From the NCBI GenBank assembly GCA_036924285.1, contig JAYKYS010000009.1, positions 5,456,001 to 5,520,000 on the forward strand: a stretch of 64,000 nt of DNA. Direction: 5' to 3'. Of the stretch, positions 1 through 64,000 are shown piece after piece. Both the position numbers and the translations under genes were made by a program. Within the stretch, counting starts at the first letter, position 1. Each line of letters starts with the position of its first letter. This DNA is from Asterella californica. Its lineage: Eukaryota > Streptophyta > Marchantiopsida > Marchantiales > Aytoniaceae. Under the pieces are notes generated by a model. That model was not told the origin of the DNA and did no database searches. It saw only the letters and a program-made list of their open reading frames with translations.

Positions 1-1237
1 TTCTTTTTCTTGACAATCATAATGGGTGAAATCCATTCTGAGTTCTCCACCTCATAGATGAAACTCGCCTCCTTCAACTTGTCTATCTCTCCTTGATCAT
101 CATTGCTGTTGTAAGATCGACCCTTCTATGCTTCTAACGAACTGATCTTGCGCTCTCCACCAATTAGATTCGATGAGTCTCTAGAGTCACCTCCTTCAAA
201 TCCTTGTAACTGAAAGCAAACACATGGATATATTTCAGAAATATATCTAAGAATCTACTTTTCTCATCTTGAGTGACATTGATATCAAACTTTAGGGTAG
301 AGAGTCTTCTCACGATCTCCGCCCCACTCAACCTTTCTTTGTCAGGGTCTTTCTCCACTGTTGATCGAGGCAACAAGTCAATAGCACTAAGCTGATGTAA
401 TGATTCATCTCGATCAAATCCTTCGTCTTCATACGAGGATTCTTGATCGTAAGAATCTCTAGTATTTGCTTCAGAGATACTCTGATCATCCTTCATATCA
501 GATTCCCAATAGTCACTAGTGGGTCTATCAGAGTCAAAAGTCACAACTGCAACACCCGAGAGAAATACTATCACTCTATGATATCTATACCCAATCCGTG
601 AGTGTCTCTTGTGCCACTTATCAGTCGTGCGCACAACTCTCAACCAAGGTCTACCTAGGAGCAAATCATAACTAGAGTCCTTTAACACTTGAAAGGACAT
701 CAATGTTTGAACTCCCATCACAAACACAACCACCTTCTCTAACACACCAAGAGGTCTTACCCGTTGCTTGTTAGCCATTCCCACGACAATGCTAGCCGGA
801 CGAGTTGGTTCCATCCCCAACTTCTTCATCAACCTCTCCGATGTGACATTTACAGCCGACCCTCCATCCACCAACACGTCAAAGACGTAGTGACCATTCA
901 ATTGGACTTCAATCTTTGAAGTCCTAGTGCATATCTCTAAAGCATGCACATCCACCACACCAACTCCCACAAATTTCGATGTCTTGCTCTTGGGTTTCTT
1001 CTTTTTGTTTATCTTAGAACTCAATTTTCCTCTGAGTTTCTTTCGTAAATTGAGATTAAGTGCTATCAGTTGTCCAATAGTGATATTGGCTTTTTGAGCA
1101 CCCACATCTTCAACCACATCATATCGCGCTTGGGAAGATGAAATGGTGAAATCTGCCATCTCTAACTTCCTTCTTGGCTCTCTTGGTGCACTCGAAATAA
1201 TATTCGAGCGAGTACTTCTACTTGGTGACTCCTCCAT
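1..1237 (-). pseudogene. Retropepsin and start of reverse transcriptase (element 0 pol)
   Basis: The open frame at 164-1237 has a retropepsin-like core: FDVLVDGGSAVNV, where D-G-G-S stands for the usual D-T/S-G-A, then SYDLLLGRPWL, the typical protease C-terminal signature. It is followed by an acidic linker and YKDLKEVTLETHRI, a sequence that normally leads into RT. After a stop, a different frame at 1-100 reads EVENSEWISPIMIVKKK, the N-terminal edge of RT. The Gly in the second position of the active triplet is unusual, but I have seen such variants in plant elements. The protein would cut the Gag-Pol precursor. It is truncated by the window edge and frameshifted. Confidence 0.7.
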
Positions 1238-1408
1238 GAAAACTAGTTTATCAAAAAAATCAAATTCGTTTTCTTTCTTGAGCTAAAAGCTCCACCAATG
1301 CATGAGATGAGTTCGAGCTCTCTCCCTTCTCATAGATGAGATCTCATACTACATCGATAGTAATCACTCCTTTGTCTCGTGCTTGTGATGGATTTCCTCC
1401 ACCAACAT

Positions 1409-2380
1409 TCATTTTGACAGCTTTAGCACCTCTTGCTCCGTTGTTAGGACAGTTTCGTTGGAAATGAGAACCTCTACAAGTCCATCCTGTGATTCCTTCG
1501 AAATTACCTTAGTTGCTTTCAAAGTTACCTTGATTTCCTCGGTTGAGATTGTTGTCTTAACCTCTTTGACCTCCTCTCCACTTTTGTTCTTCCATTCTCG
1601 TGACTGCACCACGTTTATCTTGAGATCCGCAAGAGTGTCGGCGATGTTCTTCAACTCAACATGGAAATCAAAGGTAGCAGTAGACATCGTTGTAGGGACA
1701 AATGATCTTGGTACCACCGTTGGAGTAGGAGCTGACGTTAAAGCGATTATCAATTGTGAGGGTGCAGATGCTATCATTGTGGTTAAACCAATAGTCGGAG
1801 TCGACACCAGAGCGACATGATGAGGTTGGATGATATTCCTTTCATCCAAACTCTCTTCCATATTTATCGCGATCTTGATGACCTCCGTTTTGGTTGCTGA
1901 CTTCTCGTACCTCACTTTGGTTCGAATTGAAGATCTCAATTCTCCCACCAAGTTCTTGGTCAGCACTGCTCTAATCCCCGTTATCATTAGCTCCACGTTG
2001 TCTCCATTATTTCATAGAACCGTTCGAAACCGTTGCTCCAACTTCCCCACCCGAACTTTCTCGTTGTCCCGTTGCTTCAAATGAGTAAGCTCCACCATGA
2101 GATTGTCATAACTTTCTTCTGGAAGAAACTCTTCGATGAGTGCGTTACTCAACGTCTCTCATGTGTCTTCAACTGCACCAGGTGTATTGTTCTTCACTCG
2201 GTCTTCATACCACGTAAGAACAAAGTCTTCTAAAAACTCTGGCAGTAATAACACTCATTCTTCTTTCCTTCTCACGTTGTTTCCGATGCAACCCTTTTTG
2301 AAGTCTCGAATAAACGGTTCTACATCTTCATTATCCTTCCCATGAAACACTTATAGCTTTCTCATCTTGTAACTACTCTT
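1409..2380 (-). pseudogene. Gag capsid region with CCHC knuckle (element 0)
   Basis: From about 2370 down to 1800 the minus strand, read across at least two frame changes, resembles the retrotransposon gag domain, with segments such as EPFIRDFKKG, EDFVLTWYEDRVKN and ALIEEFLPEESYDNL. The longest intact frame is 1409-1996. In another frame at about 1500-1400 there is CRGSHFQRNC, a degenerate nucleic-acid-binding knuckle, followed by a basic stretch. Order and spacing to the protease at 1237 fit Gag-Pol. The frame is broken, so no complete Gag can be made. Confidence 0.6.
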
Positions 2381-2655
2381 TATACTCTTCTAATCGTCGT
2401 GCAATAATTACTCGCTAAAAGAGTACGAACATCATCAATTCCATTCGCGAATAATCTATCATAAGTAAAATAAAAGAAAATGATTGTAACAACACCTCTT
2501 ATGCCACCTCTTCTCCCAAAGTAATCATGAGCATGAGTCGCATCACCGTCTTCTCTATCATTCGAATGACGATCTCCATCACAACTCAGTCGAGTCCTCT
2601 TTTGAAGTCTACAACTTCTCCGTCTCATCTCTTTGAGTCTCGTCCGACTTCTCGA

Positions 2656-3069
2656 CTACTGACGTAAGTAGGGCGGCCACATTGACGCACTTGTGTCCTC
2701 TTGATAGATCACCCACTCCGCAATTTGGACAAGGATCTTTCCTAGAAGATGAATCGGCGGTGGTGACGATGGACCCACTCGAAGACTTAACTCAATAAAC
2801 TCTCGTTTTCCTTTAGCTCTCTCGGTTCTGATTCTAGTTGGACAATTCACTACTTTATGTCCCAACCTTCTACAAAAATAACACCACAAGTCGGTTTCTA
2901 CTCTTCTCCTCGGAGATTCTACTTGAGATTTTGTACTAGTGTTCTCAAACTCAACGGTAATCTCTTTCGAGCTCTCTCCGACACTTACTATGACATCTAA
3001 ACCTTGAGGAAGGTTTCTAAGTCTAACTTTCCAATATTTTGAACTTCCACTCATGTTGCGCCTTCTCAA
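2656..3069 (-). pseudogene. Separate ORF with a CCHC zinc knuckle, upstream of gag
   Basis: A 137-residue frame with a clean CCHC knuckle, CYFCRRLGHKVVNC (C-x2-C-x4-H-x4-C), followed by a basic Arg/Lys-rich stretch. The knuckle normally follows the capsid, but here it lies upstream of the capsid-like region on the same strand. It may be the relic of a second inserted gag, a shuffled piece, or a lineage-specific extra ORF. I do not recognise the rest. Confidence 0.4.
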
Positions 3070-4695
3070 CCATTAAGTGGACAAATATCTTTGAGGAAAA
3101 TAATTCTACATCACTTTCTTACTCTTTCGAGCTTTATACTAAAAATCATGTATTATACATGTTATACACGAAATAAAATCCAATTTAAGAGTCTAAGATA
3201 ATATCATCATGACCATCGTCTGTACTAATCCTAGCAGACATCTTGAAGTCACTCTTGTAAGGATCACATTCTACTTCACCAGGAGCATTAGTGACCTCCA
3301 TAATTAATGATGTTTTCAACTCAATCTTCTTCATATCTGCGCCAATGCTCGCAAAAGCTTCTTGATATAGAGCAAAAAAGGCACCCCAACTGCAATAGAT
3401 GAGTGTTCGTAACTCCTCTATACTTTGGCTTCTCTGTCTCCGTTCGAACTCCCAAACGTCTCTTTTTCAACCCGGCACTCGAACTGGATTCTCCATGAAG
3501 TATCTTCAAGATCTCTTGTATGCCGAAACGTATATCTCTTAGTCGGTAAGAGATCTCTCTAAGATTTTGGTGGTCTCCAGTAGCTCAACCTCCAAGCTAC
3601 TAACTCATGAAGTTTCAACAGAAATTTCCTTAATCAGAAGAGATGGTGTTGACTGTATAAATTTTCAGAGAACTAAAATTTGTATATTTTCACTTCCCTC
3701 ATGGTTGTCAACCCCCTCCACTTTGAAAAATTCTATCTCTTTCTCTAGACATCATCTTCTCATGATTTGTTTTTCCTCTAATAGCTTATCAGCCAAACTG
3801 AAATAGTGGAAATTTTCACATGAAAATAAAATTCATAGAAAAACTGACAATGAATGTAAAAATTTTCCAGAAAGCAGAATTCTTCAACTCTCGTGAATAA
3901 ACCCCCTCAACTTTGAAAATTCATAACTCCCTCTCTATACCACTTTTTCTCATGATTTCTTTTGTCCTAAATAGATTATTAGCCAATCTAGAATACTGGA
4001 AAGTATCACAAGAAAATAAAAATCACAGAAAATCTGACAGAGACTGTACAAATTTTCCGAAGAGATGAATTCTTAAACTCTGAAATTCTTCTCCTCTAAT
4101 AACTTCTCTCTTCTCCTTTCTCTACAACTCTTGTTTCATTCCCTTTCAACTCTCCTCAAACACTTTCTGAGTGAACAAGATGTAAAGAATGATCTCGTAC
4201 GCGTCATAGATCAATACGAGGTACACGAAAGATTTTAGCGTTGCTAACATCGCGTTAGCTCTCTCTCCTCCCAATGTTCTCTTCATGTGCTCCTTCATGT
4301 GCTCTTTTTGTCGAATATATAATTAAACTCTAAACATCTTTCAAGGATCCTTCAAGTGAGGTCCCTACAACAAAACAAAAAATATAAACCCTATGCGGTC
4401 CTATGGATCAACTATCCCCCCCCCATCTCTCAACCTCCACGATCGTCATCGATGAATCTGCACATGTCGGACATGTCCCTCACTCAAGGGTCACCATTGA
4501 TGGTTTTGATGGAAGCACACCATGAACTTGAAGGAAAAAATGCTAAGTTCACTCATTCATACACCCATAAACTCATCAACTAAAATTCTCCATAAACTCA
4601 TCAACTAAAATCCTCCATTCTAACGACGTCTCTCAAGTTCTCACATGCTAAAATATCACACACTCTCTATATTACTCAAGTTGTCATTACGACGA
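3070..4695. other. Gene-free stretch, probable 5' LTR or leader of element 0
   Basis: No coding signal. The stretch contains the tandem duplication described separately. It should include the 5' LTR of element 0, but no second LTR copy is available to delimit it. At about 4.70 kb it joins the PHD-tail remnant in the opposite orientation. Confidence 0.4.
3705..4085. repeat. Imperfect tandem duplication, period about 190 bp
   Basis: Two diverged copies lie head to tail. One starts near 3709 (accccctccactttgaaaa) and the other near 3900 (accccctcaactttgaaaa). Both continue through matching blocks around ctcatgattt, then 'gaaaataaaa' and 'ctgaca'. Confidence 0.7.
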
Positions 4696-4697
4696 TG

Positions 4698-5176
4698 TGA
4701 AAATGACGATGTATCGTTCATCCAAGCTTAGCAATTATATGCGCGTGCTTGAGGTGTATGTTGTGTGGGTCTGCTGGTGGAGCAGCCCGTATGTTGGTGC
4801 GTGATGGTTGTTCGAGAGGTTGACACATGTCATGTTTGACTCCACCTCTCAGTATCGTTCTTATTGGACGGTGGGTTTGTCCTCGATGTATATAGCAAGT
4901 ATAGCCGATTAGATCTTTACATGGTATAGATTGTAAACATGCGACTAACGATGGAGCGATGTAGCATCCGGTCTCTTGATCCTTGCACCCATGAAGGTGT
5001 ATATCGCGTAGTTGAGATATGGGATTATCTGGAGTTAGAGAGAGCTAACTGTCAATTAAGGAGACGATCGTGGTACACTTGTGTATGTGTATCAGATTGT
5101 CCATGTATTATGTGTATGTGTGATGTATCTCTGACAGCGATGTATGTTGTGTAGCGATGTGTATGTGCACGAAAGC
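4698..5176 (+). pseudogene. PHD-finger tail of a DNMT-type Ty3 element (remnant A, 3' end of pol)
   Basis: This stretch matches, in opposite orientation, the 3' end of pol of the methyltransferase-bearing element (33074-33560). Reading through one missense and one stop it gives CMLCGSAGGAARMLV, then DGCSRG, HMSC, LTPP, and after a frame change GRWVCPRC. That is a C4-H-C3 PHD pattern with the usual CxPPL and W-x-C-x2-C ending. The last frame (4939-5154) ends at YTCVCV and runs into a GT-rich 3' untranslated stretch at 5071-5172. It is a decayed fragment. It helps infer the PHD consensus, because this copy keeps the W and final Cys pair that are broken in the long element. Confidence 0.75.
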
Positions 5177-5435
5177 TGTCACGTCAGTTTGGCACCCCGG
5201 CTAGGTTGATCGAGTGTGGAGTGACGAATCCCGGTAGGACCGTTAGTATCGTTAGGGCAAGTTGGTGGGATAGTCCACTAAGGGTATACTTCGCAGGTAG
5301 GGCTTGGAGGCTTGAGTTCTTCGAGTTGAGCCTTCAAGCTCCTGGTTATGGTGGATAGTCTAAGTGAGTGCAATCTAGATTCTCGACAAGCACACAGTGG
5401 ATATGGCTCAACTTTAGAGATAGTTTAGTGCCCGT
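5177..5435 (+). repeat. LTR-like head of remnant A, starting TGTCACG
   Basis: Begins TGTCACGTCAGTTTGG and aligns for about 250 bp to the 5' terminus of the DNMT element at 48143 (minus strand, TGTCACGCCAGTTTGG). A shared internal landmark is the run ending in a variant of ttcaagctcctggttatgg. It is interrupted at 5435 by E1 and E2 and seems to resume at 19824. Confidence 0.7.
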
Positions 5436-7241
5436 TGTCGTGTCATGGACCGGCTCCTACATGAAATTCAAACTTCGATGCTTGTCGCTCCAAAGACACT
5501 CATGAGAAAGCAAGCTAGACCTCAGCTTACGAGTTTTTGGTACAATTTCGGATCTCCACTTTCATCGCATCGATGGGTAGAGCTCATTGTCAGCTCTCCA
5601 TAGGCACTTCGTTTACTTCGTTTGGACGCCTAGTGCGGAAGTTACATGACTCAAAAGATGGGTAAAACAAGCTAGGCCTCAGCTTACGGGCTTTTGGCAC
5701 AACTTCAGATCTTCACTTTCATCGCATCGATGTGTAGAGCTCGTTATCAGCTCTCCATAGGCACTTTGTCTACTTCATTTGGACGCTTAGTGGAGAAGTT
5801 ACGTGATTCGAAAGATGGAAAAATCAAGCTGAGCTCTAGTTTACTTGCTAATTGGATATTTGCATCTCCAAGCGCTATACTAAGGACTCAAGGGGTCTTC
5901 TTCTTCATTATTGGAGAAAATTGGTACGTACTGTGACTGACATAAGGGGGCTGTTTAACGGGTCAACTTGTTTCTACGATCTGTCGGTGGACGTTTTGGA
6001 GAATTGGGAAGTCCAGTGGATGCGCGCAAGGTGTCATTGGGTTTTGTGCAAGCTACGTGTGGGTTAAGACGGTTCTTGAAGAGACGGATCGGGGGTTGTT
6101 CTGGGAGAAATTGAGACGCAAGGAGAGGATTTTGGGGAGCTTCAGTGACCTATGAAGGAGAGTTGGACCGTTCGAGCCGTTCCGGAGTCCAAACTTGCTA
6201 TCCTTGGATCCATCGCGATTATAACAACGATTTCTTCATGAAATTGAAGATGATACCAAGTTTCATTGGGCGGTTTGGGAGTTCTGAGTGAAATTGGCTC
6301 GCAAGGAAGCGCTTACGTCAGGTTTTTAATCGCCTGTAACCTGAGATTGGGTTATTCTTCGCGATCGGTGAGCCAAGCTCTTCGTTCTTGGTGCCTACGT
6401 GATCAAGGAGTCTTCATCTAAGCATAGAAGAAGATAGTATGTGGATTGGGTTGTTGGTTTGGGTGTGGTGAGCAAGTTTGAGCCATAGGGAGTCGATTTA
6501 CGTCAGTTTTTTGTATTCTACGACCAAATTTCTTGCGTGGTTTTGCGAGGGGAACTCCAAACGACTTGTTTGGAGTCTCGTTGGGTCCATGATAGCTAGA
6601 TCTACCAGCCTGAGCAAAAATATATCAATCAAGCGATCCGTTTGAGCGATGTGTGCGGTTTTAAGCCGTACGAAGGAGTTTTAGAAGGATTTGTCATCTA
6701 TGACAGAAAACCGACGATATCTCGACTGTTGGGAGTCGGATCTGAAGGTTTTCTGGACCAACGGAGTCAGGGAAGAAGACCCTATCGACATCTGAAGACT
6801 GTTTGACGAAAAGAGGAAGTTCTCAGATAGGTCTTTTTCAATTCTTTCGCTACGTTTTTCATCTTTTGGAGCTCGTTAGAGATCTAGTTGGCTATATACA
6901 GCTTGTGGTAGCTAGCTTTGGCTAAGAGCTTGTACATTTGTTAGCAAATGAAAGTTTCTCTTGCTTTAAGCTACGCTTCGATGGTTTTGGGTCATGATTG
7001 AGATTCAAGGGTTCGTTTTAGGGACTTTGAAGCAGATTACATACCGCTCTGGTATGTTTCTCAGTTTTGTGTTCTTAAGAAGAAAGAACCGGTTGGTACA
7101 TACATTTGGAGTTGGTATATATTGCAACATTCGTTTTCGTGGTTGTTTTTCTTTGTCTTGTCTCTGTCCAGCACACAACATCTCCACAGCCAGGAACCTC
7201 ACGTTTTCTTGGACATCCTTCATGCAATATCTGACTCGATG
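5436..7241 (+). repeat. E1 5' LTR
   Basis: Starts TGTCGTGTCATGGACC and ends near TGACTCGATG, about 1.8 kb. It matches 9598-11463 along its length, although short indels are frequent. It contains a tandem pair of about 158 bp (5512 onward and 5669 onward). Several ORFs of 70-130 codons inside it are not coding by any signal I can see. Confidence 0.85.
5505..5830 (+). repeat. Tandem pair of about 158 bp inside the E1 LTR
   Basis: The block starting caagctagacctcagctta (5512) recurs as caagctaggcctcagctta (5669), with matching text through the Cys/Ser-like 'catcgcatcgatg' and 'gctctccataggcac' segments. The same pair is present in the 3' LTR (9671 and 9829), so the duplication predates the insertion. 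Confidence 0.8.
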
Positions 7242-7244
7242 TGG

Positions 7245-7262
7245 TGGTGAACTCGACGTGAA
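7245..7262 (+). promoter_or_regulatory. Primer binding site of E1
   Basis: TGGTGAACTCGACGTGAA lies 3 nt after the LTR end. It starts with TGG, as expected for pairing with the CCA end of a tRNA. E2 has TGGTGAACTCGGCGTGAA at the same place. It is not the common initiator-Met site, and I could not assign the tRNA. Confidence 0.65.
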
Positions 7263-7429
7263 GGTTCGGGGTGGAGATTTCTGTGTTGGAACTTGGAAGA
7301 GGAGATCAACCATCATGAACGAGGATGAAGATGGATACTGTCGTTTGAGAGGATGTTGCGGACCTGGGATGATGAATATGTAGAAGGTTGAGATCATGGG
7401 AGGATGGGAGGATAGAACGAGCTATGACT

Positions 7430-8995
7430 ATGGACAGGATGAAAGGATCAGGGGGATACCAATTGGATGCAGCAACTGCACGTTTGTTTCAAGCCTTCAC
7501 TTTGTTTTTGCGACAAAAACAAGGGAACCAACAAAAGGAGACTTTGAGGACGAAAGCGCTTCGAAGAGTGATCGACAAGCTCGATATGTTTGATGGGGAA
7601 GACATCTCAAAGTACTTGAGATGTTACAAGACGGAGATGGATTTGGATCAAGTATCGGAGAAGGAGATGATCGAGACATTAGAACTCGCTGCGATGCTTG
7701 AGATAAGGGAGCATGTGAAGGGTCGAACAAAGCGTTTTGGGAGGAACTGGGATACATTTTCACATGCGCTGATGGAGGAATATTTCTTGAGAAACTCATA
7801 TCGAGTAACCAAGAAATCATTTTTTGAAATGGATCAACCGATCCAACAAAGGTTTACATCCTACAGAGCTATTAGATGAGTTTGAGAGACAATTCTCTCA
7901 ACTATCTCGGGTGGAGAAGCTAACTTTGGAGACCTACAAGACAAAGCTGTTTCTTCAAGCTACGGATGAACCATGGCAAGAGTGGTTGGAGCTTCTTCTG
8001 GAGGATGAGGAGGAAGAAGAAGGGTTGACAAAGAATTGGGAGGTTGTGCATGAAGCGGTTGAACTTCTTGTCGGGAGACATACAAGGGAAGGGTTACAAG
8101 GTCGACACCTCTATCGCTGACTACCACACCAGTTCGGGTAGTATATGAAGTTCAACCTCCAATTGTGGTTGTAGTGAAGAAGGATCCAACCATCAAGAAC
8201 CTACAGCAAAAGATGCGAGATCTACAAGCTAAAGTTACTAGGTTGGAAGATAAAGGATCGTTGACCAAGACTGTGGTTGTACCAGCTTGGTTACATCAGT
8301 GCGTGTGGTGTGATGATACAGATCATCAACAGGACGATTACATCGACTTTGCAGAGTATTTGCAACGAGAGGTTATTTCTTGGGAGGATGAAAATGTTGG
8401 GTTCAAAAATACATGTACTCTCCTTCAAGCCAACGCTGATAAAGGAGGGATGAAGAAGTTTGTGGATGATTACTTTGCGACACATGCAATTGTAGCTATC
8501 GAAGCTACAAGTTATGGTGCTAAGGTGGAGGAGATTGAGCATGATCTCCGTATGGATGATTCGGATGAGCATGTGGATCCAGATGAGCTCAAGTTGGATA
8601 TTGCTTCCACAATGCAGAGCGAGAAGAAGGGACAAGAAGAGACTTCTTCAGGGAAGCAAGCTGAGTAGGATAAGGTTCAACCTGAAACTATTCTTCCTGA
8701 ATTGGCAATGGAGGACGATTCTTCACAGCCGGAGGAGATGGTTGGGGTGCAAACAATGGACATGCTTGATATGGTTGCAGACATACAACAACAAGATATT
8801 GGTATAACGATGGATGTGAAGGGAGGTAGGGAGGAGCGGATCCGAGATGCCAAGGTTAAATTCATTTCACGGGAGGTCTTGGATGCAGTTACAAAGGAAA
8901 TCCATGATGTCATCATTGGCATCATTAAGGACAGACATGCTGAAGGTGAAGGAGAATGGACAGACAATCTCGAGGCTACGAGAATAAGACGATGA
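7430..8995 (+). pseudogene. Gag of E1, frameshifted
   Basis: From ATG at about 7430 the product starts MKGSGGYQLDAATARLFQAF and is homologous over its length to E2 Gag (QLDAATMKMFQAF). Shared blocks include ISKYLRCY/ISKYVRYY and LMEEYF/LKEEYY, plus the later knuckle-like CVWCDDTDH against CIWCDSLDH. The frame shifts near 7850 and again near 8120, and a TAG at about 8666 splits off the end (8702-8995). That end contains IHDVIIGIIKDR, matching FHEVIIDIIKRK in E2. Gag would form the particle and package RNA. The last knuckle Cys is missing here (QQDDYIDF). No protease follows. Confidence 0.75.
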
Positions 8996-9597
8996 GTAAA
9001 GATGACTTACAGGAGAGAAGTCATTGCTGAAGGTGATTGAGGTTGCGAGGATGATGGTTGAAGAAGATATCATTGTATAGCTAGATAATGATGATTGCGA
9101 TTGAGGATTTTGGTTGCAACAATGTGGTTTTTTTTTTCAGAAAACAAAAAAGAAGAGATTGATACGTCCGATGACATGTACAGACTTGAGGTTGAGGATT
9201 ACAATCAAGATATATGGTGATGATTGGGATGACGGGAATGTCTACTACGACACTTGAGTCACAAACCTCGACGGTGAGGTTCTACAAGACGGATGGAAGA
9301 CGTTTCTATGATGTGATGGTTTATTGCTTGTATGTCTTCTAACTCATATTGAAAGATGTAGATATTTATAGGGGGTGATTGGATCAGAGGTTGAAGAAGA
9401 GATGCGATGAGCATGGATCTAGGGGGATCATGATCGAGTTGCAACTTCAAGATGGCGATCAAGTTGCAGACTTGAGGATGAGGTTGATTGAGATGGGAGG
9501 GAGGATGACAAGATGAGAATGAGTGTACGTGCCGGTCCTCTCCTTGGTTGGTATCTCTGATGCATACCGGAGGATGCACAGGTTTGGAAAGGGTGGA
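8996..9597 (+). other. E1 3' leader with polypurine tract
   Basis: About 600 bp without coding signal. It ends in a segment shared with E2: ataccggaggatg, then a purine-rich run and gggtggatg directly before the 3' LTR. E2 has ataccggaggatg...gggggtggatg at 18647-18678. I read this as the polypurine tract used to prime plus-strand synthesis. Confidence 0.6.
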
Positions 9598-11463
9598 TGT
9601 CGTGTCGTGGACCGGCTCCTACATGAAATTCAAACTTCGATGCTTGTCGCTCCAAAGACACTCATGAGAAAGCAAGCTAGGCCTCAGCTTATGGACTTTT
9701 GGCACAATTTTGGATCTCCACTTTCATCGCATCAATGGGTAGAGCTCGTTGTCATTTCTCCATAGGCACTTCGTCTCTCCGTTTGGACGCCTAGTGGAGA
9801 AGTTACGGGACTCGAAAGATGGGTAAAACAAGCTAGACCTCAGCTTATGGGCTTTTGGCACAACTTCGGATCTTCACTTTCATCGCATCGATGGGTAGAG
9901 CTCGTTGTCAGCTCTCCATAGGCACTTCGTCTACTTCATTTGGACGCTTAGTGGAGAAGTTATATGATTCGAAAGATGGAAAAATCAAACTGGGCTATAG
10001 CTTACTTGCTGACTGAGTATTTGTAGCTCCATGCGCTATAGTATGGACGCAAGGGGCCTACTTCCTCATTATTGGAGAAATTTGGTCCGTACTTTGACTG
10101 ACATAAAGGGGATGCTTAAGGAGCCAACTTGTTTCAGCGACATGTCGGTGGACGTTTTGGAGAATTGAGAAATCCAATGCATGCGTGCAAGGTGTCATTG
10201 GGTTCAGATCTATGCATGCTACGTGTGGGTTAAGACGGTTCGTGAAGCGACAGATCGGGGGTTGTGTTCTGAGAGAAATTGAGACACAGAGAGAGGATTT
10301 TGGAAAACTTCAGTGACTTATGAAGGAGAGTTGGACCGTTCGGGCCGTTCCGGAGTCCAAACTTGTTGTCCTTGGATCCATCTGGATCGGAACAACGAGT
10401 TCTTCAGGAAATTGAAGACGATACCAAGTTTCATCGGACGGTTTGGGAGTTTTTAGTGAAATGGACTCGCAATGAAGCACTTGCGTCAAGTTTTTCATCG
10501 TCTGCGTCTTGAGATTGGATTGTTCTTCGCGATCGGTGAGCCAAGCTCTTCGTTCTTGGTGCCTACGCGATCAAGGAGTCTTCATCTACGCATAAGAGAA
10601 GACCGTACGTGGATTGGGTTGTTTGTGTGGGTGTGGTGAGCAAGTTTAAGTCGCAAGGAGTCAATTAACGTCAATTTTTTGTGTTCTGTGATCAAATTTA
10701 TTGCGTGGTTTTGCGAGAGGAACTCCAAACGACTTGTTTGGAGTCTTGTTGGGTTCATGATAGCTAGATCTACCTGCCAGAGAAAAAGGATATCATATCA
10801 AGCGATCCGTTTGAGCGGTGTGTGCGGTTTTAAGCCATAGGGAGGAGTTTTTGAAGGATCGGTCATCTGCGACCGGAAACTGACGATATCTCGGCTGTTG
10901 GGAGTCGGATCTGAAGGTTTTCTGGACCAACGAAGTCAGGAAAGAAGACCCTATCGACATCTGAAGACTGTTTGACGAAAAGAGAAAGTTCTCAGACAGG
11001 TCTTTTTCGGTTCTTTCGCTACGGTTTTTCATCTTTTGGAGTTCGTTAGAGATCTAGTTGGTTATATACAGCTTTCGGTAGCTAGCTTTGGCTAAGAGCT
11101 TGTACATGGATGTGGTTTGGACTTGGGTTTCAATCATGTGATACTGGTGCAGCTCTGTTTGTTAGCAAAGAGAAGTTTCTCTTGCTTTGAATTACGCTTC
11201 GGTGGTTTTGGGTCAGGATTGAGATTTAGGGGTTCGTTTTAGGGGCTTTGAAGCAGAGTATAGACCGCTCTGGTCTGTTTTTCAATTTTGTGTTCTTAGG
11301 AAGAAAGAACCGGCAGTGTACATATATTTGGAGTTGGTATATATTGCAGCATTCATTTTCGTGGTTGTTTTTCTTTATCTTGTCTTTGTTCAGCACACTG
11401 CATCTGCACAGCCAGGAACCTCGCGTTTTCCTGGACCTCCTTCATGCAATATCCGACTCGATA
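9598..11463 (+). repeat. E1 3' LTR
   Basis: Starts TGTCGTGTCGTGGACC and ends CCGACTCGATA, followed by CCGT. About 1.87 kb, aligned with 5436-7241. It has roughly 60 bp near 11105-11165 that are absent from the 5' LTR. Confidence 0.85.
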
Positions 11464-11467
11464 CCGT

Positions 11468-12722
11468 TGTCACGCTACTTGGCGGCTACATGCTTAACTT
11501 CTACTCTGACGCTTGAGTTTAGTAGTTCTAGAAGTTAGCTTATATTACTTCTAGCCGCTTATGTATATGTTTGACACCTTTGCATACGGTGTTAACACTA
11601 TTTTGAGTCTTAGTAGGTTGATTACCATGTTGATAGGGCTTAAGCTCATGGGTTGTATTTGCGTGTCGCCCATGCACGCTTTCTAGCTGATTTAAGTTAT
11701 TTTTCGGGGCTGCGTGTCGTTTTAGGTAGTTTAAGTTTTACGCTGGCACTCTAGGGAGCTTGACGTGGTAGCCTATGAGTAAAACTAAGTTGCCACGTGG
11801 TTTAGGGTACTAAAGGACAACCAAGTGGAGCTATGAACTCCCATTGGTTTGTTTTTGTCTTTTGTTAAACTCTAAATTTAAAAATAGAGCTCTAGAGTGG
11901 AGTTCGAGCATTTGGTGAGGGATATTCAAAATCTGAGAGCACAGGGAGAGAGAGGTCGTCATGCCAAGAACTTCCAGTGAAATTTTCGATCGATTTGAGT
12001 CAATAAAGACTAAGTTATGATCAATCGAAGTTCGAATTGTGCCAGAATTGAATCATTTTTGTTGGATTTAGGGTTTTCAGTGTCACTTGCAGCAGATTTG
12101 AGGAAATTTCTTCAAAACTTCGAGGTTGTGTTCTCTGCAAGCAGGGCTACAATTTCCCAAAAAGTTTCGCATCGATTGAGTGACTGAGTAATTCAGGGCG
12201 GCCGCTGAAGCTGGAGGGGTCTGGAAAGCTCTTAATCTAGAGCAGCGACTTCAGAGGAGGAGATCTGGAGTTCTGTGTACATTCAGCACCCTGTAGACTG
12301 CAAATCCTGTAAGAAACTTTGAAATTGATCAAGCCAAACTCCTGTTATAGGTCGAAATAGCCAGCTAGGTACCAGAAATTGCCGTAGTTTTCTTGCTCAG
12401 AACTTTTCTGTCCATATCTCCGTGTCAGAATTTGATCTCAGGCTGAAACTTCGTGTGTGAGTTCAGTAGTACCTCATTTACATGTAGGGGAAGTTTAGAA
12501 GTCTAAACCTTCATAGTTTTCTTCTCCGTGAGTGTCAAAGTTCGCCACCGGATCCTATTACTGCCAGCTAGACCTGAATTTCGCTTTCTGAGCATATTAC
12601 TAGATCTTAGACATCTGTGTGAGTGTTTATAGCCCTATTGTGACCTGAAAGCCAACCTCTTGAGTAGACAACCACAGCCAGAAGCCCTGCGCTTTCCTAG
12701 GTAGACGGATAACACTCCGACA
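11468..12722 (+). repeat. E2 5' LTR
   Basis: Starts TGTCACGCTACTTGGCGG and ends ACACTCCGACA. 1255 bp. It is near-identical to 18679-19819 for the first 660 bp. It then has about 130 bp (12137-12275) that the 3' LTR lacks, where the 3' copy has a short different segment. Confidence 0.9.
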
Positions 12723-12733
12723 TACTCTCTTTT

Positions 12734-12751
12734 TGGTGAACTCGGCGTGAA
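12734..12751 (+). promoter_or_regulatory. Primer binding site of E2
   Basis: TGGTGAACTCGGCGTGAA, 11 nt past the LTR end. One base differs from E1. The tRNA was not identified. Confidence 0.65.
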
Positions 12752-12798
12752 ACACCTAGGGTGGGAGTTTTCTTGAGAGTGTTATAGGATCAGATATC

Positions 12799-15168
12799 AT
12801 GGCCAACCAAGGATCATCAAGTGGAGCTGCTGCTGCTGCTCAGCAACCTGTTCAGTTGGATGCTGCTACGATGAAGATGTTCCAAGCTTTTTCCATGTTT
12901 ATGCAGCAGCAGCAGAGCACAGAGAGGAAGGAGGTATTAGCAACCAAGGCGTTGCACTCTGTGGTGCATCAGATGGACCAGTTCAAAGGTACAAATATTT
13001 CCAAGTATGTGCGATACTATGCTAGGGAGATGGAGGTGAACAAGGTACCTGAGAAGGAGATGGTGGAGAACTTTGAACTTGCAGTTGTCCCTGAGATTCG
13101 TGGGCGTGTGAAGGAGCTCAAGCAGCAGCAAGGACAGAGTTGGGAGAGCTTTATGCGAGCTTTGAAGGAGGAGTACTACACTGAAGACTCAGAGAGGGTG
13201 ACCAAGAGAACATTCTTGGAGTGGGTGGTGAAGTCTAACAAAGGTTTGTCTGTAAATGAGTTGTTAAGGGAGTTTGATCGTCAATATGCTCAGCTTTCTA
13301 GGACAGAAAAGCTTACATTAGAGGTTGAGAAGACCTAGCTTTTCCTACAAGCAGCGGACGTGACTATTCAGGAGAAGCTTGAGCTGTTGCTGGAAGACAA
13401 GAGTGAGGAGAGAGGATTGAAGACTGATTGGAAGGAGGTTGAAGAGGCTGTCTCTTTGCTGACCAAGAGATAGAGAAGAAGGGACAAGGTGGTGGTAAGT
13501 GAAGCAGCACCTCTGATAATTCTTGTCAAGCAGTTGCCTACTAAGCCTGCTTTGGTAATTGCTAGAGAGGAAGACTCGCCGCTTGATGAGTTGATTAAGG
13601 GTATGAAGGAGCTTAAGCTTAAGCTCACTAGGTTAGAAGAGAAGGAGCAGAATGTACAGCCAGCTATGCAGAGACCTCAGATGAGAGAAGGCTTTGTTCA
13701 TCGTTGTATATGGTGTGATAGCCTAGACCATGTAAGAGATTGTGGGGAGTTTTCAGATGCATTGAGGAAGGATCTGATCTTCTTCAAAGATGGTAAGATC
13801 CATCTGAGAGAGACTGGGATGATGTTGGGAACCAACTTTGGCAAGGGTGGTATGAAGAGACTTGTGAATGAGATATCAGCATCACATGCTGTTTCTCTTG
13901 TGAATGCTGCTATGTGTGGAGTGAAAGTGGAGATGGAGAGAGAGAAAGGGACTACTGGGTTGTGGTCAGATGTAGTGCGGTCTGTAGCTAGAACAGAGCT
14001 AGACAAAGATGTGCTACGAAGGGTTGGCAACTCAATTAGAGAAACTACAGGATGGAATGACCTTGTGGATACCATGTCAGTGCATGCTTATGTTGCAAGA
14101 AGTCAGCATGAAGCTGTACTAGAAGAAAAACGCAGGAGGGAGGATGCAGGTGAGGCTTCTACAGCCAAACGACCTGCTACAAGGAGTGAAAGGGCTAGAC
14201 CAGAGGCAAGGCAGGAGACAAAAACTACTCAGGAGGAGACTATGGAGGATCTACCACCTACAACACCAAAGGAGAAGGAGAGAAGCAAGGAGAAGGGTAA
14301 GATGCCTGCATATAAACTTCAGTCTGACATTGAGATTGCTACAGACCTGAAGCAGGTGTTAGAGAATCGTATCTTGAATGGGAAGGTTGAGTTTACTTTG
14401 GGTGAGATTCTTGGGATTGCAAAGCGTGAGTTCCATGAGGTTATCATAGATATCATCAAGAGGAAACGTCAGATTCTAGGCGAAGCAGCTACGCTGAACG
14501 CTCTAGGGACTAAATTGTCGGAGGATGGGGAAGATGAAATTGCTGGTTATTGCTCTCAAGTATCAGAGGGAAGATCAGATCAGCACGTGAGGTTTGAAGA
14601 TGAGGTGGAAGTATCACAGAAGAGTCATTATTCTCACAACCATTGGGCGAGAGCAACCACAGAGACCTTAGTGAAGCTGGGAGATCTAGAGGAACCTGTG
14701 GTGGCATTGATTGATCACGGCTCAGAGATTAATCTGATGTCTAAGGAGTTGTACAAGCGTGGGAGGTGGCCCATAGACACCGACCATGGATGGCTTATCC
14801 GTGCTGCCAACAACCAGCGGGGAGAACTATATGGTGCTTGCCCCAACATCAAGGTAACTGTGGGTGACATCAGTGACGTTCAGAATTTCTTTGTGCAAGA
14901 CATGTCAACTTATCCTATCATTCTAGGACAGCCTTACATTACTGCTGTTAGAATGGAGACACGAGTTATGGATGATGGTTCAGCCTATGCTAGGATACGT
15001 AGTAGAGACGGCAAAAGAGCTGTTCAGTTTTTGACCGTTGCTGCAGAACATGAGAGGAATTGTGATAGCTTGAGAGACCGTCCACTGCCTAAGATTACTC
15101 AGGAGTTTAGAGAGTCTAGGGGTTTTGGCAGAGTACCATTGAAGAGCGAGACTTCAACGGTACAGTAG
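12799..15168 (+). pseudogene. Gag-protease of E2 with two in-frame stops
   Basis: One frame from ATG 12799 to TAG 15166, broken by TAG at 13336 and 13471. It has an N-terminal poly-Ala/Gln segment, then a capsid-like helical region (ISKYVRYYAREMEV, SWESFMRALKEEYY). A knuckle-like CIWCDSLDHVRDC follows (C-x2-C-x4-H-x3-C, one residue short of the standard spacing), then a charged Lys/Glu linker. At the end is a retropepsin core VALIDHGSEINLMS, with D-H-G-S in place of the usual D-S/T-G, then YPIILGQPYI. The protease would process the polyprotein. The following pol lies in another frame (15.17-15.23 kb), so either a programmed shift or a mutation separates them. Confidence 0.78.
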
Positions 15169-15171
15169 AGC

Positions 15172-18100
15172 TAGGATTCTCGCCTGATCCAGTAGAGCAT
15201 GAAGCTTTATCCACTAGCTTCTTAGGATTGACGTCATATGGATCAGTGTGTTATAGGAAGGTTGAGAATCTGAAGAGGTTTGAGAAGCAACATGTGAAGT
15301 ATGTACAACAGTCTTTGAGAGATAGTGGAGAGTTAGCCGGAGATGAATACATATCTGGAGTGTTTGAAGAGCAATATTTGGCAGATACTATAGGGGAGTT
15401 GAAATCTATAGTAGAAAGTTCTATAGATGATGTAGATAGAGTGGTGGGAGTGAGCTCCAAGGAGCTTTATGATGTAATTGATAAGTTTATAGATCGACAA
15501 GAAGTGTATGTGGAGACCAAGTACAAGTCAGTGGCAAAGAAAGTCAAACCAATGGCTTTGCCTTTACCACTCGATTACAATCAGAAGATGGAGCAAGCTG
15601 CACGAGAACCGACTCTTAGAGGACCGAGAAGAATTGGGCACCAGTTTACAGAAACAACACGGAAGGACTTGAGGATTGGAGGTGATAGATTTCTTACTGA
15701 GCAAGAGAAGAAGAGCTTCAGGGAGATGCTATCTAGGCATGGTAAGGCGTTTGCGTTTGAGTCACATGAAGTAGGATGTGTAGATCCAAGTGTAGTTGCA
15801 CCTATGGTAATCTTTACTATATCGCATGTGCCTTGGAATCTACGTCTTATCCCTGTAACTAAAGCTCATCTACCAAAGTTGATAGACTTGCTCAATGAGA
15901 GGATTAGGATGGGTATCTTGGAACCATCTATAGCTCCCTACTCTAGCAGATGGTTTACTGTTCCGAAGAAGAGTGGAGCTTTGAGATTCATTCAAGATAT
16001 GCAGCCAGTTAACAAGGTGACTATCAGGAATATGGGTATAGGACCTATTGTAGACGAGTTTGCAGAGGCTTTTGCTGGTCGTGCTATCTATTCAATGAGA
16101 GACTTATATTCAGGTTACGATCAGTTTCAGTTATCCTCTGAGAGTAGAGACTTGACTACAATGAGGACACCTTTGGGGTTACTAAGGATGTGCACCTTGC
16201 CACAAGGTGCTACCAATTCTGTAGCACATATGATGAATGGCATGAATAAAGTTTTGAGGGATTTCATTCCTGAAAAAACTATGCCATTCCTTGATGATGT
16301 GCCGATCAAAGGTTGTGTTGAGGAGGAGAAGAATGAGATAATGGATCAGAGGAGGTGCCGTAAGTTTGTTGCGGATCACATAGCCGACTGTGATAAGATA
16401 TTGAGTCGACTGGAGGAGGTTCATTTGACTTTATCAGGAGCAAAGTCTGTATTTGGAGAACATGAGGTGTTAATAGTGGGACATCTGTGTGGATCTTATG
16501 GTCGGAAACCTTGTCCAAACAAGGTTGATGCCATCCGAAGGATGAAAGAGACATGTGGATCTGTTACTGAGGTGAGAAGGTTTCTAGGTGCATGTGTGTT
16601 TTATCATATATGGATTCCACACTTTGCACATGTAGCAGATCCGTTGTACAAGTTGTTGAGGAAGGGGCAAAGATTTCAGTGGCAAGAGGAGCAAAGCGAG
16701 TCTATGAAGAAGTTGAATGATCTGTTGTCTTCACCACCAACTCTACGGAAGGTAACATATGAGTTGGGCATACCTGTTATCCTTACTGTTGATACTAGTC
16801 CTATTGGCATTGGGTGGGCTATAGGACAAGATGATAAGGATGGAAATAGATATGTGGTGCGTTTTGGTGCTAAGGTCTTAAGTTCACGGCAGAGAGACTA
16901 CCCTCAGGTCAAGAGAGAGCTATGGGGAGTAGTTATTGCGATGAAGAGTGATAAGGAATACTTGATAGGAGCACATGTGGTTGTGCAGACAGATTGCTTA
17001 CCTCTCTTGGGAATGATAACTAGCTGTACAACTCCAGATATTGCTATGTTGAGGTGGATAGCATATATCAAGTCCTTGAACCCAGAGTTTAGACATATTG
17101 CAGAAAAAGACAATCCTGTGGCAAATATGTTATCAAGGGCTAGATATTACGATGAGAAAGAAATGATAGATGATCAGGAGGATGTGGGAACAGAGTTCTA
17201 TTCTAGTGCTCTTGCTAGAAGGGATAGAAGCTGTTTTGCAGCCTCGTTGGAGTTTTTTGAGGAAACTGTGTATGATGGCGAGTGGTTGGATCTTGGGCGC
17301 TATTTGAGTTCACTGGAAAGACAAGAAGGCTGGTCCGATGCAGATTTAAAGAGGATCCGTAGAATAGCTTATGATTACTTTTTACATGGAGGACATCTAT
17401 GGAAGCGCCCTAAGCTACAAGGAGGTATACCGCAACGGGTGGTATGTGACTTGGGATTGCAGCAGCAGCTGATCAAGGAGTTTCATGAGAGTCTATAAGC
17501 CGGTCATAGAGGAGTTTGGGCAACATTTGCCAAGATGAAGGAGAAGTATTGGTGGAAGGCTATGTATAAGGATGTAGTACAGTTTGTTTCATCCTGTATA
17601 CCCTGCCAGATGTATTCCAACGTACGTCATCGTGATGGATTGCATCCTACTTATCCTTTAGCCATTCATTACAAATGGGTAGTTGATCTGGTAACTATGC
17701 CAATTGGACTTGGACAAATGAGGTATCTAGTCTTGGCTAGAGAAGATCTATCTAACCAAGTCGACGGTCGTGCCCTGAGGACGAAGACCACTGCTAGTGT
17801 CTACCGCTTTCTACTTGAAGATGTTATTTGTAGGTATGGGTGTGTGGGAAAGATCACTGCAGACAGGGGCGAGCTGGATTCACAAGAAGCAGTTGAGTTC
17901 TTCAAGCGATTGGGAATCAAGTTGGAGTTAACCACTGCTTACAATCCTGAAGGGAATGACAAGAGCGAAAGATGTCATCCGCCAATCATCAAAGCTTTGG
18001 TAAAAGCTTGCAAGGGTAAGATCCGTGAATGGCCTAGACTGCTACCGTTTGCTTTATGGGCAGACCGTACAACTCATAGTACCGTTACAGGTTACATGCC

Positions 18101-18632
18101 AGAAGAATTGATACTAGGACAGAAACCTGTGATGCCGATTGAGGAGGTTGTGCCTACTTGGAATGTTTTGCCATGGGAAGATGGTAGAAGTACGAAGGAT
18201 CTTCTTGCATTAAGGATCCAGCAGTTAGAACGAAGACCTGAGGATGTTGCCAAAGCTGTCGAAAGATTAAAGATTGCTAGAGAGAGAAACAAAGGCAGAT
18301 TTGATAGAACGCATAGATTACGACCCAAACCAGTTAAAGAAGGTGATTGGGTGTTAGTCTATGATAGTAGTCTTGATAATCAACATAGCACTATCATGAA
18401 GTTCTCCAAGAGATTGTTTGGACCTTATGTGGTGTTAGAAGTTTATGATAATGCCACATACTCCTTGAGAGAGTTAGATGGTGCAGTGTTCAAGATACCA
18501 GTCGCAGGAAAGAGAATCAAGCTCTTTAGGAGGAGAGGGGAGGATCATAACGTTGCAGAGTTTACAGAGGACGAAGCTGAAGACTCAATGCATGTTGAAG
18601 ATGAGTTTGAAGCCGAAGCTGAAGAGTCTTGA
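15172..18632 (+). pseudogene. Pol of E2: reverse transcriptase, RNase H, integrase
   Basis: Frame 15228-17498 is followed, after one in-frame TAA at 17496, by 17535-18632 in the same frame. RT motifs: PYSSRWFTVPKKSG, FIQDMQPVNKVT, LYSGYDQFQL, LPQGATNSVA and catalytic FLDDVPIKG (F-L-D-D). RNase H: VILTVDTSPIGIGWAIG, SRQRDYPQVKRELWGV, VVVQTDCLPLLGM. Integrase: His pair around the TAA with C-x2-C in SCIPCQMYS, then D in VVDLVTMPIG, D in ITADRGELD and E in EGNDKSERC, completing the D,D,E triad. The F-x-DD-V/I-P-I/V-K-G context is one I associate with a Ty3 group common in fungi and also found in early plants. No chromodomain was seen; the acidic C-terminus (EDEAEDSMHVEDE) follows a GPYVVLEVYDNATYSL SH3-like segment. 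Confidence 0.85.
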
Positions 18633-18644
18633 TCTGGATGGCAC

Positions 18645-18678
18645 ATACCGGAGGATGTGCAGGCTCAGAGGGGGTGGA
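18645..18678 (+). promoter_or_regulatory. Polypurine tract of E2
   Basis: Purine-rich run agagggggtggatg directly before the 3' LTR. The upstream ataccggaggatg is shared with E1. Confidence 0.6.
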
Positions 18679-19819
18679 TGTCGCGCTACTTGGCGGCTAC
18701 ATGCTTAACTTCTACTCTGACGCTTGAGTTTAGTAGTTCTAGAAGTTAGCTTATATTACTTCTAGCCGCTTATGTATATGTTTGACACCTTTGCATACGG
18801 TGTTAACACTATTTTGAGTCTTAGTAGGTTGATTACCATGTTGATAGGGCTTAAGCTCATGGGTTGTATTTGCGTGTCGCCCATGCACGCTTTCTAGCTG
18901 ATTTAAGTTATTTTTCAGGGCTGCGTGTCGTTTTAGGTAGTTTAAGTTTTACGCTGGCACTCTAGGGAGCTTGACGTGGTAGCCTATGAGTAAAACTAAG
19001 TTGCCACGTGGTTTAGGGTACTAAAGGACAACCAAGTGGAGCTATGAACTCCCATTGGTTTGTTTTTGTCTTTTGTTAAACTCTAAATTTAAAAACAGAG
19101 CTCTAGAGTGGAGTTCGAGCATTTGGTGAGGGATCTTCAAAATCTGAGAGCACAGGGAGAGAGAGGTCGTCATGCCAAGCACTTCCAGTGAAATTTTCGA
19201 TCGATTTGAGTCAATAAAGACGAAGTTATGACCAATTGAAGTTCGGATTGTGCCAGAATTGAATCATTTTTGTTGGATTTAGGGTTTTCAGTGTCATTTG
19301 CAGCAGATTTGAGGAAATTGCTTCAAAACTTCGAGGTTGTGTTCTGTGTACATTTAGGAGTCCCAACTTCACATGGAGGTTCAGCACCCTGTAGACTGCA
19401 AATCCTGTAAGAAACTTCGAAATTGATCGAGCCAAACTCCTGTTATAGGTCGAAATAGCCAGCTAGGTACCAGAAATTACCGTAGTTTTCTTGCTCATAA
19501 CGTTTCTGTCCATATCTCCGTGTCAGAATTTGATCTCAGGCTGAAACTTCGTGTGTGAGTTCAGTAGTACTCATTTACATGTAGGGGAAGTTTAGAAGGC
19601 TAAACCTTCATAGTTTTCTTCTCCATGAGTGTCAAAGTTCGTCGCCGGATCCTATTACTGTCAACTAGACCTGAATTTCGCTTTCTGAGCATATTACTAG
19701 ATCTTAGACATCTGTGTGAGTGTTTATAGCCCTATTGTGACCTGAAAGCCAACCTCTTGAGTAGACAACCACAGCTAGAAGCCTGGCGCTTTCCTAGGTA
19801 GACGGAGCACACTCCGACA
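18679..19819 (+). repeat. E2 3' LTR
   Basis: Starts TGTCGCGCTACTTGGCGG and ends ACACTCCGACA, followed by CCGT. 1141 bp. The difference from the 5' LTR is mostly one replaced block near 19342. Confidence 0.9.
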
Positions 19820-19823
19820 CCGT

Positions 19824-19962
19824 TGGTATGATGGAGTGAGTACATACCGTTTATCATCGTGGTACACTTGTGTATATGTATGATATCGTCCATGTGTTAT
19901 GTGTATGTGTGGTGTACCTATGACAGCGATGTATGTTGTGTAGCGATGACTATGTGCACGAC
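19824..19962 (+). repeat. Second half of remnant A LTR-like piece, ending in the GT-rich unit
   Basis: After the CCGT that closes E2, the sequence continues as 29.94-30.08 kb does: a short AT-richer link, then tggtacacttgtgtatatg through gtgcacgaca. Together with 5177-5435 it makes an LTR-like piece of about 400 bp, starting TGTCACG and ending GCACGACA. Confidence 0.6.
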
Positions 19963-23894
<3,932 letters not shown>

Positions 23895-23991
23895 GTGGGT
23901 TCATTGCCAGAGAATTTAGGCAGAGCAGATTGCCGTGATAGTGCCACGTTTTGCAAGTGGTAACCTGTTTTAGGGTTAGGGACGATGTGTT

Positions 23992-24250
23992 TGGGATTTC
24001 GTGTTGGAGCGCCCAGGTAATAGTGTTGGCAGAGAAAGGAGAGCCAAGTCCATAGGCGGGATCCAACATCATGTGACTAAGGAGGATGCCATGAAGTGTT
24101 TTCAGGTCCAGTACGAGGGAGTAATTTTGAACGAGTCCCAGGTTGTCGCTTAATTGATGTCATTGCCAGAGATTTAGGCAGTGGAGATGGCCGTGATAGT
24201 TCCACGTGTTTGCAAGTGGGAACCTGTTTTAGGTTTAGCAACTTGTTGTT
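23992..24250 (+). pseudogene. Duplicated 3' fragment of the L11 gene
   Basis: Repeats the last about 165 bp of the L11 coding region plus about 100 bp of its 3' flank, offset by about 260-268 bp. Matching landmarks: cgtgttggagcg, agagccaagtcc, catcatgtgactaagga, and ttgaacgagtcccaggttgt ending at a TAA. The 3' flank 'cattgccagaga' and 'ggcagtggagatggccgtga' is repeated too. It has no start and is not a gene. The copied 3' flank shows a DNA-level tandem duplication, not retroposition. Confidence 0.85.
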
Positions 24251-26770
24251 TGTGTTTCATTGTGTTAACACAAAAGCGTGTTTGCGGCTTCTCAACTTAG
24301 ACCATTAATTCCATGCAAGTTACATATGGTTCGATCCAAGGATGTTGCTGACTCCAAAATATCCTTTTTTGCATGAGAAGGTGGTTGGCTCTAATATTTG
24401 TAGGAATATTGGACTACTGGATAATTTTCTAGAAATATTGGACTAATGAATAGTTGTAGGAGACCGAACAGCTCTACATCCACCCTTCATAAAAGAACAC
24501 GGATAGAGAAGCTTGTGGGCTTTGGTGATTGTCAACAGTCGAAAACTTCTGAATCAACATTCGCAGATTATTTCACAAACAGGGACATCGACTAGATTAG
24601 TGACTAGAACATACGCTGGCGCCTCACGAATCGACTGAAATAATGAATTCAAACAGCTCCACAGTGGATAGAAAATTGAATGACTGCGCAAGGCGTTTCA
24701 AGGTTAAGCGAGTGTCTTCCCCGAGGGGCTGCGCATCGCCAGCTGCTGGTATCATCGGATGGACAGGACGTCCGCCTTAGCGGCAACAGTTGCTGACTTC
24801 TTCAGTTAGCGACGCAATACCGGTCCTCAGGAGAGGTATAATTTAGTTTCTCTTTCGTCCAAAGTCTCAGACGGTGTGTTTCTTGTGTTGAATGTGCGAC
24901 AATTGAGCTCCGTCATGGGCATTTGTTACAACTCTGGATCTTTCAGATACATGTGTTAGTTTGAATCCAGGCTAGAAACTTTAATATCTGCTGTAGGGGA
25001 CTGTAGCGGAAATTTCATCGGTGAGGCAGAAAGTGAGTTTTTGTAGATTTCCAGTTCCGCTACGTGTGTCATGTGGCCTGTGGAACTGTATGTTCCCAAC
25101 ATGTCATGGACAAGTTGAAATGTAGCAGCTTGAACTCTTAAAAGTCTAAGATTTTGGGAGCAACATTTCCTAAGCTCTCCTTACAACTTCTTCAGCGTTT
25201 TATGTATGTAGCACTAAATTTTAGCTCCAAGCAAGAAAACCTGTACCCGGATACACCAACAGTCCGCCAGGCAGGGTCGAATTCGCATTTCCTCCTCATC
25301 ACAAGGGGAACGTCGCGACCGAATCCTAAACCGCTGATCACGTCGAGGCTTCCTGACACTGCCAAACTGCTGCGCCTAGCAACACAACATACAGAATGCA
25401 CAGGCCTGAAAACCAAGTTCATATACTAATGCAAGCTCGCTGTTGTGTATGATTTATATGCCATGCACACTAGTAGAAACACGGAAGTGATGTTCGGTAA
25501 ATAAGAGTTATTTGAAATCCATCTCCGATTGTTAAAACCGGCGAGTACTGGTTACTTTGAGAGCATTTTGCGAACTGCTGCGTCAGAGGTTCCTTGTATA
25601 CATCAAGAACAACTAATATTCAAATCCAACAAAGTTACCTGACCAGAAGCAGTGGATAATACCGTAGTCTTACGAAGTAAACATCGCACTTATTCTTTAT
25701 TACTTCTTTCCCAAAAGAAGTTTGTGTTTGTGTTTAGTTTCGTTCATTGCGTGCTGGTCTCGTCGGATGCTAACCCGCGTGGCCACAGGTCGGAGCTGTA
25801 CGTCGAGGATTGAATCTTGTACCTGACACCAGTGAGTCACGGACAAACATCGCACATGAAACATTCCTAAAGCAACTGCAGCAGTTTACACCAAAACTTC
25901 ACACTACGGTAGCATTAGGGCCACTCAAACCTTGTCAGTAAAGGATACCAGTAATTATTGTAAAACTTTTTACAGGTTTTTGAAGTAAATTTTACATACC
26001 ACCTCCAAAGATGGTAGACGTAAATGATGTTTATAGAATATTTATAGAACATCAAATGACTACAAATAATGAATATTTAACAAACATCAAATGACTACAA
26101 ATCTTCGGTAGACGTAAATGATGTTTGCAGTTTATTCACGTAGATCTGATCTCTTTCGAACCATTGGAAAAAAATCCAATCGGGTGTTGATAAATATTCT
26201 ACCACATCGACCGTCTATAAATATTCTACCGCCTCTGACACAGTCTGACATTGAGACTTACGTCTTTTCATCTGGTTTTTTCTTGTAACTGTTGTTACTG
26301 GTTTAGGTTTGAGGCGTTGAAGAACTACCACGCTTTTCAACGCAAACTCTGAAACTTATATCATTCTTTTCACTGGTGCTACTCAGACAATCCCTTTTTG
26401 TCGTACGTAACTGAAAGGCCCTCTAAGTGTGAGGGAGTAAGTTCAATCCCTACTGTTTCTTTTCCTGTTGTGAGAGGTGCGGAACTATGCTGCGCGTCTA
26501 GGCTTAATACAAGCAGGAGCTGCTGCCCTTCCGCTGAATGAAGCCCCTCGGAGAGACTCAACACACGGGCAGATGTGGCTACCAACACTCCAATGCTTGT
26601 TTCGTTATTTAATCTAAAATGTAAATCAATCATTGTGGATCGACACAAGTACGCACGCAATAGTGTTTTTGGTTCTGAATCCAGAAGTTAAATTTTAAGC
26701 TGATTTGATTCTCTTGAGTTTCTAACCATAGGCATGACTGATTGGCGCATGATGGCACAGTGTCTATCAC
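24251..26770. other. Intergenic, no gene recognised
   Basis: Only short, unsupported ORFs. Near 26.05 kb there is a short local duplication (catcaaatgactacaaat twice within 45 bp) and tagacgtaaatgatgtttg appears twice. Nothing else could be assigned. Confidence 0.5.
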
Positions 26771-26778
26771 AATAGGTG

Positions 26779-27977
26779 ATGGAAAAAGAGCAAGAGCAAC
26801 AAGTGATCCAAAAATTACTCAATGATGAGATATTGGAAGAAACAGAAGAAGAAACTAGACAACATAAGCAAACAAGAGGTTCTCGACTTGTGAGAGCTCC
26901 CAACGTGGATAGGCAAAGAATGTGTTTGGAGAATCTAGATTCGGTCCTTGTATGTTATCGAATGCCTCTAGAGTTATTTTCGCAGATCCAAGATGAGGTA
27001 TGTACTTTTGATGCTTATGTTGTACAGACATAAGATGCTGCGGAGATTCTTGGGTTGAGTACCAACTGCTGCTATTGGGTTGAGGCAGATGCAGATTGAC
27101 AAATATCGTCAACTGGAGAGCCCACGGTATCAGAAGCAATGAAAATATACTGGAAGGATGTGTTGGTCGTTTTTGTACCCAGATACCTTCGTTTCCCACG
27201 GCTTGAAGACACTCAACATCTACTGAGTAAGAACGAAGCTCCGAGATCTCCATGTATGGTGGAGTTTTGACTATATGCATTAGGAATGGTAGAAATGTCA
27301 CAGTGTGTGTAAGGACAGTATCAAGACAGAGATGGACGTCGAGGAATCATCTTGGAGGTCTTGCTGATCAATCTCTTCATGTTTGGAATACGTTTTCTGG
27401 ATTACCTGGGTCAAATACGTAATGATCTCAATGTTCTAGATGTTCATCATTAAACTCAAATCTGTTATCAGGTAAATTTTCAGGCGTGAATTGTATGTCC
27501 AGTATTACAGGTTACGACGAGACCTATATGCGAACCGATTTTATTGTCGAGTATTTATCCATGTTGGTCGATATCTATGGAGACTACCCATTAATAGTAG
27601 GAAAAAAGCTTAAAAAGCTAAAACCTTTTGCAAAACTGCAAGAAGCTTCTTGAAGATGTTTCAACGTAATTTGGTACTTCACGCAAAGTTTACCATAGTG
27701 GGGAAACCCAGCCACGCATTGGGATAGTTAAACTATCCTCTTTTGAGAGTGCTTGCTTGTATCTTAGTGGATAATATCAACTGATGGCGAGAACCAAACT
27801 CAGACTTTAATCACAACTTCTTTGAGGAAGTTAGGATGCCAATACCTAACAAGTACTTCACCTTTCAAGACTTGCTAACAAATACACTCTTAAACAATGA
27901 AGATCATCAACTGCATCATCGCTTGCTTCCAAATCTTGTAGCACATTCAAGGTGCCAATGAGGATTGGCACCTTGAA
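26779..27977 (+). pseudogene. PIF/Harbinger-type transposase, degraded
   Basis: Read across several frames, this follows the plant Harbinger transposase from start to end. N-terminus: RGSRLVRAPNVDRQRM. Next EAMKIYWKDVLVVFVPRYLR with FPRLEDTQHLL, then a broken DCMHW-like DYMHW and QYQDRDGRRGIILE. Then LGQIRNDLNVLDVHH (family G-S-N-N-D-L/I-N-V-L), SIYPCW (family G-I-Y-P-x-W), and the C-terminus RMPIPNKYFTFQDLLTN with LHHRLLPNLVAHSRCQ. The family enzyme cuts and inserts DNA through a DDE core. Stops and shifts are many, so it is dead. Terminal repeats of the element were not found. A stem-loop covers the last codons (27946-27977). Confidence 0.75.
27946..27977. repeat. Perfect 14-bp stem-loop at the end of the Harbinger pseudogene
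   Basis: Arms TTCAAGGTGCCAAT and ATTGGCACCTTGAA with a GAGG loop. It overlaps the last codons and the TGA at about 27959. Confidence 0.85.
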
Positions 27978-28164
27978 CTGTATTTAACCCGGTAACAGAT
28001 AAAGTATGATGCTGCTGCTAGTGATAAAGAAACCCCAATTTCCTTTAACAAATCTGTTCAATGTTGCTGGATTTTCTATTCAATCTATTTGTGTTTTTGC
28101 CCCCGTAAGCTGTGGAAATGTATGCTTACTTAACTAAATGCTCAAGTGCAATAGTTCGGAAACC

Positions 28165-30083
28165 ATAGAAGCTTACACGATGGGCTTTTATTTTGCAAGA
28201 GTATGCTTTTCAAGTCGTACTTAGATTGGTGAATCGTGATGTATATTGTTTGCGTCAAAAACTATATACGAATCAGCGAGATGCGACAAGAGTTCATTGG
28301 CATGATGAGACATATGAAGAGGTTGTGCCGTGGTGGCATACCTCTATCATTTTGAGTATGTTGGCTTTGGATGGTCATGTTATATCTCTCTCAAGTCAGA
28401 GAGAAGATGATGAGTCCTCAGACCCTGAAGGTGGGGATGATGTAAGGACCAACGAGATATTCACAAGGATGTGATGGTTATGAGATTCTCCGTACTGACA
28501 TAATGGTTGGCATAGTAAGTGCTAATGAGCGAGATCGTGCCCTCCAACAAACCAAGAGGTTCCATCATGAAAGAAGACACGTAGTTAAGATGGAGAGGAT
28601 GGAAGAGTGCATGTGGAACCACACCACCGCAAAGAGCATAATTAGTGCAGCATGTCCATGAGGAGTTGAAGCATTTTGGAGTGAAACATACATATAACTT
28701 ATCCAAAGGATAATATTGATGGTGCGATATGCATACTAATGTGCAGCAGTTTGTTGAACGATGTATAGTTTGTGATCAAGTAAGAGAATCATTCAATGCT
28801 CCTATTCCACAACTACACCCCTTATCTATTATGGAGTTGAATTATCGTTGGTGTTTGGATTTTGTGAGACCTTTATCGTTGACTGTACGTCATCATCAAT
28901 ATGTATTAGTGATGATCGAACACTTACGACACGAATTTCAAGTGGATTGAGTTGGCAGGTTACCAGACAAGATGAGTGAAATGACAATGTATGCATTCCT
29001 CAATTGAGTGCTCAATCGTTTTGGTGCTCCAGCCGAAGTGCTTATTGATCAAGGTACAGTGTTTCTTGAGGAGTTTCAAGTCTAATATGAGTTAATGGTC
29101 CATCCGATGACAATGTGCGTGAGGTGTTAATCTTCTAGGGTCCTCATGTTAGAAGGCCGTGATGATGTTGTTTGAAAAGATCATGTGCATAACTGTGTGC
29201 AATGTCATCTTTCAAACGTCGATGATACAATGGATCTAAGCTTAGCAATAGTATGAGTTGGCTTGAGATGCATGTTATGGGATCTGCTAGTGAAACAACT
29301 AGCATACTATTGTGTGATGATTGTTCGAGAAGATGGCACATGTCATGTTTGACACCATCTCTCGATGTAGTTCCTCCAATACGATAGATGTGTCCACGGT
29401 GTATACAGCGGGGTGACCGATTTGACGTTCACGTGATATGGATTGTAGATATGCGACTAACAATGAGACGACATAGCATCCGTGCTCTTGATCTTTGCAC
29501 CCACGAAGATGCATATCACGTAGTTGAGATATATGACTATATGGAGTTAGAGGGACCTAACCGTCAACTAGAGAGACGATTGCAATACACTTGTGTATGT
29601 GTATGACATCGTATGTATGTTATGTTTATGTGTCATTTGGTCGGACAAGGATGTATGTTGTGTAGCGATGTGTATGCACACGATAACTATCACACCACGT
29701 AGCGGCTCTACTAGTTAGTAAAGTGCGTGGTAACTAGTCTTGTTAAGATCATTAAGGCTGTTAAGAGATATGTTTGGTTCAGATCCTTTTGAGAAGTATA
29801 GTGCGAGGTAAGAGCTTGTAGACCTCACTTCTTTCGAGTTGAGTCTTCAAGCTCTTGGCTATGATAGATGAGTTGAGTGAGGATAACCTTGATTCTCTGA
29901 TGCGTAGAGTGGGGTTGGCTTGACTAGAGTGATCTTTGTGTTGCTGGTTGGCATTTTAGTACGGATGAATAGAAAATTATTGCGGTACACTAGTGTATAT
30001 GTACGATGTCGTATATATGTTCTATTTATGTGTTGTTTGATTAGACAATGATGTATGTTATGTAGCGATGTGTATGCGCACGT
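28165..30083 (+). pseudogene. Remnant C of a DNMT-type Ty3 element: RNase H end, integrase, PHD tail, LTR-like end
   Basis: Collinear with the 3' half of the long DNMT element. 28193-28474 (LQEYAFQVVLR, RVHWHDETYEEVVPWWH) matches its RNase H-integrase linker (LQEYDFQVVHR, RWHDEVDEEIVPGWH). 28729-28950 (MHTNVQQFVERCIVCDQVR, NYRWCLDFVRPL) matches its integrase zinc region and first Asp. From 29.25 kb the PHD part shows CDDCSRRWHMSC and CPRC, and 29388-29606 continues to YTCVCV. Then follow the GT-rich unit (29582-29683), an LTR-like head (from about 29688, TATCACACCACG for TGTCACG) and a second unit ending near 30083. The gag-to-RT part is absent. Heavily mutated. Confidence 0.75.
29582..30083 (+). 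repeat. GT-rich unit, LTR-like head, GT-rich unit
   Basis: The about 100-bp unit (ttgtgtatgtgtatg...gtagcgatgtgtatgcaca) occurs at 29582-29683 and 29983-30083, flanking about 300 bp alignable with 5177-5435 and with the end at 48143. This is the same arrangement as remnant A. Confidence 0.7.
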
Positions 30084-30642
30084 CATTTCTCTTTTTACCA
30101 AACGGTCTTCAGATATCAAGGTCTTCTCTTGTAACTCTGTTGGATCCAAGAACCTTCACATTCGTCTCTCGACAGCCGAGATATCTCTAATTTTTTATCA
30201 GAGATGACCGAACTTCAAAAATCCTCTTCCATGCGGCTTAAAATAGTGACTTAATAAATTTTTGTATTTTTACATTTATTATCACAAAAGTCAACAATAA
30301 TATGACATATGTCAATGTAGAAAACAAACATCTAAAACAGATAAGTACTTTTTTGAACATAATTTGTATTTCAATAAAAATCAAATAGATAATATGACAC
30401 GTGTAAACATGAAACAAAAGAACTCCAGAAAACCTTAAGAGGGTATCTAGGAGGACTCTCTATGATTCAATTGATTTTTGAAATATTCTCTACTCTAGTT
30501 TAATGAGAACTTGATAAACTGGTATGTGCAATTACCATTCTTATTATAGTTTCAGGTAAAATCCTAAACGAAAAACACTATGTGCTGTGCCTAAGTGGGA
30601 CTAGCAGCAAAAGATAGATAACAAATGTTTCGTATTCAAATG
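30084..30642. other. Intergenic, AT-rich, no gene
   Basis: No coding signal. It lies between the Ty3 remnant and the left boundary proposed for the HUH transposon. Confidence 0.5.
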
Positions 30643-30663
30643 TGTGTTGTGGATGCTTATTCA
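30643..30663 (+). repeat. Left copy of the 21-bp direct repeat
   Basis: The same 21 bases occur at 49840-49860, in the same orientation. A hairpin (30666-30685) starts 2 nt further on. Confidence 0.8.
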
Positions 30664-30665
30664 CC

Positions 30666-30754
30666 CTCTTCCGAGTTCGGAAGAGAGGGAATATACGTAT
30701 GGTTTAATTTATTACTTAACCCTTCCGATAGGAAGGGTTAAGTAATAAATTAAA
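30666..30754. repeat. Two hairpins at the proposed left end of the HUH element
   Basis: 30666-30685 has 9-bp arms CTCTTCCGA / TCGGAAGAG with a 2-nt loop. 30703-30754 has perfect 24-bp arms running from TTTAATTTATTAC to CCCTTCC, with a 4-nt GATA loop. Confidence 0.85.
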
Positions 30755-31329
30755 TCACTCGGAAACTTAATGATTGTCTGAGACCAGGTCCCCGGTCTTA
30801 TGGTTTCATATTTCACATGAATGCTTATTCACCTATGACCCTGGTTCAATCATCCGTCCCAAAACGCTTCCTATCTTGTGCCTTATTTTTTATAACCTTA
30901 CGGTAGGCAAGTTGTTGCAAATATTTTTTCTTCTAAACTGATTTTACTGTATCATTCCAGTTTGTAAAAGGTGAGGACAGTAGTGCTGTTCGAGAAAAAA
31001 GGCTTTTCGCAACGCGCCCGATCCACGGAGAGTGCCGGGCACTTGTCTTCCTTTTGGGTGCTTATTGTACCTTAAGCACATTTATCTCTCTCCACGTATT
31101 TAGTACTGTCCGGTTTTTCGTTTTTTTCTCCAGGCTCTGTTCGGAGTTGCTCATAAAAGTTCAGAGGTTTCGCAGGACATTGCTGTGACTTATGTGAGAC
31201 AGAAAAGACCACGGTGGGCCCTTAAAACTTTATAACACAATACTCGTTTACATAGAGAGACGACGACGGAAACGCCATGACCCTTGTTCATGATTGCTCG
31301 CTATAAGTAATTCTTCTATCTACATGAGA

Positions 31330-31545
31330 CGCAAGCGAACGAGGTAGCAACGTCAGAGACCGAAAGCCTTGTTGTATACTGTCCCAGAGAAGTGACTCAT
31401 TGTAACTTATAAACGCTAGAAACGGCAAACGAGGTAGCAACGTCTGAGACCGAAAGCCCTGTTGTATACTGTCTCGGAGAAGTGGCTAACTGTAACTTAT
31501 ATGTATAACTTGAAACGTAAATACTTATAAACGCTAGAAAGGTAT
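31330..31545. repeat. Tandem duplication of about 95 bp
   Basis: The blocks cgaacgaggtagcaacgtca (31339) and caaacgaggtagcaacgtct (31427) start two copies that share 'gagaccgaaagcc', 'tgttgtatactgtc' and 'agaagtg', then 'tgtaacttat'. 'acttataaacgctagaaa' also recurs at 31400 and 31523. Confidence 0.8.
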
Positions 31546-31655
31546 CAACACTATCTTCGTTTACAGAAGGTTCGTGTAACTGGGCTCGCTCTACCGTCTG
31601 CTCATTCTTCCACCTCGTTCGATCGGTCTCCCCGAACATCCGGTGCAGCTGCAGG
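31397..31655 (-). pseudogene. Possible last exon of the HUH protein
   Basis: On the minus strand, a tract ending in CAG (gttaacctgcag) precedes an open frame LHRMFGETDRTRWKNEQ that runs to a stop after about 45 codons. The upstream frame has a donor-like CCACGGAAG|GTAAGT at about 31723. I infer an intron; no homology supports it. Confidence 0.3.
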
Positions 31656-31666
31656 TTAACGTAAGG

Positions 31667-33073
31667 TCAGGGAGCAAAGAAAACCGTCGGAATAGAAGAG
31701 CAGAAACAAGAGGTCAACTTACCTTCCGTGGCTCGAAGCGACGTCTTGTCGCGAAGAAGAGCACTGCAAAGAGGAATGTACTCAGGAAAACATCGCACTG
31801 CTTCGAACAGTGGACATGCATCCATAGGTGGAGAAGGTAGATCCAGGGATCGCTCCTCCTTCTCAGGAGTTACAGTGCTGAAGTAACGCTGACAATCCTG
31901 ACGCTTGGAGAAGAAGATTGCATCGATATCACCCATCGTCACAGTCTCTGGGTGCACAATGGACTTCCAGAGAGCCTCACTCCTTACGCGCTGTATACCA
32001 GTACCTATCAACCACTTACAGGATGGAGAATACTTGCCAGAGCGCACCATAGAGCGAAGACATGTCCGCAGTGTACTGTCTAAAGGATGACGGTACTTGT
32101 ATTTGTTAAACTGCAGAGCACGCTGTAAAATATTGTTGGAGTTAAGTTCCATCCTATTCTTAGTGTCAGCAGCACCCAAAAGCGTAAACAGCTCATCCTC
32201 ATCTGCAAGCATGGACTCACTGATATTCTTCATGCAACAGCGATGATGTTCTTCAGACTTATCCTTCATGCAGTAGCCAATCATACCTACAAAGGTATGA
32301 AGGCCACTGTTATTGAGTCTCTTGACGCAGACTTCGCCCCCTTAGAGATCTACTACTTTCCTTCCTGTCGAGGACAATGACCAATCTGTTCTTGATATCG
32401 ATCGGGCTTGTTGTCTGCAGAGACATAACGCCTTGAATGTGCAAATGTAATAATGCCCCTCCACGCTCTATCGAGATGAGACCACTGTCACATTCTCGTT
32501 GTAGGAAAGCGCACAACGAGCCCCAATAATAGAGGTCTAGATCCCCACCAGTCTGCCCGTGATCACAGACACTTCAAGACTCTTCAACGACAGTCTTCTC
32601 GACCGAGGAAGAGATGGATTGCTGTGGGATCGGATCGCGCGAGCAGCCTACCGCATCTGCATCAGATGAAAACTTGAAATACCTGCAACCTATTTTATAA
32701 ATTCTGGTATTGAAGGCTGTGCAAACGCAAGGCAGAAACTTAAGTCTATACACAGAAGAGACAACAGGCTTCAGAAGGTTCTGATCATCCTCGTGTCGAA
32801 CAAACTTGGGATAAGAGAAGAAGGTAGACTTGCTATCCTTGAGGATCAACCAAAATTCTTTGGATTTCACATACAGAAAAGGTCCGATGATGCACTAGAA
32901 GCAATCCGTAGTCCCACAGAAAACGTAGGAGATCTTTACGTAATAGAAACCTGGAAGGAGGAACTCGGGAGGTTTCAAACAGAAATGGAAGTCTATATAC
33001 ACGTACGTATTGCTGAGGTAGAGCTCAGTTTCTGAAAAGGAGAGGTAGCGGGATGGAAGCAAAGGATGCGATG
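31667..33073 (-). pseudogene. HUH endonuclease, main part (Rep-like, single Tyr)
   Basis: From 33073 down to 32310 one frame runs with only two stops (TAG near 32895, TGA at 32574). It then shifts by one at a GGGGG run near 32338 and stays open to 31667. Key motifs are GGALLHLHIQGV, with His-Leu-His at 32439-32447 (HUH motif, metal site), and FVGMIGYCMKD, with Tyr at 32273-32275 in Y-x2-K (the nicking Tyr and its Lys). This order and the H-x-H-x-QG context are those of Rep-type HUH nucleases, which nick one DNA strand and attach to its 5' end. No helicase motifs follow. The N-terminal part has scattered Cys/His (CVCTAFNTRIYKIGC). The N-terminal exon lies at 48144-48451. Broken, so inactive as read. 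Confidence 0.65.
33070..33073. other. Target duplication GATG, left copy, of the DNMT element
   Basis: GATG at 33070-33073 and again at 48144-48147. Keeping one copy rejoins the HUH frame exactly (SILPS joined to HPLLPS). Confidence 0.7.
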
Positions 33074-33181
33074 TGTCGTGCGCATACACATCGCTACACA
33101 ACATACATCGCTGTCAGAGGTACACCACACATACACATAACACATGGACGATGTCATACACATACACAAGTGTATCACAAT
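33074..33181 (-). repeat. GT-rich unit at the 3' end of the DNMT element
   Basis: About 105 bp, reading on the minus strand tacacttgtgtatgtgtatg to gcgatgtgtatgcgcacgaca. The same unit is at 5071-5172, 19860-19962, 29582-29683 and 29983-30083. Confidence 0.85.
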
Positions 33182-33229
33182 CGCCCCCCTAATTGGCGGT
33201 TAGGTCTCTCTAACTCCAGATAGCTCTAT

Positions 33230-33577
33230 ATCTCAACTACGTGATACACACCTTCATGGGTGCAAGGATCAGGAGGCCGAGTGCTACATCGTCCCATTGT
33301 TAGTCGCATGTCTGCAATCTATACCACACAAAGATCTAATCGGCTATCCCTGCTATATACATCGAGGACAAACCTATCATCCAGTAGGAACGACAATGAG
33401 AGGTGGAGTCAAACATGACATGTGCCAACTTCTCGAATAACCATCACACACCAACATACGAGCTGCTCCAACAGCAGACCCACACAACATACACCTCAAG
33501 CCTGCGCGTACAACTGCTAAGCTTGGGTCAACAGTACCTTCAATGTTGGGAAGATGACATGGCGTGCAATTACGCAC
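33230..33577 (-). pseudogene. PHD finger at the C-terminus of the DNMT element Pol
   Basis: Reads AGLRCMLCGSAVGAARMLV, then CDGYSRSWHMSC, LTPPL, PTG, two adjacent stops, and VCPRCI. The Cys/His order C-x2-C, C-x2-(C), H-x2-C, C-x2-C with CL-x-PPL is that of a PHD finger, a zinc-bound module that in many chromatin proteins reads the histone H3 tail. Here the fourth Cys is Tyr and the W before the last Cys pair is hit by the stops; remnants A and C keep them, so the ancestor had a full finger. It follows the integrase C-terminal part by only a few codons, in another frame. By position it replaces the chromodomain of chromoviruses. Histone binding is inference. Confidence 0.75.
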
Positions 33578-33586
33578 ATGGTCCTT

Positions 33587-33789
33587 TTACACAACACCAT
33601 CACGGTCCTCTAACATGAGTACTCCAAAAGGTAACACCTCACGTACTCGTAAAATAGTGCGTCTTGCGGTCACGTCCAACGTCGTCGGTGCAGTCTGCTG
33701 TAGATAGATATAATCGCCAGGATGAAACCTGCGAATCGACGGCCGATAACCTCCTCCTCGGATAGTCGCATATCGCAACGTGTCTCTAT
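33587..33789 (-). pseudogene. Integrase C-terminal part (DNMT element), beyond the nested insert
   Basis: Starts at HRDTLRYATIRGGGYRP and continues RRFHPGDYIYLQQ to LPFGVLMLEDRDG, an SH3-like integrase tail (family F-x-x-G-D-Y/L-V/I-x-L). It joins in frame to ENLAIAQHRDT at 39528-39570 once the insert and one copy of the 11-bp repeat are removed. Confidence 0.85.
33779..33789 (+). other. 11-bp duplication, left copy, flanking the nested chromovirus
   Basis: CGTGTCTCTAT here and at 39517-39527. Removing one copy plus the insert restores the integrase frame. Confidence 0.85.
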
Positions 33790-34927
33790 TGTCGCGTCCC
33801 TCATTCTCAAGATCGGACGCAGACGCGAACAACAGAACCCTAGCGGACTTGCGCTAGGTTGTGAACGCTGCGAGTAAGACTTAACGGCTTGACCGGGAAG
33901 TCGGGATCAGATGAACCCTAAGTGATTCTCTGAACCAAGGTTGGAACATTGAGCTAGGACCTAAGGGCCTACCCCAAGACGATCCCAGACGAACGCTGAC
34001 CTAAGGGGACAAGTTTGGGAACGGACCGAAACATGAGTCTGAGACATAGGTCTAAGACGCGGGACCGAGACGTGGGTCCGAGACGCAGACGAACCGTGGT
34101 TCGGACGCTGGTCTGAACCACAGGGTTCGAATCTGGGTCTGGACCACATGTTTCTGAAAAATGGTTAAGTGTTGGAGCTCTAGGGACGTTTTAGGTCGTG
34201 GACGGAGCTCCACATAAGATCTCGAGGCGAGTGAGGTATCATTGGAAAGGTCCCGTTGAGAGCTTTCTAGTGATATATAACATTCCTCGATCTGACCTCC
34301 GAGCTAGAAGTTATGGCCGAACCACAATCAGGTTGTGGTATAATTTTCAGGGACCAAAGAGGAGGGCGGGGCCGCCGATCCCCAGAAGTATATATGAGGG
34401 AGGCTCGATGCTTGGGTCGGCCAGGACGAGTCACTCGACCTCAGGGTTCGGCGGGTGGACTCTGGGGGCATGAGGTGATGGCTGGCCGGTTCCAAGACAC
34501 GTTCCGAGCCAGACTTGGACGTCTGGACTTAGGAACAATGTAAGGGCTGGGGCAAGACTAGGGAACGAGTCGGCGGGTTAGACCACCGTTCGGGAGCCTA
34601 GACCCAGACGGACATCACAGGCGGTTGGACCGCTAGGTGTGCTGGAGGCACCGTTTAGGACCCTGGACTTTATGGGAAGTCCGCCCCAAGTCATTTAGTG
34701 ACTTGCTCATGTTTGGGATCGACCTAGACGGACCTCGGTCGGGACTTAGGAACTGCGGAGCTTGATGATTAAGGAGACGGTCCGGCTCCGGTCCGGACCA
34801 AACTGAGTTAAGGTAAGTGGTGCATGGACGCGAACTTGTGATTGTGTTTGCAGGTTAGCGGTGTAAAGTTTGTGACCTACTGAGCAAGTGCTTCCGCTGG
34901 CGCAACAAGGCAGTAGGTGCGCGAAAA
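33790..34927 (+). repeat. 5' LTR of the nested chromovirus
   Basis: Starts TGTCGCGTCCCTC and ends just before the primer site at 34929; the exact end is uncertain by about 15 bp. No 3' partner exists in the window. Confidence 0.65.
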
Positions 34928-34928
34928 G

Positions 34929-34940
34929 TGGTATTAGAGC
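34929..34940 (+). promoter_or_regulatory. Primer binding site (initiator tRNA-Met type)
   Basis: TGGTATTAGAGC differs in one base from TGGTATCAGAGC, the common initiator-Met primer site of plant LTR elements. Confidence 0.75.
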
Positions 34941-35045
34941 TGACGCTTCGGTGAGCGAGAACTTGAGGTAGCGGCTGAAGGCTGGACGCTTGAGGAGGGA
35001 CGCGAGACACGAAGCGGATCAGCGTTTCTAGGTGCACTTGGAGCG

Positions 35046-36092
35046 ATGGCCGACGTCGGACAGAGTTCCAGGAGGAAGACCAAGAAACGAGGAGTGGCGG
35101 CTAACACCGGGATCAGATCGACTCGAGCTAGCCCCGAGGCACAGTCAGGAGACGATAACCGACAACCTTCGTCCCAACGTCAAGGGAGCCCAGTTCCAGT
35201 TGTGGCACCGCTGCAGCAAGATGGAGTCTTGCCAACGGTGCCTAACGATGCAGGCGCGGGAAGTCAAGGAGCCTTGTATGCGGAACTCATCAAAATGATG
35301 AAGACCATGCAGGAAGGTATGGCCTCCAAGGATAAACGTATCGCTGAGCTTGAGGCAAGCCAAGGAAGTTCCTCGTCTACCAAAAAGCTTTGTAAGACGA
35401 ATTTGCCGACTCCGTTTACAAGTATAGGACGGGCTCGCAAGGTTAAGGATTTCTTAACTGAGTTAGACCTATACTTTGAAGCGCATCAGGCTCAGGAGTA
35501 AGACAAAGTGAGAGCGGCGGTTACGTTCCTGAAGGACCATGCGCTTCTCTGGTGGACCGCATACAGGGATGAGCATGCTTTGACCGTCTCGGCGCTTGGT
35601 TGGAAAGAGTTCAAGGAGTTGCTCGCAAGACGATTCACTCCAGAGTATCAAAGGATTCGGGACGGTGTTGAGTTAGTTCGGCTGAAGCAGACAGGGACCT
35701 TAAGCGCTTATGTGCGCGAGTTCAGTGCCAAGCTGGACTCGTTCTCCAAGTGGACTGAGGAGACCAAAATATGTATATTTATCGAGGGACTCAAGTCCAG
35801 CTCGGAGAAGGTTCTCTTTTGGATGCCGGAGCTACCTGCAACAAGTGCCGAACTTTTGAAGTTAGCGGAGCGAATTGGGGACGACGAAGTCCAACAACAG
35901 AAACCCTTTGAACCATGCAGCACAGACAAGTTCCAGAAGAAGAACAAGGGCTTCAAGCGACAATGGGATGGGGGTGAGAAGGATCGGAAGGATTCTTCTG
36001 CCCCGGCAGCAAAGCGGCAGCAAATAGGAGTAAAACCTAAGGGGCAAACACCTCAGAAGGGCAATGGCGCTTACTTGCTACAACTGTGGTGA
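35046..36092 (+). pseudogene. Gag of the nested chromovirus
   Basis: One frame broken by TAA at 35499. It has a disordered N-terminus, then a coiled segment (LIKMMKTMQEGMASKDKRIA) and the gag capsid domain: ALLWWTAYRDE, FKELLARRFTPEYQ, LVRLKQTGTLSAYVREF, MPELPATSAELLKLA. A basic stretch follows. The CCHC knuckle [14 protein letters not shown] is reached only in the next frame (36064 onward), so a shift near 36.07 kb separates capsid and knuckle. Confidence 0.85.
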
Positions 36093-38129
36093 GGCGGGCC
36101 ATATTGCTAAGGGGTGTACGAAACCTAAGGTTAGTAACTGTAGCATGAATGCATTTGTTGCAAAGGACTTGTTGGAGGGCCAGATGACTGTGACCTTGAG
36201 AACCACGAAGAAGACGCCAGGATTGATGTATCTACAAGCCAAGGTTGCTAACCGTGATGTTACTTTTCTTGTGGACACAGGAGCGACTCACTCCTTCATA
36301 AGTCCAAAGTTGGTGAAGAATTTGGGCTTGTCTACCTCCAAGACAGACAAGCCTATTCAGGTACGCTTTGCCAAAGGCAAGACGTACCAAACTTCTAAAG
36401 TGGCTTTGGACGTACGATTTGCGTGTGGGAAGTTGGAGTTCACAGAGAACTTCACGGTGTGCGAGATGGATGATATCCATGCGGGTTTGGAGAACACTTT
36501 CTTGGACAGGTTTGAAGTGGAACTTAGACGGAAACCTTTAAGGTTAAACGTTAGAGTTAAAGGGCGGAAGTTGGGAGTGAGGCTGATCCGAAAGGTGCGG
36601 AAAATTGATGACTTTGCAGTGAATTTGATCAAAGACAAACAGATGGAATTCAACGATGGGGTCATGTGTTTGATGCGGGTTGCAGATTTGATGGCGGGTG
36701 ACAGACAAGAGGAAACATCAGGAGACGCGACTAAACTTCCGGAGGTGCTTCGCAAAGTGATTAAGGAGTTTGAGGATTTCTTGACGGATGAGTTACCTGT
36801 TGAGTTACCTCCAAGGCGGGTGGTGGATCACAAGATCGAGGTCTTGCCAGGATCAGAACCACCTTCCAAAGCCCCTTACCGACTCAATCAGGTGGAACTC
36901 CTTGAGTTGAAAAGACAACTCGGTGAGCTATTAGCGCGGGGATATATTCGAACTAGCAAGTCACCTTATGGAGCCCCAGTTCTGTTTGCAAAGAAGAAAG
37001 ATGAGAAGTTACGACTTTGCGTAGATTATCGTGCACTCAATAAGGTGACGGTGAAGAATAACTATCCCTTGCCAAGGATAGATGACCTCTTTGATAGGTT
37101 AGTGGGTGCGAAGTACTTCAGCAGGATAGACTTGAAGTCAGGATATTACCAGATCCGGATAGCTGACCCAGATGTTGAGAAGACCGCTTGTCGAACCAGA
37201 TACGGATCATTTGAATTCGTGGTGATGCCATTTGGACTCTGCAACGGCCCTTCGACGTTCACTACATTGATGAACACAATTTTTCGCGAGGAGATGGATG
37301 AGTTTGTCATCGTTTACATCGACGACTTCTTGATCTACTCCAAAACCTTGGAGTCGCACGCGGAGCAGCTAAGGGTGGTGTTGACGAAGCTGCGGGAGCA
37401 TAAGCTGTTTGCCAACATTGACAAGAGTGAGTTTGATTTGGAGCGCATTAACTTCTTGGGACATGTCATTAGTGCAGAAGGAGTCGGTCCGGATATGCAG
37501 AAGGTGGACGCGATTGTGACTTGGGAGCCTCCGACTACAGTGAAGGGAATGCGGTGATTCTTAGGATTGGCGCAGTTCTACCGCAAGTATGTGAAGGGGT
37601 TTTCAAAGATCACGAAGCCGTTGACGGACTGGACGGGCAAAGACGCACAGGTAAGTTGGACCAAGGAGATGGATGATGCGTTTCAGACGATCAAAGCTAT
37701 TTTGTCAAAGGTGCCAGTTTTGAGCTGTCAGAGTTCGACAAACCATTCGAGGTGCACACGGACGCGAGCGACTATGCGATTGACGGAGTGTTGGTGCAGG
37801 ATGGAAAACATGTAGCATACGAAAGCAAGAAGTTATCTGGAACGGAGAGTCGATGACCGACTCACGAGAAGGAACTGTTCGCGGTGGTTCATTGCTTGAG
37901 GAAATGGCGACATTACTTGGGACTTCACAAAACCCAAGTGTATACTGATAATATTTCGCTCAAGTACTTTGAAACACAAGATCGGGTGACGCCAAAGCAA
38001 CTACGGTGGCATGATACCTTGGCGCTCATGAACGTGGAATTACTCCACAAAGCGGGAAAGGACAATGTGGTTCTTGACGCCTTGAGTCGCAAGGAGGAAT
38101 ATCTTCCATCGTCAACACAGATTTTGTGA
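36064..38129 (+). pseudogene. Knuckle, protease, reverse transcriptase and RNase H of the nested chromovirus
   Basis: 36064-37557: [14 protein letters not shown] knuckle, retropepsin [13 protein letters not shown] (D-T-G-A), then RT with [40 protein letters not shown] and [13 protein letters not shown] (Y-I-D-D). A TGA at 37555 breaks it before FLGLAQFYRKYVKGF. A frame change near 37.73 kb leads to RNase H: FEVHTDASDYAIDGVLVQ, then a TGA, HEKELFAVVHCLRKWRHYL and VYTDNISLKYF. Family length and order are normal. It would copy RNA into DNA and remove the RNA strand; this copy cannot. Confidence 0.88.
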
Positions 38130-38132
38130 GCT

Positions 38133-39300
38133 ATGTATCCTAAGGAATCAGACTTGGAGAGGCGAATACGTGAAGGTTACATGGGTGATGACCGAGCGAA
38201 GGAATACTTGGAACAACTCAAGCGAGGGGTGAAGTTGCAAAACATGCAGCTAAGACATGGTTTACTCATGTTCAAGCAAAGTCGGGTTTATGTGGGACAA
38301 GGAAAACTTAGGACCAAGTTGTTAAAAGAATCTCACGATGTGCCCTTATCAGGCCATAAAGGAGAAAAGTCCACTTTAGCAATAATCGTTAAAAAGTTTT
38401 ATTGGCCCCACATGAAAGACGATGTTTCCCACTTTGTGAAAACATGCGTAACCTGTCAAGCGAATCGCGTTTCTTATGAGAAGAAACAAGGATTGCTTCA
38501 TCCTTTGCCGATTCCAGCCAGACCTTGGGAAAGCATTAGCATGGACTTCATTACCTCTCTGCCTGACTCGAATGGATACAACGCGATTTTTGTGATAGTT
38601 GAATGGTTTAGCAAACTAGCGAAGTTTGCTCTGACCTTGGACATTGCAACAGCGTTCACGACTTCTCGGTTGTTCCTAGATACTTGGTGGCGTTCACATG
38701 GATTACCTCGGAGTATTATTTCAGATCGAGACTCTAAGTTCACAAGTGCCTTTTGGAAACACATGTTCCAAAAATTGAGGACTAAGTTAAAATTTAGTAC
38801 CGCCTTTCATCCGGAAACAGATGGACAAACAGAACGAGTTAACTCGGTTCTGAATCAATACTTGAGGAATTATGTGAGCGCAGACCAAAGTGATTGGGCG
38901 GAGTGGCTCAGTCTTGCGGAGTATTGCTACAATTCCACGAAGCATTCGGCATTCGGCAACCGGTGAATCGCCTTTCTTGCTGGCTTACGGACGTGAGCCA
39001 GAAGGGCCTCTTGACTTGACTCTTGCAGGGAGTTCTACATCGGCACGACCAAGAACACGGTAAACATCAGCTGAAGAGTTGGTGGCGGCAATGCAGCAGC
39101 ACGAGGAGCAAGTAAAGAACCTCGAGAAGGTGCAGCAAAGATACACGAAGCAGGTAAACAAGCATCGGCGGCAAGTGCAGTTTCAAGTGGGTGAACAAGT
39201 ATGGTTAAGTGCGAAAAACTTCACACTTCCGAAGGATATATCGGCGAAGTTCTCAGCAAAGTTCGCGTGATCTTTTGTCATTGTCAAGAATCCGCATGAA
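38133..39300 (+). pseudogene. Integrase of the nested chromovirus
   Basis: Zinc region HDVPLSGHKGEKST with CVTCQANR (HHCC). Catalytic triad: D in SMDFITSLP, D in IISDRDSKFTS, E in GQTERVNSVLNQYLRNY. The frame breaks near 38.96 kb (after NSTKHSAFG), and two further changes lead through a C-terminal segment QFQVGEQVWLSAKN. In family members this segment precedes the chromodomain. Confidence 0.85.
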
Positions 39301-39336
39301 GATGTCTATACATTAGACCTTCCTCACGAGTGGCAG

Positions 39337-39516
39337 TTGCATCCGACTTTCCATGTTTCTTTATTAAAGAAATACTTCAAGGATGATTTGCGGCCGGAGC
39401 GCAAACAGATTCTCAGGCCTCAACCTGATGTCGTGCAAGGCGAAGCAGAATATGAGGTGGAGTCCATTTTGCGATCTCGACGCAAATCAAACCGGATGGA
39501 GTACTTGGTCAAATGG
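39337..39516 (+). pseudogene. Chromodomain, truncated half-way
   Basis: Reads HPTFHVSLLKKY, then EYEVESILRSRRKS and MEYLVKW, the first two strands of a chromodomain. The W-K-G-Y...W-E half is missing, because the element stops at 39516 and the duplication plus minus-strand integrase follow. Such domains in chromoviruses guide integration to marked chromatin. Confidence 0.85.
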
Positions 39517-39527
39517 CGTGTCTCTAT
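39517..39527 (+). other. 11-bp duplication, right copy
   Basis: CGTGTCTCTAT, identical to 33779-33789. Confidence 0.85.
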
Positions 39528-40368
39528 GCTGAGCAATCGCTAGGTTCTCAAAAGCCATAGACATAACTCTCCGAAATGTCTCTGCTCGTTGAGAACATGC
39601 TCTCACCCACATATCCGGGTCATCAAGGTCCAGCACCTCAGCAGAATCACGACGAATGGCCGAAGGTAGATCTGGATCTCGGCCATACAATAGAAAATAC
39701 GGTGAGAAGGAAGCCAAAGACGCTTGTCGGTTGAAACGGTAACCCATAGCCGACCATGGTAACTGCACATCCCAATCTCCCAAGTGGCCCTTCTGCAGGC
39801 CATACTTGCGCAATCCTCTCTTCACCGTCTGAACTACCCTCTCCGCCAAACCATCCGCCTCAGGATGATCTCGAGATGTAGTCCGATGATCAATCAGCGC
39901 CTGATCACACAAGGCCTGAAACTCACCCAGGAACTCTGTACCTTGGTCGGTCAGCACTTCAGTTGGTGCTCCAAAACGACTTAGCACTCGATCTAAGAAC
40001 GCATACGCTGTCCTTTCACTCGTCTTGTCTGGTAATGCCACCAACTCAATCCACTTGGAGAAGTACTCCACCATCACCAACACATACCGGTGGTGACGTA
40101 CGGTCAACGGTAAGGGTCCCGCAAAATCCAAACTCCAACGGTAACCCAACCCCATAATCGGTAAGGGGTGTAACTGTGGAGTAGGAGCATTAAACGATGC
40201 TCGTACTCGATCACAAACCACACATCGTGCGACAAACTGTTGCACATCGACGTGCATACCACGCCACCAATACTGTCCTTGGAGTAAGCGATGCGTACGC
40301 TTCACTCCAAAATGTCTCAACTCCTCATGGGCACGTCGTACTAACTGTGCCCTCTGGAATGGATCCAT
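39528..40368 (-). pseudogene. Integrase of the DNMT element, N-terminal and catalytic parts
   Basis: Zinc region HEELRHFGVKRTH with CVVCDRV (HHCC). Core: D in RWSLDFAGPLP, D in VLTDQGTEFLGEF, E in DGLAERVVQTVKRGL. Then GYRFNRQASLASFSPYFLLY, typical of Ty3 integrases. The open frame runs 882 bp without a stop up to the insertion of the chromovirus and continues in frame at 33778. With that insert removed the integrase looks intact, which makes it the best preserved gene of the element. It inserts the DNA copy. Confidence 0.9.
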
Positions 40369-41137
40369 ACCCTCCCATCATCCCACACTCGAAGTAATGT
40401 CGTCCTTCTCGTCGAAATCTCTTCGCTCGTTGAAGAACACGATCTCGCTCCTTGGTACTTACTGTGCCTACTATCACATCAGTACGTAGATACTCCATCA
40501 CGATCACATCATCATGGATAACTCGCTGATCTGGAACACCATCTCCACCCTCAGGATTTGGAGACTCATCATCTACTCTCTGACCAGAGAAAGATACGAC
40601 TTGGTCCTCCATACTAGAGTTCATGACCAACACACAAAGAAAGGCAGATGCATGCCACCCTGGCACTATCTCCTCATCAACCTCGTCATGCCAGCGAGCC
40701 CCAGTCTGATCCTGCTGACTCGTGCATGGGTTGCGACTCAACCCATCGGCATCTAGGTTTGCAACTCCAGGTCTATGTACTACCTGGAAGTCATACTCTT
40801 GTAAGATCAGAGCCCATCGTGCAAGCTTCCCTGTAAGCTTATCGGACTCCATCAACCACTTGAGCGGCTGGTGATCAGTGATGAGAGTAAAGGAGTTCTC
40901 AAACATATAACATCGAAAGTGTGCAACAGCCCACACTGCCGTCAAACACTCTCCCTCATACGAACTATACCTCGCCTCCGCTGAATTGTTGGAGCGACTG
41001 GCATACGCCACCACGATCTCCTTTTTCTCATCATCATGTTGAGTCAGCACTGCTCCAAGTCCCAACATACTCCAATCTGTGTGCAGTTGGAAAGGACGCC
41101 CCCTAATGGGTCTCCTCAAGATGGGAGCAGATGTCAA
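40325..41137 (-). pseudogene. RNase H and linker of the DNMT element
   Basis: FQLHTDWSMLGLGAVLTQHD (D start), ARYSSYEGECLTAVWAVAHF (E) and SFTLITDHQPLKWLM (D) give the RNase H core, followed by VVHRPGVANLDADGLSR. Then comes an acidic linker of about 120 residues leading to the integrase zinc region, which starts in an overlapping frame. It is matched by remnant C at 28193. Confidence 0.88.
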
Positions 41138-41299
41138 CCTATCCTTGAGCTCTATGAAAGCTCGCTCCTGCTCATCTCCCCACTGTCACTCTTGGTCCAC
41201 CTTCATCAGCTTGGTCAACGGCTTCGCAATTGCACTAAATCCTCAAGTATCGACGATAAAAGTTCACCAAACCAACAAATGCTCAAACTCGACTCACAT

Positions 41300-42063
41300 C
41301 TGTGGGGCGTGGGATACGTGCAATAGCCTCAACCTTCGTCTGTTGAACACCCAACCCACCTGGATAGATGGTGTGGCCCAGATACTCTACCAACCTCCTG
41401 GAATAACTTACACTTCCCAGGGTGTAACTTCAACCCATGAGCTCTCAACCGCTCAAACACATCCCGTAAGTGTCTCTCGTGCTCCTCCACTGTAGCACTA
41501 TAGACTAAGATGTCGTCAATATAACATCTGACAAAATCCAATCCTGCTAGGATTCTGTCCATCACCCTTTGGAACTCAGCAGGGGCGTTCTTTAACCCAA
41601 ATGGTAAGAACCGCCACTGATACAAACAATCCTTGCCGTGAGAGTCAATTCCTCAGAATGCTGTCTTGGACTTATTTTCTTCTCTCACTGGCAACTGATG
41701 ATACCCTGCTCGAAGATCCAAAGTACTGAAGACCTTCACATGCCCCACTGCATCAAAGATCTCCTCAGGTGTCGGCATGGCATACTTATCGGACTTCGTC
41801 TGCCGATTGATAAGACAATAGTCCCCACACATCCGTCTATCTGTGTAGTTGCCATACATATCTTTCTTGGCTGGCATAACTGTGGCAGATGCATACTCTC
41901 CATGCGACATCTCCACCAACCCAGCCTCCAACAAATCTTGAGTCCGACTCTGGATCAAGGCTCTCTCCATGTCACTGTACTTGTAAGGACGTCGGAAGAT
42001 TGACGTGTCATTAGCCAAGTCGATCCGTATACCAGGTCCCTTCAAGGTACCCAAATCCTTCAT
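41300..42063 (-). pseudogene. Reverse transcriptase of the DNMT element
   Basis: 42063-41650: DLLEAGLVEMSHGEYASATV, the start of RT, then RMCGDYCLINRQT and FSTLDLRAGYHQLPV. After a stop at about 41653 the same frame continues: YQWRFLPFGLKNAPAEFQRV and FVRCYIDDILVYS (Y-I-D-D at about 41512-41523), then LKLHPGKCKLF. A further break near 41330 precedes RNase H. Order and motifs are standard Ty3. The RT begins directly downstream of the methyltransferase, so the latter is an insertion between protease and RT, not an addition at the end. Confidence 0.9.
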
Positions 42064-42231
42064 ACTGAAGGCAAAACAATTCCTGTAGCTCTTCAGGAAT
42101 CTTTGGACTCTTCATCTCTCCTCTTCTATAAGCTTGGGTCCAATCTCCGGCTCCCAAGTATCCTCTGTCACCATGCTAGAGATAGAGGACGAAGTCGTTG
42201 ACTGCTATCTTGCAGCCTCTGGAGCAGTTTC

Positions 42232-43787
42232 CTACCCACCATCAACAACCTCCACCGCTACTGTGCGTAAAACTTCTGCAGTTCTAGCTGCAAGCTCCAC
42301 ACTCTCTCCTATGACATCCCATGATGTCCAAGGATGACGAACTCCACGTGCCTCGCCCCCAGCCTTTGTCTCCACCGACCCGGTAGGCAAAGAACTCAAG
42401 AGTGCTCGAGCAGTAACACTCGTCGATCGCATCCGACGCTGCTCAGCCAATCCAAGGCTAACAATCCATGTCAAGCAATTCAAGTCCATTGCTTGATCCA
42501 ATACTTGACGACGTGAAGCCTCCGACACCGAAGCTACTGCCGTCGTATCCATAGCAAAACCCATTGCTCGCTCTCTCTCATCGGCATTGAGCTCCACCAA
42601 CTACCGTAATTGAGCATCCCATACAAGCCCAGGTCCTCCATCTCTGTAAGCATGTGACGCTGAAAAGCTTACCAAAGTGGGTAACGCTATCATGGGCCGT
42701 TCCACTAGGTTCATCACTGCCATGGGTGACCTATCGACGACTCTCACTACTTGAGATCGTCGTGCTGCATCCAAGATGCTATCAACCGTGAGATGTGCTG
42801 GTCGTCTCACTCCATCGTGTGCTCGCTTAAGCACCTCTCTCGATAACAAGTTCGTCCACCACAACCGTGGACGATGTGCACGAGATCCTACTCTCGCTGC
42901 ATCCAACAACACTGCTGGTCCAATCCAAGACCGCACTTGGTGCACACTCGTCATCATCTGTGTGCGAGCATCACCCAACAAAGGAACGTTCTCCAAGATG
43001 TACGTTGGAGATCCACCTGATGCATCTGGAGATGTCGTAAGATCCGTAACATCTCCCATAACATCCTAGATCGCGGGTCATGTAAACCCTGACCTCTCTC
43101 AGCACGTGTGTGACCTTGACATGGCCATCCGGCTATCACCAAGTGAATGGTGCCCACCAACGTAAGATCCTGCGCCCTCAACAGCGAAATATCCGATGGT
43201 AATGCTTGCTGGTATCCTCTAACAGCTGATATGGACAACAACTCAGGATATCTCTGCATCAAACGTGTCACATGTCGCAATGAGATGCGTCTCGCAATCT
43301 CATCTCTCTCCACATACAAGTATCGCTGTACTTGTATACCTGCCTGCAATACCGCAGCCAAACCTGTGCTGATCCCTCCAAACAGCTCCAGCACACATAC
43401 ACCCTCCTCTGGATACTGCCACACAATGGGAGTCGTATCCAACGGTGATAAGGTCACAAGGCCAGTAGCAGGAACAACTCTTTGTTCCTCTACTGGTGGT
43501 ACAAAGGCTTCACTCCAAGCCTGCTGCACCAACTGATCAGCATATTGCTGCAACTCTCCACTCGAACTCCAGAGTGGAACATCCAAGGCAGATGGTACTA
43601 ACGTAGACATGCTAGGCATGTCCTCCACCTCCTCAAAGATCGGAGTATCCTCCGCATGGGCATTGCCCTCCAACAACTCGCCTGACCAAGTGATGACCGA
43701 ACTGAACCCTGCAACGGATGCCATCGTCCCTGGTGTAGGCTCCGTCATCCCAATTTTAGCACTGAACCGCACTGGTAAGCGGCTCAC
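42232..43787 (-). pseudogene. C5 DNA cytosine methyltransferase carried by the retrotransposon
   Basis: All core C5-methyltransferase motifs appear in canonical order. I: LELFGGISTGLAAVLQAG (about 43394-43340), the AdoMet site. IV: AGWPCQGHTRAERGQG with catalytic Cys at 43119-43121, then DPRSRMLWEMLRIL. VI: ILENVPLLG. VIII: SRAHRPRLWWTNLL. IX/X: ERERAMGFAMDTTA and QAMDLNCLTWIVSLG. The family transfers methyl from AdoMet to C5 of cytosine. The R-x-R-x-W-W-x-N form and length point to the DNMT3-like side, and the motif order is not permuted as in plant DRM. One frameshift (about 43020) and one TAG (42601) break it. It is in the same frame as the protease upstream, with one TGA (about 43836) between, so it was part of Pol. 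An N-terminal acidic region of about 120 residues has no known domain. Confidence 0.88.
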
Positions 43788-43835
43788 TTGTCCCTCACCG
43801 GACTGCCAACCTGGTCTGTAAGATGCTGTCTCCGC

Positions 43836-44219
43836 TCAATAGTCGATCACGAACCCCATAGGGTACAACACAGCACCTCCCATCAATACATCATAAGACT
43901 CTGCGGCTGTAACGATGGCCTTGGTCCTCACCATAGAGCCATCCGTGGGGTGATATGGCCGAACTCTCACCGTCAACATCTCACGTGTCATGTGTAGAGC
44001 CGTACCTCCTGATCCTCCTAGAGATGTCTGCAACTGGAATGGACATCTCTCTATCTCGGACTTCTTCAAACCCAAACCAATACACGCCGCCTTTCTCAAC
44101 ATCAACGATTGGGCTCCAGAGTCTAACAAGACCTTCTGGGGTCGATACACTTTCCCTGAAGGTGCCACCAAACAGAAGATACCACTTCTGTTGTCCAACA
44201 ACACCACACCTGGTGCCAA
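43836..44219 (-). pseudogene. Retropepsin of the DNMT element
   Basis: QKVLLDSGAQSLMLRKAA has the D-S-G-A active triplet, and AESYDVLMGGAVLYPMG is the C-terminal signature (family Y-D-V/L-L-x-G). The frame ends at TGA but continues directly with AETASYRPGWQSGEG into the methyltransferase, so protease and methyltransferase were one polyprotein. It would cut Gag and Pol apart, presumably also releasing the methyltransferase. Confidence 0.88.
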
Positions 44220-44262
44220 ACCAGCACGGTCAATCGCCGGCCTAGCTGGTAACTCATCTAAC

Positions 44263-46173
44263 CTAGCAAGCGGGGTCTAACCTAGCAGTCGTCGCTTGCC
44301 AAGTACCACTGGTAGCTGTCCTGATCCTCGACTCCATGGACACGTCTACCGCCTCTCGCTGAACTACTTCAGCACTAGAGGTAACTACATCCTCTCTCTC
44401 ACTGAGCATGGCCGCCAACTGGAACACTGGAGCCAGGTTGACTCCCAATGTTCTCATATCCGTGGTTGAGAATAGTGGGGCTCGCAAAACTGCTGTAGCC
44501 GCTCCCAACATCGGATTCGACGTCGCATCCAGAGACGTCGAAGGTGGACTCACATCACACCCACTCTTGGACGTCGATGCTTCCAACTCTACTGCACCAT
44601 CGGTAGGCCGTTTAGGAATCATAGATGTGGTCCTCAACGCCTCCGATAACGTGAACGACTGGGGAAGCCTGGTCTGTCTACCAGCCTCCCCGCGTTGTGG
44701 ATCCAACTCCAGTGACGCACCTCGTGGCTCAGAGGCACGTACTGCATCTCTAGTCACTGCCGCAGATGTCTCAATCTGCGCCACACCAGTCATGAAGTCG
44801 AAGTCACCTCCTTCTCCTCCATAAGATGTGGAAGCCTCTGTTCCACCTGATCTCCGCTGAGTCATAGTCATACTAGCTATCCTCTGCTCCAACTGCTCAA
44901 TCCGAGCAGCCATACTTGCTTCTGACGTCGTAGCAGGCGGTGGATTGACCGGTCCTCTCTCGGGTGATGGACCTCTACCTCCAGCTCGACCACCACGGCC
45001 TCCTTGAGCTCCTCCGCCTCGTCCACGATCAACCTTCCCTTTCTGCAACTCGGGATGGAGATCAAAACAACGGTCACTACTGTGATCAGGTCGTCCGCAA
45101 TGCTCGCATTGCCTAGGTACTGCTTGAAACGTCTCTGACGTCCCTGATGTCTCATAACCTCTCCTCTGTGGACAGTCCTTCTGCTGATGAGGACCATCAC
45201 ACGTCCAACAAGGACCCGCTTGCTGCTGACTAGAGAAGGATGGCATGGGCTTCTGTCCACCAGATCCTCCAACACCTCCCTGAGATCGTGACTGCTCCGC
45301 TCGATCCTTACCACCACCACCACCACCACCACCACCAGGCTGTTGCGTAGCCTGTGATCCTCGAGAAGAGGTGGTCGCTCCATGTGGTGTCTCCTTGCTG
45401 AACCCAGCAACCACCACCCTCTCCTCCATCATGTTGAGCTCAATCCGCTCAGCCAGACTAAAGACAATCACCAACGTCGGAGCGGTATCTCTAAGGAGAG
45501 TAGCATCTCTAACTCTCCTACGCAGCTCCCGGTCTAGTATCCCATACCAGAACTGGATTGCATGTGCTTCCGTCACCCCTTGGGTAACGCTGATCAACCG
45601 CCTCATGCGAGTAAACGCCTCGCGTAAGCTCTCTCCAGTCTTCCGCTGGAACTCCTGCAGACTCCTCAACTTGTCGGTCCGCACACCCTGATAGTTCTTC
45701 CTCAAACATTGGAAGAACTGAACCACAGGGTTAAACCCTGGTGGTATCCCGCTCATACTACCACCCGCTCCACTACTTGTGGATGCACCGCTGGTAGTAG
45801 GTACTCCGCCACCTGTGGATGTACCACTGCTACTGGCACCCGAACTTGCAGGTGCTACGCCTCCTGAAACTGCGCCAGTAGTGATAGAAATGTAGTTGGG
45901 AGACCAATGTTATCTCCACAACTCGATCTCAACACTATAATCTCGCCTGAACTCATGATAATCGTCCATCGGCGGTCCCTCCAAGTGTTGGAACAAACCC
46001 TTCCACGCCATGAAGGGTGTAAACAGTTGTGGGTTCCGCATCTGCTGCAGATCGCACCAACTGTCGAACTCCTGGATGAATTCATCCAGCTCAATGGTAC
46101 CAACTGTACCCGAGTAACGTCGAGGCCCCTTCATGGCTCCTTCGTGGCCCCATAGATCTCGTCCATGTTCCAC
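44263..46173 (-). pseudogene. Gag of the DNMT element, with two zinc knuckles
   Basis: 46173-45910 (MEHGRDLWGHEG, ELDEFIQEFDSWCD, FTPFMAWKGLFQHLEG) and, after a shift, 45756-44263 (VVQFFQCLRKNYQ, LREAFTRMRRLISVTQ, AIQFWYGILDRELRRRV) give the capsid domain. A poly-Gly run coded by a GGT repeat (about 45314-45346) precedes two knuckles: CWTCDGPHQQKDC (C-x2-C-x3-H-x4-C) and CEHCGRPDHSSDRC (standard CCHC). The rest is long, Gly/Ser/Thr-rich and without a known domain. Gag forms the particle and packages RNA. Confidence 0.8.
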
Positions 46174-46779
46174 AACAACGGTGTGGCGACACTAGACTCA
46201 TCACCAGAAAACGTGCTGTCTGCCTCTGACTCGTCCTCTGGAACAACCGACGGCAATGGTGTAGATAGTCGGTACCTCACCCCACTCCGTGTATACCCAC
46301 TGTCCAAGAAGTCCCCACCAGAACCTCCCGAGAACTCCGTGATGAGAGAATCCCGCTAACACACTCCCCAACCGGAATGTCGCAATCTCCGTCACCACCG
46401 TAACCACCACTTGCCTAACCCTGCTCCTACTGAGCTCACCTATCCCCTACTAGGACGGTCAAGGTAAGGGCAACCTGTACCTGTCATCACCACAGGCAGC
46501 CTCTCACGGTCTGTTGGTCGTCACTCCAACCGCACCGTGAGAGAGACAAAAATAGTCTGATTGGTCCGCAACTCCAGCCTCATTACCGACAGCACACTGG
46601 AGTGAACTCACTCCGGAAATCAAGCGCCAACACAAGCAAACGCGGCGCACAAACAGGAAGCAGAATATGGAGGGGTTCCAACAACAAGAAGTCCAAACGA
46701 TAACTCTCCACACTCAAACATTCACATAAAGAGAAATCCAGCCCCATCCGGACTGACGTCTCCTCGTCGGTGACCTCAT

Positions 46780-46799
46780 GCACAATATATGGTCACCAA
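46780..46799 (-). promoter_or_regulatory. Probable primer binding site of the DNMT element
   Basis: One or two nt after the LTR-like end (CAGTTACGACA), the minus strand reads TTGGTGACCATATATTG. The TGG start fits a tRNA CCA end. It differs from the E1/E2 and initiator-Met sites, and the tRNA is unknown. Confidence 0.45.
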
Positions 46800-46800
46800 C

Positions 46801-48143
46801 TGTCGTAACTGACACTTGAGGTCACTAACTAGGTGTCTACACCTCTAGTAGCTCCAAAAACACCCACGTGGTAGCTCTACTAGCTCACCCAAGACAACTG
46901 CCACCAACTGCCTCCATACGCGTCTCTACGGTATAGGCAAACACTACCACAACTATAGCTTACCCCTAATATTGTGAGGTTGCCCTACCACTCCTCTAGG
47001 GACGTGCGAGAAGGTCTCCTACTACCTTATACAAGTCCATAAGTACTTGCACGCATCCCTGTAGGACACCAAGAGCTATTGGTATAGTGATAAAGCCAAA
47101 GCTAAGACTACAGAGTTAGGAGTCCAGGTCCAGAAATAGTGTTGGGATGGGTGACCAGCTGGTTTTACCCTTCCCATACAACTGAAGCTTGGATACCTCT
47201 CTCACGCACGCCAGCAAGCTGGCTTGCGGCGGGCTCGAGCTCAGGCTCAGGCTCAGCTCCGCTCCGCCTCCGCACTCTCGCACTCCGCTCTCACGCACAT
47301 CTGCTCCTCCGAACACCACCACAACAGATTCGCGAATGCACAAGACACACTTCGCGAATGCGCACACACACAACAAAACTCCTAAACTTGAGTTTCCACA
47401 CGAAATTGCACCAAAATCTGACGTAACTAGCCTTTTTGCACGGCAGCGAACTTTGACATGCCATAACTTCTTCAATCCTTGGCCAAACTCCACGAAACTT
47501 AGTGCACTAGAATCGTCTCTCAAATGCGCTTCCAAAGAGCCCACTCCGGCCTGACATTGACAAGTACTCCGTCTGCCACGCCCAAATGTGCAGTCCAGCT
47601 CCAACAACACACTTCAAGAACATTCCGCAAAATTTCTGCAGCGCTTCCGCATGACAGAAATCTCCACTCGACCCCAACAACAGCAAATCGATCTGCGACC
47701 AGCAATGTAGCATGCGCCCACACACCTCGATCACAGCTTCACACAATCAAGCACGAACGACAACGTCCGAAGATACCAGCGGACGATTTCAGATTTCAGA
47801 TCAGCGAGCTCTTACTGAACTCCGCCTTGACCTGCACTCAGTTCTTCGAGTAATCTGCATTGAGAAATTACCATCTCCAACACTACAACAAAGATTACTC
47901 ACAAACGGTCAAGCCAAACCCACTCTAAACGCGAAGAGAATCCGGGTTACAATCAACTAGACTATCCACCATAGCCTGGAGCTTGAAGGCTCAACTCGAA
48001 GAACTAAGGCCTCCAAGCCCTACCTGCGAAGTATACCCCTAGTGGGCTCTCTCACCAACTCGTCCTAACGGCACTAACGGCCTTACTAGGATGCGCCACT
48101 TCGCACTCAGTCAACCTAGCGGAGGTACCAAACTGGCGTGACA
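46801..48143 (-). repeat. 5' LTR-like terminus of the DNMT element
   Basis: Starts TGTCACGCCAGTTTGG at 48143 and probably ends CAGTTACGACA at 46801, 1343 bp. The first 250 bp match remnants A and C. No second copy is found at the 3' end. ORFs of up to 164 codons inside it look accidental. Confidence 0.65.
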
Positions 48144-48451
48144 GATGGGAGAATACTCGGGCGAGAAAATTTAAATCCTTGGCATCTGTATCCTTCTATG
48201 TCGTGGAGGCAAAGCGGCTCGATAGAATCTAACGACACTGCTGGAGGTGATGGAGACACTGAGGCAGAGACGTGAGACAACTGCGACGGAGAGGTCGAAG
48301 ATACAAAGAGAGGACTATCAGGACGGGAAGGAGGAAATGGACTGCTGGATTTGTCATCATCAGAGACTGTTTTCTCATCATCGGACACAGTAATTACATT
48401 GTCGTTGTCAGAAACCGTAATAACATTGTCAGCATGCGATTCGATAGACAT
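48144..48451 (-). pseudogene. N-terminal exon of the HUH protein, upstream of the Ty3 insertion
   Basis: A frame starting MSIESHADNVITVS, rich in Asp/Ser, then proline-rich, and ending CLHDIEGYRCQGF, SRPSILPS. It joins exactly in frame to HPLLPSRYLSFSETE at 33073 when the Ty3 element and one GATG are removed. The start codon choice is a guess. No domain was recognised in this part. Confidence 0.55.
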
Positions 48452-49839
48452 AGCATTCGCAGTATAATACCTCTATCAGAAACAGTGTGCGGAACAGGTG
48501 AGAAAGATAGTAGCATGCAAATGATGTACGCAAGGTTTCGACATTGGAGGTGATGTTCAGGTAGAGAGCGGAAGAGGTGGGCAAGGAAGTAGCATGCAGC
48601 GAATGTACGTACGGCATCTGAGACAGTCCACGACTCGTCTGGATCATGCAGCATGCGGCGTCTTAGATAGTCGCCGAATCGTCATGATCGGACAATAGAC
48701 ATCGACAAATCTGAATAGAACGATAGACAAAACGAAGGACGACGCATCCGTCATCCAGAACATAGCAGCATGTGGGTTAATGCTAACGAGGAAGAGAGAA
48801 AGTGAAAGAACGAAAAGCGCGAGGTACGAAGATAACGAAAACAGCAGCAGATGAAAAACATTGGACGCAAGAAAGAGACATTCGTAAAAGCCGTCGTCAA
48901 GAAAGTGAACTTTTTCCCTTGAAGCGAACTGCGATGCGCGCCAACATGATGGTGAAAGTGAAACCTGGGCCAAAACAATCTCGATTGCTCGATTCTCCTC
49001 GAAAGGAGAACCGAGCAAACGAAAAAGAAGCAGTCAGAGATTGTACGTTCGTATTGCGCGAGAAAGAATGAAGAATCCACGACCATGACAGCCAATAAAC
49101 AATGAGGAAGCGACGACCATGACAATTCTCGACCAGCAGAAAAAAGTGGAATGTAGACCGAGACGAACATCACCGCGCAGGGCGTTATCGACGACGAGCA
49201 GAAGGCCGCCAACACGATATTGTCACAGAAGGAGAGGACGATCGCCGCGCATGACAGAAGAAGAACGACGGCTTGTTTCGACGCACACGCTGACTTGCCA
49301 ACACGATTCGAGCTAGTCGCATCCTGCGTATAATTTTCTTCTCGCGACTTAAATCTCAACTCGTCGAACCAGCGTTCGAGATAATGGGAGAAAACGGTCT
49401 CGATTGGTCGTATTCCTCAATAGAAAAAGAGACGAAATGATAAACAAGCAGCATGAGAACGAACGTTCCTATAGCGCAAGAAACAATGACGATTCCATGA
49501 CCATGAGAGGCAAGAATGAGGAATCCATGAGCAGGACGATGAGCGAGCAGCAAGAAACGATGAAACGTAGACGGAGACGAACATCACCGCGCAGGGCGAG
49601 GATGAAAACGCCGCCAGCACGACAGGACGAACGCCGTGCATGTCGCAACAAGAACGAGGGCTTCTTTCCACGCAGGCGGTCGGCTGCCAACGCCCTGCAA
49701 AAAAAGACGCTCGGAGGTGACCGCTAATGTTGCCACGTTATGCGTTCGAATTTCTTCGCGCGCCTCTAACCCCCGCTCGTCCAACCGCAGTTCGAGATAA
49801 CGGCCCAGCGGGTTTAGCTCACGTCCTCGCTGCCAAAGG
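48452..49839. repeat. Upstream region of the HUH element with a tandem repeat of about 415 bp
   Basis: Two main copies plus part of a third. acgaacatcaccgcgcaggg occurs at 49163 and 49577. 'cgttcgagataatgg' (49373) and 'agttcgagataacgg' (49789) mark two ends. 'aatctcgattgctcgattctc' (48978) pairs with 'gtctcgattggtcgtattcc' (49396). ORFs on both strands here are rich in Arg/Ser and look accidental. Confidence 0.7.
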
Positions 49840-49860
49840 TGTGTTGTGGATGCTTATTCA
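49840..49860 (+). repeat. Right copy of the 21-bp direct repeat
   Basis: Identical to 30643-30663. Followed by tacggccaagcag, unlike the left copy. Confidence 0.8.
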
Positions 49861-51326
49861 TACGGCCAAGCAGTGGACCCAACACTTGATACTCTTTAGT
49901 GGAGAAAATCAAGTACTTTAAAGAAAGATGTGCATGAAAGAACTCTAAAGAAAGACGTGGAGATATCTTTTTTTCTATACTAATTAAACAATAACCTCGT
50001 AATATAATTCACAAAATATATATACCTGTACTCGTTATATATCCCACGAATAATATTCTCCTGGCTATATTGCACGACAACAGAATACTGCACTACCAGA
50101 AATTGTCCCCTTCTGTCTCGCTTGTCTTCTTCCTTCCCTCCGATAGAAAGCTCATTTGTGGCATGCATATTATTGGGCTGATGGAGGTTTATTAACATTT
50201 ATTTTTCTTCTGTTTGCGATATGCAATAATCGGAATGGCCAAGAACAGAGGTGAGAAAGTCACCGAAAGCCTACCACGTGACCGTGATTGGAACCAGGGA
50301 AGGGGAGAACGCAATGAGGGCTGTACTATACAGGGAGCTGAAAGGGAATATTAATAATTATTGATATTGACGATAATGGAGAACCTACTGATTCGGTTAC
50401 ATGCCCTGGAACGCCCTGCCCTGCTTGTTACTTACGCGAAATCACCCAAAAAAATTCCTTTACCGGAATGGCCGTCGACTTTTACGGCGTAACTTTGACG
50501 CACCCTACTTACCGGTTGCGAGCATTCGTCCTGTCTATCTGAGCTGCAAGGAAGGAATAGGAGGCAGGGGGACGGGAGGCCAGGGCAGCAGGAAGGCGGA
50601 AGGCAAGGCAACGAAAGCAGCAGGCAGCAGCTCTGCGCTCTCTGTGGGCTCTGTGTCTGATTGAAGCGCACAGCCTGAAGTTGGGAAGAGTGAGAGGAAG
50701 GGTGGTGACAGGAGACGAAACGAGGGGAGAAAGAGTAGAGCAAAGGAAGGAAGGGGAGAAAGTGGCAGTGGGGGTTTTGCAGAGATCGCTCACTGGTCTT
50801 GTCCCAGGTTGAGGGTGGGTGGAGAAGGCTCGCGGGACTGTATGTGCGTAGAAACGGGGAGTCAATGGAGAATTTGCGGATGATGGGGGAGGTTTGCATG
50901 CCATTGATTCACGTGTGAACATCTTCTAGGTAGGAAAGTGAAGTGAGGTAGAGGTGGAGTGTTCGTTTGAATGGAGGAGTGAGAGCGATAGGGAGAGCTA
51001 GGAGAGTCAGGAAGCGTGGTGGTTACCACAGGGAGAGATTGAGCAGGAGACGGAAGAGGAGGCGGCAGAGGGAGTCATCCATTTTGGAGCAAGCATACGG
51101 AGAGAGTCGAACAGGAGGAATTTCGACACACGAAGAAGTTGGCACGGGGATTTTCTCTAGGGAATCAATTAGGTCGAGGATTTTGTTGGATACTGTGTTG
51201 GCACCCTCTCTGCGCATCCGTCCCCTCTCCCCTCACGGAAGTAGGAAGAGGGGAGGGGGGGAGGTGACCCTTCCTGGGCATTAAGAATCGCGGGCTGTTT
51301 GTTCTGATTTTTCTGAGTATCAGAGG
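49861..51326. other. Intergenic region and 5' part of the BTB gene
   Basis: AT-rich to about 50.4 kb, then GC-rich and purine-rich up to the BTB start codon at 51327. The latter part probably includes promoter and leader. No separate gene is supported. Confidence 0.5.
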
Positions 51327-54300
51327 ATGAAAGCTGCGTTACCTCAACCGATGGTGGAGGGCAAGCAACCCCAAGCGTCCACCTCCGTCGAAGCAAGCAC
51401 AGCTCTCTGCGAACATGTTCAAAGACAGGGATTGGATAATCACCTCTTTTCAGACATTACTCTTTCTTTCTGTGGCAAAGATCATCAGCTCCATCGAATT
51501 ATCCTATCGCAGAGCTCTTACTTCCATTCCCTTTTGTCCGGCCCGTGGAAAGAGCACGGCAAGTCGCGGATTGAACTTCAAATCGATGACCCCAATGTTA
51601 CTCCTGAAGGTTTAGAGATCGCATTCGCATACATGTATGGTATGAGCCCTGTTTTCACTCCGGACAACGTGATATCGGTTCTGGCTGCGGGATGCTTTCT
51701 ATGTCTCGAAAATCTGTGCGAAAAGGGTGTCCAGTTTATCGTCGAGGATTTGAAAGTGGAAACATTTGTTGGATATCAACAACTCTCTGAAAGGCATTGC
51801 TACGGTAGATTCGCAGATGCTATTCGTAACGCTTGCTGGACTTTCCTGTGTACCCACGCATCAAAGGAGCTACTACATCTTCTGCCCAAGTTCTCTCTGC
51901 AGGTTATCCTCTTACCGTACTACCTTATCTTAGATTTTCTCTGCTTGAATTCTGACATGTAATCAAAATGCTTGTTGTGATCATGGAAATTTGCAGGAAG
52001 TAGAATGGTCTTTGTAGACTTTACTTATCACCCGACGCCGCTCCCATTTTTCTGATGAGACTGTCAAAGCGTTTGTCTTGAAGATGTCAGAGCCTGCGTA
52101 GCTTAGGCCGGTCATGAAGCTTCGTCAGTCTGTAAAATCATGGTATATGCGCATGTGTCAGATTCGTCGTCTCAGTATGACATGCTACAGTAACTTGCAG
52201 ACCTGGCCAGATTCGAACATTGCTGTTACTGAAGGTTACTCTACATATGGATGTGATGGAATGTCGTTGTCGAAGATCAAATTTCTGTCCTTCACACGTC
52301 AGTCTCAAGTCAATTCCAAGTTTACCAACCCTAAAACAAAGCCCATTCCGATATGGTTGCAAAACTCATCGACTCAGTCTGCACACTGTATGACCTGGTC
52401 CGAAAGCGATTCAGACTTAGTGACTTACCCCGCGGTTCATCCTGTATGTCTAGCCAACCATCTTGTCAGTGGGTTCAACATATTTGTAAGTACCTCCCGT
52501 TTTTCCTTCGTTCAGGTGCTGTGTCTCCTACTCAAGTCGGATGAGCTATGGGTTCCAAGTGAATCCGAACGGTACAAACTTGCAAAGCAAGCATTGATTG
52601 AGTGGAAGCTTGCACGTGTAAAAGCGACGAATGTTACTCCAGACTGTACAAATACAAGGAAGCCTCGAACGAAGCCTTCTTCTGCCAGAAAGTCCGCCAG
52701 GAACTCAAGTTCCGCTCCCGGCACACGATCCAAAAACTCTCTGCAGAAAACTACTCGACTTAGTGTGAAAGAAAGAGGAACGAAAAAGAAGGAGACAACA
52801 GCTCCAGTTGTGGAGCCAGTAGAACCGGTTAGTCCACCGAAGGTGGAAGTTGTTGAGACCGACTTGAGGAGGTTACAGAGGCTATGGGAAGCAGATGATC
52901 CGATGGACAGAAACAAAGAAGATACGTTCCAAAAGGTGGCAGAACTTTTCACAGACGGCGGGATAATTTTTGCTCACATGGAGGCGGATGAGGTTCTTCA
53001 AGCAAAGAAAGAGTTGGAGGATGCTGGCTTGCCTACGGATGCTGCTGATGATAGTATATGGCAGCTTGTTCTTCTCAAATCTCGTGTGCTTAAGGTACTT
53101 CGTTGTTCGATTTAAATGCTGGTTCACACATATTGTTGCCTCTTGTAATCTTTTTCGCTGTCCATGTGTACGGTAGTCGTTTTCAGATATTTTTTCTCTT
53201 GATCTCTGCGTGTGTAGCCGAGGTGTAGTTTGATTAATAGTCTCCTCTTCGTTGAGGTTCTTCTTATATGGTTTCCGGTCATTTTAGTCCCATTCCAGCA
53301 GGCGCCGAAACGTATAAGGTAAAGGTAGCAAAAAGACTTTGCCTAATGCATTGGATGGCTTCCTGCAACCAGTGAAGGAGCATGATGAGCTTACTTGATT
53401 CACACTCCTGCTTGGCACTGCACCCCCCATATCTCCCTGCAAGCCAATGAAGGCTCTGTTCCCTCTCTCCCAGTTGACTATCAGTAATCCTTGATGATCC
53501 CCGTGCTGTCTTTATATTATCGATTGCAACGAAATCTGAGGGTATGCGTTCCGGTTGCGGTGAGGGTAAGGTCTGATAGCTACCTTCAGTCTGATCGCAG
53601 TTTAAAAGCGCGTCCATTAAATTAATTACATTTCGTAACTTACTGCGTGGGATGGAAAAAAACTTCTTTTCTGCGGTGGTCGGTGAACAACGACGCAAGG
53701 ACTGAGCCAGAGCCTTGTCTTGAGAACTTTTTAGAGCATGAGCCTATGACAAGTGCCAGGATCACGTTACAGTGTCAATTCCTTGGGGGGTGCCACGGGT
53801 TGTCTTCAAGATGGAGGAGAAGCTTTTGTTTTTCTACTTGCTGCGGTATAAGGTTACAGAATAAGCCAGCAAGAAGTTCATCCATCAAGAGCCTTCAAAC
53901 TAAGATCGTGTTTTGGCAGTTTCGGGATACGCACAATCTGCTCGATGAATCGTCTGAGGACGAGGACGACGAAGAGATGGATGATGACGAGGACGACGAT
54001 GATGACGACGATGAGGTGAGGGGCCCAACTTTGCTGATAGATGTCGTGTATCTGCACAGTCTCAGTGTTCGCTGCCCATAAGGTCTTCCACCTTTGTCGT
54101 TACGGAAAGTAGGAATACTAATATCGGCTGTGGATAAGGGACAAGAGCCAAGAGTCGTTTTCCTCTACTTACGCCCTTGAACTTCCTGTTATTTTACGTT
54201 TAACCAATGAGCAGGCCGATGATGAAGATGATGACGAGGCCAGCGATCGTGACTCATCTGACTCAGATGGATGGAGCACTGATCGAAGCTCACAAGAAGC

Positions 54301-55203
54301 GGATGATGAGAGTAATAGTAGCGATGCCAGAGGACGTGATGGTATAGCTGGCTCAGGACAGGTACTTATCGTTCGTCTTCTCTTAGACCCCATAATCTTT
54401 ACGTTAAGCCCTCTAGCTGGGCAGCGAATGGTTCCTTAGATTGCGTCGAACAGGTTTTCGACGGAGTTGGAGGTTATATATCCTCCCAAATGTGTTTTAG
54501 CACAGGAAATTATATGGAATGTCGAGCTTCTGGTCGATTTGAAGTAATGGACTACTGGTTACTAGCATTCCCAGACCGATAGAGTTTGCTCCCGGTGTCA
54601 TAATTAAAGTGGAAACTGGTGTTGCAGGCCTGTAAACGACTGAAGACGCAGAGCACAACCATCGTGTGCTTCGCATGTTCAGATTCAGTAGGGCAAACCG
54701 ATAATTTGGGTGCTGGTGGTGACGGAAAGCGAAGGCGGACTACTGGGGGCTTTACATGGGCTATTAAGCCGGATGTTGGCATGCAGCTAGCAGATTTTCC
54801 ACCCTTTCGCTTTGGTGCTGAGTTTACGCTGAAAGATAAACGATGGACACCTTCTGCAGACTTGAAGTTACGAGAGGTCTTCTACGGCGGGTCTATGTGG
54901 AAAATCGTGGGGTCTAACTTAAATCAAGATAAAGAGGAGTGGCTGTTTGGCGTACATTGTCGACCGCTTGATACTTGGGAGCCTCACACTTACCAAGATA
55001 ACCGCAAGAGGGTCCCTTTTACTGCCAAACTTTACATCAAGACCTGCCAAGGTTTAAGGTGCGTGTCAGGAAATGCTGTGCGAAAGATGCGGCATCATAC
55101 TTCGCACATGCGTCACTCGGTCAGTATGCATTTGTCGAAGAAGGATATTGTAGAAAATGAACCTTTGCGGGTGTCGGCCGTTGTCCAGCTTATGGATGAT
55201 TGA
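51327..55203 (+). CDS. BTB/POZ domain protein, germ cell-less-like, multi-exon
   Basis: Exons supported: 51327-51902 (BTB: LFSDITLSFCGKDHQLHRII, LSQSSYFHSLLSGPW, then a BACK-like AIRNACWTFL); 52516-53094 (LLKSDELWVPSESERYKLA, later DAADDSIWQLVLLKSRVLK); 53920-54015 and 54215-54361 (acidic, Asp/Glu/Ser-rich); 54628-55203 (PPFRFGAEFTLKD, REVFYGGSMWKIVG, stop at 55201). All have CAG acceptors and GT donors and keep phase 0. One or two small exons between 53.1 and 53.9 kb are unresolved, so the span is certain but the exact mRNA is not. BTB proteins of this type usually bring substrates to cullin-3 ligases; here that is inference. The Arg/Lys/Ser-rich segment after the BACK region may be a nuclear signal. 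Confidence 0.8.
51903..52515 (+). other. First intron of the BTB gene
   Basis: GTTATCC...TTCGTTCAG, 613 bp. Joining the flanks gives LPKFSLQ-VLCLLLKSDELW, a normal family reading. The ORF that opens at 52114 starts inside the intron and only its end is coding. Confidence 0.75.
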
Positions 55204-57359
55204 GAGTTGAGAAGTTGCGGCTGCTTCCGAAGTTACTGAGATGCTTTGGTTCAACTCTGAAGAGTAAGGCAGGTGATTGAGAGGCTCCCATGCAAAAGGT
55301 TGCCATGTACATGATGACGGAACATTTTTGGAGACTTTGGTCACATATTACTTCCCTCACTCAGAATGCAAGGGGTTTGGTAGGGATCATGTGCTCTCAG
55401 TACATTCCATTTTGTTAGCGCGCAGGGAGGAGAGAGGGGCCTTCACTTAGCAGCTGTAGATGCCACATTGTAGTGGGTGTGGGAATACAAGGAGTCACAT
55501 CTGAACAGGTTCGGTAGAATAAGTGTAAAATCCATGCTATAGAGTGTAAATTCAACAGCCACAAGACTCGTAATTTTGTCCTTCATTTCCATATTCATCT
55601 CCAGCTTGTATGAACCAGATATACATAGATAATTTAATTGCCCAAAAAGCATTTGCTGACGTGTATCATTTGAAATTGGGTTTCAGATAATCTGGAACTC
55701 TGAATTCAGCACTGAGAAAGTCTCCCCTTTCTAGTATGAATTCATCTTTCCAGTTTGGGTCTTTGATGTAATGATATTCAAACTCTTCAATTTCGAGAGT
55801 TCCCTAGCAGTTTTAGATGCACGTCACTTATTCTCGAGCTTTTGACTCCTTCGCTTGGGGCTGACTTTAACTTGGTTCAGTGGAACCCTCTCGTTATGAA
55901 TAGTCGGTTCCCCTAGTCTGCGGAGTTTCGCCGGTCCAGATGTTGAATGTTGCTCGTCTGTTCTTGGATACCGCGTTGCAGTTGTGCTCTGCACACCTTA
56001 ATGAGTATTGTGCTCATCCGTCATCGGACACTTGAGACGTGTTTCGACGTACGTATATCCGAAGAAAGTACGTTTCTCGTGTTGCTGTGCAGTTGGCAGA
56101 ACACACAGATCAGTCGCGAAAGTCATGGGCCGCAAACCAAGGTTGTGCTCCCTTCGGCACCGTAAGTCCTTCACGTAAACGAACCTGCTTCCCCGTACTA
56201 TCGGATAATCGGAGAAGCTGTCTTTATCCTCGCTTGTGTAGTGACGTAATCAGACCACCAACAGCCAGTAGCGATTGGTGTGTGACATGAGGCAACAAAC
56301 TTTGGTTTAAATTGCGATGCGAGTTGAAGTTCGGACAGTTATGGTTCTTGTCCACTTCCGATGGGCGCTGACTGGAATACTGCCTAGAAATAAGGAAAGG
56401 AACTGGAGCACGCGCCGCCAACGCATAATTAGAACGCATATAGAAAAGTTGGGCTAGAGCTAGGCGGCACAAGCCTATAAGGGCGAGAGTTGGAGTCGAG
56501 CCAAGGACATCAGGCAATAGGCATGTGCCGCATGTAGATACACACTGGGGCATACGCTTGTCGAAATGTTCCCTGTACTATACTGTTCATTTCGCATAAT
56601 ATATATGGTGATACGTCGCAGTTTCTTCTCACTGTCCTGTTCTTAATGGTTCTCTGGAGATAAGAAACAAAAATCTGCTCGGGAAACAAGGAAACGAATG
56701 ATGACTGCATGACTGCATGATTTCTTGCAGCTCGCGGTTCGTCCCGCAAAATGCGGCAGCTTCTTTCGCTAATGTCTTGCAGAACAAGCTGCCTTGAGGA
56801 ACTCCGCGCGACTGCTGCATGACTGCGGTGATGACGTTCGAATGACAGTTCCGTATACCTGGCGGAGGATGATTATGGACCTGAAAAGTCACCTGATGGC
56901 GCGGAGTGGCGGATTGTGGAAGATGAGTAGCAACCAGCTTTGCTGTGCACGCTGTTTGTGGGGTCGTTTGGCCTTTGGTCCTGATTGTAGTTGTTCGCTT
57001 TTATCTGCTTTCGCGCGCATCGGATTACGCACCTGAGTTGGGATCTTGTGCCGCTCTGTTGCGTTAGGCTCTCGCCGTGATCTGTGCTTTCAGAAGGTGC
57101 CAGACAACACGGCGGTAAGGTTTTTTCCAGAGGTTTTCTGCGCACATACCAGACGATAAGTCGGGAAGCAGCCGTGGAGTGACACCCTTGACGCAGCTGC
57201 ATTTCTGCAATTTTACTATGTTTCAGGTTTACAGGAGGCAGTGTTCGTGTGAAGTTGGCGGATTCTACGTAGTAGATTTCGCGAGTAGCAAAACCGACGT
57301 TGATGTTTGGGCTCTTTCATTGCCGGAGCGTTGAGTTGAGTTTATAAAGACGTTGCACC
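55204..57359. other. Region between the BTB gene and CTC1
   Basis: 3' flank of the BTB gene, then the promoter side of CTC1. Small ORFs only; nothing recognised. Confidence 0.5.
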
Positions 57360-60300
57360 ATGCAGGAGGTCTGTGTTGCACGACTCTTTAAGGCTACCAC
57401 TGCTTTTTGCTCCTCCAGCGTCCATGAGCCCGACCATTATGTCAGTGCCCCAAGTCTGCACACGCCTTACGAGATTGAACAGTTACCGGGAAAGCGGAAA
57501 CGGGTCGAAAGGTTTGGAGAATTTGCCAGAAGTGGGAAAAAGGCAAAGTTGGATTTGCAAACCTTGCAGATTTCACGTGAGTGCTGCAGTTTGGTTGGTC
57601 GGTTGCAGCTATGCAATAAGAGACGTCATTCATGGGGTGGACTTTTAGCCGGTGGTGACTGCTTAGCGTTTACAGACTCCACGGGATCAATATGCTGTTC
57701 AGTTTCTCGGGGAATCGATATTTCACTTATTTGCAAACTTGTTAGAGTAAATTCATGGAGTTTTATCCCCAGTAATGACTCTCGTGGTTCCACCAATCCC
57801 AATTCAGGTCCACTTACTGGGAAAACACGAACCAGAATCTCAGTCTCTGAGGGTATAGACCCAAAGGGCAACTCGAACTTGCTTGCAGTCATAGCCCAAG
57901 AGAGTGAGTTAAAAAATTTAACGAGAGGAGCGCCCGAGAATGCGACAGACGTAAGGAATGGACAGAGCGATGTTGTTGCTGGTTCAGGCTTTCTGGAAAT
58001 TCACAGTCTAGAGTTGTTGGAAAAGCAGGATATCAGAGTGGCGTCATTTCCATCAGTGTGTGTGGATCCTGCGGCTGCAGACATCCGTAATGCTCTGTTT
58101 GAGAGTCCACTGATTAGAAAGGAAGGGAAACGCGCCCGTTTGACTATCTGTGGCAAACTTCAGTCTGTTAGTCCACAATTTTCGCTTCCGTACACAGACG
58201 ATCGTGATGATACTAAGACATCATCTGAGGTTGGGGCTTCTTCGAAAGAGAACAATCAAAAGGCGATGATTGGGTTCTTGGTGGAGCTTAATTACTGTCA
58301 TTCCTGCAGCTGCCAGTATATGGATTCTTGGACTACGGGTGTGAAGAAGGAAAGTCGCAGAGCTAGACAGCTCTTTGAAAATGGTCACTTGAGCGATCGA
58401 GCTAACTCAAAACATGGAGTGGATGAAGACCACGAAGATACAGAAAAATTCGATGAAGATTCTTCCCACGTTTTCTTCTCTGGATCTCTAGCTGCATGGC
58501 GACCCATACTTTCAGGAAGAATAAAATATTGTCTTACAATAAGTGGTCTCCGTAGAAAACTTGTCCTGACTGGAAGTGGAAGAAATTACCAGCTTTTGTT
58601 GGTTGCAACTCGAACAAGTTTAGTTCTACCGGTGCTTGACGCACATCATTCTGGTATGAGACAGTGTTGTACCTCTGAGAGAAGGGTATCTGAAAGAAAA
58701 ATAGAAGAAGGGGTTTCCACCATGGATTGCGAGCGATGTACGCCTGATTCTCAACGTAAGTCAGCAGAAGCTCGTTCCAACCACCCGAGAATGATAACTT
58801 ATGCTGGATTTGTGACCAGCGTCCTCTTTCAAGGGACACTGGTGGAACTTGACGAAAATGTGTGGTTACTCCTGACTCATCAGGGGAAAAGTCAGTTGCA
58901 TGGACTGCGAGTTGGGGCAATGGTACGTTGCGAACTTCAAGGTCGTTCATAATCGAGAATTGATCTGAAACAGAGTTTGAGGAGCTGGATTCCAGATCTT
59001 GGATGAAATTTCACAGGGTATCGTTTGATCATAGACCTTTTTAAGCACCAAGCTATCTCTGTTTAGCGTAGGATCTCCTTCCATCTCCATGTTTTCTTTT
59101 GCCTCCAGGTAGCTGCCCATTACGGATACGACAGATATCAAGAACTTACTAATCCGGTGGAAGTGCTTATTTGGTGTGTGTCTTCCACTGTTACTGCCGA
59201 TTAGCTTGTGTTGCAAGAAGGGCAGTCGAGTCCCGTTCGTTACTTACTTGCATCTTTCTGGACAGTTGGCCCTCCGAGATGTTCACGCTATAATCATTCA
59301 TAATACATCGGAAAAGGTTTTATTGTTGGGAGCGTGTATCCGATCGCATGTGTCCGTGCTACTGTTTTCTCCTCTTCATTCTCCGTAAGTACGATCCTTC
59401 TATGTGGGTTGTTGCTCACATCTGGTTTACTTTGAAATCACAATATTTCTAACTGCTGAAGCGCTCTACGGTTTCAGGAATTTGAGATGCTTGTGTATCA
59501 AAATTCTTATTCGCAATGGAGCTTATTTGTGCAGGCCTTTAAATCAAGTGCAGTCGCCAAGTCTTTTACTCAGATACATGCAGAAAGTGTCATTCGCTTC
59601 TGCATTCTGGTAACTGATGACATTACCTGCCGTTGTTCTACTCTTCGCTGTAGTTGAGCTTTCCTACTTCGTCCATTCGTCACATCCATCCGATTCCAAG
59701 ATGATAGGCTAGTTGCTGTGTCGTTGCTTGCGTAGGATTCTTTCTCTCATCGGGAGCTTCAGGCAAAAGTTTCGTGGTATCTACTCAAATAAAGAACTTA
59801 TGGGATCAAAGAAGGTGATTGACCTCCACTGGTGTCTGAAACTGTCGCTGACTGGAAACGGTGGTTTTTATGGTTCGGAAATAACATGCCATGAAATGAA
59901 TGTGTTTTTTTCCTTGTTTTTAGCACGTACTCTCTTATTTGGAAGTCAGATCGCCAACTACCTTGATGCAGGATCCCGGCATTATCTTGAAGTATGTTCA
60001 GAAGTTGTTGGCTCCAGATGATTCTCTGGAGCGACCAGTAAGACCTCTTGACCTGAGGTTGTTCAGACTATGTTCTATGTTTCGTCGATATTTCAGTTGC
60101 CGTTTACAGATTTACTACAGAACTTTTTGCATGCTGTATCAACCTCATAAATTTGAGAGGACATCCATATGTCTGGAAGTTTCTTTTTGTTTTGTCTACT
60201 TTCATAGTTTCTCATTAAATGGGTTCTTTCCTCGATCTTGATTATTGCTGCTGATTTCTGATTGTAGTACATGCCTTTTCTTTCAGTGCGGGGGTTTTTT

Positions 60301-62907
60301 ATCACCTGGCATCTGATCGGCGGTAATGACCCGGTTTCTCATTAGGATTACTTCAAGGAGTTCTTCGACCACAAACACATTTCCTGCTCGGGAGGAAGAC
60401 TTGCTTCTGTCCTCCTTACTAAGGTACAGCCTATGGCTTCTCTTACTGTGTACCTGATTATCAAATATGGGTTTGGCTTAAAGTTCAGTCGCAGTTCGTT
60501 GACTATGGGAGCCCAAATTCTTCAAACGAGGTCTACGTTTCGTCCCCTCTATTGACTGACTGGTACGAATGTTGTCTATCAGGTACCCCCTATTTCCAAC
60601 TTCTGTCAGGACATTGAAGCTTCATTACAATGTTCAAAGTCCAAGATATGGCAGCAGACCGGTGGCTCCACATATTTTCAGAGGTGGCTGGAGAAGAAAA
60701 GCCTTCTGTCAGCTTTAGAGGTTTCATTTGCAAGTTGGCAGTTTCCCCATTCGATCATAAGCAGTAAAAAACTGGGTGTAACCTTATTAGGATCCTTGCA
60801 GGTCAGTCATCGTGTTCCTACTCTGAAGCCTTACGTTCATGTGGATGATTATATAAGAGCCGCTGTCACTTTCTGAAAATGGTCGGTGATAGTTTTCAGT
60901 CTTCATATACATTCCGATGCGGTGCGAAGCTGTTAGACTGACTCTCGACTTTTCAAGCCGGAGAGTCGAAGTACTGAACAAGCTGATGGTTCTTGCTGGC
61001 AGGTTTGTCAGAAGTCCGGTCAGCTGCAGTTGATGGATGCTACAGGGTGTGTCTGTGTGGTGGTACCGGACCTTTTGTCAAGTACTGATCTCTATAAGAC
61101 ATACCAGGTCAATACCAACCATCAACTCTCAGTGGCTGGTACCAGCAGTTCATCTCCGTGTTTCTGCGTCCTTTCTCTTGAACACTCTGGGATTCTTGAA
61201 CTGGTCTGATGAGATATGCTCGTCGGCCGCCTGTGTTTGAAGGTCTCTAGCTTTAATCTGGTGGTGAAGGAGTTGGCGAAAGATGATTCTGATATGATTG
61301 GGGACTGTGGATGTGGGGGAGCCAAAGATTCTTCCGTCTCATGGTCCAGTCTTCTGAAGGATTCCAAACCTGTGCTCGCTTTATCCCCTGCTTCCGGATT
61401 ACTCGTCCATTTCTACTTGAGAGATGCCATCCTGGTTGATACTTTGAGTTTCTCTGAGGACATAGGGGGAAGTTCTTCTCAAGGCTGGAAACGAAGACAC
61501 TTAGACCAAAAGCACACGAAAGAAATGGGGAACAGGATGGAGCTTGATCTGGAAACTGTAAGTACTTGGCTCAAGCACGTAATATATAAACTGGGGAGCG
61601 TGAGGAGCTCTACGAGCGACTTGAAACTTCTGTGTGATTCTGCTGGCGGTCTGAATCCTCCTAATGAACCATTCAGAATTTCGTGCAAGGTGAGAAACTG
61701 GGGCGTAACAAACCTACTTGTCCATGTATGTATATGGTGTATGCCTTGGCGTTTAATTTTGCTCTTAAGTTGATTTGTACTATCTGGATGTGGGCTTTAT
61801 ACTGCAGTCTGACTCCTCTGTCATTAAAAGAGCAAACCTGATGTGTTCGTAACAGTGACAGGTGTATATCTTCCTACATGTAGGTGGTTGCGGTTGATCT
61901 CCTCGTCTTTCAATGCCAAGGCCCTGCGCGTTCTAATGATGGACTGTCATCAGAGTCACCTCCATGGCCTGATCTTAGACTTAATGACGATTGGTTGTTT
62001 TCACGAGGTATTTCATTGACTCTGGCGAGCGTTGTTGTTGGTAAGTGGTCAGATTGACCCCGTCAAGGTCGCTGCCGTGTGCTGTGTATTCTCTTATGAA
62101 ACGACTCTGTAACTGGATGTTTTACTGGTTTCAGATCACTCAATGTTTTTCTCCAGTTGCGTTCTAAAAAGAGTGCAAACAGGTTGAGTAGTTATCTGCA
62201 ACCATGAGGAATTCTTCAAATTGTTACTTAGGTATGTACTTGACCTGCAATCCAGATGATGGTTATGGACTGGCTCACTGCTGGGCTCTTGGAGATGTAG
62301 CTGCGTCACTTCTTGGGCTCCTGAAGACCAGTGCTCAAACAGGACTGCATCCGAATTTTCTGGCAAGACGGGGGAACAAATATGGGCGATCCGACGTGGA
62401 ATGTACGATGATGCGACGTATATGCTCTCTGGTCAGGAGACATGGACAAATAGTTCTACGAAGCCAGAGACCATATGGGGCGTCAGTCGATTCTTCGTAT
62501 CCATTGCAGTGGTGTGGAACAAATTCACCTGATTGCGATGACCAAGCCTTCATGCAAGGTGTGGTTACCGGAGCTTGCGACAGTGATCCCTTGGTAAGTT
62601 TTCTGCGTCAATCACTGAACCCAGTGTCTTAAGACTGGGAAGAAAATCGTCTCCCTGACCTTGTATCCTGTATTCTATGCAGGTTGTCACTTTGCGGAAC
62701 ATTCCACGCGAGGTGAAAGATGGCCCTGAAAGCAAGCGGAGTCCATGGGAGTGTTGCCGAGCACTTGCGTACCGGGCAGGATTGCATAGCTCCCGTCTAC
62801 AGGAGTGGCCCCAACTTTTTGCAACGAAGATCGAATCCGCGCTGCTGCTATCAGACGTTAAAGCGGTTAGCGATGAGGTTGCCACTTTTTTGGAAAACCA
62901 ACTGTAG
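57360..62907 (+). CDS. CTC1: CTC1-like protein, large subunit of the CST telomere complex, multi-exon
   Basis: Exons I can support: 57360-58922 (521 codons, ends GLRVGAM before GTACGT), 59266-59384 (LALRDVHAI, KVLLLGACIRSHVSV), pieces near 59478-59610 and 60345-60423, 60583-60801, 61003-61108 (SGQLQLMDATGCVCVVVPDL), about 61240-61689, 61884-62040, about 62257-62595 (DGYGLAHCWALGDVAASLLG) and 62682-62907 (ends VATFLENQL). Small exons around 59.7-60.1 kb are uncertain. CTC1 with STN1 and TEN1 binds single-stranded telomeric DNA and assists fill-in by polymerase alpha. The match rests on the ordered series of OB-fold-like strands (G-x-L-Q-L-x-D-A-T-G; LLLGAC-x-R) and on length; sequence identity in the family is low. 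No other gene is nearby to help. Confidence 0.7.
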
Positions 62908-64000
62908 TGTTGTTATTCGGATGGATCCTCGATGCTGAGGATGACGAAAAAGGACACTGGAGGACGTGTTACCCTTCAATGTCAGACAAACTGTTTACTG
63001 TGTAGACCCAATTGCAGGAGAATTTATCTAATGATGTCCAGTTAAGTTGTCCGTGAAAAAAGTATTGCCGACACGAAGAAAAGGACAAGCGCCCATGTAG
63101 GTCAAAACTTGTCGAACACAATTGGTCAGAGGCGACAGGCTTCAGTACAGTTAAAAAGTAATAGTCACATACGTAGTTGATTCTAAAGAGACTGTAAAAT
63201 GGAGAGGCGCGAAGGGGAACTAAAAATGTTAGTTAAACTTAGTCAATGTTAATTTTTATATAAATTAATATCAACAATAAAACTTTGTTAATATTACTTT
63301 ATGCATAAACTAAGACGTTGGTATATTTCCCCTCTTCCGAACTTGGAAGAGGGTGAAAAATATGCATGCTTGCTGAGATGTCCGTGAATTTGTTCCTGAG
63401 TCACTTACTCTCACTTCTTATCAAGGGAAACGTTGAATTATGAACTTCGATCGTGACCTGCTGGGTTAGGTATTGGTTAGGTCATCAGAAAAAATACATG
63501 GCTGTCTCAACATCAGAAAGTTGGAAAGGTCTCCTTGGAATACCAGCTGTAGTGTAAGTATAGCCTCATAATGGAATGGATGCGTGAATAAACCCACACT
63601 TCCGAGAGAATATGATAACGGGAGTATGGGTTATCGGCAGTCGACGACCCATGAGAGGTTATGCATCATCATTTATTTTAGGTTTTACTTTCCAGTGGGC
63701 AAAGAGACCTAATGAAGCACTGAATTTGACAATTGTGGGTTATCAATTTGAAAAGTGTGGGTTACTCGACAACCAACAGTTTTAGGATTGATAAATATAC
63801 AGATATCGTTTCGACCCAGGCTAACCGACTCAAAACTACAAGGAGGAAAAAGAGAAGATACTTTATTTCTAGAGAAAAACTGTTATTCAAATCAGTTATA
63901 AATGGATACCAAACGGATAGAAAACCCCATGAAGCTGAACAAGGAGAATAATATTCTTTCCCACGGCCTTGTACATATAATTGCGTTTTATATTATCAAT
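62908..64000. other. 3' flank of CTC1, no gene
   Basis: AT-rich. It contains a hairpin at 63330-63353 and short ORFs only. Confidence 0.55.
63330..63353. repeat. Hairpin with CTCTTCC arms
   Basis: Perfect 9-bp arms CCCTCTTCC and GGAAGAGGG around GAACTT. The core matches the hairpin at 30666-30685. Confidence 0.8.

Follow-up and report, generated by a model that had tools for sequence, protein, structure and literature searches.

A decayed Gypsy-type retrotransposon with a DNMT3-type cytosine methyltransferase domain and DIRS-like ends in the bryophyte Asterella californica

The window analysed here is a stretch of 64,000 nucleotides of contig JAYKYS010000009.1 of Asterella californica. Alignment to other copies in the host genome identifies positions 48143 to 33074, on the minus strand, as a decayed Gypsy-type element that bears a C5-cytosine methyltransferase domain (MT) and is split by a nested chromovirus. 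An earlier reading made from the letters of the window alone (the sequence-only reading) had placed the feature at 42232-43787; the element is far larger and includes a foreign insertion at 33790-39516. It begins with a left terminal repeat, A1 (47851-48143; 294 bp in the open copy L031), which starts with TGTCACG and is 92.9% identical to the A repeat of a host-genome copy, followed by a 5' untranslated leader (46167-47850) delimited by alignment to open copies. The first methionine of ORF1 maps to 46166-46164 and opens a Gag core with two CCHC knuckles (45067-46166), mapped from L031 and broken in the window copy, where PF03732 is matched only weakly (E 0.026, under the cut-off) and the CCHC motifs were read in translations. 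The aspartic protease (PR; 43734-44213) was likewise mapped from L031 and carries DSGAQ at 44123-44109. It matches PF13975 weakly in the window (E 0.026, under the cut-off); this profile was not found in L031 ORF1 at E<=0.01, and the relatives P0222, P0225 and P0227 carry PF13650, P0225 also PF13975.

Downstream of PR lie the MT (42445-43409), broken by a frame change and stops, and the motif UAG-CAG-UCA (42199-42207, the UAG itself at 42207-42205), which marks the end of the Gag-PR-MT reading frame. The reverse transcriptase (RT; 41367-41844), with YIDD at 41523-41512, is supported by mapping and by PF00078 (7.6e-22 on the ORF 41329-41652), and RNase H (40793-41182) by PF17917 (6.8e-35) and PF17919 (2.4e-31). 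The integrase (39517-40377) comprises an H2C2 zinc finger (PF17921, 5e-16) and a DDE-type rve core (PF00665, 1.6e-15), and its right part is cut off by the nested insertion. A PHD finger at the C-terminus of Pol (33359-33493), degenerate in the window copy, was located by mapping and translation and matches PF00628 in L031 ORF2 (6.7e-11). The element closes with a 108 bp terminal repeat, B (33074-33181), which ends in ACGACA and is 95.4-99.1% identical to the B repeats of copies c1, c3 and c4. All these parts are on the minus strand, and CATC was read on the outer side of both ends as a target site duplication (TSD). A second A repeat (A2) and a second B are absent from the window copy, which is one complete but decayed insertion that probably lost A2 and one B, most simply by recombination between B1 and B2. 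The nested Gypsy element is on the plus strand and has matches to Gag, PR, RT, integrase and part of a chromodomain, and no MT was present in those of its ORFs that were scanned. The sequence of the MT-bearing element is interrupted after 39517 and continues from 33789, so that 33790-39516 are the limits of the interruption and not the mapped LTRs of the chromovirus.

The MT contains five motifs in canonical order on the minus strand, which we take to be motifs I (LELFGGISTG, 43391-43362), IV (WPCQG, 43127-43113), VI (ENV, 42993-42985), VIII (AHRPR, 42879-42865) and X (42498-42481) of C5-methyltransferases. With DSGAQ of PR before them and YIDD of RT after them, they bear out the proposal of the sequence-only reading that such an enzyme lies between PR and RT. 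The accompanying statement that it shares the protease frame apart from one TGA does not hold, as there is also a one-base frame change near 43010, together with further stops. This frame change parts motifs I to IV (ORF 43835-42954) from motifs VI to X (ORFs 43065-42601 and 42600-42232). The former half scores 22.7 bits with PF00145 (DNA_methylase; curated cut-off 22, E 7.6e-5); the two ORFs with motifs VI to X gave no methylase match in Pfam on their own. The best PDB match of the MT is DNMT3A (E 1.4e-4), and both profile and fold point to DNMT3 and not DNMT2 among the families listed by VIA-align in the fold comparison, in agreement with the unrearranged motif order. DNMT3A and DNMT3B share motif order, profile and fold with the element MT at about 25% identity over the aligned fold, but unlike these enzymes ORF1 of L031 has no ADD or PWWP match at E<=0.01. 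The commonest motif forms among 61 aligned rows are WPCQG (32 rows), ENV (42) and AHRPR, AHRLR or AHRAR (43 together), while several other element MTs have altered letters in motif IV, for example WECQD or PECKD.

A search of the host genome (516.7 Mb in 773 contigs) for intact copies, as the sequence-only reading had recommended, yielded 134 scored matches to the MT half from 4759 first-look candidates, at 88-100% identity, of which 42 are situated in uninterrupted frames of 1363-1397 amino acids. Five copies were fetched at 9-10 kb (L031 to L035). Three of them (L031-L033) have an ORF1 of 1370 amino acids separated by a single in-frame stop from an ORF2 of 1041 amino acids, and L034 and L035 are broken. 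ORF1 is ordered Gag, CCHC knuckles, PR and MT, with only PF00145 reaching E<=0.01 in L031, so that Gag and PR are assigned by motifs and relatives. ORF2 is ordered RT, RNase H, H2C2, DDE-type integrase and PHD, and in L031 the Pfam matches, that to the H2C2 finger included, come in the sequence of Gypsy elements, RT before RNase H before integrase. Best PDB matches of the element PHD finger include MLL3, CHD4, KDM5B, BHC80 (PHF21A) and AIRE.

Where copies are uninterrupted, MT and RT share a frame with a fixed UAG between them, so that the MT belongs to the Gag-PR ORF. The sequence UAG-CAG-UCA is present in all 31 distinct host copies for which this stretch was available (L001-L030 and L035, the window included) and fits the type-I readthrough consensus UAG_CAR_YYA of tobamoviruses and other plant viruses (PMC3542737). 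By simple letter odds, CARYYA would follow a given UAG by chance once in 512 cases. We infer from the sequence that this is a programmed readthrough site, but the eleventh codon after the UAG is ATG, which makes internal initiation possible instead. A 61% identical relative, P0121, ends at the residue homologous to the UAG position; the stop is missing from that place in some environmental lineages (P0227). Since the MT ends the Gag-PR-MT ORF before the UAG, it may be made at Gag-like levels. The enzyme had been described as lying inside Pol and hence travelling in the particle. A location in Pol is ruled out for the open copies of the host genome by the Gag-PR-MT ORF that the UAG closes; travel in the particle becomes more plausible, as the MT would be the C-terminal part of a Gag-PR-MT product. 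As a separate observation, the last 65 codons before the UAG (L031:6038-6232 and the other copies) hold 2 synonymous and 27 nonsynonymous variants and one stop among 31 copies, a pattern unlike that of MT, PR or RT which possibly reflects constraint on RNA or on another frame.

Comparing each of four extended copies with itself gave the arrangement A1 (294 bp), coding region, B1 (108 bp), GC, A2 and B2, and homology between copies stops at the start of A1 and the end of B2. Among 19 further copies, 17 have B-GC-A-B at the 3' end, one has B alone and one has neither; of the 14 cases in which the sequence after A1 was readable, 13 continue into the same leader, one into other sequence and none into B. 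A longer 5' LTR reaching to about L031:1676 was considered and rejected because the 3' end contains no repeat of that stretch. Duplications of 4 bp at the target flank all four extended copies and 14 of the 15 further copies for which both ends were fetched (19 examined), making 18 of 19 copies (23 examined) in addition to the window copy. The termini, TGTCA...ACGACA, and these duplications conform to the TG...CA ends and 4-6 bp TSDs of Gypsy elements, but the element does not have two like long terminal repeats, its left end being A1 only and its right end B1-GC-A2-B2. The split direct repeats, in all four extended and 17 of 19 further copies, are those of DIRS elements, but neither L031 ORF matched the tyrosine recombinase profile PF00589 at E<=0.01, rve and H2C2 being found, and TSDs are present, whereas to our knowledge DIRS retrotransposons make no target duplication. 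The element is thus classed as having a Gypsy-type pol with DIRS-like ends and not as a plain LTR element, and its 4-bp duplications indicate integrase-type insertion of the split-repeat ends. A1 and A2 are 98.6-100% identical in the four extended copies and 99.0-100% in 14 further full-length comparisons, suggesting that many insertions are young.

Relatives of the MT in protein searches numbered 122 at E<=1e-3, the best at 2.6e-99; a 14-row profile search gave 214 at E<=0.01, and a search of longer proteins 52 at E<=1. Named sources among the matches listed were the liverworts Marchantia polymorpha and Calypogeia fissa, the alga Closterium sp. NIES-53, one bacterial metagenome-assembled genome (MAG) and, within the moss genus Sphagnum, S. 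tenellum, S. troendelagicum, S. balticum, S. jensenii and S. fallax. The bacterial entry, P0245, is an MT-bearing retrotransposon polyprotein assigned to a Minisyncoccia bacterium MAG, into which eukaryotic DNA was probably binned by error. PR precedes MT in proteins of Marchantia and of environmental origin, and MT is joined to RT or integrase in Marchantia, S. fallax and Closterium. Two scans of viral contigs for MT relatives (P0019, P0080) gave no match. Phage C5-methyltransferases matched in 100 records, the best 20 of the 100 at 25-32% identity over 43-53% of the query, and the three used in the tree fall outside the element clade.

Two arrangements were recognised, type I with MT between PR and RT and type II with MT between RNase H and integrase. 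The type II order of RT, MT and integrase is shown by 13 proteins, for example P0231 and P0237, and P0252 has MT in front of RT; the proteins P0231-P0248 and P0252 are PHD-bearing Gypsy-type polyproteins with MT at the RNase H-integrase junction or, in P0252, before RT. In a tree of C5-methyltransferases, all 22 element MTs tested group as a single clade (bootstrap 100, SH-aLRT 99.9) apart from the outsiders, namely one host DNMT3-like gene, two host DRM-like genes (both kinds named by motif order only) and three phage enzymes. Few cellular DNMT3s are in this tree, so that a second capture from a near donor has some room. In the MT tree type II is a group (99) and the bryophyte set another (100); the RT tree likewise groups the bryophyte elements (100/100) and type II (97/99), and P0227, P0250 and P0252 are placed poorly or differently in the two trees. 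We read one MT clade despite different polyprotein positions as a probable single capture of a DNMT3 that later moved within the polyprotein. The host genome also has DNMT3-like genes of its own and DRM-like genes with rearranged motifs (L083, L084, L085, L086 and L087), two near-identical members of this set being about 30 kb apart on C526.

Between species, conservation of the MT comes close to that of RT and exceeds that of PR, judging by four comparisons. Against P0202 of Marchantia, MT is 79% identical, Gag 69%, PR 65% and the linkers 51-59%; against P0208, MT and RT-RNase H are each 75%; and against the distant P0227 and P0237, MT is 47% and 42% and RT-RNase H 53% and 46%. An exception is the S. 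fallax gene model P0226, which is without parts of the MT and has 51% identity in MT, 79% in RT-RNase H over 121 amino acids and 80% in integrase over 132 amino acids. Within the genome, all pairs of 31 copies together gave a pooled dN/dS of 0.38 in MT, 0.21 in PR with linker and 0.13 in the start of RT; for 16 open-frame copies, in which two regions were compared, the values were 0.40 in MT and 0.11 in PR with linker. These ratios are blunt, as copies were picked by MT similarity and the set of 31 includes broken ones. The window copy against L031 gave 0.36 for Gag, 0.32 for PR with linker, 0.43 for MT, 0.23 for RT-RNase H and 0.45 for integrase-PHD. By dN/dS, a measure also recommended in the sequence-only reading, constraint on MT among the 31 copies is weaker than on PR with linker or the start of RT; this counts against an MT kept under selection and is a weaker picture than the conservation between species.

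The window copy relative to L031 shows C-to-T changes at 6.2% of CG, 4.9% of CHG and 4.1% of CHH sites, with A/T transitions at 1.8%; pooled over 30 loci, one of which is the window's own stretch, C-to-T changes are at 1.7%, 1.4% and 1.0%, respectively. This pattern is compatible with methylation by whichever enzyme, and host methylation would give the same. No CpG depletion was seen in the open copy, with an observed/expected ratio of 0.75 as against 0.69 and 0.79 in two other parts of the window.

The precedent named in the sequence-only reading, retrotransposons of Klebsormidium and dinoflagellates, is real (de Mendoza 2018, PMC5890265), and a DNMT3 in a Gypsy element with DIRS-like repeats has been in print for Klebsormidium since 2018. 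As described in the available text of that paper, KnitGypsy-Dnmt3 of K. nitens has Gypsy-type domains, a Dnmt3-type MT and repeats arranged as in DIRS (Fig. 4 legend), the MT being unrearranged and part of a divergent intronless clade with evidence of purifying selection (PMC5890265). By this description it resembles the Asterella element in its domains, MT and repeats but differs in having the MT in its Pol polyprotein ORF; in Asterella the MT is the last part of the Gag-PR-MT ORF, upstream of a readthrough-type UAG. The main text of PMC5890265 does not use the terms PHD, readthrough or target site, and no Klebsormidium sequence was named among the matches listed in our protein searches. According to the same text, dinoflagellate retrotransposon MTs gave de novo CG methylation in a yeast assay, no activity was seen for the Klebsormidium MT, a result its authors called inconclusive, and the Klebsormidium host methylome looked land-plant-like (PMC5890265). 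SymbioDIRS-Dnmt3 and SymbioLINE-Dnmt of dinoflagellates are also retrotransposons with a C5-MT, and two domain orders coexist in SymbioDIRS, just as MT position varies among the present relatives; they differ in being a DIRS with tyrosine recombinase or a LINE, and the authors report no relationship with the Gypsy case (PMC5890265). DIRS/PAT-type elements share the A1-coding-B1-A2-B2 layout, in the form given in the available text of PMC5890265, but the MT element has a DDE-type integrase and 4-bp target duplications and no tyrosine recombinase match. Troyka elements were rejected as a counterpart, the available text describing 3-bp TSDs and CG...CG ends with no mention of a methyltransferase, PHD or Marchantia. 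We found no bryophyte element of this build in the literature searched, including the available text of PMC6453930, PMC9033089 and PMC6338049. Within the literature searched, the apparently new features are spread and recent activity in bryophytes, a Gag-PR-MT frame with a putative type-I readthrough stop, the PHD finger, the likely integrase-type insertion of DIRS-like ends and a MT that seems to have changed place within one clade. Chromoviruses, one of which is nested in the window copy, also have a chromatin-reading domain at the C-terminal end of the integrase in a Gypsy pol, but it is a chromodomain where the MT element has PHD. They have ordinary LTRs, and we know of none with a MT.

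The account that we prefer, and consider somewhat probable as a whole, is that the window holds a decayed copy of a Gypsy-type family which captured a DNMT3-type MT long ago, has kept it under selection, packages it at Gag level and methylates itself. Ribosomes would mostly end at the UAG to give abundant Gag-PR-MT, and occasional readthrough would add the RT-INT-PHD extension. The MT would be packed into particles with Gag and methylate new double-stranded cDNA, in the particle or the nucleus, before or as integrase joins the cDNA, so that the insertion would start out methylated and would not be taken for foreign, unmethylated DNA. The element may plausibly methylate its newly made copies in this way. 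The PHD finger may anchor integrase to chromatin that bears a particular state of the histone H3 tail; a comparable role has been proposed for the chromodomain in chromoviruses. A broader version, which we entertain tentatively and rather doubt in its entirety, is a Gypsy/DIRS-like hybrid lineage spanning green plants, with one ancient DNMT3 capture and a MT at Gag stoichiometry, whose copies would integrate already methylated where the PHD finger chooses. Here the MT would have moved between the PR-RT and RNase H-INT boundaries without ever being lost, B1-GC-A2 would be an end-joining template, and the substrate of integrase would be a form with joined ends or one derived from a circle.

One alternative is a chance insertion of all or part of a host gene into a single dead element, as the sequence-only reading had allowed should the MT occur in this copy alone. 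The window copy is indeed broken, as a dead chimera would be, but the 134 host matches, 42 of them in uninterrupted frames, and the linkage of PR to MT or of MT to RT or integrase in Marchantia, Sphagnum, Closterium and environmental proteins establish the MT as a component of an element family, and its clade is apart from the host DNMT3-like and DRM-like genes, making chance insertion extremely improbable. Independent capture of DNMT3 by the bryophyte and Klebsormidium elements is unlikely; it would fit the lack of any named Klebsormidium sequence among the matches listed and the Pol location described for the Klebsormidium MT in the available text (PMC5890265), but both are described as Gypsy-type elements whose DNMT3-type MT is divergent and unrearranged and whose repeats are DIRS-like, and the 22 element MTs tested, although in three positions, form one clade.

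Other alternatives concern the target of the enzyme. DNMT3-type enzymes are de novo methylases, and a MT encoded in the Gag ORF might be abundant and partly free; it could then act in trans on the host genome or on rival elements, blunting silencing signals or competitors, with its own cDNA not protected. We regard this as improbable in view of the land-plant-like host methylome described for Klebsormidium in the available text (PMC5890265). Conversely, the MT could limit the element by quieting its own new copies, with less harm to the host and long coexistence, which is one option put forward in the available text of PMC5890265. The many near-identical insertions in Asterella do not have the pattern of a strongly self-limited element, leaving this option quite unlikely even though methylation usually silences plant elements. 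An MT with RNA as its substrate, or with a structural function in the particle as a nucleic-acid binder, would suit its place in the Gag polyprotein beside CCHC knuckles and the changed motif IV of several other element MTs (WECQD, PECKD), but the commonest forms retain WPCQG, ENV and AHRPR, AHRLR or AHRAR, and fold and profile are those of DNMT3 and not DNMT2, so that action other than on DNA appears very unlikely.

DNA methylation is a main tool of hosts against transposons, and an element that keeps its own methyltransferase is therefore a paradox, of which the earlier description covered one alga and dinoflagellates. With a large, recently active bryophyte family that has relatives in Marchantia, the question can be put to the test in a land plant amenable to genetics; the place of the MT before a readthrough-type stop predicts both the amount of the enzyme and its destination, and a Gypsy-type integrase on DIRS-like ends poses an odd replication problem in its own right. 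The window contains two further traces of the MT-element family on the plus strand, an older relative at 28368-30082 of about 75% identity with B repeats at 29586-29683 and 29979-30082, and a 3' fragment at 4708-5384 of about 88% identity with B1 and part of A2. A BTB/POZ-domain gene fragment at 51285-51962 on the plus strand (E 3.4e-11) is likely of a host gene, and copy L034 (C62) is situated within a different repeat, which shares 93-96% identity with parts of window positions 11465-15792.
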